From Cruorifilaria tuberocauda (lineage: Eukaryota; Nematoda; Chromadorea; Rhabditida; Onchocercidae): DNA of 64,000 nt. Under the pieces are notes generated by a model. It saw only the letters and a program-made list of their open reading frames with translations, did not search any database and had not been told where the DNA came from. The translations under genes were made by a program, and so were the position numbers. Below are positions 1 to 64,000 of the stretch, piece after piece (the first letter of the stretch is position 1; every line of letters begins with the position of its first letter). The stretch covers positions 186,001 through 250,000 of the forward strand of contig JABVXU010000040.1 of the NCBI GenBank assembly GCA_013365365.1, given 5' to 3'.

Positions 1-243
1 GTTTCTACAATTGAAAAAGAGTTCAATATCAAATTAAATGTTAATGCTGATAATAATTTAGGTATAGATGTGTTTGTTTTAAAGCGTGGTGATGATGTCG
101 ATTCAAACGAGTGTAAGCCACTGCAAAACTCTGGTTATAAAATTGAAAGTAGACGTGATGAGAAAAATGATGATTCAAGTGAATTACAAAATAATTTTTG
201 GTTAACTAGATGGCTTTCACGTCTTTTGAGCTCTAATAGCTAA
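1..243 (+). CDS. C-terminal end of an unidentified bacterial protein (cut by window edge)
   Basis: Frame 1 is open from the first base to a TAA at 241-243, giving the last 80 residues of a protein that starts outside the window. The end is hydrophilic and closes with a short Trp-Leu-Ser-rich tail. It lies 88 bp upstream of dnaK on the same strand. The segment with STIEKEFNIKLNVNADNN resembles the extreme C-terminal tail of Rickettsiales RNase E/G proteins, but that is only an impression and not a domain match. Treat the product as unknown. Confidence 0.6.
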   Translation, partial: VSTIEKEFNIKLNVNADNNLGIDVFVLKRGDDVDSNECKPLQNSGYKIESRRDEKNDDSSELQNNFWLTRWLSRLLSSNS

Positions 244-331
244 CTAGAAATCCTAAATGGGGCTTGTAATTGCCAGGTTCTATACTTATATATCCTATGT
301 TAGATAATATTATTTATAAGGGAGTTTTATT

Positions 332-2251
332 ATGGGAAGAGCAATAGGTATAGATCTTGGGACGACGAATTCTTGTGTTGCGATAATGCAGGGTAAAGAC
401 GTAAAAGTAATAGAAAATAAAGAAGGAGCAAGAACTACTCCATCTATAGTTGCATTTACTTCATCAGGTGAAAGACTAATTGGTGCTCCTGCAAAAAGGC
501 AAGCAACTACAAATGCAAGTAATACCTTTTTTGCTACTAAGAGGTTAATAGGCCGTCAACATAGTGATGCTGAGATAAAGAATCTAAATGTGCCATATAA
601 AGTGTTTGCAGCAAGGAATGGTGATGCATGGGTTAAAACAGATAATAGTAAAGAGTACTCTCCTAGTCAAATTGGTGCATTCATACTGCAGAATATGAAA
701 GAAGCAGCAGAAGCTTATCTTGGAGAGGAAGTAAAAGATGCTGTAATAACAGTACCAGCATATTTTAATGACTCACAACGTCAAGCAACAAAGGATGCAG
801 GGAAAATTGCTGGGTTGAATGTGCTTAGGATAGTTAATGAACCTACTGCTGCTGCTCTTGCTTATGGTCTTGATAAGAAACATGGACATACAATAGTGGT
901 ATATGACCTTGGTGGAGGCACATTTGATGTCTCTATACTTGAAATAGGTGATGGAGTTTTTGAGGTAAAAGCAACGAATGGAGATACCCACCTTGGTGGT
1001 GAAGACTTTGATGACACAATAGTAGATTATTTATTAGACGAGTTTAAGAAAAATAATGGTATTAGCTTAAAGAATGATCCAATGGCCATGCAAAGGATCA
1101 AAGAAGCTGCAGAAAAAGCAAAAATTGAGCTATCAAGTGCAATGGAAACTGAAATAAATCTTCCATTCATCACAGCTGATGCAAGTGGTCCAAAACACTT
1201 AAATATGAAGTTAACAAGGGCTAAGCTTGAAAGCTTAGTCAATGATTTAATTGAGAAGACTATGATCCCTTGTAAAAAAGCTCTTGAAGATGCTGGCATT
1301 TCTTCTAGTCAAATTGGCGAAGTGGTGCTTGTTGGTGGAATGACTCGTATGCCAAAAGTAATAGAAAAAGTTAAAGAGTTCTTTGGTAAGGATCCGCATA
1401 GAGGTGTAAACCCTGATGAAGTTGTAGCAGTTGGAGCTGCAATACAAGCTGGAATTGTTCAAGGTGATGTAAGGGATGTATTATTACTTGACGTAACACC
1501 ACTTTCTCTTGGTATTGAAACCTTAGGAGGGGTGTTTACTCCACTTATTGAGCGTAATACTACAATCCCTACTAAAAAGTCTCAAGTGTTTTCAACTGCA
1601 GAGGATAGTCAAGCTGCTGTTACTATAAAAGTATATCAAGGTGAAAGAAAATTAGCAGTTGATAATAAGCTACTTGGCCAATTTAGTTTAGAAGGGATAC
1701 CACCTGCTCCTCGCGGAATTCCTCAAATTGAAGTAACGTTCGACATAGACGCAAATGGAATAGTACATGTTTCTGCAAAAGATAAAGCTACTGGGAAGGA
1801 GCAGAAGATACGTATTCAATCTTCAGGTGGGTTATCCGATGATGAAATAAGTCGTATGGTAAGAGAGGCTGAAGAGAAGGCTCAAGAAGATGAGGAACGT
1901 AAAAAATTTATTGAAGTGAAGAATCAGGCAGATAGTTTAATCCATTCTACAGAAAAGTCTCTTAGGGAGTATGGTAATAAAGTTCTCCCAGAAGATAAAT
2001 CTGCTATTGAAAATGCAATTAATGAGTTAAAGGAAGCTGGTAAATCTGATATAATCAGTGACACTAGTTTAATACAGCAAAAAATTGCTGATCTTTCTCA
2101 ACTGTCTATGAAGCTTGGAGAAGTGGTATATAAAGAGTCTCAAAGGCAAAGTGAAGAAAACTCCTCCAATTCATCCATGCCTAATAGTGAAGAAGGAAAA
2201 GTAGTAGATTCTGATTACCAGGATATGGATAAAAAGGAGGAAAATAAATAG
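332..2251 (+). CDS. dnaK: Chaperone protein DnaK (Hsp70)
   Basis: Full-length Hsp70 of 639 residues, the normal family length. The N-terminal nucleotide-binding domain (about 1-385) opens with the phosphate-1 motif [11 protein letters not shown] and contains [10 protein letters not shown] and [10 protein letters not shown]. The linker [13 protein letters not shown] is followed by the substrate-binding domain and a helical lid. In the family, ATP-driven cycling with DnaJ and GrpE folds and protects cytosolic proteins. The ATG at 332 follows a GGGAG ribosome-binding site about 9 bases upstream. No dnaJ or grpE is visible here. The C-terminal tail is Ser/Asn/Glu rich and ends DMDKKEENK. The reading frame is undamaged, which matters for judging whether this DNA is a live endosymbiont genome or an old nuclear copy. 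Confidence 0.98.
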
Positions 2252-2611
2252 TGTTGTATTCGTTATGGTCATTTGAATAGCACTCTTTATCTAGTTTGTA
2301 AGTTCATTTTAAGTTATATAGTAATAAAGATTCTTGAGAGATAGAAGGTACCAGTTTTTTGACTATCCAGTAATTTAGTCTCCAAATAAGTTGAAAGAAC
2401 TAAATAACTTTGACGTTACAAATAAAGTGCCCTAAATAAAGTTGCTAAGTGATTTTTATATTTCTGCTTAAGACTATAGCATTCCTTTACAGGTGATAAT
2501 TTTTTAAGCTTTAAGCTAAAAAATTAAGATAAAGATATAAAAATATGAATTTTATTTTGACTTTTTGTGCTAATTTTGTAAAATATCAAGGTTATTGTTT
2601 AAATTAAATGG
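2252..2611. other. Spacer between dnaK and gatB, no gene seen
   Basis: 360 bp of AT-rich sequence with no open frame of coding quality on either strand. I could not identify a clear terminator hairpin. It is probably decayed sequence plus the gatB promoter. Confidence 0.5.
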
Positions 2612-4036
2612 ATGACAAAGGAGAATTGGGAGGCAGTAATTGGACTCGAGGTTCACGCTCGAGTTTCTTCCAAGGCAAAACTTTTTTCTAGTTCATCAGC
2701 CAAGTTTGGTGCTGAGCATAATACTCAAGTTTCTTTAATTGATGCAGCGATGCCAGGCACATTACCAGTACTGAATTACTACTCTGTAGAACAGGCAATA
2801 CGAACTGGTCTTGCGCTTTCTGCAGAAATTAATAAGTGTTCCCACTTTGATCGAAAAAATTATTTCTATCCTGATTTACCGCAAGGTTATCAGATAACTC
2901 AGTTTTTTGAGCCAATAGTTAAAAACGGCAGAGTGTTTATTGACAATAATAAAAAAGGGATAAGGATTGCAAGGATTCATTTGGAGCAAGATGCAGGGAA
3001 AAGCATTCATGGAGAAAGTAAAACTTACGTTGATTTAAATCGTGCTGGGATTGCTTTAATGGAAATTGTTTCAGAACCAGACCTTAGGTCATCCATAGAA
3101 GCTGCAGAATTTATGAAAAAACTGAGGCAGATTTTACGTTATGTTGGTTCATGTGATGGGGATATGGAAAATGGTTCACTTCGTTGTGATGCAAACGTTT
3201 CTGTTCGTCTAAAAGGCAGAAGCACATTTGGCACTCGTTGTGAAATAAAAAACCTAAACTCAATACGCTATATTGTTCAAGCTATAGATTGCGAAGTACA
3301 AAGGCAAATTGAGATTTTAGAAAATGGGGGAGAAGTAATTCAAGATACTCTATTATTTGATGTTGCTTTGGGAAAAACAGAGGTGATGCGTAATAAAGAA
3401 GATACAGGTGACTATAGGTATTTTCCAGAGCCTGATTTACTGCCTGTTAAAGTAAGTCAGGACAGGATTGATCTAATTAAGTCGTCTTTACCTGAGTTGC
3501 CGGACCAAAAAAAACTTCGATATATTAATGAATTTGGTATCAACGAATGCGATGCAGATGTTATCATTTCTGATAAGGCGATTGCTGATTACTTTGAGGA
3601 GTTGATAAAAAAACACGATTCAAAGCTTGTAGTTACTTGGTTGACTGTAGAGCTTCTTGGTCGTTTGAATAAAGCTGGTATTGATATTGTACATTCACCA
3701 ATTAAAGCAAATGACTTATCAAGACTCCTGGATTTTATTGTTGATGGAACTATATCTGCCAAACTTGGTAAGCATATTTTTGATATTATGTTTAAGACTG
3801 GCAAATCTGCTTCTCTTATTATAGAAGAGCATGGCTTAAGGCAAATAACTGATAAGAATCAGATATCAGAAGTTGTTGATAAAGTCGTTAATGATAACCA
3901 AGATAAAGTCCAAGAATATAAAAGCGGCAAAATAAAATTGTATAGATTTCTAATTGGTGAAGTTATGAGACTTACTAAAGGAAAGGCTAATCCTGATGTT
4001 GTAAATTCGATTTTACGTAAAAGATTAAGTAATTAG
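2612..4036 (+). CDS. gatB: Aspartyl/glutamyl-tRNA amidotransferase subunit B
   Basis: 474 residues, the standard GatB length. It begins with the catalytic cradle (EAVIGLEVHARVSSKAKLFS) and has the typical PDLPQGYQITQ segment, SLRCDANVSVR and GTRCEIKNLNS motifs. A helical YqeY-like tail binds tRNA. GatB is the kinase/transamidation subunit of GatCAB. That complex converts misacylated Glu-tRNA(Gln) and Asp-tRNA(Asn) to the correct species in bacteria lacking GlnRS or AsnRS, as Rickettsiales do. gatA and gatC are not in the window, in line with scattered gat genes in this order. ATG at 2612; an in-frame alternative a few codons upstream is not evident. Confidence 0.97.
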   Translation: MTKENWEAVIGLEVHARVSSKAKLFSSSSAKFGAEHNTQVSLIDAAMPGTLPVLNYYSVEQAIRTGLALSAEINKCSHFDRKNYFYPDLPQGYQITQFFEPIVKNGRVFIDNNKKGIRIARIHLEQDAGKSIHGESKTYVDLNRAGIALMEIVSEPDLRSSIEAAEFMKKLRQILRYVGSCDGDMENGSLRCDANVSVRLKGRSTFGTRCEIKNLNSIRYIVQAIDCEVQRQIEILENGGEVIQDTLLFDVALGKTEVMRNKEDTGDYRYFPEPDLLPVKVSQDRIDLIKSSLPELPDQKKLRYINEFGINECDADVIISDKAIADYFEELIKKHDSKLVVTWLTVELLGRLNKAGIDIVHSPIKANDLSRLLDFIVDGTISAKLGKHIFDIMFKTGKSASLIIEEHGLRQITDKNQISEVVDKVVNDNQDKVQEYKSGKIKLYRFLIGEVMRLTKGKANPDVVNSILRKRLSN

Positions 4037-4571
4037 CTTTATATTAAAGGCATATCTGTAATATTTTAAAACTTATGCTCTATACATTTATGTATAGCAA
4101 TGTAGACTTATTATTTTTTATCATCTATGCTGATATTTGTAAAATTACATAGCCATGAAGCATAAGCACGAGATATATTAACATGTGTGAAAAGAGAATA
4201 CATAAAAATTTAATTATATTGTTGATACTAGTAGTAAAAGAGAAGTGTTTAGGTAGAGTATAATACATATTAAATAGCAGGTGCTGGTATTATATGTCAA
4301 AGATGAAAGGACAACGCTTTGCTTCACTTGATTTATTAGAAGAAAGAGATGATATAGAAAAATATTATTAAAGCACCAATATCAAGGTTAATACTAAAAG
4401 TGTATATTATTGTTATTATGTTGTTAAACATCAATCAGAGAACTTTGTGGTTTACTTATGGTGCATTCCTGTCATTAGAACTGTTTTTTATATGTTACAT
4501 GGAAATTATTTGCCTTGACATCCTGTATAGCATACTCAAAATTAAGATTAATAGTGAAATTGTATATTTAT
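4037..4571. other. Spacer between gatB and rplU with a 25-codon ORF remnant
   Basis: About 535 bp with no recognisable full gene. A short frame at 4294-4371 starts ATG, reads MSKMKGQRFASLDLLEERDD and continues for five more codons to a stop. It looks like a remnant or a tiny unrecognised peptide. A longer frame (4400-4588) overlapping the rplU start has no coding character and was not called. Confidence 0.4.
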
Positions 4572-4898
4572 ATGTTTGCGGTGATTGAAACAGGTGGGAA
4601 GCAGTATTTAGTAAAAAAAGGTAGTGTAATAAAGGTAGAAAAATTAGAGGCTGAAGATGGAAAGGAAGTAGAAATTAATAAGGTAGTTTGCCTTTCTTCA
4701 GATGGCAGTTTATTTTATTCACCTAACGCTATTGTTAAAGCTAAAGTACTTGAGCAATGTAGAGGGCAAAAGCTTCTAATTTTTAAGAAGAAGAGAAGGA
4801 AAAATTATCGTAGGAAAACTGGTCATAGGCAGTATGTAACTGTTCTTTGTATTAATGAAATCAATCTTCAAGAGTCAGAGGTGAAATATGGCAACTAA
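4572..4898 (+). CDS. rplU: 50S ribosomal protein L21
   Basis: 108 residues when started at the ATG at 4572, giving the canonical L21 opening [18 protein letters not shown] longer frame extends 19 codons upstream but adds unrelated residues, so this start is preferred. L21 binds 23S rRNA in the large subunit; the basic stretch [17 protein letters not shown] is its characteristic RNA-binding loop. It forms the usual two-gene rplU-rpmA unit and overlaps rpmA by 11 bp, which implies translational coupling. Confidence 0.97.
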
Positions 4899-5151
4899 GA
4901 AATCAGGTGGTAGTTCCTGTAATGGCAGGGATTCTAAAGGTCGTAGGTTGGGAATAAAAAAGAATGGAAAGGTTATTTCTGGTAATATAATTGTTCGTCA
5001 AAGGGGGACAAAGTTTCATCCTGGGAAAAATGTTGGTATTGGTAAAGATCATACGATTTTTGCTCAAGTAGAAGGATGGGTTAAGTTTAGAAAATCAGCA
5101 AATAAAAAGGCTTTTATTGATATCTTGCCTGTAGACAATTTACAAGCTTAA
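4888..5151 (+). CDS. rpmA: 50S ribosomal protein L27
   Basis: 87 residues starting [20 protein letters not shown]. The flexible basic N-terminus reaches towards the peptidyl transferase centre in the family. The core motif [20 protein letters not shown] is intact. It overlaps the end of rplU by 11 bp and is followed 15 bp later by tRNA-Ile. Cys11 replaces the more usual Thr/Lys in the N-terminal tail, a minor departure. Confidence 0.97.
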
Positions 5152-5166
5152 GTTTAAATAAGTCAT

Positions 5167-5243
5167 GGGTCTGTAGCTCAGCTGGTTAGAGCACGCGTCT
5201 GATAAGCGTGAGGCCGGAAGTTCAATTCTTCCCAGGCCCACCA
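5167..5243 (+). tRNA. tRNA-Ile (anticodon GAT)
   Basis: A 77-nt cloverleaf. The acceptor stem GGGTCTG pairs with CAGGCCC (one T-G wobble). The D-arm contains AGCTCAGCTGGTTAGAGC, the anticodon loop is CTGATAA within the stem ACGCGT...GCGTGA, and the T-arm contains GTTCAATTC. CCA is encoded at 5241-5243. It lies directly downstream of rpmA on the same strand and probably shares its transcript. Confidence 0.95.
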
Positions 5244-5411
5244 GTCTTTGCTTTAACGTTGTTTCTGTATCTTCTAGCACTTCTTCTAATTTAGAGATGA
5301 AGTTAAAATACTTTATAGATTAAAAGTAATACTACCTTTTATATCTTAAGTTTATTCATCTAGTAATTGCTAACTATATTATTTATAATAACTTTAGTTG
5401 TACTAAAAAAC

Positions 5412-6587
5412 ATGAAGCATAATTTATATAGATATTTTATAACTAGTGAATCAGTTGCAGCTGGTCACCCAGATAAGGTAGCAGATCAAATTGCAGATGC
5501 AATACTTGACGAATACCTTCTCGCTGACCCTGCCTCACGAACTGCAATAGAAACTTTAGTTACTAAGAATAATGTTATTATAGCTGGAGAAGTATTTGGA
5601 CCTAATATTGAAAGTAGCAGAATTGAGGATATTGTAAGGGACACAATAAAAGATATTGGTTATGAACACGATGGCTTCCACTGGAGAAAAGTAGGAATAA
5701 ATATATTTCTTCATGAGCAATCAGATGATATTGCAATTGGTGTGAATCAAGGAGCTGGCGATCAGGGTATAATGTATGGTTATGCAACAACAGAGACAGA
5801 GAGTCTTATGCCAGCACCTATTTTTTATGCACACTTAATTCTGAAAAATATCATGAATGCAGTTAGAGAAATAAAACTTGGACCAGATGCAAAATCGCAG
5901 ATTACTTTGGTATATGAGAACAACATCCCTGTGCGTGCTGAGAGTATTGTTGTTTCAATACAACACCCAGAAAACTTGGATCAGATAAAAGTTAGAAGAA
6001 TAATTTACCCTTATATAGTATCATCTTTACCAGAAGGGTGGATGTGTTCTGAGAAGAACCTTCTAGTCAATCCAACTGGTAGATTTGTTATTGGTGGACC
6101 AGCTAGTGATTGTGGATTAACTGGAAGAAAAATTATGGTTGATACTTATGGAGGATATGTCCCACACGGTGGAGGATCATTTTCCGGAAAAGATGCAACA
6201 AAGGTTGATAGATCTGCAGCTTATATGGCAAGATACCTTGCCAAAAATATTGTTTTTGCAGGTTTAGCTAAACGTTGTCTCGTGCAGCTTTCCTATGCAA
6301 TAGGTATATCAAAGCCTACTTCATTTTATATTGATACATTTGGCACAAGTGAAGTAGACGAGAAAAAAGTTAAAGAACTTATTGAGAATAATATAGATTT
6401 GTCAACTAAAGGCATCATCAAGCATCTATCACTCACCCGCCCTATATATAAATGCACAGCCTATTATGGGCACTTTGGTAAAAGATCAGGAGAAGATGGT
6501 ACATTCTCTTGGGAAGATACAAATTTGTCTGATGCTCTCCGTAAGGAATTCAACATTAGAAACAAAGAAATTTCCTTGCATTGCTAA
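5412..6587 (+). CDS. metK: S-adenosylmethionine synthase
   Basis: 391 residues from the ATG at 5412 (MKHNLYRYFITSESVAAGHP). The upstream extension to 5367 adds a hydrophobic stretch not expected in MetK. Family motifs are present: AAGHPDKVADQIADAILD near the N-terminus, GAGDQGIMYGYATTET, and the P-loop-like GGGSFSGKD, where Ser replaces the more usual Ala. The enzyme makes S-adenosylmethionine from methionine and ATP; some Rickettsiales import SAM instead, so an intact copy is informative. It would supply the methyltransferase UbiE encoded at 37.6-38.3 kb. Confidence 0.96.
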   Translation: MKHNLYRYFITSESVAAGHPDKVADQIADAILDEYLLADPASRTAIETLVTKNNVIIAGEVFGPNIESSRIEDIVRDTIKDIGYEHDGFHWRKVGINIFLHEQSDDIAIGVNQGAGDQGIMYGYATTETESLMPAPIFYAHLILKNIMNAVREIKLGPDAKSQITLVYENNIPVRAESIVVSIQHPENLDQIKVRRIIYPYIVSSLPEGWMCSEKNLLVNPTGRFVIGGPASDCGLTGRKIMVDTYGGYVPHGGGSFSGKDATKVDRSAAYMARYLAKNIVFAGLAKRCLVQLSYAIGISKPTSFYIDTFGTSEVDEKKVKELIENNIDLSTKGIIKHLSLTRPIYKCTAYYGHFGKRSGEDGTFSWEDTNLSDALRKEFNIRNKEISLHC

Positions 6588-7904
6588 AATTCATAATTTA
6601 ATTTGATAATATTATACTTATTTAATAGTAAGTAAGGTACTAACTAGCTTTTTATAACAATAGCCCTATATTAACAGAAATTTTATTTATAAATAGGTAA
6701 AGCATATAAAGAACGAAAGAAGATTCTATGATGTGGATATAAAAAATCACAAGGTCTCATTGATAAAGCAAAAGAATACTCCAACAATGTTGAGTTGGAA
6801 AAAAGTGTGTGGATTATAGGAAATCCAAACTTTAATATCGGAAAGGGTTTAGTATATTAGTAGTAGTGCTGTACCTATGCTTTGTTAATTTTTGCAGATA
6901 AAATTTATGATACCTAAAATAATGAATAGACTGATATTATGAGTCAGTTTTGTTCAGCTTTTACCATCTTCTTCGTGTATACTACATACTATAATTCTGT
7001 TATTTGAATATTGAGTAGACCTCAGGCATGTTTTCTATATATGTTAAGCAGTTATTTATTGTGAAAGATAACACAATGCTAATAATACAGTAGCAAAAAT
7101 GGCTAAGATTTTTTAGCACTGATGTAGTAAAGTATAATGATGACGTAACAAGAGTTATAAACAGTATATAATGGATCGAATAATGATGAATGAAAAACAT
7201 GTAGAACATTTTTAAAAGGAGGTTTAGAGTTAAAAATGCATTTTAATGAATCTCTACCGACTCTAACATAAAACTGCTCATTCAAAACTCTGCTTCCAGT
7301 GTTTTGTGTACTTAGTAATACTGAAAGTTGCTGTTGTTAATCCTTTAAGAGGTGTAGTTTAACAATTTTTTTTACATGTAGCGATATTATTTGTAGTATC
7401 ATTAATTATTCTGTTGGGATATAGGATGATCATAAATATAATTACTAACTTTTTGTGCCATGGTCCAATGGTAAACATGACTTGTGATAAGTCTTTTGTA
7501 TAATCCATGTCCTATACATAGTGTTTAAGGTATGGAAAATCTCTTTTCTATTTCAATATTATTAATTTTTTTTATTTATCTTGTATCGAGTTATCTATGA
7601 AGCTATAATGGTTTTATATTTATATTCGTTTATATAAAGGCTATTACTTCTATTTGGAAAGTAGTTTTAAAAAGCTGTAGGTATGGCAGGTAATTTGATT
7701 CTTATAACGCAATTTAATATCATATGAATGCGTTTGCCTTAGAAAATACTGTTAACGAATGTTATAAAAATTATGTGAAAATAAAAGAGTAGGATGATTA
7801 GGTTATTAGAGTAGGCTTACAATTTTATAAAATTGATCAGTTTTTAAGTATCATTGATAATTTTTAGTTAATTCACATGCTTAATCTTTGTTTTTGAAGG
7901 TAAT
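6588..7904. other. 1.3 kb spacer between metK and ctaE, no gene seen
   Basis: The largest bacterial spacer in the window. The few short frames on the minus strand (around 7000-7285) have no recognisable composition or family. The sequence looks like a decayed gene region, common in reduced Wolbachia genomes. A tRNA-like string near 7455-7525 was examined and rejected. Confidence 0.5.
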
Positions 7905-8732
7905 ATGAAAAGTAAAGAACATGATTTTCATTTAGTAAATCCAAGTCCTTGGCCAATTTCTCTATCAGCAGCAATTCTTGTTCTTGTACTGGGATTAGTT
8001 GGTACGTTCCATAAACAAATTCCTGGAATATTTGGTTTGATTTCAGGAATCTCTGTAGTATTAGTAGTATTGTTCTATTGGTGGGCAGATGTAATAAAAG
8101 AAGCCATTTATGATCAATGCCACACTGCAGTTGTAAAACATGGGCTCAAAATTGCAATGTGTTTATTTATCCTTTCAGAAATTTTATTCTTTATAACGTT
8201 TTTTTGTTCATTCTTTAAGTCCTGGCTTGACCCTGTTTTTTTATTCGAAGCATTTTCTCCTAAAGATAGAATTAAATGGCCTCCTAGTGGAATCTTACCG
8301 CTTGACCCATGGTCATTTCCATTCATGAGTACATTAGTGTTACTGCTTTCTGGTACAACAATCACTTCCGCACATCACTTTTTGCTTGAAAGTGATAAAA
8401 GAGGTACGATTAAAATGTTATTTATAACTATATTGCTTGGAGTGTTTTTTATGATAGTGCAAGCAATAGAGTACAGTGAAGTAAATTTTTCTCTTAAGAG
8501 GGGAAGGGAAGAGTTGATCTATGCATCCAACTTTTATATGATTACGGGGTTTCACTGTGTACATGTTATAATTGGAATAATATTCTTATCAGTGTGTTTG
8601 TTTAGAGCTTGGAAAGATCAATTTACACCTCAAGATCATTTATGCCTTGAATTTGCTTCTTGGTACTGGCACTTTGTAGATATAATCTGGATATTTGTGT
8701 TTATATTTGTATATTGTTTAAGTATTCATTAA
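7905..8732 (+). CDS. ctaE: Cytochrome c oxidase subunit III
   Basis: 275 residues with seven hydrophobic segments, the expected size and topology for an aa3-type oxidase subunit III. It opens with HDFHLVNPSPWPISLS and has the characteristic WWADVIKEA, SEILFFITFF and FYMITGFHCVHVIIG segments, ending with WHFVDIIWIFVF. Subunit III stabilises the catalytic core of the respiratory oxidase in the inner membrane. The TAA is followed immediately by the ATG of ruvC, so the two genes are very probably co-transcribed. Subunits I and II are not in the window. Confidence 0.96.
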   Translation: MKSKEHDFHLVNPSPWPISLSAAILVLVLGLVGTFHKQIPGIFGLISGISVVLVVLFYWWADVIKEAIYDQCHTAVVKHGLKIAMCLFILSEILFFITFFCSFFKSWLDPVFLFEAFSPKDRIKWPPSGILPLDPWSFPFMSTLVLLLSGTTITSAHHFLLESDKRGTIKMLFITILLGVFFMIVQAIEYSEVNFSLKRGREELIYASNFYMITGFHCVHVIIGIIFLSVCLFRAWKDQFTPQDHLCLEFASWYWHFVDIIWIFVFIFVYCLSIH

Positions 8733-9218
8733 ATGACTAGAATAATAGGTCTTGATCCTGGAATAAGTAAGACTGGGTGGGCTATTATTAACCTGAATGG
8801 GAAAAGTATTGAATTTTTGGCGGGTGACACCATATCAACCGATAGTAAGCTTAGCATAGGTAAACGTCTTCATATAGTTTTCAAACAATTAAAAAAAGTA
8901 ATTTCTCTATATTCCCCAGATGAGGCTGCAGTAGAGAAAATTTTTGTCAATCAGAATCCAAAATCTTCGCTAACTTTAGGATATGCTAGAGGAATTATAA
9001 TTTTAGTATCAGAAATGACAGAACTTATTGTTAATGAGTATGATGCAAACTATGTAAAAAAAAGTATTACCGGGAATGGCCATGCTAATAAGAGTCAGGT
9101 CATATTTATGGTAAAGCAGATGGTTGACAACTTAAATATAAAGTGTCATCATGCTGCGGATGCTCTTGCTATAGCAATTTGTCATGCTTATAAGAAAAGT
9201 TCTGATTTCATTGAATAG
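8733..9218 (+). CDS. ruvC: Holliday junction endonuclease RuvC
   Basis: 161 residues, normal for RuvC. The acidic catalytic residues are in place: Asp8 in GLDPGISKTGWAI, the Glu of AAVEKIFVNQNP, and the paired Asp/His cluster HHAADALAIAICH near the C-terminus. The family resolves Holliday junctions made by RuvAB in homologous recombination. Its start codon abuts the ctaE stop with no gap. Confidence 0.95.
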   Translation: MTRIIGLDPGISKTGWAIINLNGKSIEFLAGDTISTDSKLSIGKRLHIVFKQLKKVISLYSPDEAAVEKIFVNQNPKSSLTLGYARGIIILVSEMTELIVNEYDANYVKKSITGNGHANKSQVIFMVKQMVDNLNIKCHHAADALAIAICHAYKKSSDFIE

Positions 9219-9268
9219 TTTTTTATGAGATTCAGTACTTGAGTATCGTGGTGAGTATTATTAATCTG

Positions 9269-9535
9269 ATGGAGAAAAAAGTACGAAATGCAATAGATAT
9301 AGTTAGTATTAATATTATTGATGAGTCTATGAAGCATGTAGGTCATTATTTTCATTCGTCTTTAACATTTCCTTCACATATTAAACTAATATTAGTATCT
9401 AACAGCTTTGTAGGGATGAATACTATGAAAAGACATAAGTTGATTTGTAAATTACTAAAAGATGAGATAAAACTGATACATGCGATTTCTTTTCATTTTT
9501 ATACGCAAAGTGAATATAATCTGAAAAATAGATAG
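9269..9535 (+). CDS. BolA family protein
   Basis: 88 residues from the ATG at 9269 (MEKKVRNAIDIVSINIIDES). An upstream TTG at 9239 would add ten residues not typical of the family. The fold signature is visible: an N-terminal helix, then GHYFHSSLTFPSHIKLILVS, the FVGMNTMKRHKLICKLL helix with the conserved Arg-His, and the strand IHAISFHFYT. BolA-type proteins cooperate with monothiol glutaredoxins in iron-sulphur cluster handling; that role is inferred from the family. It sits between ruvC and the MetC-type gene on the same strand. Confidence 0.85.
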   Translation: MEKKVRNAIDIVSINIIDESMKHVGHYFHSSLTFPSHIKLILVSNSFVGMNTMKRHKLICKLLKDEIKLIHAISFHFYTQSEYNLKNR

Positions 9536-9542
9536 CAAAAGT

Positions 9543-10733
9543 GTGAAAGAAGAATCTTTATTAGTCAAGGCAGGAAGAAAATTTAATGATTACAGGGGTT
9601 CTATGAATCCTCCAGTTTATCATTCTTCTACTATATTATTTCCTACCTATATGGACTACCTAAATGCAGCAAACGGGAAGAGCATATATGATGTAATCAA
9701 CGATGGTGTATCAAGGGATTACAGTTACAGTAATGTTGGTACTCCAACTGTTCATTATCTTTCGAATGCACTCGCTGAAATTGAGGGTAGGGGTCAGGCA
9801 TTAGTCTATCCTTCTGGGTTATTTGTGCTTACCTTTGCTATTCTAACTTTTGCTGAGGCAGGTTCTCATATTCTGGTTCAAGATAATAGTTATCATCGAG
9901 TTAGGAGATTTGTTGAAAATGAGTTACCTAGAAGAGGTGTAAAAGTAACTTTTTATGATCCGAGACAGAATATAGCTAGTTTGATTCAGAGTAACACTTC
10001 ATTGATAATGATTGAAACTCCAGGTTCTATGACGTTTGAAATTTCAAATATAGAACATATAGTAGAGGTTGCTAAAGAGCATAAAATTGTAACTGTTTGT
10101 GATAATTCATGGGCTACTCCCTTATTATTTAAACCTCTCAATTATGGAATTGATGTTGCTCTATATGCAGTTACAAAGTATATATCTGGTCACTCAGATT
10201 TATTAATGGGTGCTGTTATTGCTGAAGGTGAAGTTTTTAAATTACTTTATGACAGCTATAAAAATTATGGAGTAACTGTTCAGTCTTATGACTGCTATCT
10301 TGCACACAGGGGACTTAGAACATTGCATACACGTATAAAAAGGCATCAAAGTACTGCAATGAAAGTAACAAAATGGCTGGAGGGGCACCCGAAAGTCAAA
10401 AAAGTTTTGTATCCAGCGCTTTCCTCTCATCCTCAGCACAAATTATGGAAAAGTTACTTCAAAGGAGCAAGTAGCGTATTCAGTATAGTACTAGATAGAG
10501 AGTATTCATGTAAAGAGCTCAGTTATATGGTTGATAACATGAAAGTTTTTAGTATTGGTGCTTCTTGGGGAGGGTGTGATAGTTTAGTGTTACCAATAGA
10601 TCGTAAATCTATGTCAAGGTCTGTAATGCACTTAGATTATGATGGTAGTTTTGTGCGAATATTCTGTGGTTTAGAGGATCCTGAAGATTTGATCTCTGAT
10701 TTAGATTCTGCACTAGCTAGGTTGCCTAGTTAG
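9543..10733 (+). CDS. metC: Cystathionine beta-lyase / Cys-Met metabolism PLP enzyme (MetC type)
   Basis: 396 residues beginning at a GTG at 9543, seven bases after the bolA-like gene. The fold-type I PLP architecture is clear: ALVYPSGLFVLTFAIL, the aspartate region VTVCDNSWATPLLF, and the Schiff-base lysine in YAVTKYISGHSDLLMG. The C-terminal domain contains SIGASWGGCDSLVLP, which favours MetC (cystathionine beta-lyase) over gamma-synthase. Full methionine biosynthesis is not expected in this lineage, so cysteine/cystathionine breakdown is a plausible role. Confidence 0.85.
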   Translation: MKEESLLVKAGRKFNDYRGSMNPPVYHSSTILFPTYMDYLNAANGKSIYDVINDGVSRDYSYSNVGTPTVHYLSNALAEIEGRGQALVYPSGLFVLTFAILTFAEAGSHILVQDNSYHRVRRFVENELPRRGVKVTFYDPRQNIASLIQSNTSLIMIETPGSMTFEISNIEHIVEVAKEHKIVTVCDNSWATPLLFKPLNYGIDVALYAVTKYISGHSDLLMGAVIAEGEVFKLLYDSYKNYGVTVQSYDCYLAHRGLRTLHTRIKRHQSTAMKVTKWLEGHPKVKKVLYPALSSHPQHKLWKSYFKGASSVFSIVLDREYSCKELSYMVDNMKVFSIGASWGGCDSLVLPIDRKSMSRSVMHLDYDGSFVRIFCGLEDPEDLISDLDSALARLPS

Positions 10734-10756
10734 CTCTTTAAAATACGAAGTAAAAT

Positions 10757-12154
10757 ATGAAGTTAAGAGAATTAGTATATGGTATTATTGATATTGCTTT
10801 TGATATTGAAATCAGAGGTGTTACATGTAACCCTAAGAAGATTAGAGAAGGCTATCTTTTTGTTTGTGTATCAAAGGGGTGTGAGAAATATGTAAGTAAC
10901 ACAAAAGTTTCAGCAATAATATCAAGTTATGTATGGTATAATGCTCAAATCTATATCTTTCACCCAAATCCTCTAAGTGTATACAGTAAAATAGTTAGTA
11001 GATTTTATCAGTTTAAGCATCCAAAATATGTTGCTGCTGTAACAGGTACAAATGGTAAGACTTCAGTAGTAGAATTTTGTCGCCAGATCTGGCAAAATGC
11101 TGACTATAATGCATCGTCTATTGGAACGCTTGGAACATGTATTAGTAATAAAAGGGAATTTGATTATAATAGTCTTACTACTCCAGATGCAAATGATTTC
11201 TACACATTATTGTGTGATATGAATAGTAAAAACGTAGAGCATTTAGTATTGGAAGCTTCAAGCCACGGAATTGATCAATATAGAATTCACGGACTTGATC
11301 TAACTGCTGCAGCTTTTACAAATTTCTCGCAAGACCATTTAGATTATCATCAAAATATTGGCGAATATTTTAATGCTAAGAAAAGGTTACTTTATGAAGT
11401 ACTTCAAGAGGAAAAAACAGTGATTTTAAATGCAAATATGGATGAGTATTATATATTGCTTGGAATAGCCAAAAAACGTAACAATAAAGTTATAACTTAT
11501 GGAGAAAAATATTCTGATATTACTTTAATAAAGCAAATACCAACACAAGATGGTCAATATCTGACAATTAGAATTGACGATAAAATTTATAACGAGTTTT
11601 TCCCGGTTTTGGGGCAATTTCAAGCATATAATTTGATGTGTGCAATTGGTATCGCCATCTCTTCTGGGTTAAACTACGAAAGAATATACATAGATAAGCT
11701 TATCTCTCCACTTGGGAGAATGGAAAGGGCAAGCCAATTTGCATTTGTGGATTATGCACATACTCCAAGTGCGCTTAAGCAAGCGCTGTTATCTTTAAAA
11801 TGGCACTTCAGCAAAGAAATAACTTTAGTTTTTGGTTGTGGTGGCAATCGCGACAAGACAAAACGTGCAGAAATGGGTAAAATAGCACAAATATACGCAG
11901 AGAAAGTTATAGTTACAAATGATAATCCGCGTAACGAAGATCCTGCAGAGATTCGTCATGATATTTTGCTACATTGCCCTGATGCACTAGAAATAGAAGA
12001 TAGGAAAGAGGCTATAAAAAAAGGCATAGATATCTCGCATAGCAAAGATATGGTTCTGCTAGTCGCTGGAAAAGGACACGAAAAATCTCAAGTCATGAGT
12101 AGCCAAACTCTTGAATTCAGTGATATTGATTTTATTAAAAACTACACTTTTTAA
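10757..12154 (+). CDS. murE: UDP-N-acetylmuramoyl-tripeptide synthetase MurE
   Basis: 465 residues, slightly shorter than the usual 480-500 because the first domain is compact. The Mur-ligase P-loop GTNGKTS lies near residue 97, followed by TTPDANDFY, EASSHGIDQYR, FTNFSQDHLDYH and FVDYAHTPSAL. The C-terminal motif DNPRNEDP carries the DNPR signature for meso-diaminopimelate addition. The enzyme acts in the cytosolic route to lipid II. It pairs functionally with dapB at 24.7 kb, which makes the DAP precursor. Wolbachia keeps lipid II synthesis despite lacking a normal wall (established knowledge). Confidence 0.95.
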   Translation: MKLRELVYGIIDIAFDIEIRGVTCNPKKIREGYLFVCVSKGCEKYVSNTKVSAIISSYVWYNAQIYIFHPNPLSVYSKIVSRFYQFKHPKYVAAVTGTNGKTSVVEFCRQIWQNADYNASSIGTLGTCISNKREFDYNSLTTPDANDFYTLLCDMNSKNVEHLVLEASSHGIDQYRIHGLDLTAAAFTNFSQDHLDYHQNIGEYFNAKKRLLYEVLQEEKTVILNANMDEYYILLGIAKKRNNKVITYGEKYSDITLIKQIPTQDGQYLTIRIDDKIYNEFFPVLGQFQAYNLMCAIGIAISSGLNYERIYIDKLISPLGRMERASQFAFVDYAHTPSALKQALLSLKWHFSKEITLVFGCGGNRDKTKRAEMGKIAQIYAEKVIVTNDNPRNEDPAEIRHDILLHCPDALEIEDRKEAIKKGIDISHSKDMVLLVAGKGHEKSQVMSSQTLEFSDIDFIKNYTF

Positions 12155-12320
12155 CATAATGATTTTTGCAACAGAGTTACCTCTTAAACTTACTCATAAA
12201 TTTTAGTGACTTCAGTATTACATACAATAATAAAAAGTCAGTCTTCCATCAGGTTATAGCTTTACTAAATTTAAAAAAGCAGCCACAATGTAATAAATAA
12301 ATGTTTAAAAATTAAATTTA

Positions 12321-13592
12321 GTGCACAATCAGCAAACAAAGGTGTTGTTGGCAACAATACTTTGCAGGATTACAATATGGTATGACCATATGCTCTTTAT
12401 TGAGCTAGTTAATATAATTAGTAGAGAATTCTGTTCTGCAAATGACGTTTACTACAACATACTTCAATTATTTGGAATTGCTGGGTTAGGTGCAATGGTA
12501 AGGCCGCTTGGTGCATCTGTGTTTGGTCATATTGGTGATAGATACGGGAGGAGAGTAGCGTTAATGATTGCTATTTTGTTAGTATCGATTCCATCTAGCC
12601 TTGTTGCTTTTATTCCAAGTTATAGTAAAATAGGTATTGCTTCCACTATATTGCTTCTTTTAATTCATGTAACACAAGGGATTGCTCTAGGAGCTGAACA
12701 AGGAGGAAGTTCTGTTTACCTAATAGAGCACTTACCTAATAAGAAAAAGCTAGGAGTATTCTGTGGAATAATAAGTTTAGGTCGCTCTATTGGTGTCCTG
12801 CTTTCTGTAGTAATAGTAATTATCTGCAAGAAGAATACTGATTTTAATACTTGGGGCTGGAGATTACCATTCACTTTTTCAGCTGTGTTAGGCTTAATTA
12901 GTACATATAGCATATATATGCTTGGAGAAACTCTAGCGTACGAAAAGAACCAAAAGCAAAAAAAATTACCAAATTTACCAATAATAGAGCTTATAAAGCA
13001 CTACAAGAGAGCTCTTATACTTGCTATTTTAATATCTGTGCCAGTTAATGTTACTGTTGGATTTACCATATTTCTCCGTACTCTTGTAAAAGAGACAATA
13101 TTATTTAAGATGTACGTAACAACATACATCAATGAGATTATGTTAGTTGTAACTAGTATGCTGATACCTATATTTGCAATAGCACTTGGAATGTTAGCTG
13201 ATAAAATAGGTAAAGAGCGCACTGCGATCTTATTCACAGTGATTACGATAGTAATATGTTGCCCTATGCTATCTATTGCATGCCACTATGAAAGCTATCT
13301 TATAATTATGCTTAGTATAATGGTTCTTTCTGTAATAGAAAAGGGTATGAATCCTATAGGAATAGTTGCATCTGAGCTTTTCCCGACCAATGTAAGATTT
13401 AGTGGAGTGAGTTTATCACGCAACATCTCTTTTGCTTTTCATGGTGGGTTTACTCCTATGATATGCACTTGGTTCACTATAACATTTCCTAAAATAAATT
13501 TTGCAGCAGGGCTTTATATAGTTTTTTGCTTGTCAGTTAGTTTAGTAGCAATGTTACAAATAAAACCACAAGATAAAAGATATGGCTGGTAA
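12321..13592 (+). CDS. MFS transporter, metabolite:H+ symporter (ProP-like) family
   Basis: 423 residues with about twelve hydrophobic segments, starting at a GTG at 12321. The cytoplasmic loop between helices 2 and 3 reads FGHIGDRYGRRVALMIA, and the segment ahead of it (GAMVRPLGASVFG) is the hallmark of the metabolite:H+ symporter subfamily that includes ProP. A second loop has LGMLADKIGKER. Such carriers import proline, betaine or organic acids with protons, and Rickettsiales carry several paralogues; the substrate cannot be read from the sequence. Confidence 0.85.
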   Translation: MHNQQTKVLLATILCRITIWYDHMLFIELVNIISREFCSANDVYYNILQLFGIAGLGAMVRPLGASVFGHIGDRYGRRVALMIAILLVSIPSSLVAFIPSYSKIGIASTILLLLIHVTQGIALGAEQGGSSVYLIEHLPNKKKLGVFCGIISLGRSIGVLLSVVIVIICKKNTDFNTWGWRLPFTFSAVLGLISTYSIYMLGETLAYEKNQKQKKLPNLPIIELIKHYKRALILAILISVPVNVTVGFTIFLRTLVKETILFKMYVTTYINEIMLVVTSMLIPIFAIALGMLADKIGKERTAILFTVITIVICCPMLSIACHYESYLIIMLSIMVLSVIEKGMNPIGIVASELFPTNVRFSGVSLSRNISFAFHGGFTPMICTWFTITFPKINFAAGLYIVFCLSVSLVAMLQIKPQDKRYGW

Positions 13593-13949
13593 GAATTTTG
13601 ATATGGATTATATGTTAAGTTAACTCAAAGTTGCAATCATGGCGTACAATTAAGTCTTTTTAGAAGGATTATATTATTAATATTTTGAAATTGTTTTAAT
13701 GTGGATTTTTAAAATTTCTCAATCGCAAATTGGACTGATATTCATAAAAACCGTTTGGTATTTGGGAAAATTAAGCTTATCTTTATTCGTTTTTTGAACG
13801 ATATTTTTTAATATGCAGTCTATTATACTAGAAATAGGGGCTTGTCATTAATGGGGATGGTATAGCTAATAAAAATGGCTTCCTTAGACAGTTGATATTT
13901 ACTATATTGTGTTGTAATAATATAGAAATTTAATAACTATAGTCCAAAA
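13593..13949. other. Spacer between convergent MFS and tadA genes, no gene seen
   Basis: 357 bp between genes whose 3' ends face each other. No frame of coding quality is visible and no clear shared terminator hairpin was found. Confidence 0.5.
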
Positions 13950-14384
13950 CTAAGTTCTTAGCTTTTCAAAAAAATCCTTTAATAGAAGGGAGCATTCTGC
14001 TTCTAATATTCCACCATAAATTTCAGGTACATACCTGCAAAACTGAAATATTTTAGCACCATTTTCAATCCCTCCACCTTTTGGGTTATAGGCTCCAAAG
14101 TATACTCTTCTAATTCTTGCAAATGAAATGGCTTGAGCACACATTGGACATGGCTCTAATGTCACATACATGTCTACATCACAAAGTACCGGTGTTGAAA
14201 GCAGTTTACATGCTTGTCTTATTACTAATATCTCTGCATGTGCAGTTGGGTCATTGTATATATTGTGCGCAAAAGAAACAATATTACTGCCATTGACTAT
14301 TACAGCCCCTATGGGGACTTCATCATTCTTTTGAGCAAGTTTTGCTTGTTCTATGGCAAGCTCCATATATTGATATTTAAACAC
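13950..14384 (-). CDS. tadA: tRNA-specific adenosine deaminase
   Basis: 144 residues. The zinc/catalytic motif THAEI-type sequence PTAHAEILVIRQ (His49, Glu51) and PCPMC (Cys79, Cys82) define the cytidine-deaminase fold. TadA converts the wobble adenosine of tRNA-Arg(ACG) to inosine, an essential step in most bacteria. It lies 8 bp downstream of pyrG on the same strand, so it is likely in the secG-pyrG-tadA transcript. Confidence 0.93.
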   Translation of the reverse strand: MFKYQYMELAIEQAKLAQKNDEVPIGAVIVNGSNIVSFAHNIYNDPTAHAEILVIRQACKLLSTPVLCDVDMYVTLEPCPMCAQAISFARIRRVYFGAYNPKGGGIENGAKIFQFCRYVPEIYGGILEAECSLLLKDFFEKLRT

Positions 14385-14392
14385 TTTTTCTG

Positions 14393-16012
14393 TTAATTCC
14401 TCTCTTTTTTAATCTTATTAACTGCTGCCTTAATAAAGGACACAAAAAGAGGGTGAGGAGAAAACGGTTTTGATTGAAATTCTGGGTGAAATTGCACACC
14501 AGTAAACCATGGATGACTTTCTAATATTACTGCTTCTATACATGTTCCATCTTCTGACATACAGCTGCATATTAGTCCATTTTTTTCCAAATTGTCTTTG
14601 TAGTCTAAATTGATTGCATATCTGTGCCTATGTCTTTCCGAGATGATAGTGTTCCCATATACATCTGCCATTTTGGAATTTGGTGTTATATTACATATGT
14701 GTGCTCCAAGTCTCATAGTCCCGCCGATATTAACATTCTTATTTCCAGCTAGCTTGATAATTGGGTGCTTGCATGCATAAAATTCTTCAGAGTGAACATC
14801 TTCAAGCTTAATAACATTGCGGGCAAATTCAATAACTGCAAGTTGCATACCAAGACATATTCCAAAAAATGGGATATTATGAACACGAGCATAACTTATT
14901 GCTGATATTTTACCTTCTACTCCATCATCACCAAATCCTCCCGGTACAAGAATTGAATGTGAGTTTTTTAGTTTCTCTCTCATAAATTTTTCATCGATAT
15001 ATTTTTTACTTTTCTCTCTTGAGTTAACCCAATTTATCCTTACTTTAACTTTGTTGCTAATTGCTCCATGATTTAATGCTTCAATTAGTGATTTATATGC
15101 ATCAGGAAATTCAGTGTATTTCCCTACTATGGATACAGTGACTTCCTGCATTGAATTTCTTATAGAGAACACTATTTGGTTCCATTCGATTAAACTTGGT
15201 TGTGGTTTACTTAGATGAAAATGTTTCAGTATTTGTATACCAAGTCCACATCTATTATATAGAACTGGTAACTCGTATATATGATTCACATCAGGAGCAG
15301 ATATTACGTTAGATAGAGAGACATTACAAAGGTTAGCTATCTTTCTTTTTTGGTTATCTGAAGTTTCCTTCTCACTACGACATAATATAATATCTGGCTG
15401 CAACCCTGCAAAATTTAACTCTCGAACTGAATGCTGTGTTGGTTTTGTCTTTAATTCTTGTGCTGCAGTTAGGTATGGAACTAGGGTTAGATGGATAAGA
15501 ATGACTCTTTGTTTTCCTAATTTATAGCTGATTTGACGTATTGCTTCTAAAAAAGGTTGACTCTCAATGTCACCTACAGTTCCACCTATTTCACATATTA
15601 AAAAATCTAAACCTTCAGTGCAATTAAAAATAAATGATTTAATTAAATCTATTACATGAGGAATGACTTGCACAGTCTTGCCTAAATAATCACCACGTCT
15701 CTCTTTCTTAAGTAACTCGTGATACACTTTACCAGTTGTTATATTATCGTCTTTGGTTGCTTTTATCCCAGTAAAACGTTCATAATGTCCAAGATCTAAA
15801 TCAGTTTCGGTACCATCTTCTGTAACAAATACCTCTCCATGCTGAGTTGGACTTATTGTTCCAGGATCAATATTCAAGTATGGGTCAAGCTTTCTAATTC
15901 GTACCTTAAAATCATAAGCTTGAAGAAGCGTACCAAGACTTGAAGCAACTAAACCCTTGCCGAGTGACGAGACAACTCCACCTGTTACAAAAATAAACTT
16001 TGCTTCTTTCAT
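14393..16012 (-). CDS. pyrG: CTP synthase
   Basis: 539 residues, full length. The N-terminal synthetase domain starts with [20 protein letters not shown]. The C-terminal class I glutamine amidotransferase domain has the oxyanion/nucleophile motif [15 protein letters not shown] and the His-Glu end HPEFQSKP. It makes CTP from UTP, ATP and glutamine. Its start codon overlaps the secG stop by one base. All catalytic elements look intact. Confidence 0.97.
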
Positions 16013-16332
16013 TAATCTTCAAAAGGAACAGAAGTAAATTCATTTTCTTGTTTCTTTTCCGATATAATTTTCCCCACAATTGATTTTTTATGTATACTTT
16101 TTGAGTATAGTCCTGATAATAATAGTGTGTTTGCTATAAACAGTCCAACAACTGTAGCTGTTATTTTACTAGGAAGATTTGTGTGATGTTTTACTGTGAT
16201 CATCGAATTAAGGCTCTGTTGTGAACTGTTAAAACCACTTAGTGAGCTACTTCCAGGTGGACGTGAGATAACTAGGATTACTAAAATGGTAACTAGTATT
16301 ATTTGTAGTATACTTAACAGTGTTAATGACAT
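16012..16332 (-). CDS. secG: Protein translocase subunit SecG
   Basis: 106 residues with two hydrophobic helices, one at about 6-23 ([19 protein letters not shown]) and one at about 55-75, separated by a Ser/Gly-rich loop. That is the SecG layout, and secG-pyrG adjacency is common in Alphaproteobacteria. SecG associates with SecYE in the inner-membrane export channel. Its charged tail is divergent, so the name rests on topology, the loop [10 protein letters not shown] and the neighbour. Confidence 0.8.
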
Positions 16333-17349
16333 TATAGTTAAGGGTAAAGTTAAATTTTAAAGGTGTAAAGTGCATAAGTCAAGTTTTTATCAATATTTAA
16401 AAATCAAAAGAATTCTTTGATTATTTCATATAATGGTCTAATCTCTTAATTTAAGGAGATACAAAGATATCCTATTAATAGTGAAAAACTATATGAAAAG
16501 TGATAGAAAGACTCCTAAAGAGGAAAGCATCCTAAAATAATGGACAATTATTCTTTATTATGAGGTCTTAAGTATATCCTTATTGATATATACTGAAGTT
16601 GATATTAACCCAAGTAGCAAAGAGCCTTATGAGAATTTTGATAGTTTAAATAGAACTTTTAATGTTATTTTTGAAGCTATCCAAATATGGTAATAAAATT
16701 AATAATACATCTATACTACCATTTTTCTATAGGAATAAAATAAGTCTTCGATTATTTTGTAGGTCATTAGAACAAGAAGTATGCCTATAATCTGTAACTA
16801 TGGAATTTCCTTGGTTATTCAAAGATAAATATAGAAAGTCTCAGCAAAAAATTTTTGTACCTTGCATATTAGTAAACTGCTATGTGTCAAGGAAATCATG
16901 AACGCTCTTTTAATTATTCAAATCTTTACAATATCATCTCCAAGATGTCCAAGTGTAGTTCATTACCACTGAATAGAAATATATCTTTCATCAGTTAAAT
17001 ATGGTAGGAGTTCATATAAAGTGTATTGATGACATTGTTGCAGTTTTAATAGCTATTTTTCATAGAGATAGATTGCTATAAGGCATTTTAGCTTAAGAAG
17101 ATCATCATATACATAACTAATACTATAAAAATACGTTAGCAAAAAGGATCATGAGTTTACTAGCAGGTGTTATGTTGATTTGCATTGATAAGTAGCATTT
17201 CTGTGGCTAATACAACTAGTATTACGGAAAAAAATATATGACAAATTAAAATGTATTATATAAACCTACCTCTTGATTAATTTCAACTTAGTGCCTACCT
17301 AAAAAAGGTATATGTATCAATTAGCAAATGGCATATATTTCAAGTTTCA
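16333..17349. other. 1.0 kb spacer between secG and the AddA-like gene, no gene seen
   Basis: AT-rich sequence with stops in all six frames at short intervals. I see no intact gene or RNA. It probably holds the secG promoter and decayed sequence. Confidence 0.5.
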
Positions 17350-20300
17350 TTAAAAGTCAGATTGCATTGTTAAATCTTCTACCCAAATAACCACACACTC
17401 TACATCCTTATTCGGATATATCTCTTGTACTAGAGTCTTATACGTCAACATCTGTTTTTTTATTTCATTCAATGAAAAAGCAGAAATATTACGGTGTAAT
17501 TTGTAATCAATTATGATTGCTTTATTTTGCGTTATGCATAACCGATCCAATCGTACTAGTACTGCTTTACCATCAACCATCCCACTTAATGGAATTTCTG
17601 ATTTACCTTCTAAATCAAATAAGTAATCATATTTTTCATTGAAAGCTAGTATTTTTTTATAAATCTCATCTTTCCCATCTCTAGTGTTTATATGATCAAG
17701 GTATTTTTTAATCCAATCCTTTCTTCTATCTTTTTCTATCTTAGGCATATACTGTAATATACTGTGGATTATCAAGCCTCTTGTATATCCATCTGACATT
17801 CCTTGCATTTTTTTTTCACTTAATAAAGTAGAAGAAGTTAGAATTGATGCTTCTTCTTCCATAGACTTTTGTAGGTGGTCATGGAATAGAGAATAGAAAT
17901 GGAAAGTTGATATTGGTTCTTCTTCTTTCTTTCTAGGTTCTTGAAGTAATGTTGCTGTGTTTTGTGGAGGCAAAACTACTGGACCATTCAGACAATCGAG
18001 TTTTTTATAAATATGAGGGTAGTTTGCATTTATGCATAAGACTTCAACTTCTTCTTTAAATATAGGATATAGCCAGCCTTGTTTCTTCTCATATAGTTCT
18101 TGGTCCTTGGTAATTAAATCGTACCAGGAACCTTTTTGTACTGGTTCTTTGCCTAAAATATATAATTCATCCTCAGCACGTGTTAGTGCTACATATAGCA
18201 AACGCAAATATTCATTATAGTTCTCTAGTTTCTTTTTTTTCTTCACTTGATCACAATAAGGATTGGCATTCTTTCCACACCAAAATGGTACTTCCATTTC
18301 ATCAAAAACAATGTCTTCATTGTTTCTCGGTACTGTATTAGTATCGACTAGAAACACTATAGGTGCTTGCAGACCTTTTGACTTGTGGATTGTCATTATT
18401 CTCACAGCATTTCGTTTTGGTTGCATATCATTTCTAATTTCTGGGTTATTTTCCTTAATCCACTGGATAAATGCTTGGAGAGATGATTCTTCAAACTGCA
18501 ATACGAGGTTTATGAATTCATCCATAACTTCAAAGTACTCAAAACCAAATCTTGCAGAAAATTTCTTTTTACTTGTGTAGATTACATGTATGAACAATGT
18601 AAGTGGTGATTCTGTACGAGATAAATCAATGAGATAGTTTAATTCATTAAAAACAGCAAAAGAGTAATTTTGGAGTTTTTCCCATAGTGAATGTTCTTTG
18701 CGGTTATATGCAATGTTAAATAAATCATCTTCGCTAAAGTTAAATAGCGGTGATTTTAGAACGTTTGCAAGTGCTAAGTCATTTGTAGGAAGAAGCAAAA
18801 ACTCAGCCAAAGCTATTAGATCTTGTACAACTATATAGTCCATAATCCTAAAGCAGTCTCGTCCTACAACTGACACGTTTACTTTTCTAAGCTCACTTAT
18901 TGTGTAATCGATTAACATATTTCTCTGCCGCATCAAAATTATAATATCCTTTGGTTCTATGTTGCGATCTTTAGTAACTAAGATCCGTCCTTCACTCAAC
19001 CAGCCATGGATTCTATGAGCTATCGCTTGAGCAAGCAATCTGTCTGATATCATATAGTCTCTTTTATCTGTTAGATGGATTTGTAAGGCTTTCTGATCTT
19101 TTTTATTGCACTTTGGTAATAAAGGCCAAATTTCAATGTATCCTTGATCGTTTTCTCTATGTGGGATATGTCTTATTTCATTCCTAGTGAGGGATATCTC
19201 CTCACGAAAGTTGTTAAATATTCTATCTGCAAATGCTAGAATCTCTGGAGCCGAGCGAAATGATTTTTCTAATTGGCATGATATCAAGCCTCTGTTGCCA
19301 ATTTTTGAATGAAAATATTGTTGCATGTGCTTGAAAAGATGTGGACTTGCCCCTTGAAACCTGTAAATGGATTGTTTTATGTCGCCAACAACAAACAAGG
19401 TGCGTTTTTTCTCACCACTGGTAAAGGATTCATCACAGAGATTTATTACAATTTTCCATTGACTAATATTATTGTCTTGTGCTTCATCGATGAGAATATG
19501 ATCTATTTCTTGATTTAAGTTGAACAATGCAAGATCTTTATATTCTGGATTACTTAGAAGATTTATTGCTAAATCAATTATATCATTGTAATCAAGTAAT
19601 GCATTTTTTGATTTCTCACTGTTATATAGATCAATATATACTTTGAATATGTTAAATAAGTTGCTAGTCCTCTTGAATACCTTGTAAGAGTTAATATCTT
19701 TTATACAAGTTGATAATATATTTTGAGTATTCTCCACTATCAATTCTGCATCTCTAAATTTCTCTGATGTGCTCTTTGTTATTAGAGATGATACACTTTT
19801 TCTTTCATATGATTTTAATTTCAAAAATACCTTAGCTAAGTCTTCTATTTTTATTTTTTCCCAGCGTGTTAATATGAAGTCTGTGCTTTTTTTCTTAATT
19901 GCAGTGTTAGCGGCAGGTAATTTTGTGCCTTTACACCAATTAGAAAGGATTGCACTGTAACTTTGGTCTTTTTTACTGCCTTTGCTTAATATTGTGACTA
20001 ACCTTTCTACATTCTTAGTTATTTCATTCTCTAAATCATGAACTTCATCCAGCATGCTTAATTTCTCTTTGATGTATCCTAAATCGGTTACTGGTAAAGG
20101 TCTTTTTACACATAGAGTGTAAAGCAAGTTACTTAGTTTATTTTCATCAATTTCTGTTGCAATAGAGTTTATGCTATCTTGCAAATCCTTATTATGAAGT
20201 ATTTTTTTAAATACTATGGAATGTAATTCTTTGCACTCACTTAACATATAATTTGGAGCAATACCAGCCTCTATAGGAGAGCTAGAAATCAATTTATAGC

Positions 20301-20694
20301 AGAAAGCATGTATGGTCTGTATATTTAAGCCTAGATTTTCCAATTCAGAAAAAAGCTTTCTTGCTTGAGCTATATAATGATCAAGTACTTCATTTTTTTT
20401 AGACCTTGGTGTTGAGTGCTTCGGTAACACTGAGGAGTAAGATAAAGAAAGACCTAATTGCTCCAAAGATGCAATTAACTCGCTATTCGAGCATATTGCC
20501 CACTTACTTAGTATGTTATGAATTCGATTTTCCATTTCGTTTGCTGCAGCATTAGTAAGTGTTAAGCAGAGAATATTTTTCTTGTTTTCTAATAAAAGTC
20601 TTAGTACTCTATCTATTAAGATTTTTGTTTTTCCTGTGCCAGCAGATGCATTTACCCATACAGAAAAATCAGGATTTGTTATTTTTAATTTCAT
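17350..20694 (-). CDS. addA: AddA-like UvrD/RecB-family helicase-nuclease
   Basis: 1114 residues, the size of alphaproteobacterial AddA. Walker A is NASAGTGKTK (residues 15-24), the DEAD-type Walker B is ILIDEAQDNN, and SF1 motif IV/V elements include KQSIYRFQGASP, TIHKSKGLQAPIVF and LLYVALTRAEDELYI. The C-terminus has the PD-(D/E)XK nuclease end LVRLDRLCI ... AIIIDYK. With AddB the family resects double-strand breaks and loads RecA. addB is not in the window, so whether it is an AddAB complex or a lone helicase cannot be told here. The frame is intact over 3.3 kb. Confidence 0.9.
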   Translation of the reverse strand: MKLKITNPDFSVWVNASAGTGKTKILIDRVLRLLLENKKNILCLTLTNAAANEMENRIHNILSKWAICSNSELIASLEQLGLSLSYSSVLPKHSTPRSKKNEVLDHYIAQARKLFSELENLGLNIQTIHAFCYKLISSSPIEAGIAPNYMLSECKELHSIVFKKILHNKDLQDSINSIATEIDENKLSNLLYTLCVKRPLPVTDLGYIKEKLSMLDEVHDLENEITKNVERLVTILSKGSKKDQSYSAILSNWCKGTKLPAANTAIKKKSTDFILTRWEKIKIEDLAKVFLKLKSYERKSVSSLITKSTSEKFRDAELIVENTQNILSTCIKDINSYKVFKRTSNLFNIFKVYIDLYNSEKSKNALLDYNDIIDLAINLLSNPEYKDLALFNLNQEIDHILIDEAQDNNISQWKIVINLCDESFTSGEKKRTLFVVGDIKQSIYRFQGASPHLFKHMQQYFHSKIGNRGLISCQLEKSFRSAPEILAFADRIFNNFREEISLTRNEIRHIPHRENDQGYIEIWPLLPKCNKKDQKALQIHLTDKRDYMISDRLLAQAIAHRIHGWLSEGRILVTKDRNIEPKDIIILMRQRNMLIDYTISELRKVNVSVVGRDCFRIMDYIVVQDLIALAEFLLLPTNDLALANVLKSPLFNFSEDDLFNIAYNRKEHSLWEKLQNYSFAVFNELNYLIDLSRTESPLTLFIHVIYTSKKKFSARFGFEYFEVMDEFINLVLQFEESSLQAFIQWIKENNPEIRNDMQPKRNAVRIMTIHKSKGLQAPIVFLVDTNTVPRNNEDIVFDEMEVPFWCGKNANPYCDQVKKKKKLENYNEYLRLLYVALTRAEDELYILGKEPVQKGSWYDLITKDQELYEKKQGWLYPIFKEEVEVLCINANYPHIYKKLDCLNGPVVLPPQNTATLLQEPRKKEEEPISTFHFYSLFHDHLQKSMEEEASILTSSTLLSEKKMQGMSDGYTRGLIIHSILQYMPKIEKDRRKDWIKKYLDHINTRDGKDEIYKKILAFNEKYDYLFDLEGKSEIPLSGMVDGKAVLVRLDRLCITQNKAIIIDYKLHRNISAFSLNEIKKQMLTYKTLVQEIYPNKDVECVVIWVEDLTMQSDF

Positions 20695-20778
20695 CAGAAG
20701 TGAAGGAATTATATAAAATTTTGACTAAAATGGCATTGTAAAATATACTGTAAAAGTAGTGTTAGTGAAGATATATAA

Positions 20779-21645
20779 ATGAAAAGTTTTTGCGCAAAGG
20801 CTCCTGCAAAGATTAACCTTTTTTTGCATGTTGTTGAAAGGAAAGAAATAGGGTATCATTTAGTTGAAGGCTTATCTGTTTTTGCTAATCTTTCCAATTT
20901 TTTAGAGATAAAGGTAGGGGAAAAGGGTTTCAGATATGATAACTCTATAGTTGAATTTGTGAATTCTGAACTCAAGATAAGTAACAGATACAATACAGTA
21001 ATGAGAGCAGTTAATTTATTACTCAGGTATGCTCCTATACGTACTAAAGTTATTATAAAAGTTGTAAAAAATGTACCTACTGCTGCAGGTTTAGGAAGTG
21101 GTTCCTCAGATGCTGGAGCAGTGATACGTACACTAGGGAAATTATGGCAAATTGACAGATCTATCTTAAATGAAATAGCTGTAAGTGTTGGTGCTGATGT
21201 TTCTGCAAGTATAGATAATAAGCCGGTTTTAGTCAGAGGTATTGGCGAAGAATTATACCCAATAAAAAAATTTTCTTTTCCAAGAAATGTGGTGCTTGTA
21301 AAACCAAAAAAAAAGTTCTTAAGCACACCAGAAGTGTTCTCGAAGTATAAGGGAAATTTTTCTAGACCAATTGAATGGAGTGATAATGCCGAAAAAGATA
21401 TTTTAAAACTTCTTAAAGAAACTAGGAATGATCTTCAAGAGATAGCAGTGAGTCTTGTACCTGAAATTAAGGATGTGATATTAGCATTAGAGTCACAGAG
21501 AGGTTCTGTACTATCTCGCATGTCTGGTAGTGGTGTAGCATGTTTTGGAGTATTTGATAGTGAGAAAAATGCAAAAGCTGCTGCTGTAAATATCAGAGAA
21601 AAGCAGCCAGAATGGTGGGTGTGCGGCACTCAATTGATAATTTAA
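20779..21645 (+). CDS. ispE: 4-diphosphocytidyl-2-C-methyl-D-erythritol kinase
   Basis: 288 residues. The GHMP-kinase features are the start KAPAKINLFLHV, the ATP-binding PTAAGLGSGSSDAGA (about 99-113), and the late glycine motif MSGSGVACFG. IspE phosphorylates CDP-methylerythritol in the MEP isoprenoid pathway, which also uses Dxr encoded at 26.3-27.4 kb. It heads a tight plus-strand run: the next gene starts 3 bp after its stop. Confidence 0.95.
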   Translation: MKSFCAKAPAKINLFLHVVERKEIGYHLVEGLSVFANLSNFLEIKVGEKGFRYDNSIVEFVNSELKISNRYNTVMRAVNLLLRYAPIRTKVIIKVVKNVPTAAGLGSGSSDAGAVIRTLGKLWQIDRSILNEIAVSVGADVSASIDNKPVLVRGIGEELYPIKKFSFPRNVVLVKPKKKFLSTPEVFSKYKGNFSRPIEWSDNAEKDILKLLKETRNDLQEIAVSLVPEIKDVILALESQRGSVLSRMSGSGVACFGVFDSEKNAKAAAVNIREKQPEWWVCGTQLII

Positions 21646-21648
21646 CTT

Positions 21649-22017
21649 ATGAATATAATCCCCTTAACTTCTCAGAAAAAAAACTTTATATACAGCTATG
21701 AAAAAGGAAAATTTTTAGTAGACAATAAGGAATATTATAGCTCAATTATAGTCTTTCCTGAAAAGGTGATTGAACTCAGAAAAAATGATATAAATAGTAA
21801 GGAATACTTTAAATCTTTTTTGACAGAGGAGATAGAAATTCTGCTAATAGGCACTGGTAAAACACGTAAAATGACGAATCCTTTTGTCAGTCTATACCTT
21901 ATAATGGAGCAAATGAGTTTAAATTTTGAATTTATGGCAACTGATGCAGCATGTAGAACACATAATGTTCTAATATCTGAAGGCAGATTTGTTGTTACTT
22001 ACTTAGAGATAATGTAG
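21649..22017 (+). CDS. Mth938-like (DUF498) domain protein
   Basis: 122 residues. The segments EEIEILLIGTGKT and FEFMATDAACRTHNVLISEG match the Mth938/DUF498 pattern, which also includes the mitochondrial assembly factor NDUFAF3. In alphaproteobacteria this protein often sits by secretion or translocase genes; its biochemical function is not settled. Here it is 3 bp after ispE and 1 bp before znuB, so the three form one transcript unit. Confidence 0.85.
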   Translation: MNIIPLTSQKKNFIYSYEKGKFLVDNKEYYSSIIVFPEKVIELRKNDINSKEYFKSFLTEEIEILLIGTGKTRKMTNPFVSLYLIMEQMSLNFEFMATDAACRTHNVLISEGRFVVTYLEIM

Positions 22018-22018
22018 T

Positions 22019-22828
22019 ATGCTTGAAATATTTACGCAGGGCTTTTTTATTAACAGCCTGGTTGCAGTGGTTATAATTAGCCTAGTGACAGGTACATTAG
22101 GATCATTCATGATATGGCAAAGATTGTCATATTTGGGTGACAGTTTGTCACATTCCTCATTACTTGGTATTGCGCTTGCTCTAATCTTCAAAATTAGCCC
22201 TTCAATCAGTATAATGCTTATAGCAATTGCTTTTGCAATACTACTTTCTCTTAATTTTAATAGATTATATTCTGTTGATGCAATATTAAATATTGTCACC
22301 AACGTAGTTTTATCGTCAAGTTTAATATTGATGTCCTTTATCCCATCGAGTAATAGTAGCATTATCAGCTCTCTATTTGGTGATATATTAACACTAGAAC
22401 AGAGTGATATAGTATTAATTTTTCTAATTTCGCTAATAGTTATTCTTATACTGATATTTAGGTGGCGCTACTGGCTAGTAATTTCAATTAATCAAGATTT
22501 GGCAATAGTTGAGAAAGTGAACGTGAGTTTAATAAGGCTAGAATTCTTAATTACTCTTGCCATATTCATAGCAGTATCTGCCCAACTGATAGGAATATTA
22601 CTTATCTCTGCATTTTTACTGATACCAGCTTCATCTGCAAGGCTTATTTCAAAGACTCCAATACAAATGATTGTTACTGCAACGGGTTTTTCTGTGATCT
22701 CTGGAGTATCTGGTCTAATGCTATCTGCAAGTTTTGATTTATTAACAGGACCTACAATTATACTTGTTGCAGCTGCATACTTAATTGTTGCTTATTTTAT
22801 GAGGTTAATATTAAATAAATTAGCTTAA
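22019..22828 (+). CDS. znuB: Zinc/manganese ABC transporter permease (ZnuB family)
   Basis: 269 residues with seven or more hydrophobic segments, typical of ABC-3 family permeases. It opens with an FFINSLVAVVIISLVTGTLG helix, then WQRLSYLGDSLSHSSLLGIA, the family's conserved GDSLSHS loop that couples to the ATPase. It ends with TGPTIILVAAAYLIV. It would import zinc with ZnuA and ZnuC, which are encoded elsewhere. It starts one base after the previous stop. Confidence 0.9.
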   Translation: MLEIFTQGFFINSLVAVVIISLVTGTLGSFMIWQRLSYLGDSLSHSSLLGIALALIFKISPSISIMLIAIAFAILLSLNFNRLYSVDAILNIVTNVVLSSSLILMSFIPSSNSSIISSLFGDILTLEQSDIVLIFLISLIVILILIFRWRYWLVISINQDLAIVEKVNVSLIRLEFLITLAIFIAVSAQLIGILLISAFLLIPASSARLISKTPIQMIVTATGFSVISGVSGLMLSASFDLLTGPTIILVAAAYLIVAYFMRLILNKLA

Positions 22829-23123
22829 CTCATTTAAGTGATTACTTGCCTAGTACTGTTTTATTTGGCAATTAAAATCGCTTTATGGTAGGCAACTTTA
22901 TTACTTACATATGAATTATAATGACTGATCTGTAAAAAGGATTTTTTTTGAACATGCATTTAAACTTGTAAAAAGATTTTATTAATAAGTATATTCTAGG
23001 GAAATAGATTAATCTTGTGCAAATGGAACATATCAAGTAATGTATATAATGACACGTAAGAGATTTTAAAATCTTTAGATACTTCTATATAATCAAATAA
23101 AAATATGCTATTATATAAAAGAT

Positions 23124-24131
23124 ATGAAGATTACACCATCCAAAATTGAAAAATTTTTAGAGAAACCTGATGCTTTAAAGGGTATATTAATTTATGGAAG
23201 TGATAATGATAAAGTAGATTTTTTTGCTAAAAAAGTGATTGCTAGTTTATGTGAGTATTCAGTTCAGGTGATGGACTTTGTGACAGTAGATAAATTTCCT
23301 GGTTTGCTGTTTTCTGAGCTAGTAAATATTTCGATTTTTACTAATAAAAAGTTGATTAAGCTGATAAACGTAAGTGGGAGAATATCTAAAGGATTGAAAA
23401 ATGTGCTTGATAATAATACAAATGGCAATTATATAGTAATGATAGCAAATGAACTTCCGTATAATTCTACAACTAAAAGTTATACAGAAAGCTCAAAAAT
23501 TTTTGGTGTAATTTCCTGCTATAAGAATAATAGTAGTGATTCTTGTGATGTGATATCAAATTACTTGAAGCAAAATGGTATATGGTATACAAATGAAATA
23601 ATCTATCATTTGCAATCTTATTTTAATTATAGTAAGTTGCCTATATATTCTGAACTTGAGAAGTTGGTTTTATACCTTGGAGAAAAAAAAGATCTTAAAC
23701 TTACTGATGTAAAACTGTGTTTTCCTACCTCTGATAATGATTACGTTACACTTGATAACTTGTACTCTGCTATAGTATATAAAAATACGAGACAATTTAT
23801 CAAGATTTCTGATATATTAATATCACAAGAAAACTTTTCACCAATAGCACTAATTCGTATTACATTAAACTACTTCCTACATCTTGAAAATGTTCTACTG
23901 CTAGTACAAGGAGGAATGAATGAACAGGCCGCAATTAACCAGCTAGTTCCTCCGTTGTTCTTTAAGCAACTGCAAAGTTTTAAATGTCATCTAAAAATTT
24001 TTCGGCTTTCAGAGCTTAAAAAATTGATAGAAAAGTTAATAAGCTTGGAGATTTTCTGTAAAGCAACTGATCTAGATCATAAAATGGTTTTTCAACATGA
24101 ACTGCAGCAGATGACTGGTGTTGAAATTTAA
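23124..24131 (+). CDS. holA: DNA polymerase III delta subunit
   Basis: 335 residues. The start MKITPSKIEKFLEKPDALKGILIYGSDNDKV is the HolA opening in alphaproteobacteria: the G-x-D that replaces a functional P-loop. The body is low in identity but has the expected helical collar segment (ALIRITLNYFLHLENVLLLV) and terminal helices. Delta opens the beta clamp during loading. Although divergent and Asn/Lys-rich, the frame is complete. Confidence 0.85.
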   Translation: MKITPSKIEKFLEKPDALKGILIYGSDNDKVDFFAKKVIASLCEYSVQVMDFVTVDKFPGLLFSELVNISIFTNKKLIKLINVSGRISKGLKNVLDNNTNGNYIVMIANELPYNSTTKSYTESSKIFGVISCYKNNSSDSCDVISNYLKQNGIWYTNEIIYHLQSYFNYSKLPIYSELEKLVLYLGEKKDLKLTDVKLCFPTSDNDYVTLDNLYSAIVYKNTRQFIKISDILISQENFSPIALIRITLNYFLHLENVLLLVQGGMNEQAAINQLVPPLFFKQLQSFKCHLKIFRLSELKKLIEKLISLEIFCKATDLDHKMVFQHELQQMTGVEI

Positions 24132-24722
24132 TTTTTCTACAATCTTATTACAGGTTGCTATATTCATTCTTCGTAAAGATAATGCTCTACACTTACCATT
24201 TTATCTATGTTTTTCTAATATGATATGGTTATACTTAACTATGTAAAACCAAGATACGTCTGACGTTTTGGAAAATTTAACAACTCGAAATTAGCTATTG
24301 AAGTTAATAAATTTAAGGACTTACTCAAGTATTAGTAATTAGTCTCATATATTTTATGAATATTTAAGAAATAGGTCTATTTGCTAAATCAATGTGGGCA
24401 ATAGAAGATTATCATATGTTCTTATGTTCTTGCAATTTTTTTTTGATGTAAAGTAAAATATGCTTACATGTCTAGCTTTTTTAAGTAGAGTAAAAATAAT
24501 AAGGAATGTGTTGCTTAATTTTTGTTGCTTTCTATCCTAGAGAAGATATAGCTTTACTTCATGGTTTATATTTCTTTAAATGCCTTCCATGGGCTAAATT
24601 TTATCTTAGTAGAGTAAGAGTGTTATATGAAAAAATATTAATACTAGTTTTAAATTATTAGAGATCTAGCTGTAGCTCGATAGTAGCAAAATTCAAAAGA
24701 AATGTTCAATATAGAAAACTTT
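24132..24722. other. Spacer between holA and dapB, no gene seen
   Basis: About 590 bp, AT-rich, with no frame of coding quality. It probably contains decayed sequence and the dapB promoter. Confidence 0.45.
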
Positions 24723-25517
24723 ATGAAAATTAGAATTGGAGTAATAGGTTGCTTAGGAAGAATGGGGAAAAAGATACTCAGCGAATTAATTACAAATGCC
24801 AGAGTAGAGATAGTTGGTGCTGTTACTAGACTTAACAGCAGATATATAGGTTTAGATATTGGCCAAATCATAGGTCACAGCTCTACTTTAGGAATCCAGG
24901 TTACAAGTTCTATTAGTGATGTGTTTGAGTTATCTGATGTTATAATAGATTTCACGAATAAAGAATGTATGTTAGCATGTCTTAAAGCAGCTGTAAAATT
25001 TAAAACACCACTAGTTAGTGGAACAACCGGAGCAGAAGATATCTCTTTAAGAGAGTATGCTGCTGAAGTTCCAATATTATGGTCAGCAAACATGAGTGTT
25101 GGAATTAATGTATTACTGAAATTGGTAAAAAAAGCTGCTGGTCTTTTAGATAGTGAATACGACGCTGAAATTTGGGAAATGCACCATAAGTTTAAAAAAG
25201 ATTCTCCATCTGGAACAGCTATAGAACTTGGAAGAGCAATTGCTAATGCTTCGAAAAGAGACTTCCAACTCAATCAACATTTACTTAATAGTTCAAATGT
25301 AAGAGGAAAAGGTAAGATAGGTTTCGCAGTATCTCGTGGAGGTGGAGTGATAGGAGATCATAGTGTAATGTTTGTTAATTCTGATGAACGGATAGAAATA
25401 AATCATAAAGCAATTGATCGAACAGCATTTGCTAAAGGTGCTGTGCGAGCGGCAATATGGCTATATGAAAACAAGAGAGAAGCTCCAGGGCTCTATTCGA
25501 TGCAGAGTGTAATATGA
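24723..25517 (+). CDS. dapB: 4-hydroxy-tetrahydrodipicolinate reductase
   Basis: 264 residues from the ATG at 24723 (MKIRIGVIGCLGRMGKKI). An in-frame ATG 21 bases earlier is possible but adds residues outside the family start. The NAD(P)-binding glycine motif is GCLGRMGKKI, and the catalytic segment is EMHHKFKKDSPSGTA with the conserved His pair and Lys. DapB makes tetrahydrodipicolinate on the way to meso-DAP and lysine, the substrate used by MurE. Its last codons overlap pstB by 4 bp (ATGA). Confidence 0.95.
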   Translation: MKIRIGVIGCLGRMGKKILSELITNARVEIVGAVTRLNSRYIGLDIGQIIGHSSTLGIQVTSSISDVFELSDVIIDFTNKECMLACLKAAVKFKTPLVSGTTGAEDISLREYAAEVPILWSANMSVGINVLLKLVKKAAGLLDSEYDAEIWEMHHKFKKDSPSGTAIELGRAIANASKRDFQLNQHLLNSSNVRGKGKIGFAVSRGGGVIGDHSVMFVNSDERIEINHKAIDRTAFAKGAVRAAIWLYENKREAPGLYSMQSVI

Positions 25518-26272
25518 GCGATATACGTGCTTCCATTAAGAGTTTGGACCTGTGGTATGGCTCTAAGCAGGTTCTGTTTGATATAAGCCTTGATATTCGG
25601 AAAAGAAAAGTTACTACTTTTATTGGTCCATCTGGGTGTGGTAAATCAACATTCTTACGTTGTTTTAACCGTATGAATGATTATGTACCTGGATGCAAAG
25701 TTATTGGTGAGTTGATTATTGATGGACTTGGTAATATATACTCACGCGATATGGATGTTGTGCTGCTCAGAGCAAAAGTCGGCATGGTATTTCAAAAGCC
25801 AAATCCTTTTCCAAAGTCAATATATGATAATGTTGCCTATGGGCCTAAGTTGCAAGGTACAGTAAAGAATAAAGGTAAATTAGATGAAATAGTAGAAAAT
25901 AGTTTAATCAAGGTTGGTTTATGGAAAGAATTGAAAGATAGATTGCGGGATAGTGCATTAGATCTATCTGGCGGTCAACAGCAAAGGTTGTGCATCGCAC
26001 GCGCAATTGCAGTAAAACCAACCATTTTACTAATGGATGAACCATGTTCTGCACTTGATCCAATGGCAACTAATGCAATTGAAAATCTTATACAAGAATT
26101 GAAATTGAAATTTACTATAATTATAGTAACTCATTCGATGAAGCAAGCTAAAAAGCTATCTGATAGTGTAATTTTCTTCCACAATGGTAAGGTTATTGAA
26201 TCTGGAAACGTTCAAGAAGTATTTGAAAATGCTAACTCTTCTTTGACAAAAGAATATATTTTAGATCATTGA
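25514..26272 (+). CDS. pstB: Phosphate ABC transporter ATP-binding protein PstB
   Basis: 252 residues. Walker A is GPSGCGKST, the signature is LSGGQQQRLCIARAIA, and Walker B is LLMDEPCSALDP. The segment MVFQKPNPFPKSIYDNVAYG is diagnostic for PstB. It would energise the PstAC channel for phosphate uptake. The other pst genes are absent here, as is usual for the scattered pst genes in Wolbachia. It overlaps dapB by ATGA and converges on dxr 6 bp away. Confidence 0.93.
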   Translation: MSDIRASIKSLDLWYGSKQVLFDISLDIRKRKVTTFIGPSGCGKSTFLRCFNRMNDYVPGCKVIGELIIDGLGNIYSRDMDVVLLRAKVGMVFQKPNPFPKSIYDNVAYGPKLQGTVKNKGKLDEIVENSLIKVGLWKELKDRLRDSALDLSGGQQQRLCIARAIAVKPTILLMDEPCSALDPMATNAIENLIQELKLKFTIIIVTHSMKQAKKLSDSVIFFHNGKVIESGNVQEVFENANSSLTKEYILDH

Positions 26273-26278
26273 ATCTAA

Positions 26279-27448
26279 CTATGGCGTAATAGTTTTAGAT
26301 GAGATAATTCCTTTAGCAAGGATACGGCTTTCACGGTCAATATCTATTATATCAGGAAGTGAATTAATGTTGATATAATTATTAAAATTTTCTATTGTCA
26401 ATTCTACTACTTTTACTATCCCCAAAAAACTGATACGTGACCTCAAAAACTCATTTACAGCTACTTCATTTGCAGCATTGAGCACAATGCTATTTGTGTG
26501 TGGCAGAGAGGAATTTAATACTTCCATGCTAAGCTTTAGGGCAGGAAAACGCTTGTAATCAGGCTCTTGAAATGTCATTTTTTTTTGTTTGGTTAAATCT
26601 AATTTATAGCCTGAAATTGACCTTTCTGGCCAAGATAGAGCATATGAAATAGGAACTGCCATATCAGCTTCTGCAAGTACAGCAAAATTGAAACCATCTT
26701 GATAAACTACAACTCCATGTATTATCGATTCAGGGTGCACTACTGCTTCAACTTTATTAGGGTTGATATTAAATAAGCTATGTGCTTCTATTATTTCTAG
26801 GGTTTTATTCATCATCGTTGCACTATCAATTGAAATCTTCTTTCCCATATTCCAAATAGGATGACTTAGTGCTTGGTCTACTATAACATTTCTTAATTGT
26901 TCAAAGCTATAATTTAAAAATGGTCCACCAGAAGCAGTGAGTATAATTTTTTCCACGTATTTATTTCCATTTTGCAGAACTTGAAAAATTGCATTGTGTT
27001 CAGAGTCAATAGGAATTATCTGTACATTTTTTTCTTTAGCTTTCTTAAATAGTAATTTTCCACCACAAATAATACTTTCTTTGTTTGCTAGTGCAATAAC
27101 TTTAGTGCCACTTTCTATTATATGCATAACTGGCTCAAGACCTGCAATGCCAGTTATTGCAACAACTGAGAGATCAGTGGGTAAAGAAGCAACATTTATT
27201 AAACCTTCAGTACCAGCTTCTACCTTAATACCTGTACCAAGTAAGCTTTCTTTTAAATTCATGTAAAACATCTTATCAGAAATAGCTACATATTTTGCGC
27301 CCAGAGATCTTGCTTGGTGTGCTAGTAGAGCAAAATTTGAATGTGTACTAAGTACTTCTACTTGATATTTCTCTCTTTCTTTTAAAAGAAGATCTACAGT
27401 TTTTTTTCCAATACTTCCAGTTGACCCTAAAATTGAAACCTTTTTCAC
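26279..27448 (-). CDS. dxr: 1-deoxy-D-xylulose 5-phosphate reductoisomerase
   Basis: 389 residues. The NADPH motif GSTGSIGKKT is at the N-terminus. Active-site and metal-binding segments are present: ANKESIICGG, PIDSEHNAIFQ, ASGGPF and the MNKTLEIIEAH loop. It catalyses the committed step of the MEP pathway and so works upstream of IspE (20.8 kb). The intact gene fits the known retention of this pathway in Wolbachia. Confidence 0.96.
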   Translation of the reverse strand: MKKVSILGSTGSIGKKTVDLLLKEREKYQVEVLSTHSNFALLAHQARSLGAKYVAISDKMFYMNLKESLLGTGIKVEAGTEGLINVASLPTDLSVVAITGIAGLEPVMHIIESGTKVIALANKESIICGGKLLFKKAKEKNVQIIPIDSEHNAIFQVLQNGNKYVEKIILTASGGPFLNYSFEQLRNVIVDQALSHPIWNMGKKISIDSATMMNKTLEIIEAHSLFNINPNKVEAVVHPESIIHGVVVYQDGFNFAVLAEADMAVPISYALSWPERSISGYKLDLTKQKKMTFQEPDYKRFPALKLSMEVLNSSLPHTNSIVLNAANEVAVNEFLRSRISFLGIVKVVELTIENFNNYININSLPDIIDIDRESRILAKGIISSKTITP

Positions 27449-27524
27449 TAGAATGAACTCAGTTAATTGAGATAAGTTGAAGGAAAATATTACTCCTCAA
27501 GTGTTATTTTATAATTTCCAGGTA

Positions 27525-28028
27525 TCAAAGCTCATGCACGTAGTCATTACTAACATGAGGTGAATGACTTGGCGAAAAAAAACTATCATAGTGATTACCT
27601 AAATCATGTATGTCATGTAAGCCATCAATGTTATGAGCTATTTCATTGTTAAAATTTGGGTAATCATCTAGATGAAGGTTTTTATCACTACAGCTCATAT
27701 CTATTCCTTCTGAAGCCATATCATCACAACTTCTGTCTTCATGTGAAAAATATTCTGCAAGACCTTCAAGACATTTTATGCCAAACATATTACCTTGCTT
27801 CCCTAACAATGTTACTAGGCTACTACCGCTCACTAAGCCTTCAAATACGTTACTATAGGAAGAAATTGCTCCTTCGTGAAAGCTGAATAGCCACTTTATT
27901 CCATCCATAATCGTTGCGATAGAGTCACTGTGACCGAGACCGAAACCACTCTTCCCCCCTTGATATTCTTGATGCTGTTGTTGAGCTTGCCACTCTGCAA
28001 TATTTGGACCTTGAGCTTCACCACTCAT
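27525..28028 (-). CDS. Small hydrophilic protein of unknown function
   Basis: 167 residues, not recognised. It starts MSGEAQGPNIAEWQAQQQHQ with a Gln-rich N-terminus, has a mixed middle segment (SYSNVFEGLVSGSSLVTLLG), and the last third is very rich in His, Asp, Ser and Asn (HNIDGLHDIHDLGNHYDSFF). There is no signal peptide or clear membrane helix. It stands alone between dxr and hemJ on the same strand. The composition suggests a lineage-restricted, possibly metal-binding or secreted protein; that is only inference. Confidence 0.65.
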   Translation of the reverse strand: MSGEAQGPNIAEWQAQQQHQEYQGGKSGFGLGHSDSIATIMDGIKWLFSFHEGAISSYSNVFEGLVSGSSLVTLLGKQGNMFGIKCLEGLAEYFSHEDRSCDDMASEGIDMSCSDKNLHLDDYPNFNNEIAHNIDGLHDIHDLGNHYDSFFSPSHSPHVSNDYVHEL

Positions 28029-28123
28029 AAGCTTTTACTCTGAACCATTGAACATATATAAATTTTACTACGAACATTAAAAAGTGTCAATAAAACTCTC
28101 GAATACCATTTCTGAATGAAGTT

Positions 28124-28555
28124 TCACCGAAAAGGTTTTACGATAACTGTAATAATTATAATTATCATTAATATCGTAACTGTCTCGTTTAAGATACGGA
28201 AATAAACATGAGCTTTTTTGTTTAAACCCATTGCAAAACTTTTTCTATGTTTTGCGAGTAATATATGAATAGTAAACATAAAGAGTAGTGCTAACACTTT
28301 CACATGAAACCATCCTTCATGGTAAGACTCTCTTATAATCATAAGTGTAACACCAAAAACTAGTGAAGAAAGCATTGCAGGATTTACAATACATTTAAGT
28401 AGTCTTTTCTCCATTATTTGAAGTAAGCTGTCACTCTCTGAACCTAGCTTTACAGTTGTGTGATAGACATAAAGCCTAGGCAAGTAAAGCATACCTGCCA
28501 TCCACATAATGACAGAAATAACATGAAATGCCTCAAGCCATCGGTAATAATCCAT
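28124..28555 (-). CDS. hemJ: Protoporphyrinogen oxidase HemJ
   Basis: 143 residues, four hydrophobic helices. The start YRWLEAFHVISVIMWMAGMLYLPRL carries the conserved His that marks HemJ, and GWFHVKVLALLFMFTIHILL contains the second conserved His-x-Lys region. HemJ oxidises protoporphyrinogen IX to protoporphyrin IX in bacteria without HemG/HemY. Haem synthesis in filarial Wolbachia is of interest because the nematode host lacks the pathway (established knowledge). It is divergent from pdhA, with 54 bp between their starts. Confidence 0.9.
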   Translation of the reverse strand: MDYYRWLEAFHVISVIMWMAGMLYLPRLYVYHTTVKLGSESDSLLQIMEKRLLKCIVNPAMLSSLVFGVTLMIIRESYHEGWFHVKVLALLFMFTIHILLAKHRKSFAMGLNKKAHVYFRILNETVTILMIIIIITVIVKPFR

Positions 28556-28609
28556 TATAAAATGTTAAAATTTCTGATATCATCTAAGTTTAATAAAAAA
28601 GAAATTGAT

Positions 28610-29602
28610 ATGAAAGCAGAAAGTTTCACTAAAGACCAGGTGATTGAGTTCTATAGAAAAATGCTACTAATACGTAAATTTGAGGAGAAGGCAGGGCAAT
28701 TATATGGGATGGGATTAATAGGCGGGTTTTGTCACTTATCAATAGGGCAAGAAGCAGTTGTGACTGGAACTCATGCTGCATCAAAGCCCGGAGATGCTTT
28801 TATTACAAGTTATAGAGACCACGGCTTAATGCTTGCATGTGGTTCTGATCCGAATATTGTGATGGCAGAACTGACAGGCAAAAAAACAGGATGCTCAAAA
28901 GGCAAGGGTGGGTCAATGCATATATTTGATATTGAAAAAAAATTCTTTGGTGGACATGGAATAGTTGGTGCACAGGTTCCGATTGGTACTGGAATAGCAT
29001 TTGCTAACAAGTATAAGAAAGAAAACAACGTAGTGTTTACGTATTTTGGTGATGGTGCTACAAACCAGGGACAAGTATATGAATCTTTTAATATGGCATC
29101 TTTGTGGCAATTGCCTGTAATTTATATTATAGAAAATAACGGATATGCAATGGGGACCTCTGTGCAGAGATCGACTTTAGTGACTGATCTATATAGAAGA
29201 GGAGAGAGTTTTGGTATTCCTGGAAAGCAAGTTGACGGAATGGATTGCTTTTCTGTTTATGAGGTAACATCTGAAGCAGCTAAGTATGTACGCAGCGGTA
29301 AAGGGCCCATTTTGCTTGAAATGAAGACGTATCGATATCGTGGCCATTCAATGTCAGATCCTGCTACTTACCGCTCGAAAGAAAAAATTGAAAATATAAA
29401 ACAAAATTACGATCCTATAAGCACTTTAAGGAAACATATGATAGATAGTAAGATTGTTTCAGAGGAAGGGTGTAAAGTAATTGATAATGAAATACGTGAT
29501 TTAGTGAAAAAATCTGAAGATTTTGCAAAAAATAGTAAAGAACCAGATATTGATGAATTGTGTATTGACGTTTACAAGTCAAGTAACCACTCACTGTGGT
29601 GA
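28610..29602 (+). CDS. pdhA: Pyruvate dehydrogenase E1 component, alpha subunit
   Basis: 330 residues from the ATG at 28610 (MKAESFTKDQVIEFYRKMLL). The frame runs 50 codons further up, overlapping hemJ, but those residues are unrelated. The thiamine-diphosphate motif GDGATNQG ... ENNGYAMGT is intact, as is the regulatory-loop region YRYRGHSMSDPATYRS. With the beta subunit (encoded elsewhere) it decarboxylates pyruvate, which fits the view that Wolbachia runs on pyruvate and amino acids. Confidence 0.96.
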   Translation: MKAESFTKDQVIEFYRKMLLIRKFEEKAGQLYGMGLIGGFCHLSIGQEAVVTGTHAASKPGDAFITSYRDHGLMLACGSDPNIVMAELTGKKTGCSKGKGGSMHIFDIEKKFFGGHGIVGAQVPIGTGIAFANKYKKENNVVFTYFGDGATNQGQVYESFNMASLWQLPVIYIIENNGYAMGTSVQRSTLVTDLYRRGESFGIPGKQVDGMDCFSVYEVTSEAAKYVRSGKGPILLEMKTYRYRGHSMSDPATYRSKEKIENIKQNYDPISTLRKHMIDSKIVSEEGCKVIDNEIRDLVKKSEDFAKNSKEPDIDELCIDVYKSSNHSLW

Positions 29603-29715
29603 GTTAATGATGTTTTATAACGGGACGGGATTCATTTCCTCCCTATGCTTGATTTGTGTTATATTCATTATATATTTCTATGTTCTGCTTTTACACTATC
29701 TAGATAAATGTTTTT

Positions 29716-30648
29716 TCATCCTTCAAAAGGATGATGTAATGCTCTGATAGACTTTTCAAAGTGTTCAGGGCAAAGGGCAGTAATGGTGATTTTTTTATTA
29801 CTTGGCAGTTTTAAGGACAAAGAATATGAATGTAGGTGAATTTTATTGACTGCTCCATCAACAAAAGCTCTTTTACCACCGTATTTACCATCACCAAGAA
29901 TAGGACAATTTATATGAGCTAGATGTGCTCTTAATTGATGAGTCCTACCAGTAATTGGTTGTAATTTTACATAAGCAACATTCCTTCCTAGTCTTGCTAT
30001 AATTGAAAAGTGTGTAACAGCATTCTGTGGTGAATTTTTGTCGACAACCATTTTTTCTTGGCCTGAAATATACTTTTTTACCAATGGAAGATCTATTGTC
30101 CCTTTATCCATACTAGGCATACCAGAAGTTAGTGCTAAATAAATCTTTTTTATTCTTCGTCCTTTAAATTCTTCCATAAGAAACCTTGCAACATTAGTAT
30201 TACGCGCAAATATCATTACTCCACTTGTATCTTTATCTAACCTATGTACAATTTTTAATGTTTCTCCTTCTCTGATTTGATCAAGTAAATCACTAATACT
30301 AATTTTTGTCTTTACACTACCCTGAATAATTACTCCCACAGGTTTGTTTATAGCCAGTATATATTCATCTTCATATAATATGTTGTCTTTCAGTATATTT
30401 ACTAACTCTTGGTTATGTTTAGTATTGAAATTAGTCCTTTTTATATAATTAAAGTACTTTATTGTTATGACCTGCCCAGAGTATACTCTATCACTTGACT
30501 TTGCTTTATAATTGTCAACCTTGATCAGTCTTCTCCTTAAAGATTTTTCAATCATAGACTGCTTTAGGTCTGGGAAAATTCTTCTTATGTACTTATCTAG
30601 CCTAACGTTATCATCTTCTATCGGTATAGTTTTAGTACTTCGAGACAT
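29716..30648 (-). CDS. RluC/RluD-family 23S rRNA pseudouridine synthase
   Basis: 310 residues. An N-terminal S4 RNA-binding domain (about 10-75, DNVRLDKYIRRIFPDLKQSM) precedes the catalytic domain with HRLDKDTSGVMIFA, whose Asp is the nucleophile. Later motifs are LQPITGRTHQLRAHLAHI and PILGDGKYG. Whether it modifies the RluC or RluD sites cannot be read from the sequence. Confidence 0.9.
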   Translation of the reverse strand: MSRSTKTIPIEDDNVRLDKYIRRIFPDLKQSMIEKSLRRRLIKVDNYKAKSSDRVYSGQVITIKYFNYIKRTNFNTKHNQELVNILKDNILYEDEYILAINKPVGVIIQGSVKTKISISDLLDQIREGETLKIVHRLDKDTSGVMIFARNTNVARFLMEEFKGRRIKKIYLALTSGMPSMDKGTIDLPLVKKYISGQEKMVVDKNSPQNAVTHFSIIARLGRNVAYVKLQPITGRTHQLRAHLAHINCPILGDGKYGGKRAFVDGAVNKIHLHSYSLSLKLPSNKKITITALCPEHFEKSIRALHHPFEG

Positions 30649-31043
30649 TTTGTTATTTATAAAAACTTCTAGTAGAACATCAATTATCGATATTGACCCA
30701 ATATCAACTGCATGATACTACATAGGTAGCGGACATTAAAATTAAGATTTTATAAAATCTTGTTAAATTTAACATAAATAAGCTGCTTCTCATCTCAATG
30801 AATTAGCTCATTTACTCGCAAAAAGCTTTTTTGATCTCATATTCTTCTACTTAATGAAGTAAAGATTTGCATTCAAGCATGACGCTGGAAGATTCTATTG
30901 TCAATAGAATGTTCTGTATTATTAGTTAAATATATTAAGCATGAAGCTTAAAACTTTACTATCAACTCTCTACAGATCTGGTAAAACCAGACTTGCTTAA
31001 AATTATTTAATTAGTTATAGTTCGAACTTTCAATTGTAATAAA
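30649..31043. other. Spacer between divergent rluC-type and nhaC-type genes, no gene seen
   Basis: 395 bp with no coding frame. It should contain promoters for both flanking genes; I could not assign -35/-10 boxes with confidence. Confidence 0.45.
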
Positions 31044-32336
31044 ATGATTGCTTTTATTCCTTTACTTATTTTTTTAGTCTTACATCTTGGAAGCGGAACC
31101 TACTTCTTCTTCACTGGAACTGATAATCCACTTCATCAGATTTCTCCCGTAGTTTGCTTATTGCCAGCACTATTTTTTGCCATCTCATGCAGACCAGGTA
31201 AAATTCAACATAACATTGACACTGTCATTGAAGGTATGGGTGATAAAAATACCCTTACTATGTGTTTGATTTTCCTATTTTCTGGAGCGTTCTCTTCTGT
31301 TAGCCAATCAATTGGTAGTGCAGATACTGTTGCTAATTTGATTCTCAATTTTCTTCCAGCAAAGTTATTGTTGCCTGGAGTATTTTTGACCTCTGCTTTT
31401 ATTTCAACTGCAATCGGAACATCCATGGGAGTTGTTGCGCTAATGGTACCAATCGCAGTTAATTTAGCAAAAAGTGGAGCTTTTGATCTTGAGATAGGAG
31501 CTGCAACTGTAGTTGGTGGTGCAGTATTTGGTGACAACTTATCAATGATATCTGATACCACTATTGCATCTGTTTCATCACAGGATGCTACAATAAAGGA
31601 TAAACTTCAAATAAACTATAAAGTAGCATTTATTGCTAGCATTATAACACTAGCCTATCTGGTAGTAACTTCAGATAATACAAAGATTGTTACTATATCA
31701 AGCTTAGATTGTTTTTCAATAATAAAAGTTATTCCTTACATTTCTTTAATAGTCATGGTACTATTTGAAGTTACTACACTAGTAGTAATAACTGTAAACA
31801 TAGTTATTGCTGGTGTACTAGGAGTAACTTTTTTTGACTATTCAATCATTCAATTTTCTCACGACATATATAAGGGATTCAGGAAGGTGAATGAGATAGT
31901 ACTGTTTGCACTATTTATTAGTGGGTTAAGTAATATAATGTATAAACAAGGTCAAAAAGCATTGTATAAACTTATCGATGAAAGTAGAATCACAAAAACT
32001 AAAGCTGAATTTGCGATAGCAGGAATAGCATCCATATTTACTGTTTTGGTTGCTAATAATACTATTGCTATTCTACTAAGTGGTAGTATTGTAAAAAGGC
32101 TTGCAAAAAAACATGATATTGCGCCATACCGTAGTGCGTACTTACTAGACGTTTTCGCTTGTGCTACAAAAGGTATTTTGCCTTATGGTTCTCAATTATT
32201 GCTAGCAGGTAGCATAGCTACTGTATCGCCTATTTCTTTGTCAAAGCAAGTACATTACTGTTTTATCTTAGTAGTAGTTACAGTAGGAGAAATAATTGTT
32301 AACAGTAAGAAAGAAAAGGGCTCTATGATACTGTAA
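31044..32336 (+). CDS. Na+/H+ antiporter, NhaC-like family
   Basis: 430 residues with ten to twelve hydrophobic segments. Family-like blocks are STAIGTSMGVVALMVPIAV and GGAVFGDNLSMISDTTIAS, the latter a characteristic ion-binding loop with GD-N and SDTT. The C-terminal half repeats a similar theme (ACATKGILPYGSQLLLAG). It probably exchanges sodium for protons across the inner membrane. Exact ion specificity is inference. Confidence 0.85.
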   Translation: MIAFIPLLIFLVLHLGSGTYFFFTGTDNPLHQISPVVCLLPALFFAISCRPGKIQHNIDTVIEGMGDKNTLTMCLIFLFSGAFSSVSQSIGSADTVANLILNFLPAKLLLPGVFLTSAFISTAIGTSMGVVALMVPIAVNLAKSGAFDLEIGAATVVGGAVFGDNLSMISDTTIASVSSQDATIKDKLQINYKVAFIASIITLAYLVVTSDNTKIVTISSLDCFSIIKVIPYISLIVMVLFEVTTLVVITVNIVIAGVLGVTFFDYSIIQFSHDIYKGFRKVNEIVLFALFISGLSNIMYKQGQKALYKLIDESRITKTKAEFAIAGIASIFTVLVANNTIAILLSGSIVKRLAKKHDIAPYRSAYLLDVFACATKGILPYGSQLLLAGSIATVSPISLSKQVHYCFILVVVTVGEIIVNSKKEKGSMIL

Positions 32337-32371
32337 TTTAATTACGGATAGACTTATAAAATTTCTTTAGT

Positions 32372-34078
32372 TTATTTCATCTCTTTCAGAGGCTCTATAT
32401 TAAAAATAGAAAATCCGGAAGCAATGATGTGTGCTAAAGCTTGAACAAGGAATATTCTTGCAGCAGTCAGATCTAAATCATCTTTCAGTATAAATCGCAT
32501 ATTCGAATCGTTTTTCCCATATCCCCATAAAGCATGGAATGCTTCTGCAACTTCAAGTAAATAAAAAGTAATTCTATGTGGCTCATAAAGCTTTGCTGAT
32601 ACTTCTACTATACTTGGCCATTTTGCCAAGATTTTTATAAGTGATAGCTCTCCATCATTTTTCAAAAGTGAGGGATTTGCGTTTGGAAGTTCTTTTGGAG
32701 CATTGCGCATTAATGAGTGAGCACGAGCGTATGCATATTGCACGTAAAAAATAGGATTGTTTTTTGATTGCTCCTTTACTTTTGCAAAATCAAAATCAAG
32801 AACCATGTCGTTTTTTTGCGTTAGCATTGTAAAACGGGTAATATCCCTGCCAACTTTCTTAACTACATCCCTTGCTGTCAGAAAATTTCCTGATCTTTTG
32901 GACATTTTAACAGGTTTTCCATTTTCTAAGAAATTTACAATATTATGTAGCTTTACCTCTATCTTTGCCTTGTTGCCACTTAACGCGGATACAACTGCTT
33001 TGAGCCTTTTGATATAGCCACCATGATCACTGCCAAGCTCTACTACCATATTGTTAAAACCGCGTGATATCTTATCAAAATGATAGGCAATATCTGATGC
33101 AAAATAAGTCCAGCTTCCATCTTCTTTTTTTAACGCACGATCAACATCATCACCAAACTTTGTGGAGCAAAACAACATCTCTTTTCTAGAAGCCCAATTT
33201 TTTTTTTCCTTACCTTTTGGTTTTTCTAGATATCCCTCATATACTAAACCCTTATTAGATAATATCTTTATGCTCTCTTCAATTTTACCACTTTTTTGTA
33301 ACTCATATTCTGAAGTAAAGACATCATGACTTACTCCAAGTAAGCGCATATCTTCTTTTATGAGTCTTAAAATAGAATTTAAGGTATAATTTCTAATTAC
33401 TTGATAATCTTGCTTTTCTAAGAGACCTTTGCCATATTTTTTGCTTAATCCTTCTCCTATTGCTTTTAAATATTCACCTGGATATAAACCTTTTTCAATA
33501 CTAATCTTCTCTCCTAGGGCTTCTCTATATCGTAGATATACTGATCGGATTAAATTATCTATCTGTGCTCCAGCATCATTAATGTAATACTCCTTAGTGA
33601 TTTTATATCCGACTTTTTCTAGCAAATTTGCTAAGACGTCACCAAATACTGCTCCTCTTGCATGACCAATATGCAGTGGACCAGTTGGATTTGCAGATAC
33701 AAATTCAAGATTAATGGCTTGGTTATTTCCAACGTTTAGAGTACCAAACTCTGTTTTCTGCTCATTTATTTGTTTAACAATCCCGTGCCATACTTCTATT
33801 TTTAAGTACATATTGATAAAACCAGGGTGAGCTATCTCTACTTTCTTAACTTCATTAAAGAGTTTAAATTCTTTTGCTAGTACTTCTGCAATCTCAATAG
33901 GGTTTTTCCTTTCATATCTTGCAATCACAATAGCAACGTTTGTATAAATATCTCCACGCGCTCTATTACTTGGTGGCTCTAAGATAAAATTCTCTACCTC
34001 CATATTTATAATACCACTTTGCTTTAACTCATCTAGTTTTCTAGAGATTAGCGAGGAAATTCGTTTAAAAATGTTCAT
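32372..34078 (-). CDS. argS: Arginyl-tRNA synthetase
   Basis: 568 residues, full length. The N-terminal additional domain is followed by the class I HIGH motif in GPLHIGHARGAVFGDVLAN and the VKMSKRSGNFLTARDV segment (KMSK-type). The C-terminal helical anticodon-binding domain ends FSIFNIEPLKEMK. It charges tRNA-Arg, including the ICG species produced by TadA. All signature motifs are intact. Confidence 0.97.
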   Translation of the reverse strand: MNIFKRISSLISRKLDELKQSGIINMEVENFILEPPSNRARGDIYTNVAIVIARYERKNPIEIAEVLAKEFKLFNEVKKVEIAHPGFINMYLKIEVWHGIVKQINEQKTEFGTLNVGNNQAINLEFVSANPTGPLHIGHARGAVFGDVLANLLEKVGYKITKEYYINDAGAQIDNLIRSVYLRYREALGEKISIEKGLYPGEYLKAIGEGLSKKYGKGLLEKQDYQVIRNYTLNSILRLIKEDMRLLGVSHDVFTSEYELQKSGKIEESIKILSNKGLVYEGYLEKPKGKEKKNWASRKEMLFCSTKFGDDVDRALKKEDGSWTYFASDIAYHFDKISRGFNNMVVELGSDHGGYIKRLKAVVSALSGNKAKIEVKLHNIVNFLENGKPVKMSKRSGNFLTARDVVKKVGRDITRFTMLTQKNDMVLDFDFAKVKEQSKNNPIFYVQYAYARAHSLMRNAPKELPNANPSLLKNDGELSLIKILAKWPSIVEVSAKLYEPHRITFYLLEVAEAFHALWGYGKNDSNMRFILKDDLDLTAARIFLVQALAHIIASGFSIFNIEPLKEMK

Positions 34079-35187
34079 TAATCAAAAAGCTAAAATCATG
34101 TACAGTATAGTAAATAAGTGGCATGAGTTGAAAGCTTCTCATAATGTATCTCGTGAGCATAAAGAGAAATTGCAAGAAATAAATATTCCTTTTCTTTCCA
34201 TAATTAATAACAGTCAGAAACTTCATAACCTAAGCATATATTGATTCACTCTTACTGAATAGACTGCTGATAGCAAATGAATATGTAAAAACATATAATC
34301 TACATTTTCTTTTTCATCTTTTACTCTACTTAAAGTATTAAGTAAATATTGGTTATTGTCTTAGCATGGTACTATTCATTTTTGATTCCTCTACATGTTT
34401 CCTTACTTTCATCATCTTTGATTTCTGTATTGCTAGAGTCATAAATGTGGCACATTATACATTACTATATCATACTGAACTGCTCTAGGAGAGGTTACAG
34501 CAGTGCTCGATATATCAGTTAAAATCTCTCTAAGATGGAGAATAATACCTAACTTAAAAGATGTGCAATTAAGAACATAGTAATCGAACCGCACGTGTGT
34601 AGAAAAACTTTTGTATTCTTGAGGAAATGTTTTTATATATTCTGTTACCAAACTTATCATGTGGTATCATGCTTTACATCTGATAATAAAGTTTATCCAT
34701 GTTATGTTATGGAACAGACATCCTATATATGGCTATAAAATTAGATAGCAAGTCACAAGATCATTTTAAGACACCTATTTTAAATTATCACAGGCAAAAT
34801 GATTGCAATTTTGTAGCATAGGAGCCAAGTTTGGTGTGTTTAAGTCATCCTTACAAGCTGGTAGATTTATTTATATCTTATATTCTTATATAGATAAACT
34901 CAAGTAGTGTTCACATACTTCAAATGTAAGGAGATAAAGCATATTATACTAAAGCAACACTTATATATGTATAAATTTTTAAAATGACTTTTTAGTGAAT
35001 AGAATCAGTGCACTACGATGATTGTGGTGTATATCATGATAACTCTAACATAGATAAAAACTATGGGCTAAAACTAATAGCATGAGTACATATCTATGAG
35101 CTAAATATCTAGAAATATAAATGATTTTACTCTGAGTTTTAGGATATTAACTTTAATTTAAGCCTCATTCTATCAAAACTATATTTG
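34079..35187. other. 1.1 kb spacer between argS and the ABC exporter, no gene seen
   Basis: AT-rich with short frames only; a 73-codon minus frame at 34439-34660 has no recognisable features. It probably is a decayed gene region. Confidence 0.5.
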
Positions 35188-36894
35188 CTATATTTTCGCC
35201 AATTTTGCATATAGTCCCTTTTTACGCATCAGGGAGTCATGAGTTCCTACTTCTTCTATTTTCCCCTGATTAACTACTACTATCTTATCTGTTTTTAGTG
35301 TGGACGATAGCCTATGCGTAACCATTATCGTCGTTCTGTTTTGCATTAATTTGTTTAGTGCCTTCTGCACGAGGTCCTCACTTTTGTAATCTAAGGCAGA
35401 AGTTGCCTCATCTAACATTAGAATCTGAGGATTTTTGAGCATGGCTCTCGCTATTACAATACGTTGTTTTTGTCCTTCAGAAAGCTTTAGTCCTCTTTTC
35501 CCTACAAATGTATCAAATTTATTAGGTAGCTTATCAATAAATTCCATTGCATAAGCACTAATGGCTGCTTGTTTTACTTCTTCATACTTAGCACCCGGTT
35601 TACCGTATAGTATATTTTCCATTATTGAGCAAGAAAACATCATGTGATCTTGCGGCACTAAACCAAATAACAATCTGAGGTTACTTAGTGCAATTGACTT
35701 AATGTTGTACCCATCAATAGTAATGCTACCTTTACTTGGATCATGAAAGCGAAGCAAAAGTTTTAAAATAGTGCTTTTACCACTACCAGAGGGTCCTATG
35801 ATTGAAATAGACTGACCTACCTTTATGGAAAAGGATACATTGCTTAATACTGGTTTATCAAGGTGAGATTCATAGAAAAATGTTACATTGTTAAATGCAA
35901 TTTCTTTCTGAACATTAGAAATTTTTATAGGATTGCTAGTGTCCACTATAGAGCTTTTTATACCTTTGAATTCAAATAAATGCTCCACTACCCCAAGGCC
36001 TCGTTGTAAATCACTAACATTATCACTTAAATTATTTATAGCTCCTGCTGCAAGCGCTGAGTAGAACACAAATGAAGATAGCTCTCCAATAGTCATATTA
36101 CTGTTTAAGACTTCTTTGATACCAAAAAAGAGCAAAATAACTAATGAACCTATTACACATAAAATAATCAAAGTTACCAAAATAGCACGTAAAAGAACCA
36201 ATCTTATGTATGATTCAGATACTGAGTTCAAGTGTTTCTTAAAACGTATTTTCTCATTTTCTTCTAGTACAAATGATTTAATAGTTACTATAGACCTGAA
36301 ATTTTCTTCACTAAATGATGCTAATTCGCTTAACTTACTCTGGGCAAGGCGTGCATAACCTCGTACCTTTTTCCCAAGTGATGTCATAATGATCAATAAT
36401 ACTGGCACTATTGTAGCTGCATATGTAGTTAAGTATAGATTTGTACATAACAACATAACAACACTGCCAGTTAGTAATACAAAATTTCGTAATATAGTAA
36501 GTAAGCTACTATTTATTATTGATTGAAGCACAGAAGTATCAGTGATTAATGCCGAAATTATATCTTGCACACCTGTGTTTTCAAAAAAACTTGGTTGTAA
36601 ATCAGTAATGTTACTATATAAGTCATACCTGATCCTCGCAATAACTTTTTCACTACCAATTCCAATGAAATACAACCTAATAAATGCAGTAAGAGAAATG
36701 GACAGAATTATAAACATAGTCATTGCTAATTTGGTGATAAAATTATTCTCTGCGCTAGAGTCTATTATGCTGCTTAGCCCTCTACCAAAAAGGAGAATCA
36801 TTAGAGCAGAAAATAAAACTGAAATAAAAGCTATAATGAAATAATGTAGATTAGGTTTTATATAGTAAAGTAACTGCCTGATTTCAGATCGCAT
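35188..36894 (-). CDS. ABC exporter half-transporter (MsbA/lipid-A-exporter-like)
   Basis: 568 residues: a six-helix transmembrane domain (about 1-310) fused to an ATPase. Walker A is GPSGSGKSTILKLLLRF, the signature is LSEGQKQRIVIARAML (Glu replaces the usual Gly of LSGGQ), Walker B is ILMLDEATSALD and the switch His lies in MVTHRLSS. Such homodimers flip lipids or export drugs and peptides. Wolbachia lacks lipid A, so lipid A export is unlikely and the substrate is open. Confidence 0.88.
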   Translation of the reverse strand: MRSEIRQLLYYIKPNLHYFIIAFISVLFSALMILLFGRGLSSIIDSSAENNFITKLAMTMFIILSISLTAFIRLYFIGIGSEKVIARIRYDLYSNITDLQPSFFENTGVQDIISALITDTSVLQSIINSSLLTILRNFVLLTGSVVMLLCTNLYLTTYAATIVPVLLIIMTSLGKKVRGYARLAQSKLSELASFSEENFRSIVTIKSFVLEENEKIRFKKHLNSVSESYIRLVLLRAILVTLIILCVIGSLVILLFFGIKEVLNSNMTIGELSSFVFYSALAAGAINNLSDNVSDLQRGLGVVEHLFEFKGIKSSIVDTSNPIKISNVQKEIAFNNVTFFYESHLDKPVLSNVSFSIKVGQSISIIGPSGSGKSTILKLLLRFHDPSKGSITIDGYNIKSIALSNLRLLFGLVPQDHMMFSCSIMENILYGKPGAKYEEVKQAAISAYAMEFIDKLPNKFDTFVGKRGLKLSEGQKQRIVIARAMLKNPQILMLDEATSALDYKSEDLVQKALNKLMQNRTTIMVTHRLSSTLKTDKIVVVNQGKIEEVGTHDSLMRKKGLYAKLAKI

Positions 36895-37629
36895 TTCATT
36901 TTAAAGTTTCAAGAATTAAGTATATGGATTTCAGTTTTAGGGGAAAGGAGAAAGATATAATTTACTAGCTGAAAGCAAGCTTATTTATCTAATAAGAGTT
37001 AATTTGTAGATTTATCAGATAGATCAAACATAGGTTTACATAAGAATAAGTAATATTTTAGATATTACTACAAAAGTTAAGTAGGAATTGGTGATATATA
37101 CTTTAGGTACTGGCCTTCTAAATAGCTCTTGAAAACAATGCCACTTTGGCTACCTGCACATGTGTGCAGGAAGGAAAGTTGGGACAATATTATTGTAAAA
37201 ATGTAAATTGCCTTTTGCTAAATGGTTTAAGGAGAATGTTCAGTACTATGCTGCTAAGGTATATTTAAGGTAGGCTGATAAATTAGTATTATAACCTGAA
37301 AGCTATCTCCATAGTTAGAGCTGGTTTATGCTATTTCCTAGTAAATCTTCTTGGTGTGAATCAGAGCTTACTATTTGAGTTAATAGCATTAATCAATTTA
37401 TGTCTTTAATTAGTATTACCTAGTATTACTGAGTAAAACCCATAATGGGATTGCTAAACGAGAGGTTAAGTATGGTTTAGTAGTATATTACTATGATGTA
37501 TGCAAAATATATTGTCTAAAATGAAGAATATGCAAGTGTATCTTTACTAAATTAAGAGTAAATCTTATGAGACCAAAAAGGGTACTAAATCTAAGTTAAT
37601 ACCATATGTTCTATATCACATTCTGATGA
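36895..37629. other. 0.7 kb spacer between ubiE and the ABC exporter, no gene seen
   Basis: No frame of coding quality. A short perfect inverted motif CTGCACA...TGTGCAG near 37155-37171 could form a small stem, but nothing shows function. Confidence 0.4.
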
Positions 37630-38328
37630 TTATTTTACTCCAATATATAATGCCACTATTCCGCAGCTCATGTTATGAAACTCAACGTTATGAAACCCTA
37701 CTTCTATAATTTCCATTTGGAACTCAGCTTGAGTTGGAAACTTTCTGATACTTCTCACTAAGTATTCATAAGGATTTTTGTCTTTAGCAACTAAGCCGCC
37801 GATTTTTGGGATTACTTTAAATGAATATAAGTCATAAAATTTATTAAACATCTTATTTTCATAGTTCGTAGGAGCAAATTCTAAGCAAATGAATTTCCCG
37901 CTTAGTTTCAGTACTCTATATGCTTCACTTAAAGCTTTTTTACGATCAGAAACATTTCGAATACCAAAAGCTATTGTACAGTAATCAAATGTTGAGTCTT
38001 CAAATGGTAAATTTTCTGCATTTGCGCATACCCAATTAAAATTAAGCTGGTTTGAATTTATAGCTTTATCAATTCCTCTGTTTAGCATATTTTGATTTAT
38101 ATCGCATACTGTTATTTGAGCACTTGGTTCTTTTCTTGCGATTCTTATTGCTATATCTCCTGTCCCTCCGGCAATATCTAAAACCTTTGAGTCTTTTATA
38201 AAATACGTGCTACTAACCATCTTATCCTTCCATATCCTGTGCATACCAAAGCTCATCATGTCATTCATAATATCATAGTAGTCTGCTACAGTATCAAATA
38301 CCTTCTTGACTAGTTGTGACTTACCCAT
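37630..38328 (-). CDS. ubiE: Demethylmenaquinone/ubiquinone C-methyltransferase
   Basis: 232 residues. The SAM-binding motif is [17 protein letters not shown], with the UbiE/COQ5 blocks [20 protein letters not shown] at the start and [17 protein letters not shown] in the middle, and [14 protein letters not shown] near the end. It methylates the quinone ring in ubiquinone synthesis, feeding the respiratory chain with CtaE. This is the last complete bacterial gene before the junction. Confidence 0.95.
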
Positions 38329-38547
38329 TTTCTCTTTTTTTGTAAAAGCTAATTCAATCTAAATATATTTGAAATTTTTATTGAAATTGCGAAAATCCCT
38401 TCTATCATTAGAACTCATAACTATTTATGACTATTTTAAGAAGGTAAATAAATGTTGTATATAGATAATAAACCATAAGTACAACCTTTACAGATCTAGG
38501 AGTTAGTATAAGTACATGGTGAGAGAATTTCAAGATTCCTTATTGAA

Positions 38548-38886
38548 TTATCTGGCTTTACCGATATAGAGCATACTCGAAAACAAGAAACAAACTACTG
38601 AAAAAGCAATTAGACTGGAATATGGGCTCTTAATATCTAGGAGATAATTTTTTATGCTTAACACTGCAAAATTTTCCGTTATGTAGCACATTTTTCTCTG
38701 AAATTTATCATCGAAATGAAGTGAGCACTCATCAAGCAATGGTAAGATGATATTGTTGTGAACTAAAGAATGAAGAACTCGTCTAATTTTTGCTATGTCG
38801 TAATTAATCCAAAATTTTTGAAATTTGTAGGTACAAATATATATTATATGTATATATATATATGTGCTTTTTTTATCAGCTAGAAA
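38548..38886 (-). pseudogene. C-terminal fragment of a bacterial-type protein, cut at the junction
   Basis: On the minus strand a frame is open from about 38886 to a stop at 38548-38550. Its last 63 codons follow an internal ATG at 38739. The body reads like a Wolbachia protein (IAKIRRVLHSLVHNNIILP, LLDECSLHFDDKFQRKMC) and ends in one hydrophobic helix (SLIAFSVVCFLFSSMLYIG) before GKAR. Upstream of about 38830 the codons fall in a (TA)n tract and no start codon is present. The simplest reading is the 3' end of an unrecognised Wolbachia gene cut off by the join to animal DNA. Confidence 0.5.
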
Positions 38887-39025
38887 TAATTAAAAAGATT
38901 TATTGATGCGTAAGAGTTCATCCTATCTATCCTTATATCTCACTTGCTGTAGCACACGAATTTATGGGTCCTGTCGATGTTTTACTAATAATGAAATGCA
39001 ATTAGTATCAGTTGTTTATTTTCAG
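38740..39025. other. Bacterial-to-animal DNA junction zone
   Basis: Left of this interval everything reads as intron-free bacterial genes. Right of it the coding signal occurs only as short exons bounded by GT...AG introns. The (TA)6 tract at 38851-38862, within a longer AT run (38837-38866), is the most likely breakpoint neighbourhood because the truncated bacterial frame loses coding character there. Base composition does not change visibly, so the exact base cannot be fixed by eye. Confidence 0.7.
38851..38862. repeat. (TA)6 microsatellite at the junction
   Basis: Twelve bases of pure TA within an AT-only run flanked by ATATTATATG and TGTGC. It coincides with the end of the bacterial coding signal. 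Confidence 0.8.
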
Positions 39026-40460
39026 TGATTGCAATGCCATCACGTTCAGGTTGTGCAGTAGCGCAGCAAATGCCACGACAAGTCAAAAAAGTTTGTTTTC
39101 GAAAACTTTCTGATACCCTTAGATATGCTGATGAACCTGATATCTTGATATCCTGACTAATTTAAAGTTATAATCTTATAAGATAGAAATTTTATGTATG
39201 GTAGTATGCTATCTGCCAGTAATTCATTTTTGTCGAAATTTATTTGGTTGTGAGATCCTACATACTTGCACGTATTTACAAGTCGGATATTGTCTGTCAT
39301 AGATTGCTTTAGGTCTCAGTGCCTACAATACCAGATATTAGTACTCAGAAATACGGAACATATCAAGCGAATGTTATTGAAACAGTGGTGACAGGGAATC
39401 CTTACAAGTTTAAACACTCTGCTATATTGCAGCAAAAGAATCACTTATCGGAAAGTGGAAAATTTAATAAAAGTAAGCTTGTTAGTTTTCTTCGGATATA
39501 AGAAATCTACCTGAGTGGGCAGCCTTAGATTTCCCAATTGTCTCAGTGATCGTTATTTGCCGAAAGATCCACTAGTTAGCTTAGTGAATTATCACTCATC
39601 AATGTTTCAATGTGAAATTCAATTTATGGTTTTGGAAAATGATTTACTTTTATTTCATTCACATTATAGTGATCGATCACTCTTCCTTCATGCAGGAATT
39701 TAAACGAAAATACAGCCGTTGAAAAATTTTCATTGTTTAATAGTTGTTACAGTCTGCAGTAGCTTGAATTATCTTCTTCTCATTTGTTGATTTGGAGCAA
39801 GAGGATGGGAAAGAACAATAAGCAGTTCAAACTATATTTTATTCTTTGTTAGCTTCAAATATTCCAAATCGATGAATATTTTTTAGGTCTTCTCATCAGC
39901 ATTCCAGTAGTAAAGATCGTATTATTTATAACTGCTTTCATCTAAGACCTAATTATTTAGCTTTAAGAAAATGGGTCAAGGCATCTTTGCTTATAAATAT
40001 TAAATTGGATGGATAAGCAGTGAGATTGGATCAGGTTTTAGTGTAAATAATAGCTATCTAACTTCTTACATGCTTACTTGATATCAACTCCTGTACATTG
40101 GATTATAATTTTTTTCTACTATAGATTTCATTTTTTAATATAATTTCAGAACTTTAACTGGTATTATAGCTTTATTGTTGTGTTTTCTTAAAACTGTGAT
40201 GCTTGTGTAAATTTTTGAAATAAATTTTTTCTTTGCTCTCATCGAAGATTAAGGAATGGGAGAATTTAAATAGGGAAGTCCATTTTTTTTTGGAAGCTTA
40301 CTGATTTTTTGCATAAATGAAGCAGTCTTTGTAAATACAAAATCGCTGTCAAATGTGACACATATGCCATCCAGCAGCATGACAGCACTGATGGTACCTT
40401 CAAGTTTACATCTCAGCGACGATTCATATTCTGCTCATACGTTGTTCAACAGGAGAAGAG
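39026..40460 (+). CDS. Candidate upstream exons of the Caskin-type gene
   Basis: Three possible exons that link by phase to the secure ones. The first is 39026-39049 (after TTTTCAG, donor CAG|GTTGTG). The second is 39320-39472 (after GGTCTCAG, donor AAAA|GTAAGC), encoding PTIPDISTQKYGTYQANVIE and onwards. The third is 40326-40460 (after AAGCAG, donor AGAG|GTTTGT), encoding a Ser-rich stretch with SNVTHMPSSSMTALMVPSSL. Each starts and ends in phase 1, so they splice without a frame break to the exon at 44497. No domain is recognised; they would fall in the low-complexity linker between SH3 and SAM in Caskin. The first is weakest. Confidence 0.45.
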
Positions 40461-43400
40461 GTTTGTGCTGCTTATTTTCTTCATTTATTGTTTCCTACAA
40501 ATTGTCTGACATGGTAATTAAGGTCAACAGATAAGACGATAGAACGACTGAAGAAAAAAAATATATATATATACGCAAAATATAAGCGGAAGATTTCTGC
40601 TTATCTTTTTTCTCCTTTCTCCTTCATTTCATAAAAAGAAGTTTGCATTTTTCTCTCCATTTGTTGAGGATTACTTTTGCTAGTATTCATCTGTTTCTAT
40701 TAGTAATGAGAACATGTCGGAGTTTTGAAATGAGTTTAAATTTAGCTTTGATCAAGTGTAGTTACAAGTATGTGATATTTATCAAAAGCCATCTGATGTC
40801 ATTGAGCTGTGGAAAATTGAGCATGCTTGTTGACCTATGTTTTCCGTAATTTTGCTTTGACCACTATATGTATTTATTTGGGTACAGACGGAAGACGTAT
40901 GTCCTTTTTTTCTCTATTAGTTCTTATGATTTCCATCTTCTCACCTTGTCATTTTTTCATCTGCAAACCTTTAACAATAATTGTTGAGAAAAATTTTGTT
41001 TTTCTAAATGCTTTTTTGATTGATGCTAGTTTTCCTTCTTGATAATATAGTGAGACTCCGGGCAGGTCACAGTATTAATGTGTCTGAGTGAGCGGAAGAA
41101 GGATGCTATTCTTTAGCGCTAATGTCTACTAAAATGACAATTGTTATCTCTTTACGCTTATTCAGTGCCGCGGTTGAAAAATCTCTTGACTTGAATTGTA
41201 TACATGTACGTAAATAATTAAGGTTGATGACGAATGAATGGCTGAAGTTAGTTGATAGCATTTAATGAAAGCAGACTACCGGATCTAATGAGTGGTCCAT
41301 CTCTTCCGATTTGAGCATTCCAATTTCCCTTATTTGTCAGTTTCTTCTACGTCAATTTCATAATTATTTCTAAAAGTTCCTATTATTTACTGTTTCCTTT
41401 CTACTGCTTTTTCATCTATCTGTTCATTCGAATTTTAGCATTGTGCATCCGGTAGGTGCTTGTCCGTCATTCTATCTATCTATTTACCGGTGTCATAGGA
41501 ACGAGCTGCACATGTACATAAGATTAGAAAAGCATGGGAAATAAAATCAACAACAAGCTGCAATGGTTTAGAATTCGACAGTTCCTCAATATTGTCGCAT
41601 TTTTTTGTGATAAGTGTGATGAATTGATGTTGTAATTGAATTTCATTTTAATATTAAGTAATGTTGAATCAAAGGATGCCATTTCTATTTTATTTAGAGT
41701 TTTTTCTGCAAACCACATTGTTCTTTAGTCTTCTTCATTATGTAGTAATGATAGATGATTCGATGGCACCTTTTCTTCATCAGACATGAGCAGCATAATG
41801 ATTCAGCAATAGAAATCTTCATTAGTTATATGATTTTTTTCTTCGAATATTTCAGGCGAAATATACTGATACTCATTTTTCTTCATACATATAAGGTTGC
41901 AAAGTGTGACGTAAGCATGAATACTAGATTTTATTATAATTTCGTTGTATTTGAAAATATCTCTTACTTCTCCATACATTATATAGCTCCAATGAGAGCA
42001 TAAAATCGATATAATGTATGGAGAAGTAAGAGATTTTTGATTGAATGAAGTGTGCAATCAGTTGAAAATTGATATAAATGGGGGTAAGATCACCCTTAAT
42101 AAACATTTTCAGTATACTTGGTCGTGATGGATTAAATTTTTGAAGAGATTTTTATGATTGCGGGAATGTATCTGTACGAATTTTTTTGCTGGCATCAACT
42201 GGAGATTCTTCGAACTGATTTTCTCTGGTGTTCAACCCACTAGATGTTGGTATTAAGTCCAATTGCTTGACGTAATATTATTCTGACTTTTACGACTTTC
42301 ATTTGTTGTTATTACTGATACTCTTTTGAATTTTACTCTATCGCTATTATAAAAAATTGTCTGGCATATTCAAACATAAATCTTAAAATAGTAGCGTTGA
42401 TCCATTAGTCCGAATCTGAATCTTTACTGAATCTTTTTGCTTTTTGAAAAATTTTTTTCCTGATTTTATAACAAATGCAACTCTATATTCTATGAGCTCC
42501 AGCATGTATAAAAAAAAAGATTAGTGAATAGTAAGTCTAACTTCGACTATTAAAGACACGAGACTGTTTTCATTTCGAAGTGAGACTAGCTTACAAATGT
42601 AATGTAATTACATCACAGAATTGTTATTTCAAATGACTGTTAGCTGCTCATTCTTACGCATCACATTTATTATCACATGCATCTTTCTCATTTTAAAATG
42701 TTTTCATTTAAAAATTTAAAGAGACAAATTGTTTATACCTTTATGTATCATTCGGTAAAACGTTAGAGTGTATTGTATTTGAGACAAAAAGAGTTTTGCA
42801 TTGCAAATATTTCTTCCCTGCTGAACTATATAGGATTCTAGGGAAAGGTTAAACACTGATGTGACGTTTTGATTTTTGTGAATTTCTCTTGTTTGTCAAA
42901 AGTTAAGCTGAAGTGTTGGTGTCTGTTACTGCCGTCTGTGGATTCACTTTTGAAAGGAAAAATACAGTAGTAGTGTTTGGTTCCAAATCTGATTTATCTG
43001 TTCTATTTTTTTTTTAATTCTATTTCTGTTTTCAATACAATCAATTTTGGATGATCTCACAGACGAGAACGCATCATTTTTTTCGGTCTTGTCATATTTT
43101 GCCTTCACATTCTCCTCATTTCTGTTCTTTTCATTTTGTGGAAATTATTGACTCTATGGCTGTTCCATTTTCGGTCCTTTTTTCGACCATTTTACTTGTG
43201 GACTAAATGTTAATAAATGTTTCTAAAATTGTCCATGATGTTACACCTGCATGTTTAACTGGACAAAATTTTTTCGAAAATTTTCCAAAGGCAGAAGTGT
43301 TTAATTTTTTCAGCTTCTCTACGCTGATCAAACCACGGGATTTAGATTTATCGTTGTTAATAGATAATGTTGAAGTGGAAAGAGTGACAAATAAAATCCA

Positions 43401-44496
43401 ATAAAATACCATTGTTATAGTTGCTGTCATAGTGATTCTTGTGCATTATTAAACTGGCGGTGATTAATGTTTGATACTTCTATTAAAAAGAATGTAGTAT
43501 GATTGTATATAAAGGAGGTATTACTGATATTTTCCTTTCATTTTCCGCTTTTCATTTCAGTCTATTGTCGGAAGACAAATATGTGATTTTGTAGTGAAGT
43601 AAAATATAAAATATAACTGATTTGATGGGATAGGGCAGAAACTTTGAAACGAATTTTTTTCGAAAAATTAAATTTACAGAAGACTACAAAAATTTTTTTC
43701 TGTAAAATACTATTATTATGTATGTTTGATGAAATAACGACATATTAAAAAGACATAATCTCTCGAGAAAATCATTTATATAATAGTATTTAATATTAAT
43801 ACGGACAAGATTGCTTGTTTGGGTTAGAATGCAGCTTTTACTTTATACACAGGGGGAGAATTGCTCTTAAGTAAAGAACTCAACAAATCAACAAAACACT
43901 TTTTACCTGTTACACTTTCACGAAAAGGTGTTTATTCTATAAATAAGTAACTATATTTCGTTTGTATGCATTTGGATTTTAGTGTATTAAAGACTAATGG
44001 TGTATTACAAACTTCTAATGCATTGAAAATTTTTCGTCAACTTCAGCTTCATCATTCCTCTTCTGAAGCAGTAGTAATATTTATAGTTCAGGTTAATTAT
44101 TTTCTGATACTTCAGAAAAATCCGCATATTTGTTAATTTAATAGTTGATAAAATTTTTGGAGCTTTTTGTTACTATTTACTGCTTTGAATCTCATCTTCA
44201 TACGTTGCCTTTGTTATTGATTGATTTCTCTATGATCTAATGCTGAGGAATTATAGTGTTTTTCCGTGGAGATAAATTTGAAAATTTTTAACTAAAGATG
44301 TAAGAATTTTTCCATTCTCACATCAGTAATGAAAACATATCTTTTTACTAATCGTGCTGACAAGATTTTCTGCAATCGTTGAAGTGTCATTTAGATCACT
44401 TTCATTAGCATTTCTAACAGTGCTTTCTAGCCAGTTTATTCTTGATGTGATATGGAGTTATTAGTTAAAGAAAAAAATTAATGAAAAAACTTTCAG
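40461..44496. other. Long intronic stretch of the Caskin-type gene
   Basis: About 4 kb with no exon I can support. It is T-rich on the plus strand and contains a (TA)n run near 40560-40573 and the inverted repeat at 41959-42034. Confidence 0.4.
41959..42034. repeat. Perfect 26-bp inverted repeat with 24-bp spacer
   Basis: The left arm (41959-41984, beginning ATCTCTTACTTCTCC) is the exact reverse complement of the right arm (42009-42034, ending GGAGAAGTAAGAGAT). The 24-base loop has no symmetry. It could be a small foldback element or a hairpin in the intron RNA. No target-site duplication is evident. Confidence 0.9.
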
Positions 44497-47400
44497 ATTG
44501 CTACATGAACTTGGAAAAAAGGGATTTAATTATAACATCACCATCTTCATCGGTTCCTTTGAAACAACGATTCTTTTATATTGATGGACAAAATTTTGAT
44601 AATGGATATGATCGAAATTCTGCCGGTCCTAGCTCAAGTTATGACAGTTCTTCTAGTTTCGAAAGTATGAAGGTATTAAAATTTTTCCATTTACTATGGT
44701 TTTCTCAACGTGCAATTAATCATAACAATTTTCTCATCGTAGCTTTTTAGAAACATAACTTTTGTCTCTTACCTTTAAATTTCAAGACTTCATTACTCAT
44801 TTTCTCAGTATAAAGAGTTAACGTCCGTAAGATATTTTTCAAACTGACGAAGAAAAGGTTGGAAGTAAGAATGGAATTAACAAAATTAAGTGGTCCGAAG
44901 ACGATTTGTGTTATCACAACTTTATATAATCTGTTAGATGTTTTCTGTTAAAGTTTCGCCACTGAATGTACATGTAAATTATAATTTTATAAGCGAAAGT
45001 TATAAACTTCTGTAGTGTTGCTTCCAAATTAAGGAGAAAATTTCGAATAGTTTGCTATTTATTTGTTTAAATCAGAAACTTGGCGATATTGCAAAGATGG
45101 AATAGTAGAATTAGAGTAATAACATTCATCTTGTTTATGTCGATTAGAGCAATGTAAAATTAAAATCTTGATTGCTTGAGTATTTAGTGTATTTCAGAGT
45201 GGTTCCTCGCACGTTTGTTCAACAGTTGATACCCAAACCGCCATTGACAGTAATTAATTTTTAAAGACTTATCTCTGGCGTATTCGTTATATTGATTTTG
45301 TTATCTTTAATGATTTTGAGTGGTTTTCAGTTATAAATTTTTTGCTGACCTATAACATATTATTTCCACAGTCACAAAATCTACTTACCTGTTATATTGA
45401 TATTCATAAGCTCCTATTTTTATTACAGTATGTGGATCATCATCGGATCTCTTGCTGAACAGTTCCCAATCACGTCTTTCAATGCAAAGCAGTAATAGTG
45501 GTGACGCTTCTTTCATTATAAATATGGCGAACGTGTTTGATGATTCAGGAGCTAAGCACATCGACGGAGATAACCTAGAGGATGTTTCTAGATTATCTTT
45601 TTCTGATATGATACTCAAAGGAATGCCGGTATGCCACATACACCTATATATAAAGAAATCTATATAATGGCAAAAGTTTTTGGTGACGTAAATGTAACGG
45701 AAGTAAAGTTAAATTTATATTGAAGTTAATTAATAAAAGCAATGTTATTTATTTTGATGAATTTACTGAAAAAATATAAGTTATTTGTTTGATCTATTTT
45801 TTTCTCAACATTTATCCTCTGTTTTGATGATTTTGGAGTAGCCTTATTACTTATTTATTAAGTGAAATCAATATCAAAAATATTTTTTTCGTTTCAATTC
45901 GAGCTGTAACGAGACTAATGCTGTTCGTTCAGTCAATTTATCTAGTATGTTATAGGAAACAGAAATTTTGGCAACATGGTTAGGTAATTTGGGTTATTCG
46001 GAATATTTAACAGCCTTCGTGACTCAAGGTTATGATCTTTCGACAATCGCTCGGATAACACCCGAAGATTTGACAGCATTAGGAATAACCCATCCAGTTC
46101 ATCGAAAATTTCTCATTTCTGAAATTCATAGGTGGCGTATAAGAGATAGTTGGCCAATAATGGTACCATCAGGAGAATTAAGGTTATTTTTGTTGTTAAC
46201 AATTTTCAAATTTATTGACTCTTGAATTATTTTGTTTCGTTTTGTTTTTCGAATAAAAGTAATATATTTAATGATACGTTGAATAAATATTTTAGAGATT
46301 GGCTCCCATTAATTGGCCTTTCTGAATATATTAGTTTGTTCGAGGATCAGGGATATTGCAGAATTGGTGAAATTCAAAATTTTATGTGGGAAGACTTCGA
46401 AGATATCGGCATTGAGAAGTTGGGACATTTGAAACGTCTTGGCCTTGCTATCAAAAAAATGAAGGTTGCCTATTATTGTCATATTGGCTTAAATTTACAT
46501 TGTATATATACTTAGATATGGCGATTGTTTTTGAATGAGATTTCGGCTCTATCAGTAGTGCTATTTTCGCGCTTTTATCAGGTCTTGAAGAAGTAACTTG
46601 TCCAGCATTGCTTGGAAATGGTAATTACCAGATTCTCTTCTAGGTTGAGGAGATATATAATTGGGAGTTTTGTACAAGCCGAAATAGTTGTGTCGAGTAG
46701 TTAAAATATAGATATGGTATAAATTAGATGGAATGGACAACGAATTCTCATAGTTACAGTTATTACTTTTGTTCTGCATTAGTGCTATTAATACTTGATG
46801 TGTTGCATTGAACGACAAACGGTTTCACTTATGGAAATTACTTGTGGGAATTATCTTTTTATAAAACAAATTATGTATGGTGAATCTGGCGTGGAGTACT
46901 GACAAAGTTTTCACTGACCTGAATATCCTCATCTTTTATTCGTACAACTAAGTTTAATGAGAAATGGATTTCCCGAACTTATTTTCTTAAGAAAATTATA
47001 TTTCTCAGATTATAGAAGATGTCTATTTACCTAACTGTTTTCAGGACTATGAATTCGGTCGAATTCAGTCGAATGGTTTGCAGCAACTCGTGAGTGTTGC
47101 AGTACATCATAAAAAAATAGACGCTCAGGTAAGTTCCCTATTAAGAGGATCTAGTTCATTTAAGTAATGCTTTTCTCTGTCTTTTCAGGTCAATCTTTGT
47201 CCATTTCTTCTCCGAAATACGCTTCACAAATATTTAAAGGAATTCACATCATTATCATTTTCAAAAAAAGGACCTTTTTAGACAACTTGCGATGGTTTAT
47301 GTTTACACCTGACACCACAACCTCTTGCTGCAATATCCACGTTTCACCCAAGAAGTTTGAGCGCATCGTACGATAAATGTTGTATTACCGAAAAGCAACG

Positions 47401-48794
47401 TCCACGCAGTCGTGAGATCATTCCTACTGAGACACATGTACAAAAACAGGTAGTTCAGAGATAATTACTGAGACACATGTACAAGAACAGGTAGTTCAGA
47501 GATAATTTATTGTGGGTAAAAATTGGAAATGCGGAAAATATTTGTCAGCTTGAATATTATTCTGTTCAGGTATATCCATACTATAACTCAAATCTATTGA
47601 ACGAGACGATTCCCTACCATTTGGAAAGATGTGATGAACAGTCGCTGGAATCGAACTTAAATAAGCGAAAAAAAAGTTCACTTCAGATAAATCCGTGTTC
47701 TCTTTTTCGAATCCCTTCAGAAAGTCGCCAGAAACATTTCATTGTCCGACAACAACTATCCATACTCCCCGCTAGGATTTTAAGTACGGCTGACAATTCC
47801 ATCATTTCTGATTCAGAAGACTATCCACCTCCTCCGGGTTATTATTTCAATTTCTTATCTTGACATTATTTGTAAAAACTAGTAGATTCTCTCTGTATCT
47901 GAAATGTTTAGACATTATTTATCAGTTTTCGTTGGTGACATTGCTCTGAAAAAAGCACGTAAGTAGTACATTGCACAACAGATGGAATAAAAAATAGAAC
48001 AAAATATGTTGTAGTTGATACCGTACTAATTGTTGGATGACTAATTGTTTCCTAATAATAAATTTTTTACTTTTGGGTAGAATTATAGTGAATTTTGTTA
48101 TAGTCATTTTTAAGGTGTTCATTTCAGCACCCTTAGCATGTGAAGGATCCGTTCAGGTTTTGAGATCAGCATTTAATGAATCCGCAATGGCAGCAATAGC
48201 TAAATCAACAAACGGTAGTAATTTTGAACTGCTTGAGATTAATTCCTTCTCATTAAACAGTCAACTTTCATTTGCAAATGATAACTGTGGTACAATAAAA
48301 AGTCGTGACAACTTATTACGGCACAGATGTAACGAAGAAGCGACAAGTACAACTTCTACACAGTCTAACACGTCACATCGCAGGTAAACATATAACATGC
48401 AGATTTTCATCAAAAGTTCAGTCTGACCAATCTAAAATGCAAATGAACTTTTTAAAATTTTCAGATATTACAGCAACGCTCCTTTTTGATGTTTTTGATA
48501 GAATTTTGAACAAAATTTGCATTTACTGAGAATTTGAAGAAAAGAACAAGTGATTTATCGTAATAAATTTTTGTTGAGTTTTCTAGTTAAACATTAATTG
48601 TAAAACTATTAATTATTAGTTGTAATACTTGTGTACTTTATTTGCACCGTTGAAGTTACTCAGCATCAGCGAATAATGGCGATGTATTGAACGATATTGG
48701 TAGTATGCTGCAGAATTTAACGGATGAGTTGGATGCGATGTTATTACCTTCGCAGACCATCGGATATCCTCGCTATAAACAAATCCCATTCTAA
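44497..48794 (+). CDS. Caskin-type scaffold protein, C-terminal part (ten joined exons)
   Basis: Ten exons join without breaking the frame: 44497-44672, 45372-45390, 45429-45628, 45956-46182, 46296-46464, 47045-47128, 47282-47449, 47570-47837, 48128-48383 and 48656-48794 (TAA at 48792). All are flanked by AG and GT. Exons four and five encode two SAM domains with the Caskin pairing: GYDLSTIARITPEDLTALGI in the first, and WEDFEDIGIEKLGHLKRLGL in the second. The last exon encodes DVLNDIGSMLQNLTDELDAM, the conserved Caskin C-terminal helix. Caskins are neuronal scaffolds that bind CASK or Lar-type phosphatases. The N-terminal ankyrin repeats and SH3 domain of the family are not in the window; they should lie beyond the junction. 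The last acceptor (TTGAAG) is weak but is the one that keeps frame. Confidence 0.85.
45956..46464 (+). other. Tandem SAM domains of the Caskin-type gene
   Basis: Two exons, each carrying one sterile-alpha-motif domain. The first has WLGNLGYSEYLTAF and the second DWLPLIGLSEYISLFEDQGY. The intron between them (46183-46295) splits an Arg codon. Tandem SAMs in Caskin polymerise into fibres in the known family members. Confidence 0.9.
47425..47506 (+). repeat. 41-bp tandem duplication spanning a splice donor
   Basis: Unit 1 is 47425-47465 and unit 2 is 47466-47506. They differ at one base (CAAAAAC versus CAAGAAC). Each copy contains the CAG|GTAGTT donor of the exon at 47282-47449. Using the first donor keeps the frame; using the second reads GTA GTT CAG AGA TAA and stops. 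Confidence 0.95.
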
Positions 48795-51700
48795 CAGCAG
48801 ATACAAACTTAGGGTTCTCTTTGTTTTTCTAATTATGATATTAATATTGTGAACTCGGGACCGATCTGAGAATAAAGGCTTGAGAAATATCCACTCCTTA
48901 TTATCTATTGTCTGACAATGTATTTATGCTCAAACTTACCGAACATTATTGATACCCATTATTTTAACGGGTAAGTTATCCCACTGCACATGAAACAGTA
49001 AATTCTATAAATTACAACTTGAAGTAATTTGAAATATTAAACTAGTTTCAGCATAAAGCATTTCCTAATAGTTTGCAGAAAAGTTGCATAATTAAAAAAT
49101 AAAGGAATGCAAGTTGGATTTTGATAACATCATAAACACAGGGATTATGGAACTTATTTTCATTGTTCGTTTTATAGGTGAATTTTCTACAGCTTACTCA
49201 ATCAACGTAAATATGTGGTAGTGAAGTAGAGTTAGAATAATTCGTTGTTTCTACATATATAATCTGACATAAAAATAGCACACTACCATTATGCAAACAA
49301 TCGTTCATTTGTTGCGAATACTATTAAACAATGCATTTTAAATGAAACATAACAATGAAAACCAATATTGACTGGTCTTTGTTATGCTTTGTTTGTTTCT
49401 TTGCAGATAGTAATGCAAACTTTATAGACCATATCTCATCTCATTGTTTTACGTTATAAGTGATTATTAATCTATCCTCATGTTTTTTAACGGGAAGATG
49501 TTTTGATAAAATTTGATAACAATGTCGCCGCCGGTCGTGTTTCAACAACCTCAACTATTATTTACGAGGAATCCAGTGTTTTTTTCTCGGCCTATTTTGT
49601 AGAAGATTGAGAAGAACCAAATATATCTAATGTAGACTCATGATTATCAGTGGCAACATCCATTCTAGGATTTAAGTCACCTTGACACATGGAACAATTT
49701 ATGCCATTGATAACCAGTTAAATTAGACTACTGCATATCAGCGGCCGGACTGATCCTTGGACCACACTGGCATAAATATTCTCTAATGGGAATTATTCGT
49801 GTATATATAATATAGTTATGAGGGAATATCACGGGTAGAACTGCTCGTTTTCTTGTTGATCGTATGAAAGTTTGGTGGTTGATTGTAGGGATTGAATGGG
49901 ATGCAGACGGTGGTAGTATGAGTGAAATTAAGGTGCATTATCTAGAAACAAAGAGAACTAAGTAAACAAATATGTATGACTTTCTGCGATAATTTAATGT
50001 ATAAGATGGAGAGACTTACATATTAATTAGATAATGATTCATTCTTTGGGTATCGAAAACGTTCGTTTAGTATTCAGTACCATTTGCCAAAGAAATATTT
50101 CAAATAAAACAATACAGAAATATGCTTTCCCAACTTGAAATATTTTTCTTCAGCAAAAAATTCATCTTTAGTGTTGCTACTTAGCAAGCAAAAATTGTTC
50201 AGCACTTCCGCAAACACATATTGATTAAATTAACATACCCCTAAAGCAACACGTAACTCGACAATCAACCCATATTAGAAAATAATGCATTAGTCATTTT
50301 CCTAAGCACTGTTTACTTTATTAAAATAATATCATTTGGCTACAGTACTGAAAATAAAGACAAACTATGCTTTCTTAATTATAAAGTAAAAAAATGAAAA
50401 TTGAATGAGCAATAATGTGGTATTGTATGATGATGTGTAAAACGAGGAGATCATAACTCATTATATGAGATCTACTGAAGTAATAACGCAGCAAGAATTG
50501 AAGACAGTTTGGAGCTGCTACATGAATAAAGCAACCGCATCAATCTGTCATCTTAGAGTTCCAATCAAATCTTAAAATTTTGTTGAAGCTTTTTATAAAT
50601 AATTGATCTACAGGCAAGTGAAAACTTCTTCCATCCAAGCCAGCTCTTGAAAACTTTTCAAAATTTCATGCTTCAGAATAAAAAATTCATCGAAAATTTA
50701 ACAAAAAAAAGGCTTTATTCAAGGCAGATACTTCCGCAAGTAGTCCTGAACAGGTCCTCACATCTGTGAACTACCAGCCGTATTAAACATCTCATTACTC
50801 AAATTAAGGATTGAATTTACAGTCTAGATTTCTAAATCCTTTTGCAAAATGGTGCAATTTGTTTCACCTTCGATTCCAAATCAAGATTTGAAAAAGAAAT
50901 TCTCAGCTTGCAATGCATTTTACCGCAATAACAATAAAATAATCAAGTGTAGAAATACTCCCATGACTTCTACATTTTTCAGTTTAGAATCAATTCAGTA
51001 ACAATTTAGAATCTCCGTTTCAGAATCGCATGAACATAATTAATAGTAATATTTTCTTTCTCGTTATTATTTCTGCTTGATCTCGGATTTTAAAAATTAT
51101 GGTAAGAAAACGGAATGCGCGAATGAGTGAAAACAAAAAATATTTATACAACACATAACTGATGTGAGTAGAATGAGAAAAATCAGCTAGCGTCAACATG
51201 CTGATATATGAAACCAATACACGTATTACTACAACTTATACTACGAAGCTAATAAATAAAGCTAACAATTTAGGGAAGAAAAAAATCAAATCAGTACAAC
51301 TCAATCGAAAGAACTGGAAAACATCTACTTTTCATGCTTACAAAAGAATACCACATATAAATGAACTGTATTAAAGAATGCAGTAGTTGGGAGAGAACAG
51401 CGAATAACATACAAAAAAACAACTCGATTAAATAAATAAACTATACGCTGATGATGGTTTGATGTCAGTAGCATTTATTAAAGTTTTTTAGATTTTTTTC
51501 TCTGACAGTCTCTTAAAATATGGCATTGAAACCTCAAGAACGCTTTCTTCATACGAATTTGAAATTTTAGTAGAAATTCCTTTATTTCTATTTCACAAGT
51601 TATAAAACCGTACCATCCGTCATTAGTTTTCTCAACCAGTTGAAGGTTTTATCGTTACGAGACAATGAATAAACTAAATAATCAATGACGCCTTCAAAGA

Positions 51701-54083
51701 TTTTTCCGAATAAGACAAGCGAGCAAAACACTTTAAATTTACAATATGAAAATGACTTCAGGTTTCATTTGTTATCAGTTGGAACGCCAGAGATTAATAA
51801 TATTGAAACATAAAAAATGTGAACCACACACCTCAACAAGACGAACCCGAACGGGCACAGAATTTATACTTTCCCGCTGCGCATAGCAGCCATTCTTCAA
51901 CTTTTCATTGTATTTTTATCCTCCCATAAGTCATTTTACTGATTACTAGATAGAAGATAGACTAGATATGTAGCATTTTCTCATATCTTATCAATTTACA
52001 CGACTTAATCTTTGCCGAAGAGAGCAAGCAATACTAAAAGTTTGAATCAGCGACAGTTAAAATTCAAGGACAGGAAATCAAGCAGCGTCATTTTCTTTTC
52101 GTAAGTGTTGTAATTTATCCGGTGCCCGTCTTAGTTATAAAAAAAATGATAATCTGATATTTCATGCAGACTATAAAAACGCATACCGAGCAAGAGCGGC
52201 AACAATAATAACAACTAGTTTGTTTTAAATCACATAGGATAGCCCCGTTTTCAAAAACGCTACAACATCTTACAAAACAAGGATAAAACCGTTTAATCTT
52301 ATTCGAAAAATGCACACTTTTGTGAAGTAATGTTTAAAAACTTGCACTAAATCAATCAGAAGGTGCTTTCCTCTTCTTCCCTTCTCAATGATACCAAACT
52401 AAAAGTTGTAAAAATAGAAGTGAATGGAAGAATGAGGCATGAAAAAGTATTAATAGGAAGCTTAGCAAAGATAAATTTAATGTGAATTCAAGATGAAGGT
52501 CTTTCATGAAAGGAAAGCCGTAGTTTTCCATTAAAAGAGTGAAAATTAACAATTAATGGCTCAAGCACAGAAATTTTGGTTGATCAGATCTTAATAAGTA
52601 TGTATACTTTAGGGAATTAAAAATTGAATTATTGGTACCATGTAAATAACAATAACATAATGCTTATTCTAAGTTTGACTTCACAAATAATTCGAAAAGC
52701 TAAATATCTCAATATAGAAATAATGCTTTTCTTGACCATTAATGATTACAACAAGTAGACATTTACTTTTAAATGAAAAAATTACTTATAAGTAAATATA
52801 AGTACATATATCCTTTATAATGAAATGAAAAGCAATCATTATGCACGTTTTCCAAAAACAGAAAAGTGCAGAAGACGGCAAAATCTGTAGCATTAAAGGA
52901 TAATAGATACACTGAAAACTTTTGATAAGCAGTACTACGTCTCCGAGAACTTTAGCAACTCAAATATCACAATCTCAGTTGGTTGTGTAGAAAATGGCAT
53001 GTAAAATAGTTATATGGTTGACAATAATAATGCTGAAGCACAGAAGGAGAGAATTTGAAAAACTGATATAAATACAAAAGGCATCACCGGTTGACCAGTG
53101 CCATACGAGTGATTAAATTGTTTTAATGGCTAATACTGCAGTTTTTTTTAAATTTAAATAGCTTATTTATAGTGTATTCCATGTGTAATAGCAGACTAAA
53201 GAGAAATGTATGCATTAGTTGATTATATAGTTTCAATATTATCGCAGTTTTGATCCAGTATAATTTAAACTTTTCATATTTTTATAACTGATTTGTAACT
53301 TACTCGTGAAGATGTCAGTAAAAACTGTAAGTATGCCATGCAAAAAAAATCGTTTTTGAACTCGTACGGAAATTCATCAAAACCTAACCCGACTTATGCC
53401 GGAAATCACTGTCGAACTTTGACCCATATGAAACGCTAAATTTGAAAATTAGAATTAAAATTTAATTAACAAGCAACCAATTTCCTGAAGCTGAGATATG
53501 TTGTTGGCTGAAAATGCCATTTGAAATGAATGTTGAATCTGATCGCAATGGTCCTGACTGACGTTGATAAAATAAATAACTTGCACGCCGCTTTTGAATG
53601 CTTCCACCACTTCCATTTGCATTTGCATGGTATTTATATTAACGTTCTCCAGTATGTACTGTATTGGTACCAATGATTCGTACTCAAACTGGCTAATATA
53701 AACTTTTTATAAGGCAAAAATATTTGTATCTTAATATATCGATGTCAACAACATTCGAATCTAATATATCTAATACTAATAATCTCTATTTTTTGAATAT
53801 ATTATTGACTTTACGAATAATCTTCATAGAAATGATTACTTACAGCAGTGTTCAGTTGACGATGTACATACAGACTGCTTTATGAGTAAATTGTTTTGTT
53901 TTTGAGAAAATGAGCAATCTGTAAAAGATAGTAAAATACCAAATTTTAATGAACGTCTTCATCAGACTTCATGTGTTCGATATTTTTGATTCATCTGTTC
54001 GATGCTTTACAAAACACGTCCAAAAAATTATTTGACAAACTGCTCGTCATTCCAAACGATTCTTTCATCTTGAAATTTCGCAG
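48795..54083. other. 5.3 kb intergenic region between convergent Caskin and Capicua genes
   Basis: No exon chain, RNA gene or repeat family was recognised. It contains both 3' ends; ATTAAA on the minus strand (plus 53945-53950) is a possible Capicua poly-A signal. A 72-codon minus frame at 53455-53673 was considered and not called. Confidence 0.5.
48871..48876 (+). other. Probable polyadenylation signal of the Caskin-type gene
   Basis: AATAAA 77 bases after the stop codon, in GAGAATAAAGGCTTGAG. Position and context suit a nematode 3' end. Confidence 0.5.
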
Positions 54084-54471
54084 TTATTTGATAAGAAAAT
54101 GGCAATTACCAGCGGACGGTGTCATAGGAGACTGCATACTTGCCATCATTTTCTGTCGCATTTCACGAATTTTAAGCGTTAGAGTTTGTTTATTGGGAAA
54201 GAATTGTCGATATTTGTTTTGAAAAGTCGAAATGGCTTGCCCTCAAATCATACCACATAAGTATAGACGAAATTCCACAATAATTTTTAATAAGAATGAC
54301 TACTAACAAAAACCAACCTGAAGGAAACATCCCATATTCTTCAAGAAGTTCAACGACTAACTGCCTCCGGTGATCGAGTAATTTGCGACTTGCTGATTTT
54401 TCAACGGAGCCGTCAAGAGGTGTTTTTGGTGTTCGCGGACTATAGAGTAGTAATGGAGAAACACTATCATC
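54084..54471 (-). other. Capicua C1 DNA-binding region (last two exons)
   Basis: [20 protein letters not shown] is in exon 54471-54318, and [20 protein letters not shown] in exon 54235-54084. In known Capicua proteins this C-terminal C1 region works with the HMG box to bind TGAATGAA-like sites. The TAA is at 54084-54086. Confidence 0.9.
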
Positions 54472-57400
54472 CTGAATATAACAATTCAGTTTAACTTAAT
54501 TAAGCAATTTTGGACTTATTTAAGAATAATGCATGAAATTTCATCATGGTTTATTCAACCATCAACAGATAAGAGATAATATAATCTGAAATACATGGCT
54601 CACAAAGAGATAAGACACTTTTAGCAGAAAAGCCATTAAAATAATAAAGCTATATGAGTATAAAAATACGATTCTGAATACATCCTTGTAGCAAAATTTT
54701 GAAAAGCATCTAAGGTGAAAATTTTATTGACTTGATCGTGAAGGGCGGCTGGATTGAAATTCGGCCCGAAGAAGAAAGAAGAATCATATCGAGCAGATGC
54801 AGTCGCTAAAAAACAAATTACGAATTTTAAGATATATTTTTTCTATCCAATAGATAATTAATAATTTGCCTCACTAGTTTCAGTTTCATTTTGCTTGTTT
54901 TTTCTTAATTATATTTATTTGTTACACAAACAAAAGATATGATTATATTTTCACCAACCTGGAATTCCTGGTGTTGACTGCAAAGCGTGAAGAATGTTCA
55001 GAGATGTCTCTTTTCTATCACAATCACCTTTACTACATTTTTGTTTTTCTAAAATTGTTCTCAAAAGAGCTGATGGCGTTGAAGGAAGTGTTGTTGTGCC
55101 TAAAAAACATTTTATAAAGATTCGAATCATCCCACTAATATTCCAATAAAAAAGAACATCTTTGGGGAAGAAAAACCAACAGAACAGCACATATGTATAA
55201 AACCTTTCTGCGGATCATCAGGGGTGAATGCTGGCAAGTTGGCAAACTTCTTCTCGAAATCCACTTGATTTAAAACTCTAAAATAAAAAAGCAACCAATC
55301 TGAAAAACTATTCCAATGATAAGATTATAATACAATTTAGTCACTAGACTAACCTGTCCATGCTTTCATCATTTCGTTTAAAAAGTTTCTTAGTCGGACT
55401 TCTTAATTCTATTTCACTATTACTCAGTGATCTGTTTGATATTGTAGAGGCATCGATGACGTCTGCTGTTTCGTTAGATTCCTTATAGTTTTCCTGAAAA
55501 AAGAATAACAATGCTCGATTCTTCCTAACACCGAAAAATATCAAATGAATAATTTACAATTACCTCACACCCTGATTTCTGAACTGTCTCATATGGCTTT
55601 TCCACTTCACTTGCTTCTGAAATCATAAATTACACTCCCATAATATTTTATATTCCCATAATATATAAATTACATTCTCGAAACTCAACTATATTTTTTA
55701 GCATAAATTTCGCACCTTCAAGTTCTTTTTTAGCAAAACGCGAAATACTTGGTGACTTGTACTGAACCTAGCAGCTCATAAATTGCATCTTATTTTAATT
55801 TTCGGCCATTTTTATTCATAGATTTAAATCTCCGATAAAATATATTTCGTCATTATTACAAAAAACTTTCTTAAAATACGTATTTTATGGGCGCTCAAGG
55901 AAAAAATTTTAAACATTCATACAAGAAAGAGATCTGTGACAATTTAGGTCAGAAGACTTAAAATTCGAGCGGATGATCATCAAATATACAGATGCTTGCT
56001 TTAATTGACTTTCATTCGACAGGCTTTTGTAGTATTTTGCAGTTTAGAAATTGATATCCCAAATCAAAACAGCATATCATTATCGGTTCTATCAGTATTT
56101 TAATGACGAATTAATTCAGCTGTTTTATCAGCAATAAAAAAGAATTAAATATTGCAAAACAAAGAACTACTTCCAGATTCAATTTTCATATTTCGCAATT
56201 GTCCTTTTGCCATGCCTCTTTGAGCTGGAGTTGGCATCAGCACAAAAGTATCCAGATTATCTTCTGTACAGGGAACAATAGTCAATGAACCACGTGGAAG
56301 TGAAGACGAGATCTCTGATGGTTGCATGAATTCCACAGAAAAACTTAAATTGCAACGAAAAATAAAAATATTTTATATATAAATATTTGAAGTATGACTT
56401 GTATAACATAAAGAGCTGGGAAAAATAACCTTTTAAGATGATTACCACCCATCGATTTCTTTCCTACTTTTGAAGACTTCATAACTGTAACCTGTAAGTA
56501 GATTAATGACGGCAAAAACATAACTGATCACTAATGCATTCCATGATTTGTCTCAGAATAACTCGAAAAGGCGTTAAAATTATCCCTTGGAAAATTTTTA
56601 ATTGAAAAAAAAAAACTAGAATCAGGGATTGCTATATATAATTAAAGCCTAGCGAGATAACAAGAAAAAGCAATAAAAAAATTTCCAACTCCTGATTTGT
56701 TAAACCAAACCTGGAAAGCTGAACTTCTTGACCTCATCACATTAATATTATGCTGACCACTACCGATGATATCATTACAAAAATGAGGAACAACTTGATT
56801 TGCAAATGATATCTAAAAGTTTTCATTAAAACTCGTCTGTGACAATAAATCATATAAAAAATGAATTTGAAGATAACCTGCTGACAAACTTTATTAGGAA
56901 AAGTGAATTTTATTCCTGATGCGACCTGATCTTTGAAGCCATCGCCTGTTTTCGAATCAGTAACATGACCAGCTTGCTCATTGTACGAAATCAAAACAGA
57001 TCGACTCTGCATGCTTGGTTCACGGGACAAAATCAATGGAATTAAAAGGCTATTTTCTGATGACATCGACACCGGAAGTGGAAACAACGACGCTGTTGGT
57101 TCCAATGCAGTATTGCCATTTAAATGAAATCTATCAGTCGTCGAAAAACCCATCTTAAAATGTATTTTTTAAACAAATATAACCAAATGAATATTTCTCA
57201 GTTCATTAGACAAATGTCTAAAAGTTTAAAAAGAAAGTAAAAACATTTTTCAGATAATATATAAGATAATGATAACATAACAAAAGTTCGACTCGGGAAA
57301 ATATGAAACATTGAAGATTAAGTATAATATTGAAGCTTAAAGCAAATTAACCAAAAAATTAATTAACAGAAAATAAACGAAGTTCTCAACTTTTACAATT

Positions 57401-60400
57401 TCGATAATATATTATATAATAAATAAACAACATAAATATATGCGAAATATATATTAAAACCATAAAATTAATTGCTCAACATAAGTGAATACTTTTCACA
57501 ATCAACTGAGAAGCAATGCAAATAGCAACTAAAATATTAAAACGAATAGATGGAATTTTCATAGAATTTGAGAAATTAATGTACCAGAGAATTAAATGCT
57601 GTGTGGGCATTGCTACAAAAGGTGTGGAGAGCATTGAACGTGCCATACGTATAATGATAATGCTGCTGTTGTTGACGCTTTTGCTGCTGTTGTTGTTGTT
57701 GAAGCTGTTCACTGGGAAGAATCGAATGTGACGGAAGATTCGGCATGGTATTCCATAAAAATGGTGAGGGGTGAAATGATGAAATAAGCGGTTGTAGTAT
57801 ACTACTGCTGCTTCTAACACGATCTACATCGGTAGTCAGCATACTGTTACCCTACAAGCAAGCGTTTTCAGAAAATGTGTCAATATCTTCATTTATTGTG
57901 CGTTAGACAAATCCTTACGAGAATGAGAAAAATTAATCACGGTATTTCACATTGTCGTTTGAAATAACTTACATTATTAGCTTTTAAGCCCATGATTGGT
58001 CGTAGTACATCCAAATAATGTCTACCACTTCGCTGATCTCTGCTTTAAAGAATATGGTTGTTAATGAATGAATATTACAAAAACACGAAAACGAAAGTGC
58101 TATTTATGTAAAATAAACAACAACATCAGCAATAAAAATTAACGGGAGTGCTTACCCAGAAGACATGAGTGATAGCGGAATGCAACCAGGACTAACCAGT
58201 GGTGATCCTGGAACCAAATCTATTTCTGGTTTCAGTGATATCGGGTGATGAATTGTCTAAAATATACTAGAATAAAAAAGGAAACTCTCAGTACTGTTAG
58301 AAGTAATCTGCAAGAAATATTGGCTCGAATTTAAATTACAACCACAAGAATACTCTTCTTTCGAACCTACGGATTCAATTTGTTCCAAAATTTCTACATT
58401 CAGCACACCATTGTAAAAAATATTCTCCATTCAAATAATATTCTTAATTTCTTCCTCATAAAAGAAGGGACGATTTTATGGCTCAAATAGTTTTTTTTTT
58501 AATTCATGACCACATCCATTCACTAAAAGCTAACGTGTGCAGTTGGACTGAACAAATGAAGAGACTTTCCATCAATGCACTCTGACGCCATCTGATCCGA
58601 AACATCAAGATCATTCATTGCATTATCTTAAAATTGACTAATTAATTATGCGAATCAATAATTTTTGAAAATTTTCTGTTCTAAGAATCCGTATCTAGTT
58701 TATCAACGAAGCGGAGTCTTCTTAACTTTGTAATGCATTATTCCGATTATGCATCATGCATTATGCCAAGTAAAAATCATCCTAAATTCCACTAAACTGT
58801 AAAAAAAAGAAATTATTAATGTGTACGTATTTCCGTTTCCAATCGAATACCATTTGTTTTCTTTCTCTCACGACTGCACCATTTCCAGTTTGGATGAGCA
58901 CGGAAATGTGCTTCCTTTACCTACAAACCAAAAGTTATGGATGGAAGAAGAGAGAACGCCAAGTGATGGATTCTGAGAAATTATATGTCACTAACTTGAG
59001 TGGCAAGATCATGATATTTTTGCTTTTCTTCAGGACCTAGTGCGTACCACCATTCTCCAAGAATTTTTGAAACTGTTCGATTGTCCCGATTCGGATACTT
59101 TTCATGCACTAACGGTCGATGGCGTTTTGAGAAAATCATGAAGGCATTCATTGGTCGTCGTATATGCTGTCGGGCCTAATAACTTTTTTATAGTTCCTTG
59201 GAATCAGTTGAAATTACATACAAAACATATTCAAAATCAACTTATGTAGAGAAATTATGAGCTCATTTGCAATATCGAATACAGCTGTACGATGTAAATC
59301 TGGTAATGAGGATAAACATTTTGATTAGTATGTCTTCATTGAAGCTTACAGCTTTTTTGCCTCCAATTTCTGGACTGAATATTGTATGTAGTTTATGTTT
59401 TTTTGATGATGTCGACATTGATTCATCAACTGTATCCAATTCAAATGTTTCTTCATCTTCAAATTCGAAGTTAAAGTGATCTATAATTGGTGTTAAATAG
59501 CATAAGTAACAAAACCACATAGAAGATTAAAATTTGAGTTAATATAATTTGAAATGATATCTCAAATTTAGATGAATCATAAAACACTTAGAAAGAATTC
59601 GCGAATTGATTTGACTAATTTACATTAACTAACAAACCAAGCAAAATGGTCTTCGAAGAATCGGATTCACTATGTGCTGTAATCTGAGTATGTCCGCCTT
59701 TCTTTTCAAGTCCATAACTTCTGGAAAATATCAAAGTTAGGAAAATGCATCCGTTTTTCATTTCTGGTTCTTTCTTACTTGTTGCAACATTGGCTAACAC
59801 CATGTTGTTTCCACGATTGTTCCTGCTGAACAGTTTCATTTTCCAATGCGTTATTATTAATGTCTCCTTTTCCAGGTTCATTGTCGTCGACCACTCTGCT
59901 GTTCTGTATTTTATCAGTACAATCAGTAGCATTCTGACATCTGCCACCTTCAGCTTCAAATTTCTGGTCTACACCAGCTTGATATCCACCGAGCGCCTTC
60001 CCGCTACCACTACTTTGTTGGTCATCGCCGAATCCCCTTTGATCCTGAACAGTACAATCATTTATTACATTACTGAAAATATCTTCACACAGTCAAAAGG
60101 AAAGTAGTAAAAGAAAACATAAAAAAACAAACCGAATTTTGAGCTGAATCATCAGGTGTTGACGTAAATTCCTTCAATGAGTTTTCAAATACGCGTTTCT
60201 GTAAATGTGGTACCAAATGATGCCATGGAATCGATGACGAGTATCTCTCACCTACAATCCGATTTAAACTGTGTATCGTACGTACAACTTTAAAGAGACA
60301 GAAAAACAAAGACTGGAGAAACAAAATTACTATTTAAATTTCGTATTTCAGCATGCGAAGTCGCTAAAGCTAAAACTAGAAATCTCGGGATCAGTCTCGA

Positions 60401-63279
60401 GATTGGTGAAAAAATATTTGAAAAAAGGAAGCAAGATACAGAAACTAATTCACTTTTAAGACTAAGGGCCGAAATTTTTGTCTCTTGTTTTCACAAAAAA
60501 TGAAAATACATTATTACTTAGTTCTGAAAATCTACTGAGCTCTAATTTAAAATCTCTGGAATAAAATTCAGATGTACAATTTCTGGAATTTAATAATTGG
60601 CAGCATTAAGTTGAATAATTTAATCTCCGCTACATATAAAAAAGACTTAGTTCAATATACGGCTTAAAAGACAAGTATCAAGGGAAAAAATTGTATCAAA
60701 AGTCTAGGAATGTATTAGCCATGCCAAAAGCACAAGTTACATTGTATGGGAAGGATTAGGCGAAACTTCATCAATCACTAAATGCCTCATTTTTATTTAT
60801 TTCGAGATGAAGAACAATGCCAGTCTTTGAAAATCAAAGAACAAATTTTAAAGAATATTCGAATAATTAACATCTGACTATGTATTTTCTGCTAAATTAA
60901 GAAATAATGGTGCGGCTGTTTATGAATCGCTATGCAACATTATCAATAAACCTTCTTGATCAGTTTCGCCTTCAGAGTAGTCATCCATGACATCATGTTC
61001 GACAATGTTTTCATTAGGGAATGTTCCAGTCACACTTCCTATAAAAATTCATTAGCACTTACATTCCTTCTACCAATAAAACTCAAACGAAACAAACATA
61101 TGTACTTTATATTCGAAATGACATGTATTAATAAATCATTCTAAGAAAAATACTGAAGCATCTGCTTAACAATCCAATGTCATTACTTCTACCGGTAAGA
61201 TGTCACGATTGCCAAGATGTAGGTCAGGAAAACAACGCACCACTTCTTTCACTTCCAGGAAAAAATTGTTCATGAACACTACTACTGCAGTCTTCCTCAA
61301 AATCGTCATTGTCTGTTATATTTTCATCATTGCAGCCATCGCCCTTACAAGATAGTGTTTTTTCGCTAGCATCATCTACTTCCGTATCTGCAGTTTATGA
61401 ATAACTGAGCGATTAATTTTATCTGCAGCATTCTATTTTTTGATTTTTTTCTTGATCGACAACTACTATAAGATTTCTCCTCCAAAAGTTGATTAGAGAA
61501 AATAGCTTGGAAATTAGCATTGCGTTTAAATATGTGGTCATACCGCTATTGATTTGTCCTACTATATATATATATATATATATTTGATTAATTGGGCTGA
61601 ACTGAGACAAATTTTCTTCAGTGTTAAAATGAATTGAGAAAAGAGGAACAACCCGTGCCAGCAGTGCTTGCATCGTCCAATACATCGTCACTCTCGGAAA
61701 ACTTCTTGCTTGTTGAAAAATCTCCTCCCATTGGAGATGCTGAATCGTTCGACTTTGAAATTGTTGCATTGTTCGACACCTCTGATAACATACTGAATGA
61801 AGAGAATGGATCGAAACGAGGAGTAAGTTGCATTAAAAATGAGTTGCTTGTATTCGCACAAATGTTCAATTCCAATGAAGAATTCTGAAGATTTTTCTCT
61901 CAGAGATACAAAATATTTCTTGAAAACCTTCATTAATTGTGATTTTGGGAGAAAAATATCGCACAACAGATATATCGTATTAGTTATATTTAGATTTTAT
62001 TCTCATCCATTATTTTCTGTAATATTAAAAAGCATTTCATACTCCAATCTGCTATCAAAATAAGATTTTACTCTACCAAAAAAGTTTTTTACAAAAATAA
62101 CTTATGCAAACCTTCTTCCCCGGAACTTGTACAGGCATAAGAGGAAGCAAATCACATGGTTGCGGATAAGCTCGTTCAAGAAGTCGATCCGTAACAGTCT
62201 TTAAATTAGGATAACATATTCCATGATTAATAATGGACTTATCTACCTGAAATAGTTGAAATGAACGATAACGCAACAAATTATTTAAGCAAGGTGATTT
62301 ATAATAAAGTGAAAAAAAAATTCCGAAATTTCACCTTGATCACTTCACTGAAAGTATCATCTATAGCACGTGTGTTTGATAAAGGTGGCGCACTGCCGGA
62401 CATCAGTTTTGGAGCTAAAGGATTTGGTGGAACAATATGATGGAATTGTGCCGGTGCTGATGACGAAAATGGCTGTTCCACACTCGCGGATGGCAAAAAA
62501 CCTTGAAATAATCGCCTATTAATTAACTACTACACCGTTCATTAGAGATGAAATAATTTTATAACTTTCGCTCTATGCATTACATGTTATTAAAGCTTAA
62601 ATATCGTTATCTCCTTTCAAATGCAACCACATCATGCCAGTGAACTAAATTAAACTCAACATACTGGACGAATCTTATATAATAATTTTATTTAAAAAAT
62701 TTGCTTTGTACCATGAGTATTATGTAGATTCAATAGAGTATGGGCAACATCAGCTTCGTCGAACCGACGACCTTGCTGTGCTTCCATCGGACTTAACTCT
62801 GAGAATTCTCCGTGTGACCAATCGATCGAACTTCCACCTATATTCCGATACTACTTTCTCATTATAACAATAATATAAAAATCATTCTGCTTCAAAAGAA
62901 CATTTTTCAGAAATATGATAAAAACATTCAAATAGTTGCCTGGTGAAAGCGTAGTAGCAAGATTAAATTCTGATCGAATAGATTTTCCCTTCAGTGAAAG
63001 ATGTCTAGAACAGTAGCCACGTCGTTGCGATTCCTAAAAATAAATGAAATATATTAACTTGAAAATATGGGTTTTAAAAATTTTCTGAACAATTGAAGTT
63101 TGGAGGAAAATTCAAATAAGGGGAACAATATAATGAACTAAAAATATTTGCGAAAATGTCAGAAATACCTTATTACATCCTTCTTTGCTGCACAGCCGTC
63201 TCCATTGTTTTCCATTGAATTTTTTACGAATTCCACCGGGCGTTGTTACGATTTCACCTTTTTTATATCTCTGTTGTTG
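54084..63279 (-). CDS. cic: Capicua-type HMG-box transcriptional repressor (29 joined exons)
   Basis: Reading down the minus strand, these exons join in frame: 63279-63169, 63033-62940, 62837-62712, 62501-62335, 62246-62112, 61884-61653, 61387-61241, 61038-60952, 60251-60133, 60044-59779, 59720-59638, 59480-59350, 59175-58996, 58920-58851, 58626-58535, 58256-58156, 58039-57973, 57851-57585, 57153-56878, 56812-56711, 56491-56430, 56343-56171, 55616-55564, 55493-55354, 55277-55204, 55099-54959, 54805-54732, 54471-54318, 54235-54084. They give about 1,291 residues. Diagnostic Capicua blocks appear in family order: [19 protein letters not shown] plus [10 protein letters not shown], a [13 protein letters not shown] motif, [19 protein letters not shown], the HMG box, and C-terminal [32 protein letters not shown] and [20 protein letters not shown]. 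Capicua silences receptor-tyrosine-kinase target genes and is relieved by MAPK signalling. An in-frame ATG at 63306 may be the start of a short form; upstream exons may exist. Confidence 0.9.
57662..57711 (-). repeat. Glutamine-codon repeat (polyQ) in Capicua
   Basis: On the coding strand a CAA/CAG run encodes [15 protein letters not shown]. It is a mixed-codon tract, likely length-variable, within the low-complexity middle of the protein. Confidence 0.85.
58851..59175 (-). other. Capicua HMG box (two exons)
   Basis: Exon 59175-58996 encodes [20 protein letters not shown] and [19 protein letters not shown]. Exon 58920-58851 completes it with [15 protein letters not shown]. The intron between (58921-58995, 75 bp) splits the box at the same Gln-Val point in the protein. 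The RPMNAFM and W-W-AL residues are intact. Confidence 0.95.
61563..61583. repeat. (TA)10 microsatellite in a Capicua intron
   Basis: Twenty-one bases of alternating T and A, in the intron between exons 61884-61653 and 61387-61241. Confidence 0.9.
62838..62939 (-). other. Probable GC-AG intron in Capicua
   Basis: The donor reads TCACCAG|GCAACT and the acceptor GAATATAG|GTGGAAG. The split Gly codon (G|GT) restores the Capicua frame. The nearest GT (AAT|GTTTTT) would be out of phase and lead to a stop. Confidence 0.7.
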
Positions 63280-63306
63280 CTGAAATTCTCTTTTTGCAAT
63301 TAACAT

Positions 63307-64000
63307 TTACAAGATTATATTATTCAAAAATCCATATTTGTGAATATTACCGACGAAGTTGATGACCATCTGATGCAAGTTTTTACACTTCAAATCTGAT
63401 AACCCATTTACTTTGGTCAAATCTGCCTTGCATGTCTTATCCAAATGTTCAGATTAGTGCTGCAAAGCTTATTCCTGAACTTTCAAACAAGTCATGAAGG
63501 CATAACTACTGCAGGAACTTGCTGGTTTGCATAAAATGCTTTGCTGCTGATTTCGGAACGTTAAATAATGTGGAAATATATTTAACCGCTCGCATTTAAA
63601 ATCAAGTTATAACTACCGCGCAGAAATGACCTCATCTCGCTCGTTTGCTGCTTGAATTGTTATCAGAAAGTTGTTCCAAGCAACATGCAGTAGGTCATCT
63701 CTTAGAGCAATATCCAAAGAATGAATCGATTTTGATGCTTGTGGATTATCAAGAATCTGAATCCCATGCTAGACTAGGATGTTAGGATGAAGTCGTCGAT
63801 AATCTTCAAGGTCATTACAGCATCTCCCAACATCCTCGAAGTGAAAGTAAGTCGAAAAGTGAAGCTTAGTTTAATCCTCATTGTGATAATGAGCCAAGGA
63901 AACGAACTGTATGCGTTCATCGTGAAACTGTGAGAAGCAAATGCTGCAATAACTATTGTACGTTCATACTGTGGCTGGATCATGCCACCACTTTTGAATT
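63307..64000. other. Sequence upstream of the first supported Capicua exon
   Basis: No exon here is well supported. A short minus-strand segment ending at 63351 before GTAATA could encode RWSSTSS and splice in phase, but it runs into a TGA further up. The remaining frames have no recognisable features. Confidence 0.35.

Follow-up and report, generated by a model that had tools for sequence, protein, structure and literature searches.

The window analysed here is a 64,000-nucleotide stretch of the Cruorifilaria tuberocauda assembly (contig C444, positions 186001-250000), and it is very probably an assembly chimera of Wolbachia and worm nuclear DNA. A chimera is the most likely explanation, since the Wolbachia sequence that ought to follow is present in this assembly on a different contig, C419. 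The left 38,642 bases would come from the living Wolbachia chromosome and the remainder from a worm nuclear contig. C444 is 270,477 bp long, and the assembly holds 71.68 Mb in 1108 contigs. The features of the window, in window coordinates, are the following.

1..38642, no strand assigned: Wolbachia endosymbiont chromosome segment, the closing part of a block of 224.6 kb (C444:1-224,642), assigned by full-length genes and collinearity.
37630..38328, minus strand: ubiE, 232 aa, intact, the last Wolbachia gene before the join (gene call, NCBIfam).
38504..38642, no strand assigned: overlap with the final 139 bp of C419 (53027-53165, minus), 136/139 identical, with mismatches at 38536, 38565 and 38569.
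38642/38643: break point, where C444 parts from C419 and the Wolbachia chromosome is left behind.
38643..64000, no strand assigned: eukaryotic (nematode-type) nuclear DNA; frames of 150 aa or longer are absent from the five 5 kb bins past the one with the join.
45962..46464, plus strand: Caskin gene, two exons with tandem SAM domains (45962-46138 and 46294-46464); best PDB match Caskin-1 (3sei, E 6.9e-19).
58999..59160, minus strand: HMG-box exon (PF00505, E 2.3e-13).

The first-pass annotation of this DNA had described one continuous sequence running from bacterial into animal DNA. This was borne out: C444:1-250,000 is without any N, and a single gap-free sequence crosses from one to the other. 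The join itself had been placed at 38740-39025, a zone that is already on the eukaryotic side; the break lies about 100 bp further left. Over the first 220 kb of C444, each 5 kb bin is covered to 29 to 100% by stop-to-stop frames of 150 aa or longer; the coverage is 50% in the bin that contains the join and 0% in the next five. The sign of a composition model flips near 38.6 kb, where the model is too noisy for placing the break. The worm side of the window and a piece of C887 belonged to the training set of the composition model applied to C419 (see below); the composition results for these two are circular and were not used as evidence.

On the left side of the join, about 28 non-overlapping bacterial genes (counted by eye) and one tRNA-Ile are found, in agreement with the roughly 30 genes and one bacterial tRNA reported earlier. 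All ten genes tested, including DnaK, GatB, MetK, PyrG, ArgS and UbiE, align with an NCBIfam family along almost their entire length. Sequence decay, a mark of all but very recent nuclear Wolbachia copies (nuwts), was not seen, as the ten tested genes are full length and the fragments elsewhere in the assembly show 69 to 96% identity. Window positions 19-39 kb are collinear with wDi 481-462 kb and with wOo 796-774 kb at 80 to 86% identity. The identity of ubiE to 41 Wolbachia genomes is nowhere above 85%. The sequence beyond it (38349-38642) gave one weak match only against the 41 genomes (72% over 85 bp, E 7.5e-4), and this stretch is presumed to be Wolbachia mainly through C419. The order of the window beside ubiE is shared by wDi and wOo. 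There is a rearrangement in wDcau, where the sequence left of ubiE (window 35176-38331) is some 117 kb off (429.6-431.4 kb vs 548.1 kb).

A search of the assembly with window positions 38500-39300 returned two matches, C444 itself and the end of C419 (C419:53027-53165). From 38643 onwards C444 enters worm DNA; C419 runs on into a palindrome, which begins one base past the break, and then into atpH-atpA. The first-pass annotation had named unbroken continuation of the closest reference Wolbachia genome past ubiE, at every copy, as an observation that would speak against the join, and this comparison has now been run: wOo, wDi and wDcau, all three filarial references compared, continue without a break. 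The atpA-atpH genes neighbour ubiE in all three, and C419 carries both genes next to the overlap. The end of C419 aligns at about 85% with wOo, wDi and wDcau directly beside their ubiE. The wDi piece L024:500-12000 aligns collinearly, first with C419:45293-52379 (+) and next with C444:224344-222764 (-); besides this ordered pair it gave nine short matches elsewhere and one more short match on C419. The spacing across C419/C444 is 1,070 bp with wOo anchors (1,084 bp in wOo) and 945 bp with wDi anchors (677 bp in wDi). The ubiE-atp intergenic region is not constant in size. This gene neighbourhood is established for the three filarial references, and the last 5.2 kb of C419 had no match in five other Wolbachia/Mesenet loci (L025, L027-L030) within the stretches compared. 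In the bacterium, atpH and atpA would lie about 1 kb beyond ubiE, and the assembler would have put both on C419. A chimera should leave the true continuation of each side elsewhere in the assembly; that of the Wolbachia side was found, on C419, whereas searches with window positions 38500-39300, 19001-39000 and 38000-48000 turned up none for the nematode side.

The first-pass annotation had also called intron-rich metazoan genes on the right, and the Caskin gene and the HMG-box exon listed above agree with that call. At 48663-48743 the tail of Caskin is matched weakly, under the Pfam cut-off. Domains were searched for in the plus frames between 38.7 and 53.7 kb and in the minus frames between 49.0 and 64.0 kb, and the plus frames of 38.6-46.3 kb were repeated. 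Upstream of the SAM domains, as far as the join, this gave no ankyrin repeats (plus frames, 38.6-46.3 kb). A truncated Caskin was considered as a test of the join and set aside, since the nematode gene may itself have none of these repeats. When window positions 38000-48000 were compared with the assembly, the C419 overlap was the only other match listed.

The copy number of the Wolbachia block was examined at several places. Window positions 19001-39000 gave, in addition to the C419 overlap, 17 other matches of 60 to 303 bp with 70 to 93% identity (18 of 19 candidates were scored and the self match is absent from the list). C444:1-6000 matched itself and eight stretches of 42 to 231 bp. Each of the three marker pieces located on C444 is present in a single good copy, and one of them also has a 107 bp match at 74%. 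The other matches to the block in the assembly are fragments (42 to 305 bp, 69 to 96%), not all of which are confirmed as nuclear; some may be paralogues. A separate long copy beside the endosymbiont's own, as expected of a nuwt of this size, was not found at the places tested, where a collapsed identical copy would stay invisible. The best secondary match of C444:1-6000 is on C887 (231 bp, 96% identity) and reaches the very start of C444. An rpoC fragment is present at C887:361045-361821 in a 259-codon open frame, with 160 codons matching rpoC, and the 231 bp match lies within it. This fragment is likely a nuwt. C887 is 522 kb in length, and within one 5 kb stretch of it that was read, the only frame above 130 aa is the one with the rpoC fragment.

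Ten pieces of wDi were taken as markers of the endosymbiont genome (two were masked, one was unused and seven were combined in one query). All seven were found near full length at 83 to 88% identity, on C355, C145, C177 (two) and C444 (three), and the same query gave three further matches of 107 to 198 bp at 74 to 80%. One full-length 16S was found on C177 (5 of 265 candidates scored). In the same search, C932:49362-49537 gave a weak partial match to a bacterial-type SSU rRNA (63 bits; 5 of 265 candidates scored), which is possibly mitochondrial or a nuwt. Because all seven wDi pieces and a full-length 16S are present, the endosymbiont was not filtered from the assembly, and therefore its removal does not explain the single copy of the block. 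The order of the contigs along wDi is C355, C145, C177, C897, C419 and C444, in which C897 was placed via its valS overlap and its size (19.8 kb vs a wDi gap of 20.7 kb). Provided that C355, C145 and C897, which were only sampled, are wholly bacterial, the Wolbachia parts of the six contigs total about 845 kb. Filarial Wolbachia genomes span 0.86 to 1.05 Mb (PMC8116671).

C444 is one of three mixed contigs, together with C177 and C419, and each of the three departs from the bacterial chromosome at a point of its own. C419 begins with nematode-type DNA, followed by four diverged Wolbachia fragments and then by valS from its middle. Its start is worm-type by a composition model untrained on C419, in which 15/15 held-out Wolbachia pieces scored positive. 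The four fragments form one feature.

C419:20279-20884: mosaic of four fragments, end to end, from unlinked symbiont places, 87-94% identity.

The fragments match C355:29760-29955 (93%), C355:237602-237713 (93%), C145:68865-68995 (94%) and C444:223034-223203 (87%). The mosaic is likely a genuine nuwt cluster at the edge of a misjoined contig. The remainder of valS was predicted from an overlap to be on C897 (19,753 bp) and was then confirmed by the reading frame. The first 107 bp of C897 overlap C419 (105/107) in the same frame; C897:1-1500 (minus) is an open frame corresponding to positions 179-640 of the valine-tRNA ligase model, and the C419 piece corresponds to positions 608-791. On C177 the sampled points are worm-type as far as 273.75 kb, and bacterial DNA starts at about 273.8 kb. 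Its join is at 273,780-273,820, just upstream of a groES-groEL pair (names by eye), at wDi 405.9 kb. The hairpin beside this join is very strong and terminator-like (0/1500 random and 0/1500 intergenic controls were as strong). A reciprocal swap between C177 and C419 at valS is ruled out by the position of the C177 join, which is upstream of groES-groEL and not at valS.

The first-pass annotation had left open whether the join is an insertion or a chimera; the evidence now favors the chimera, and an insertion is unlikely. An insertion would have to be real and very recent, with at least 224 kb of little-diverged Wolbachia DNA in a worm chromosome that the assembler merged with the endosymbiont, and we regard this as highly improbable. 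The gap-free passage of C444 across the join is in its favor, a collapsed undiverged copy would give the same fork of C444 and C419, and nuwts without polymorphism have been described in Brugia malayi (PMC3849323). Against it, the other copies in the assembly are short and diverged and the block is single where tested. Three mixed contigs with three bacterial exit places would need several such insertions, and C419 cuts the essential gene valS, the other part of which is at the end of C897. It is very hard to credit that 224 kb or more of the resident Wolbachia was inserted into the nucleus with almost no divergence and ends 314 bp upstream of ubiE, beside a Caskin gene. If true, it would be, to our knowledge, the largest intact insertion in a nematode that still has its living symbiont.

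As to the cause of the chimera, a nuwt bridge is reasonably probable. The assembler may have passed from the endosymbiont into nuclear sequence within a short nuwt of roughly 100 to 140 bp and about 98% identity. The joins of C444 and C419 have a common signature: the true bacterial contig ends in an overlap of 107 to 139 bp at 98%. These shared overlaps, the mosaic on C419 and the copy of the C444 left end on C887 together point to a crossing inside short nuclear copies. That the overlaps reach 98% and not 100% could be due to divergence of a nuwt, to errors at the contig ends or to differences between strains. A nuwt bridge also predicts a fourth arm, a nematode contig that ends in the same 139 bp, and none was found in the assembly searches. 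This result counts in favor of a chimera made without any nuwt, in which two contig ends were fused through a chimeric molecule in the library or through loss of coverage at a hairpin; such a fusion is possible, if rather doubtful. The palindrome on C419 one base past the break and the very strong hairpin adjoining the C177 join would suit it. The palindrome beside the C444 break, however, is of ordinary strength (12% of the 1500 random and 8% of the 1500 intergenic control places match it), and hairpins were rejected as a general cause of the joins in spite of the exceptional one at C177. A fusion without a nuwt would also leave unaccounted for the nuwt mosaic right at the C419 join and the left end of C444 in a stretch copied on C887 at 96%. 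A nuwt bridge would account for both.

The join in the window is poor evidence for a giant gene transfer and most likely an assembly error. Wolbachia DNA flanked by host nuclear DNA, which is expected of a nuwt, is seen at the level of the assembled contig. Assemblies of infected worms can fuse hundreds of kb of a living symbiont onto nuclear contigs. Read literally, a contig of this kind would add a giant lateral transfer to the count, or its Wolbachia genes would pass for genes of the worm. With at least three mixed contigs (C177, C419 and C444), the joins need checking, and the contigs probably need splitting there, before transfers are counted or genes annotated.

Three known systems can be compared with this contig. 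The large Wolbachia insertions of Drosophila ananassae (PMC4299567) resemble it in the long bacterial-host join. Unlike in that system, neither a second long copy nor decay was found in this assembly, and another contig carries the bacterial continuation. The nuwts of filarial worms (PMC12693587, PMC3849323) have their counterpart in the short, diverged nuwt-like fragments of this assembly, which at one place form a mosaic. The commonest fragments in B. malayi are 100 to 200 bp (PMC3849323), whereas the block on C444 extends intact over 224.6 kb and, at the places tested, is present once. The comparable misassembly is that of B. malayi and its Wolbachia wBm, in which worm sequence in the Wolbachia assemblies was attributed to nuwts, nuclear copies that match the endosymbiont (PMC10902005). 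Those assemblies were fragmented (N50 of 7.5 kb for genomic DNA), whereas the mixed contigs found here are 53 to 401 kb in length and belong to a nematode-sized assembly of 71.7 Mb.
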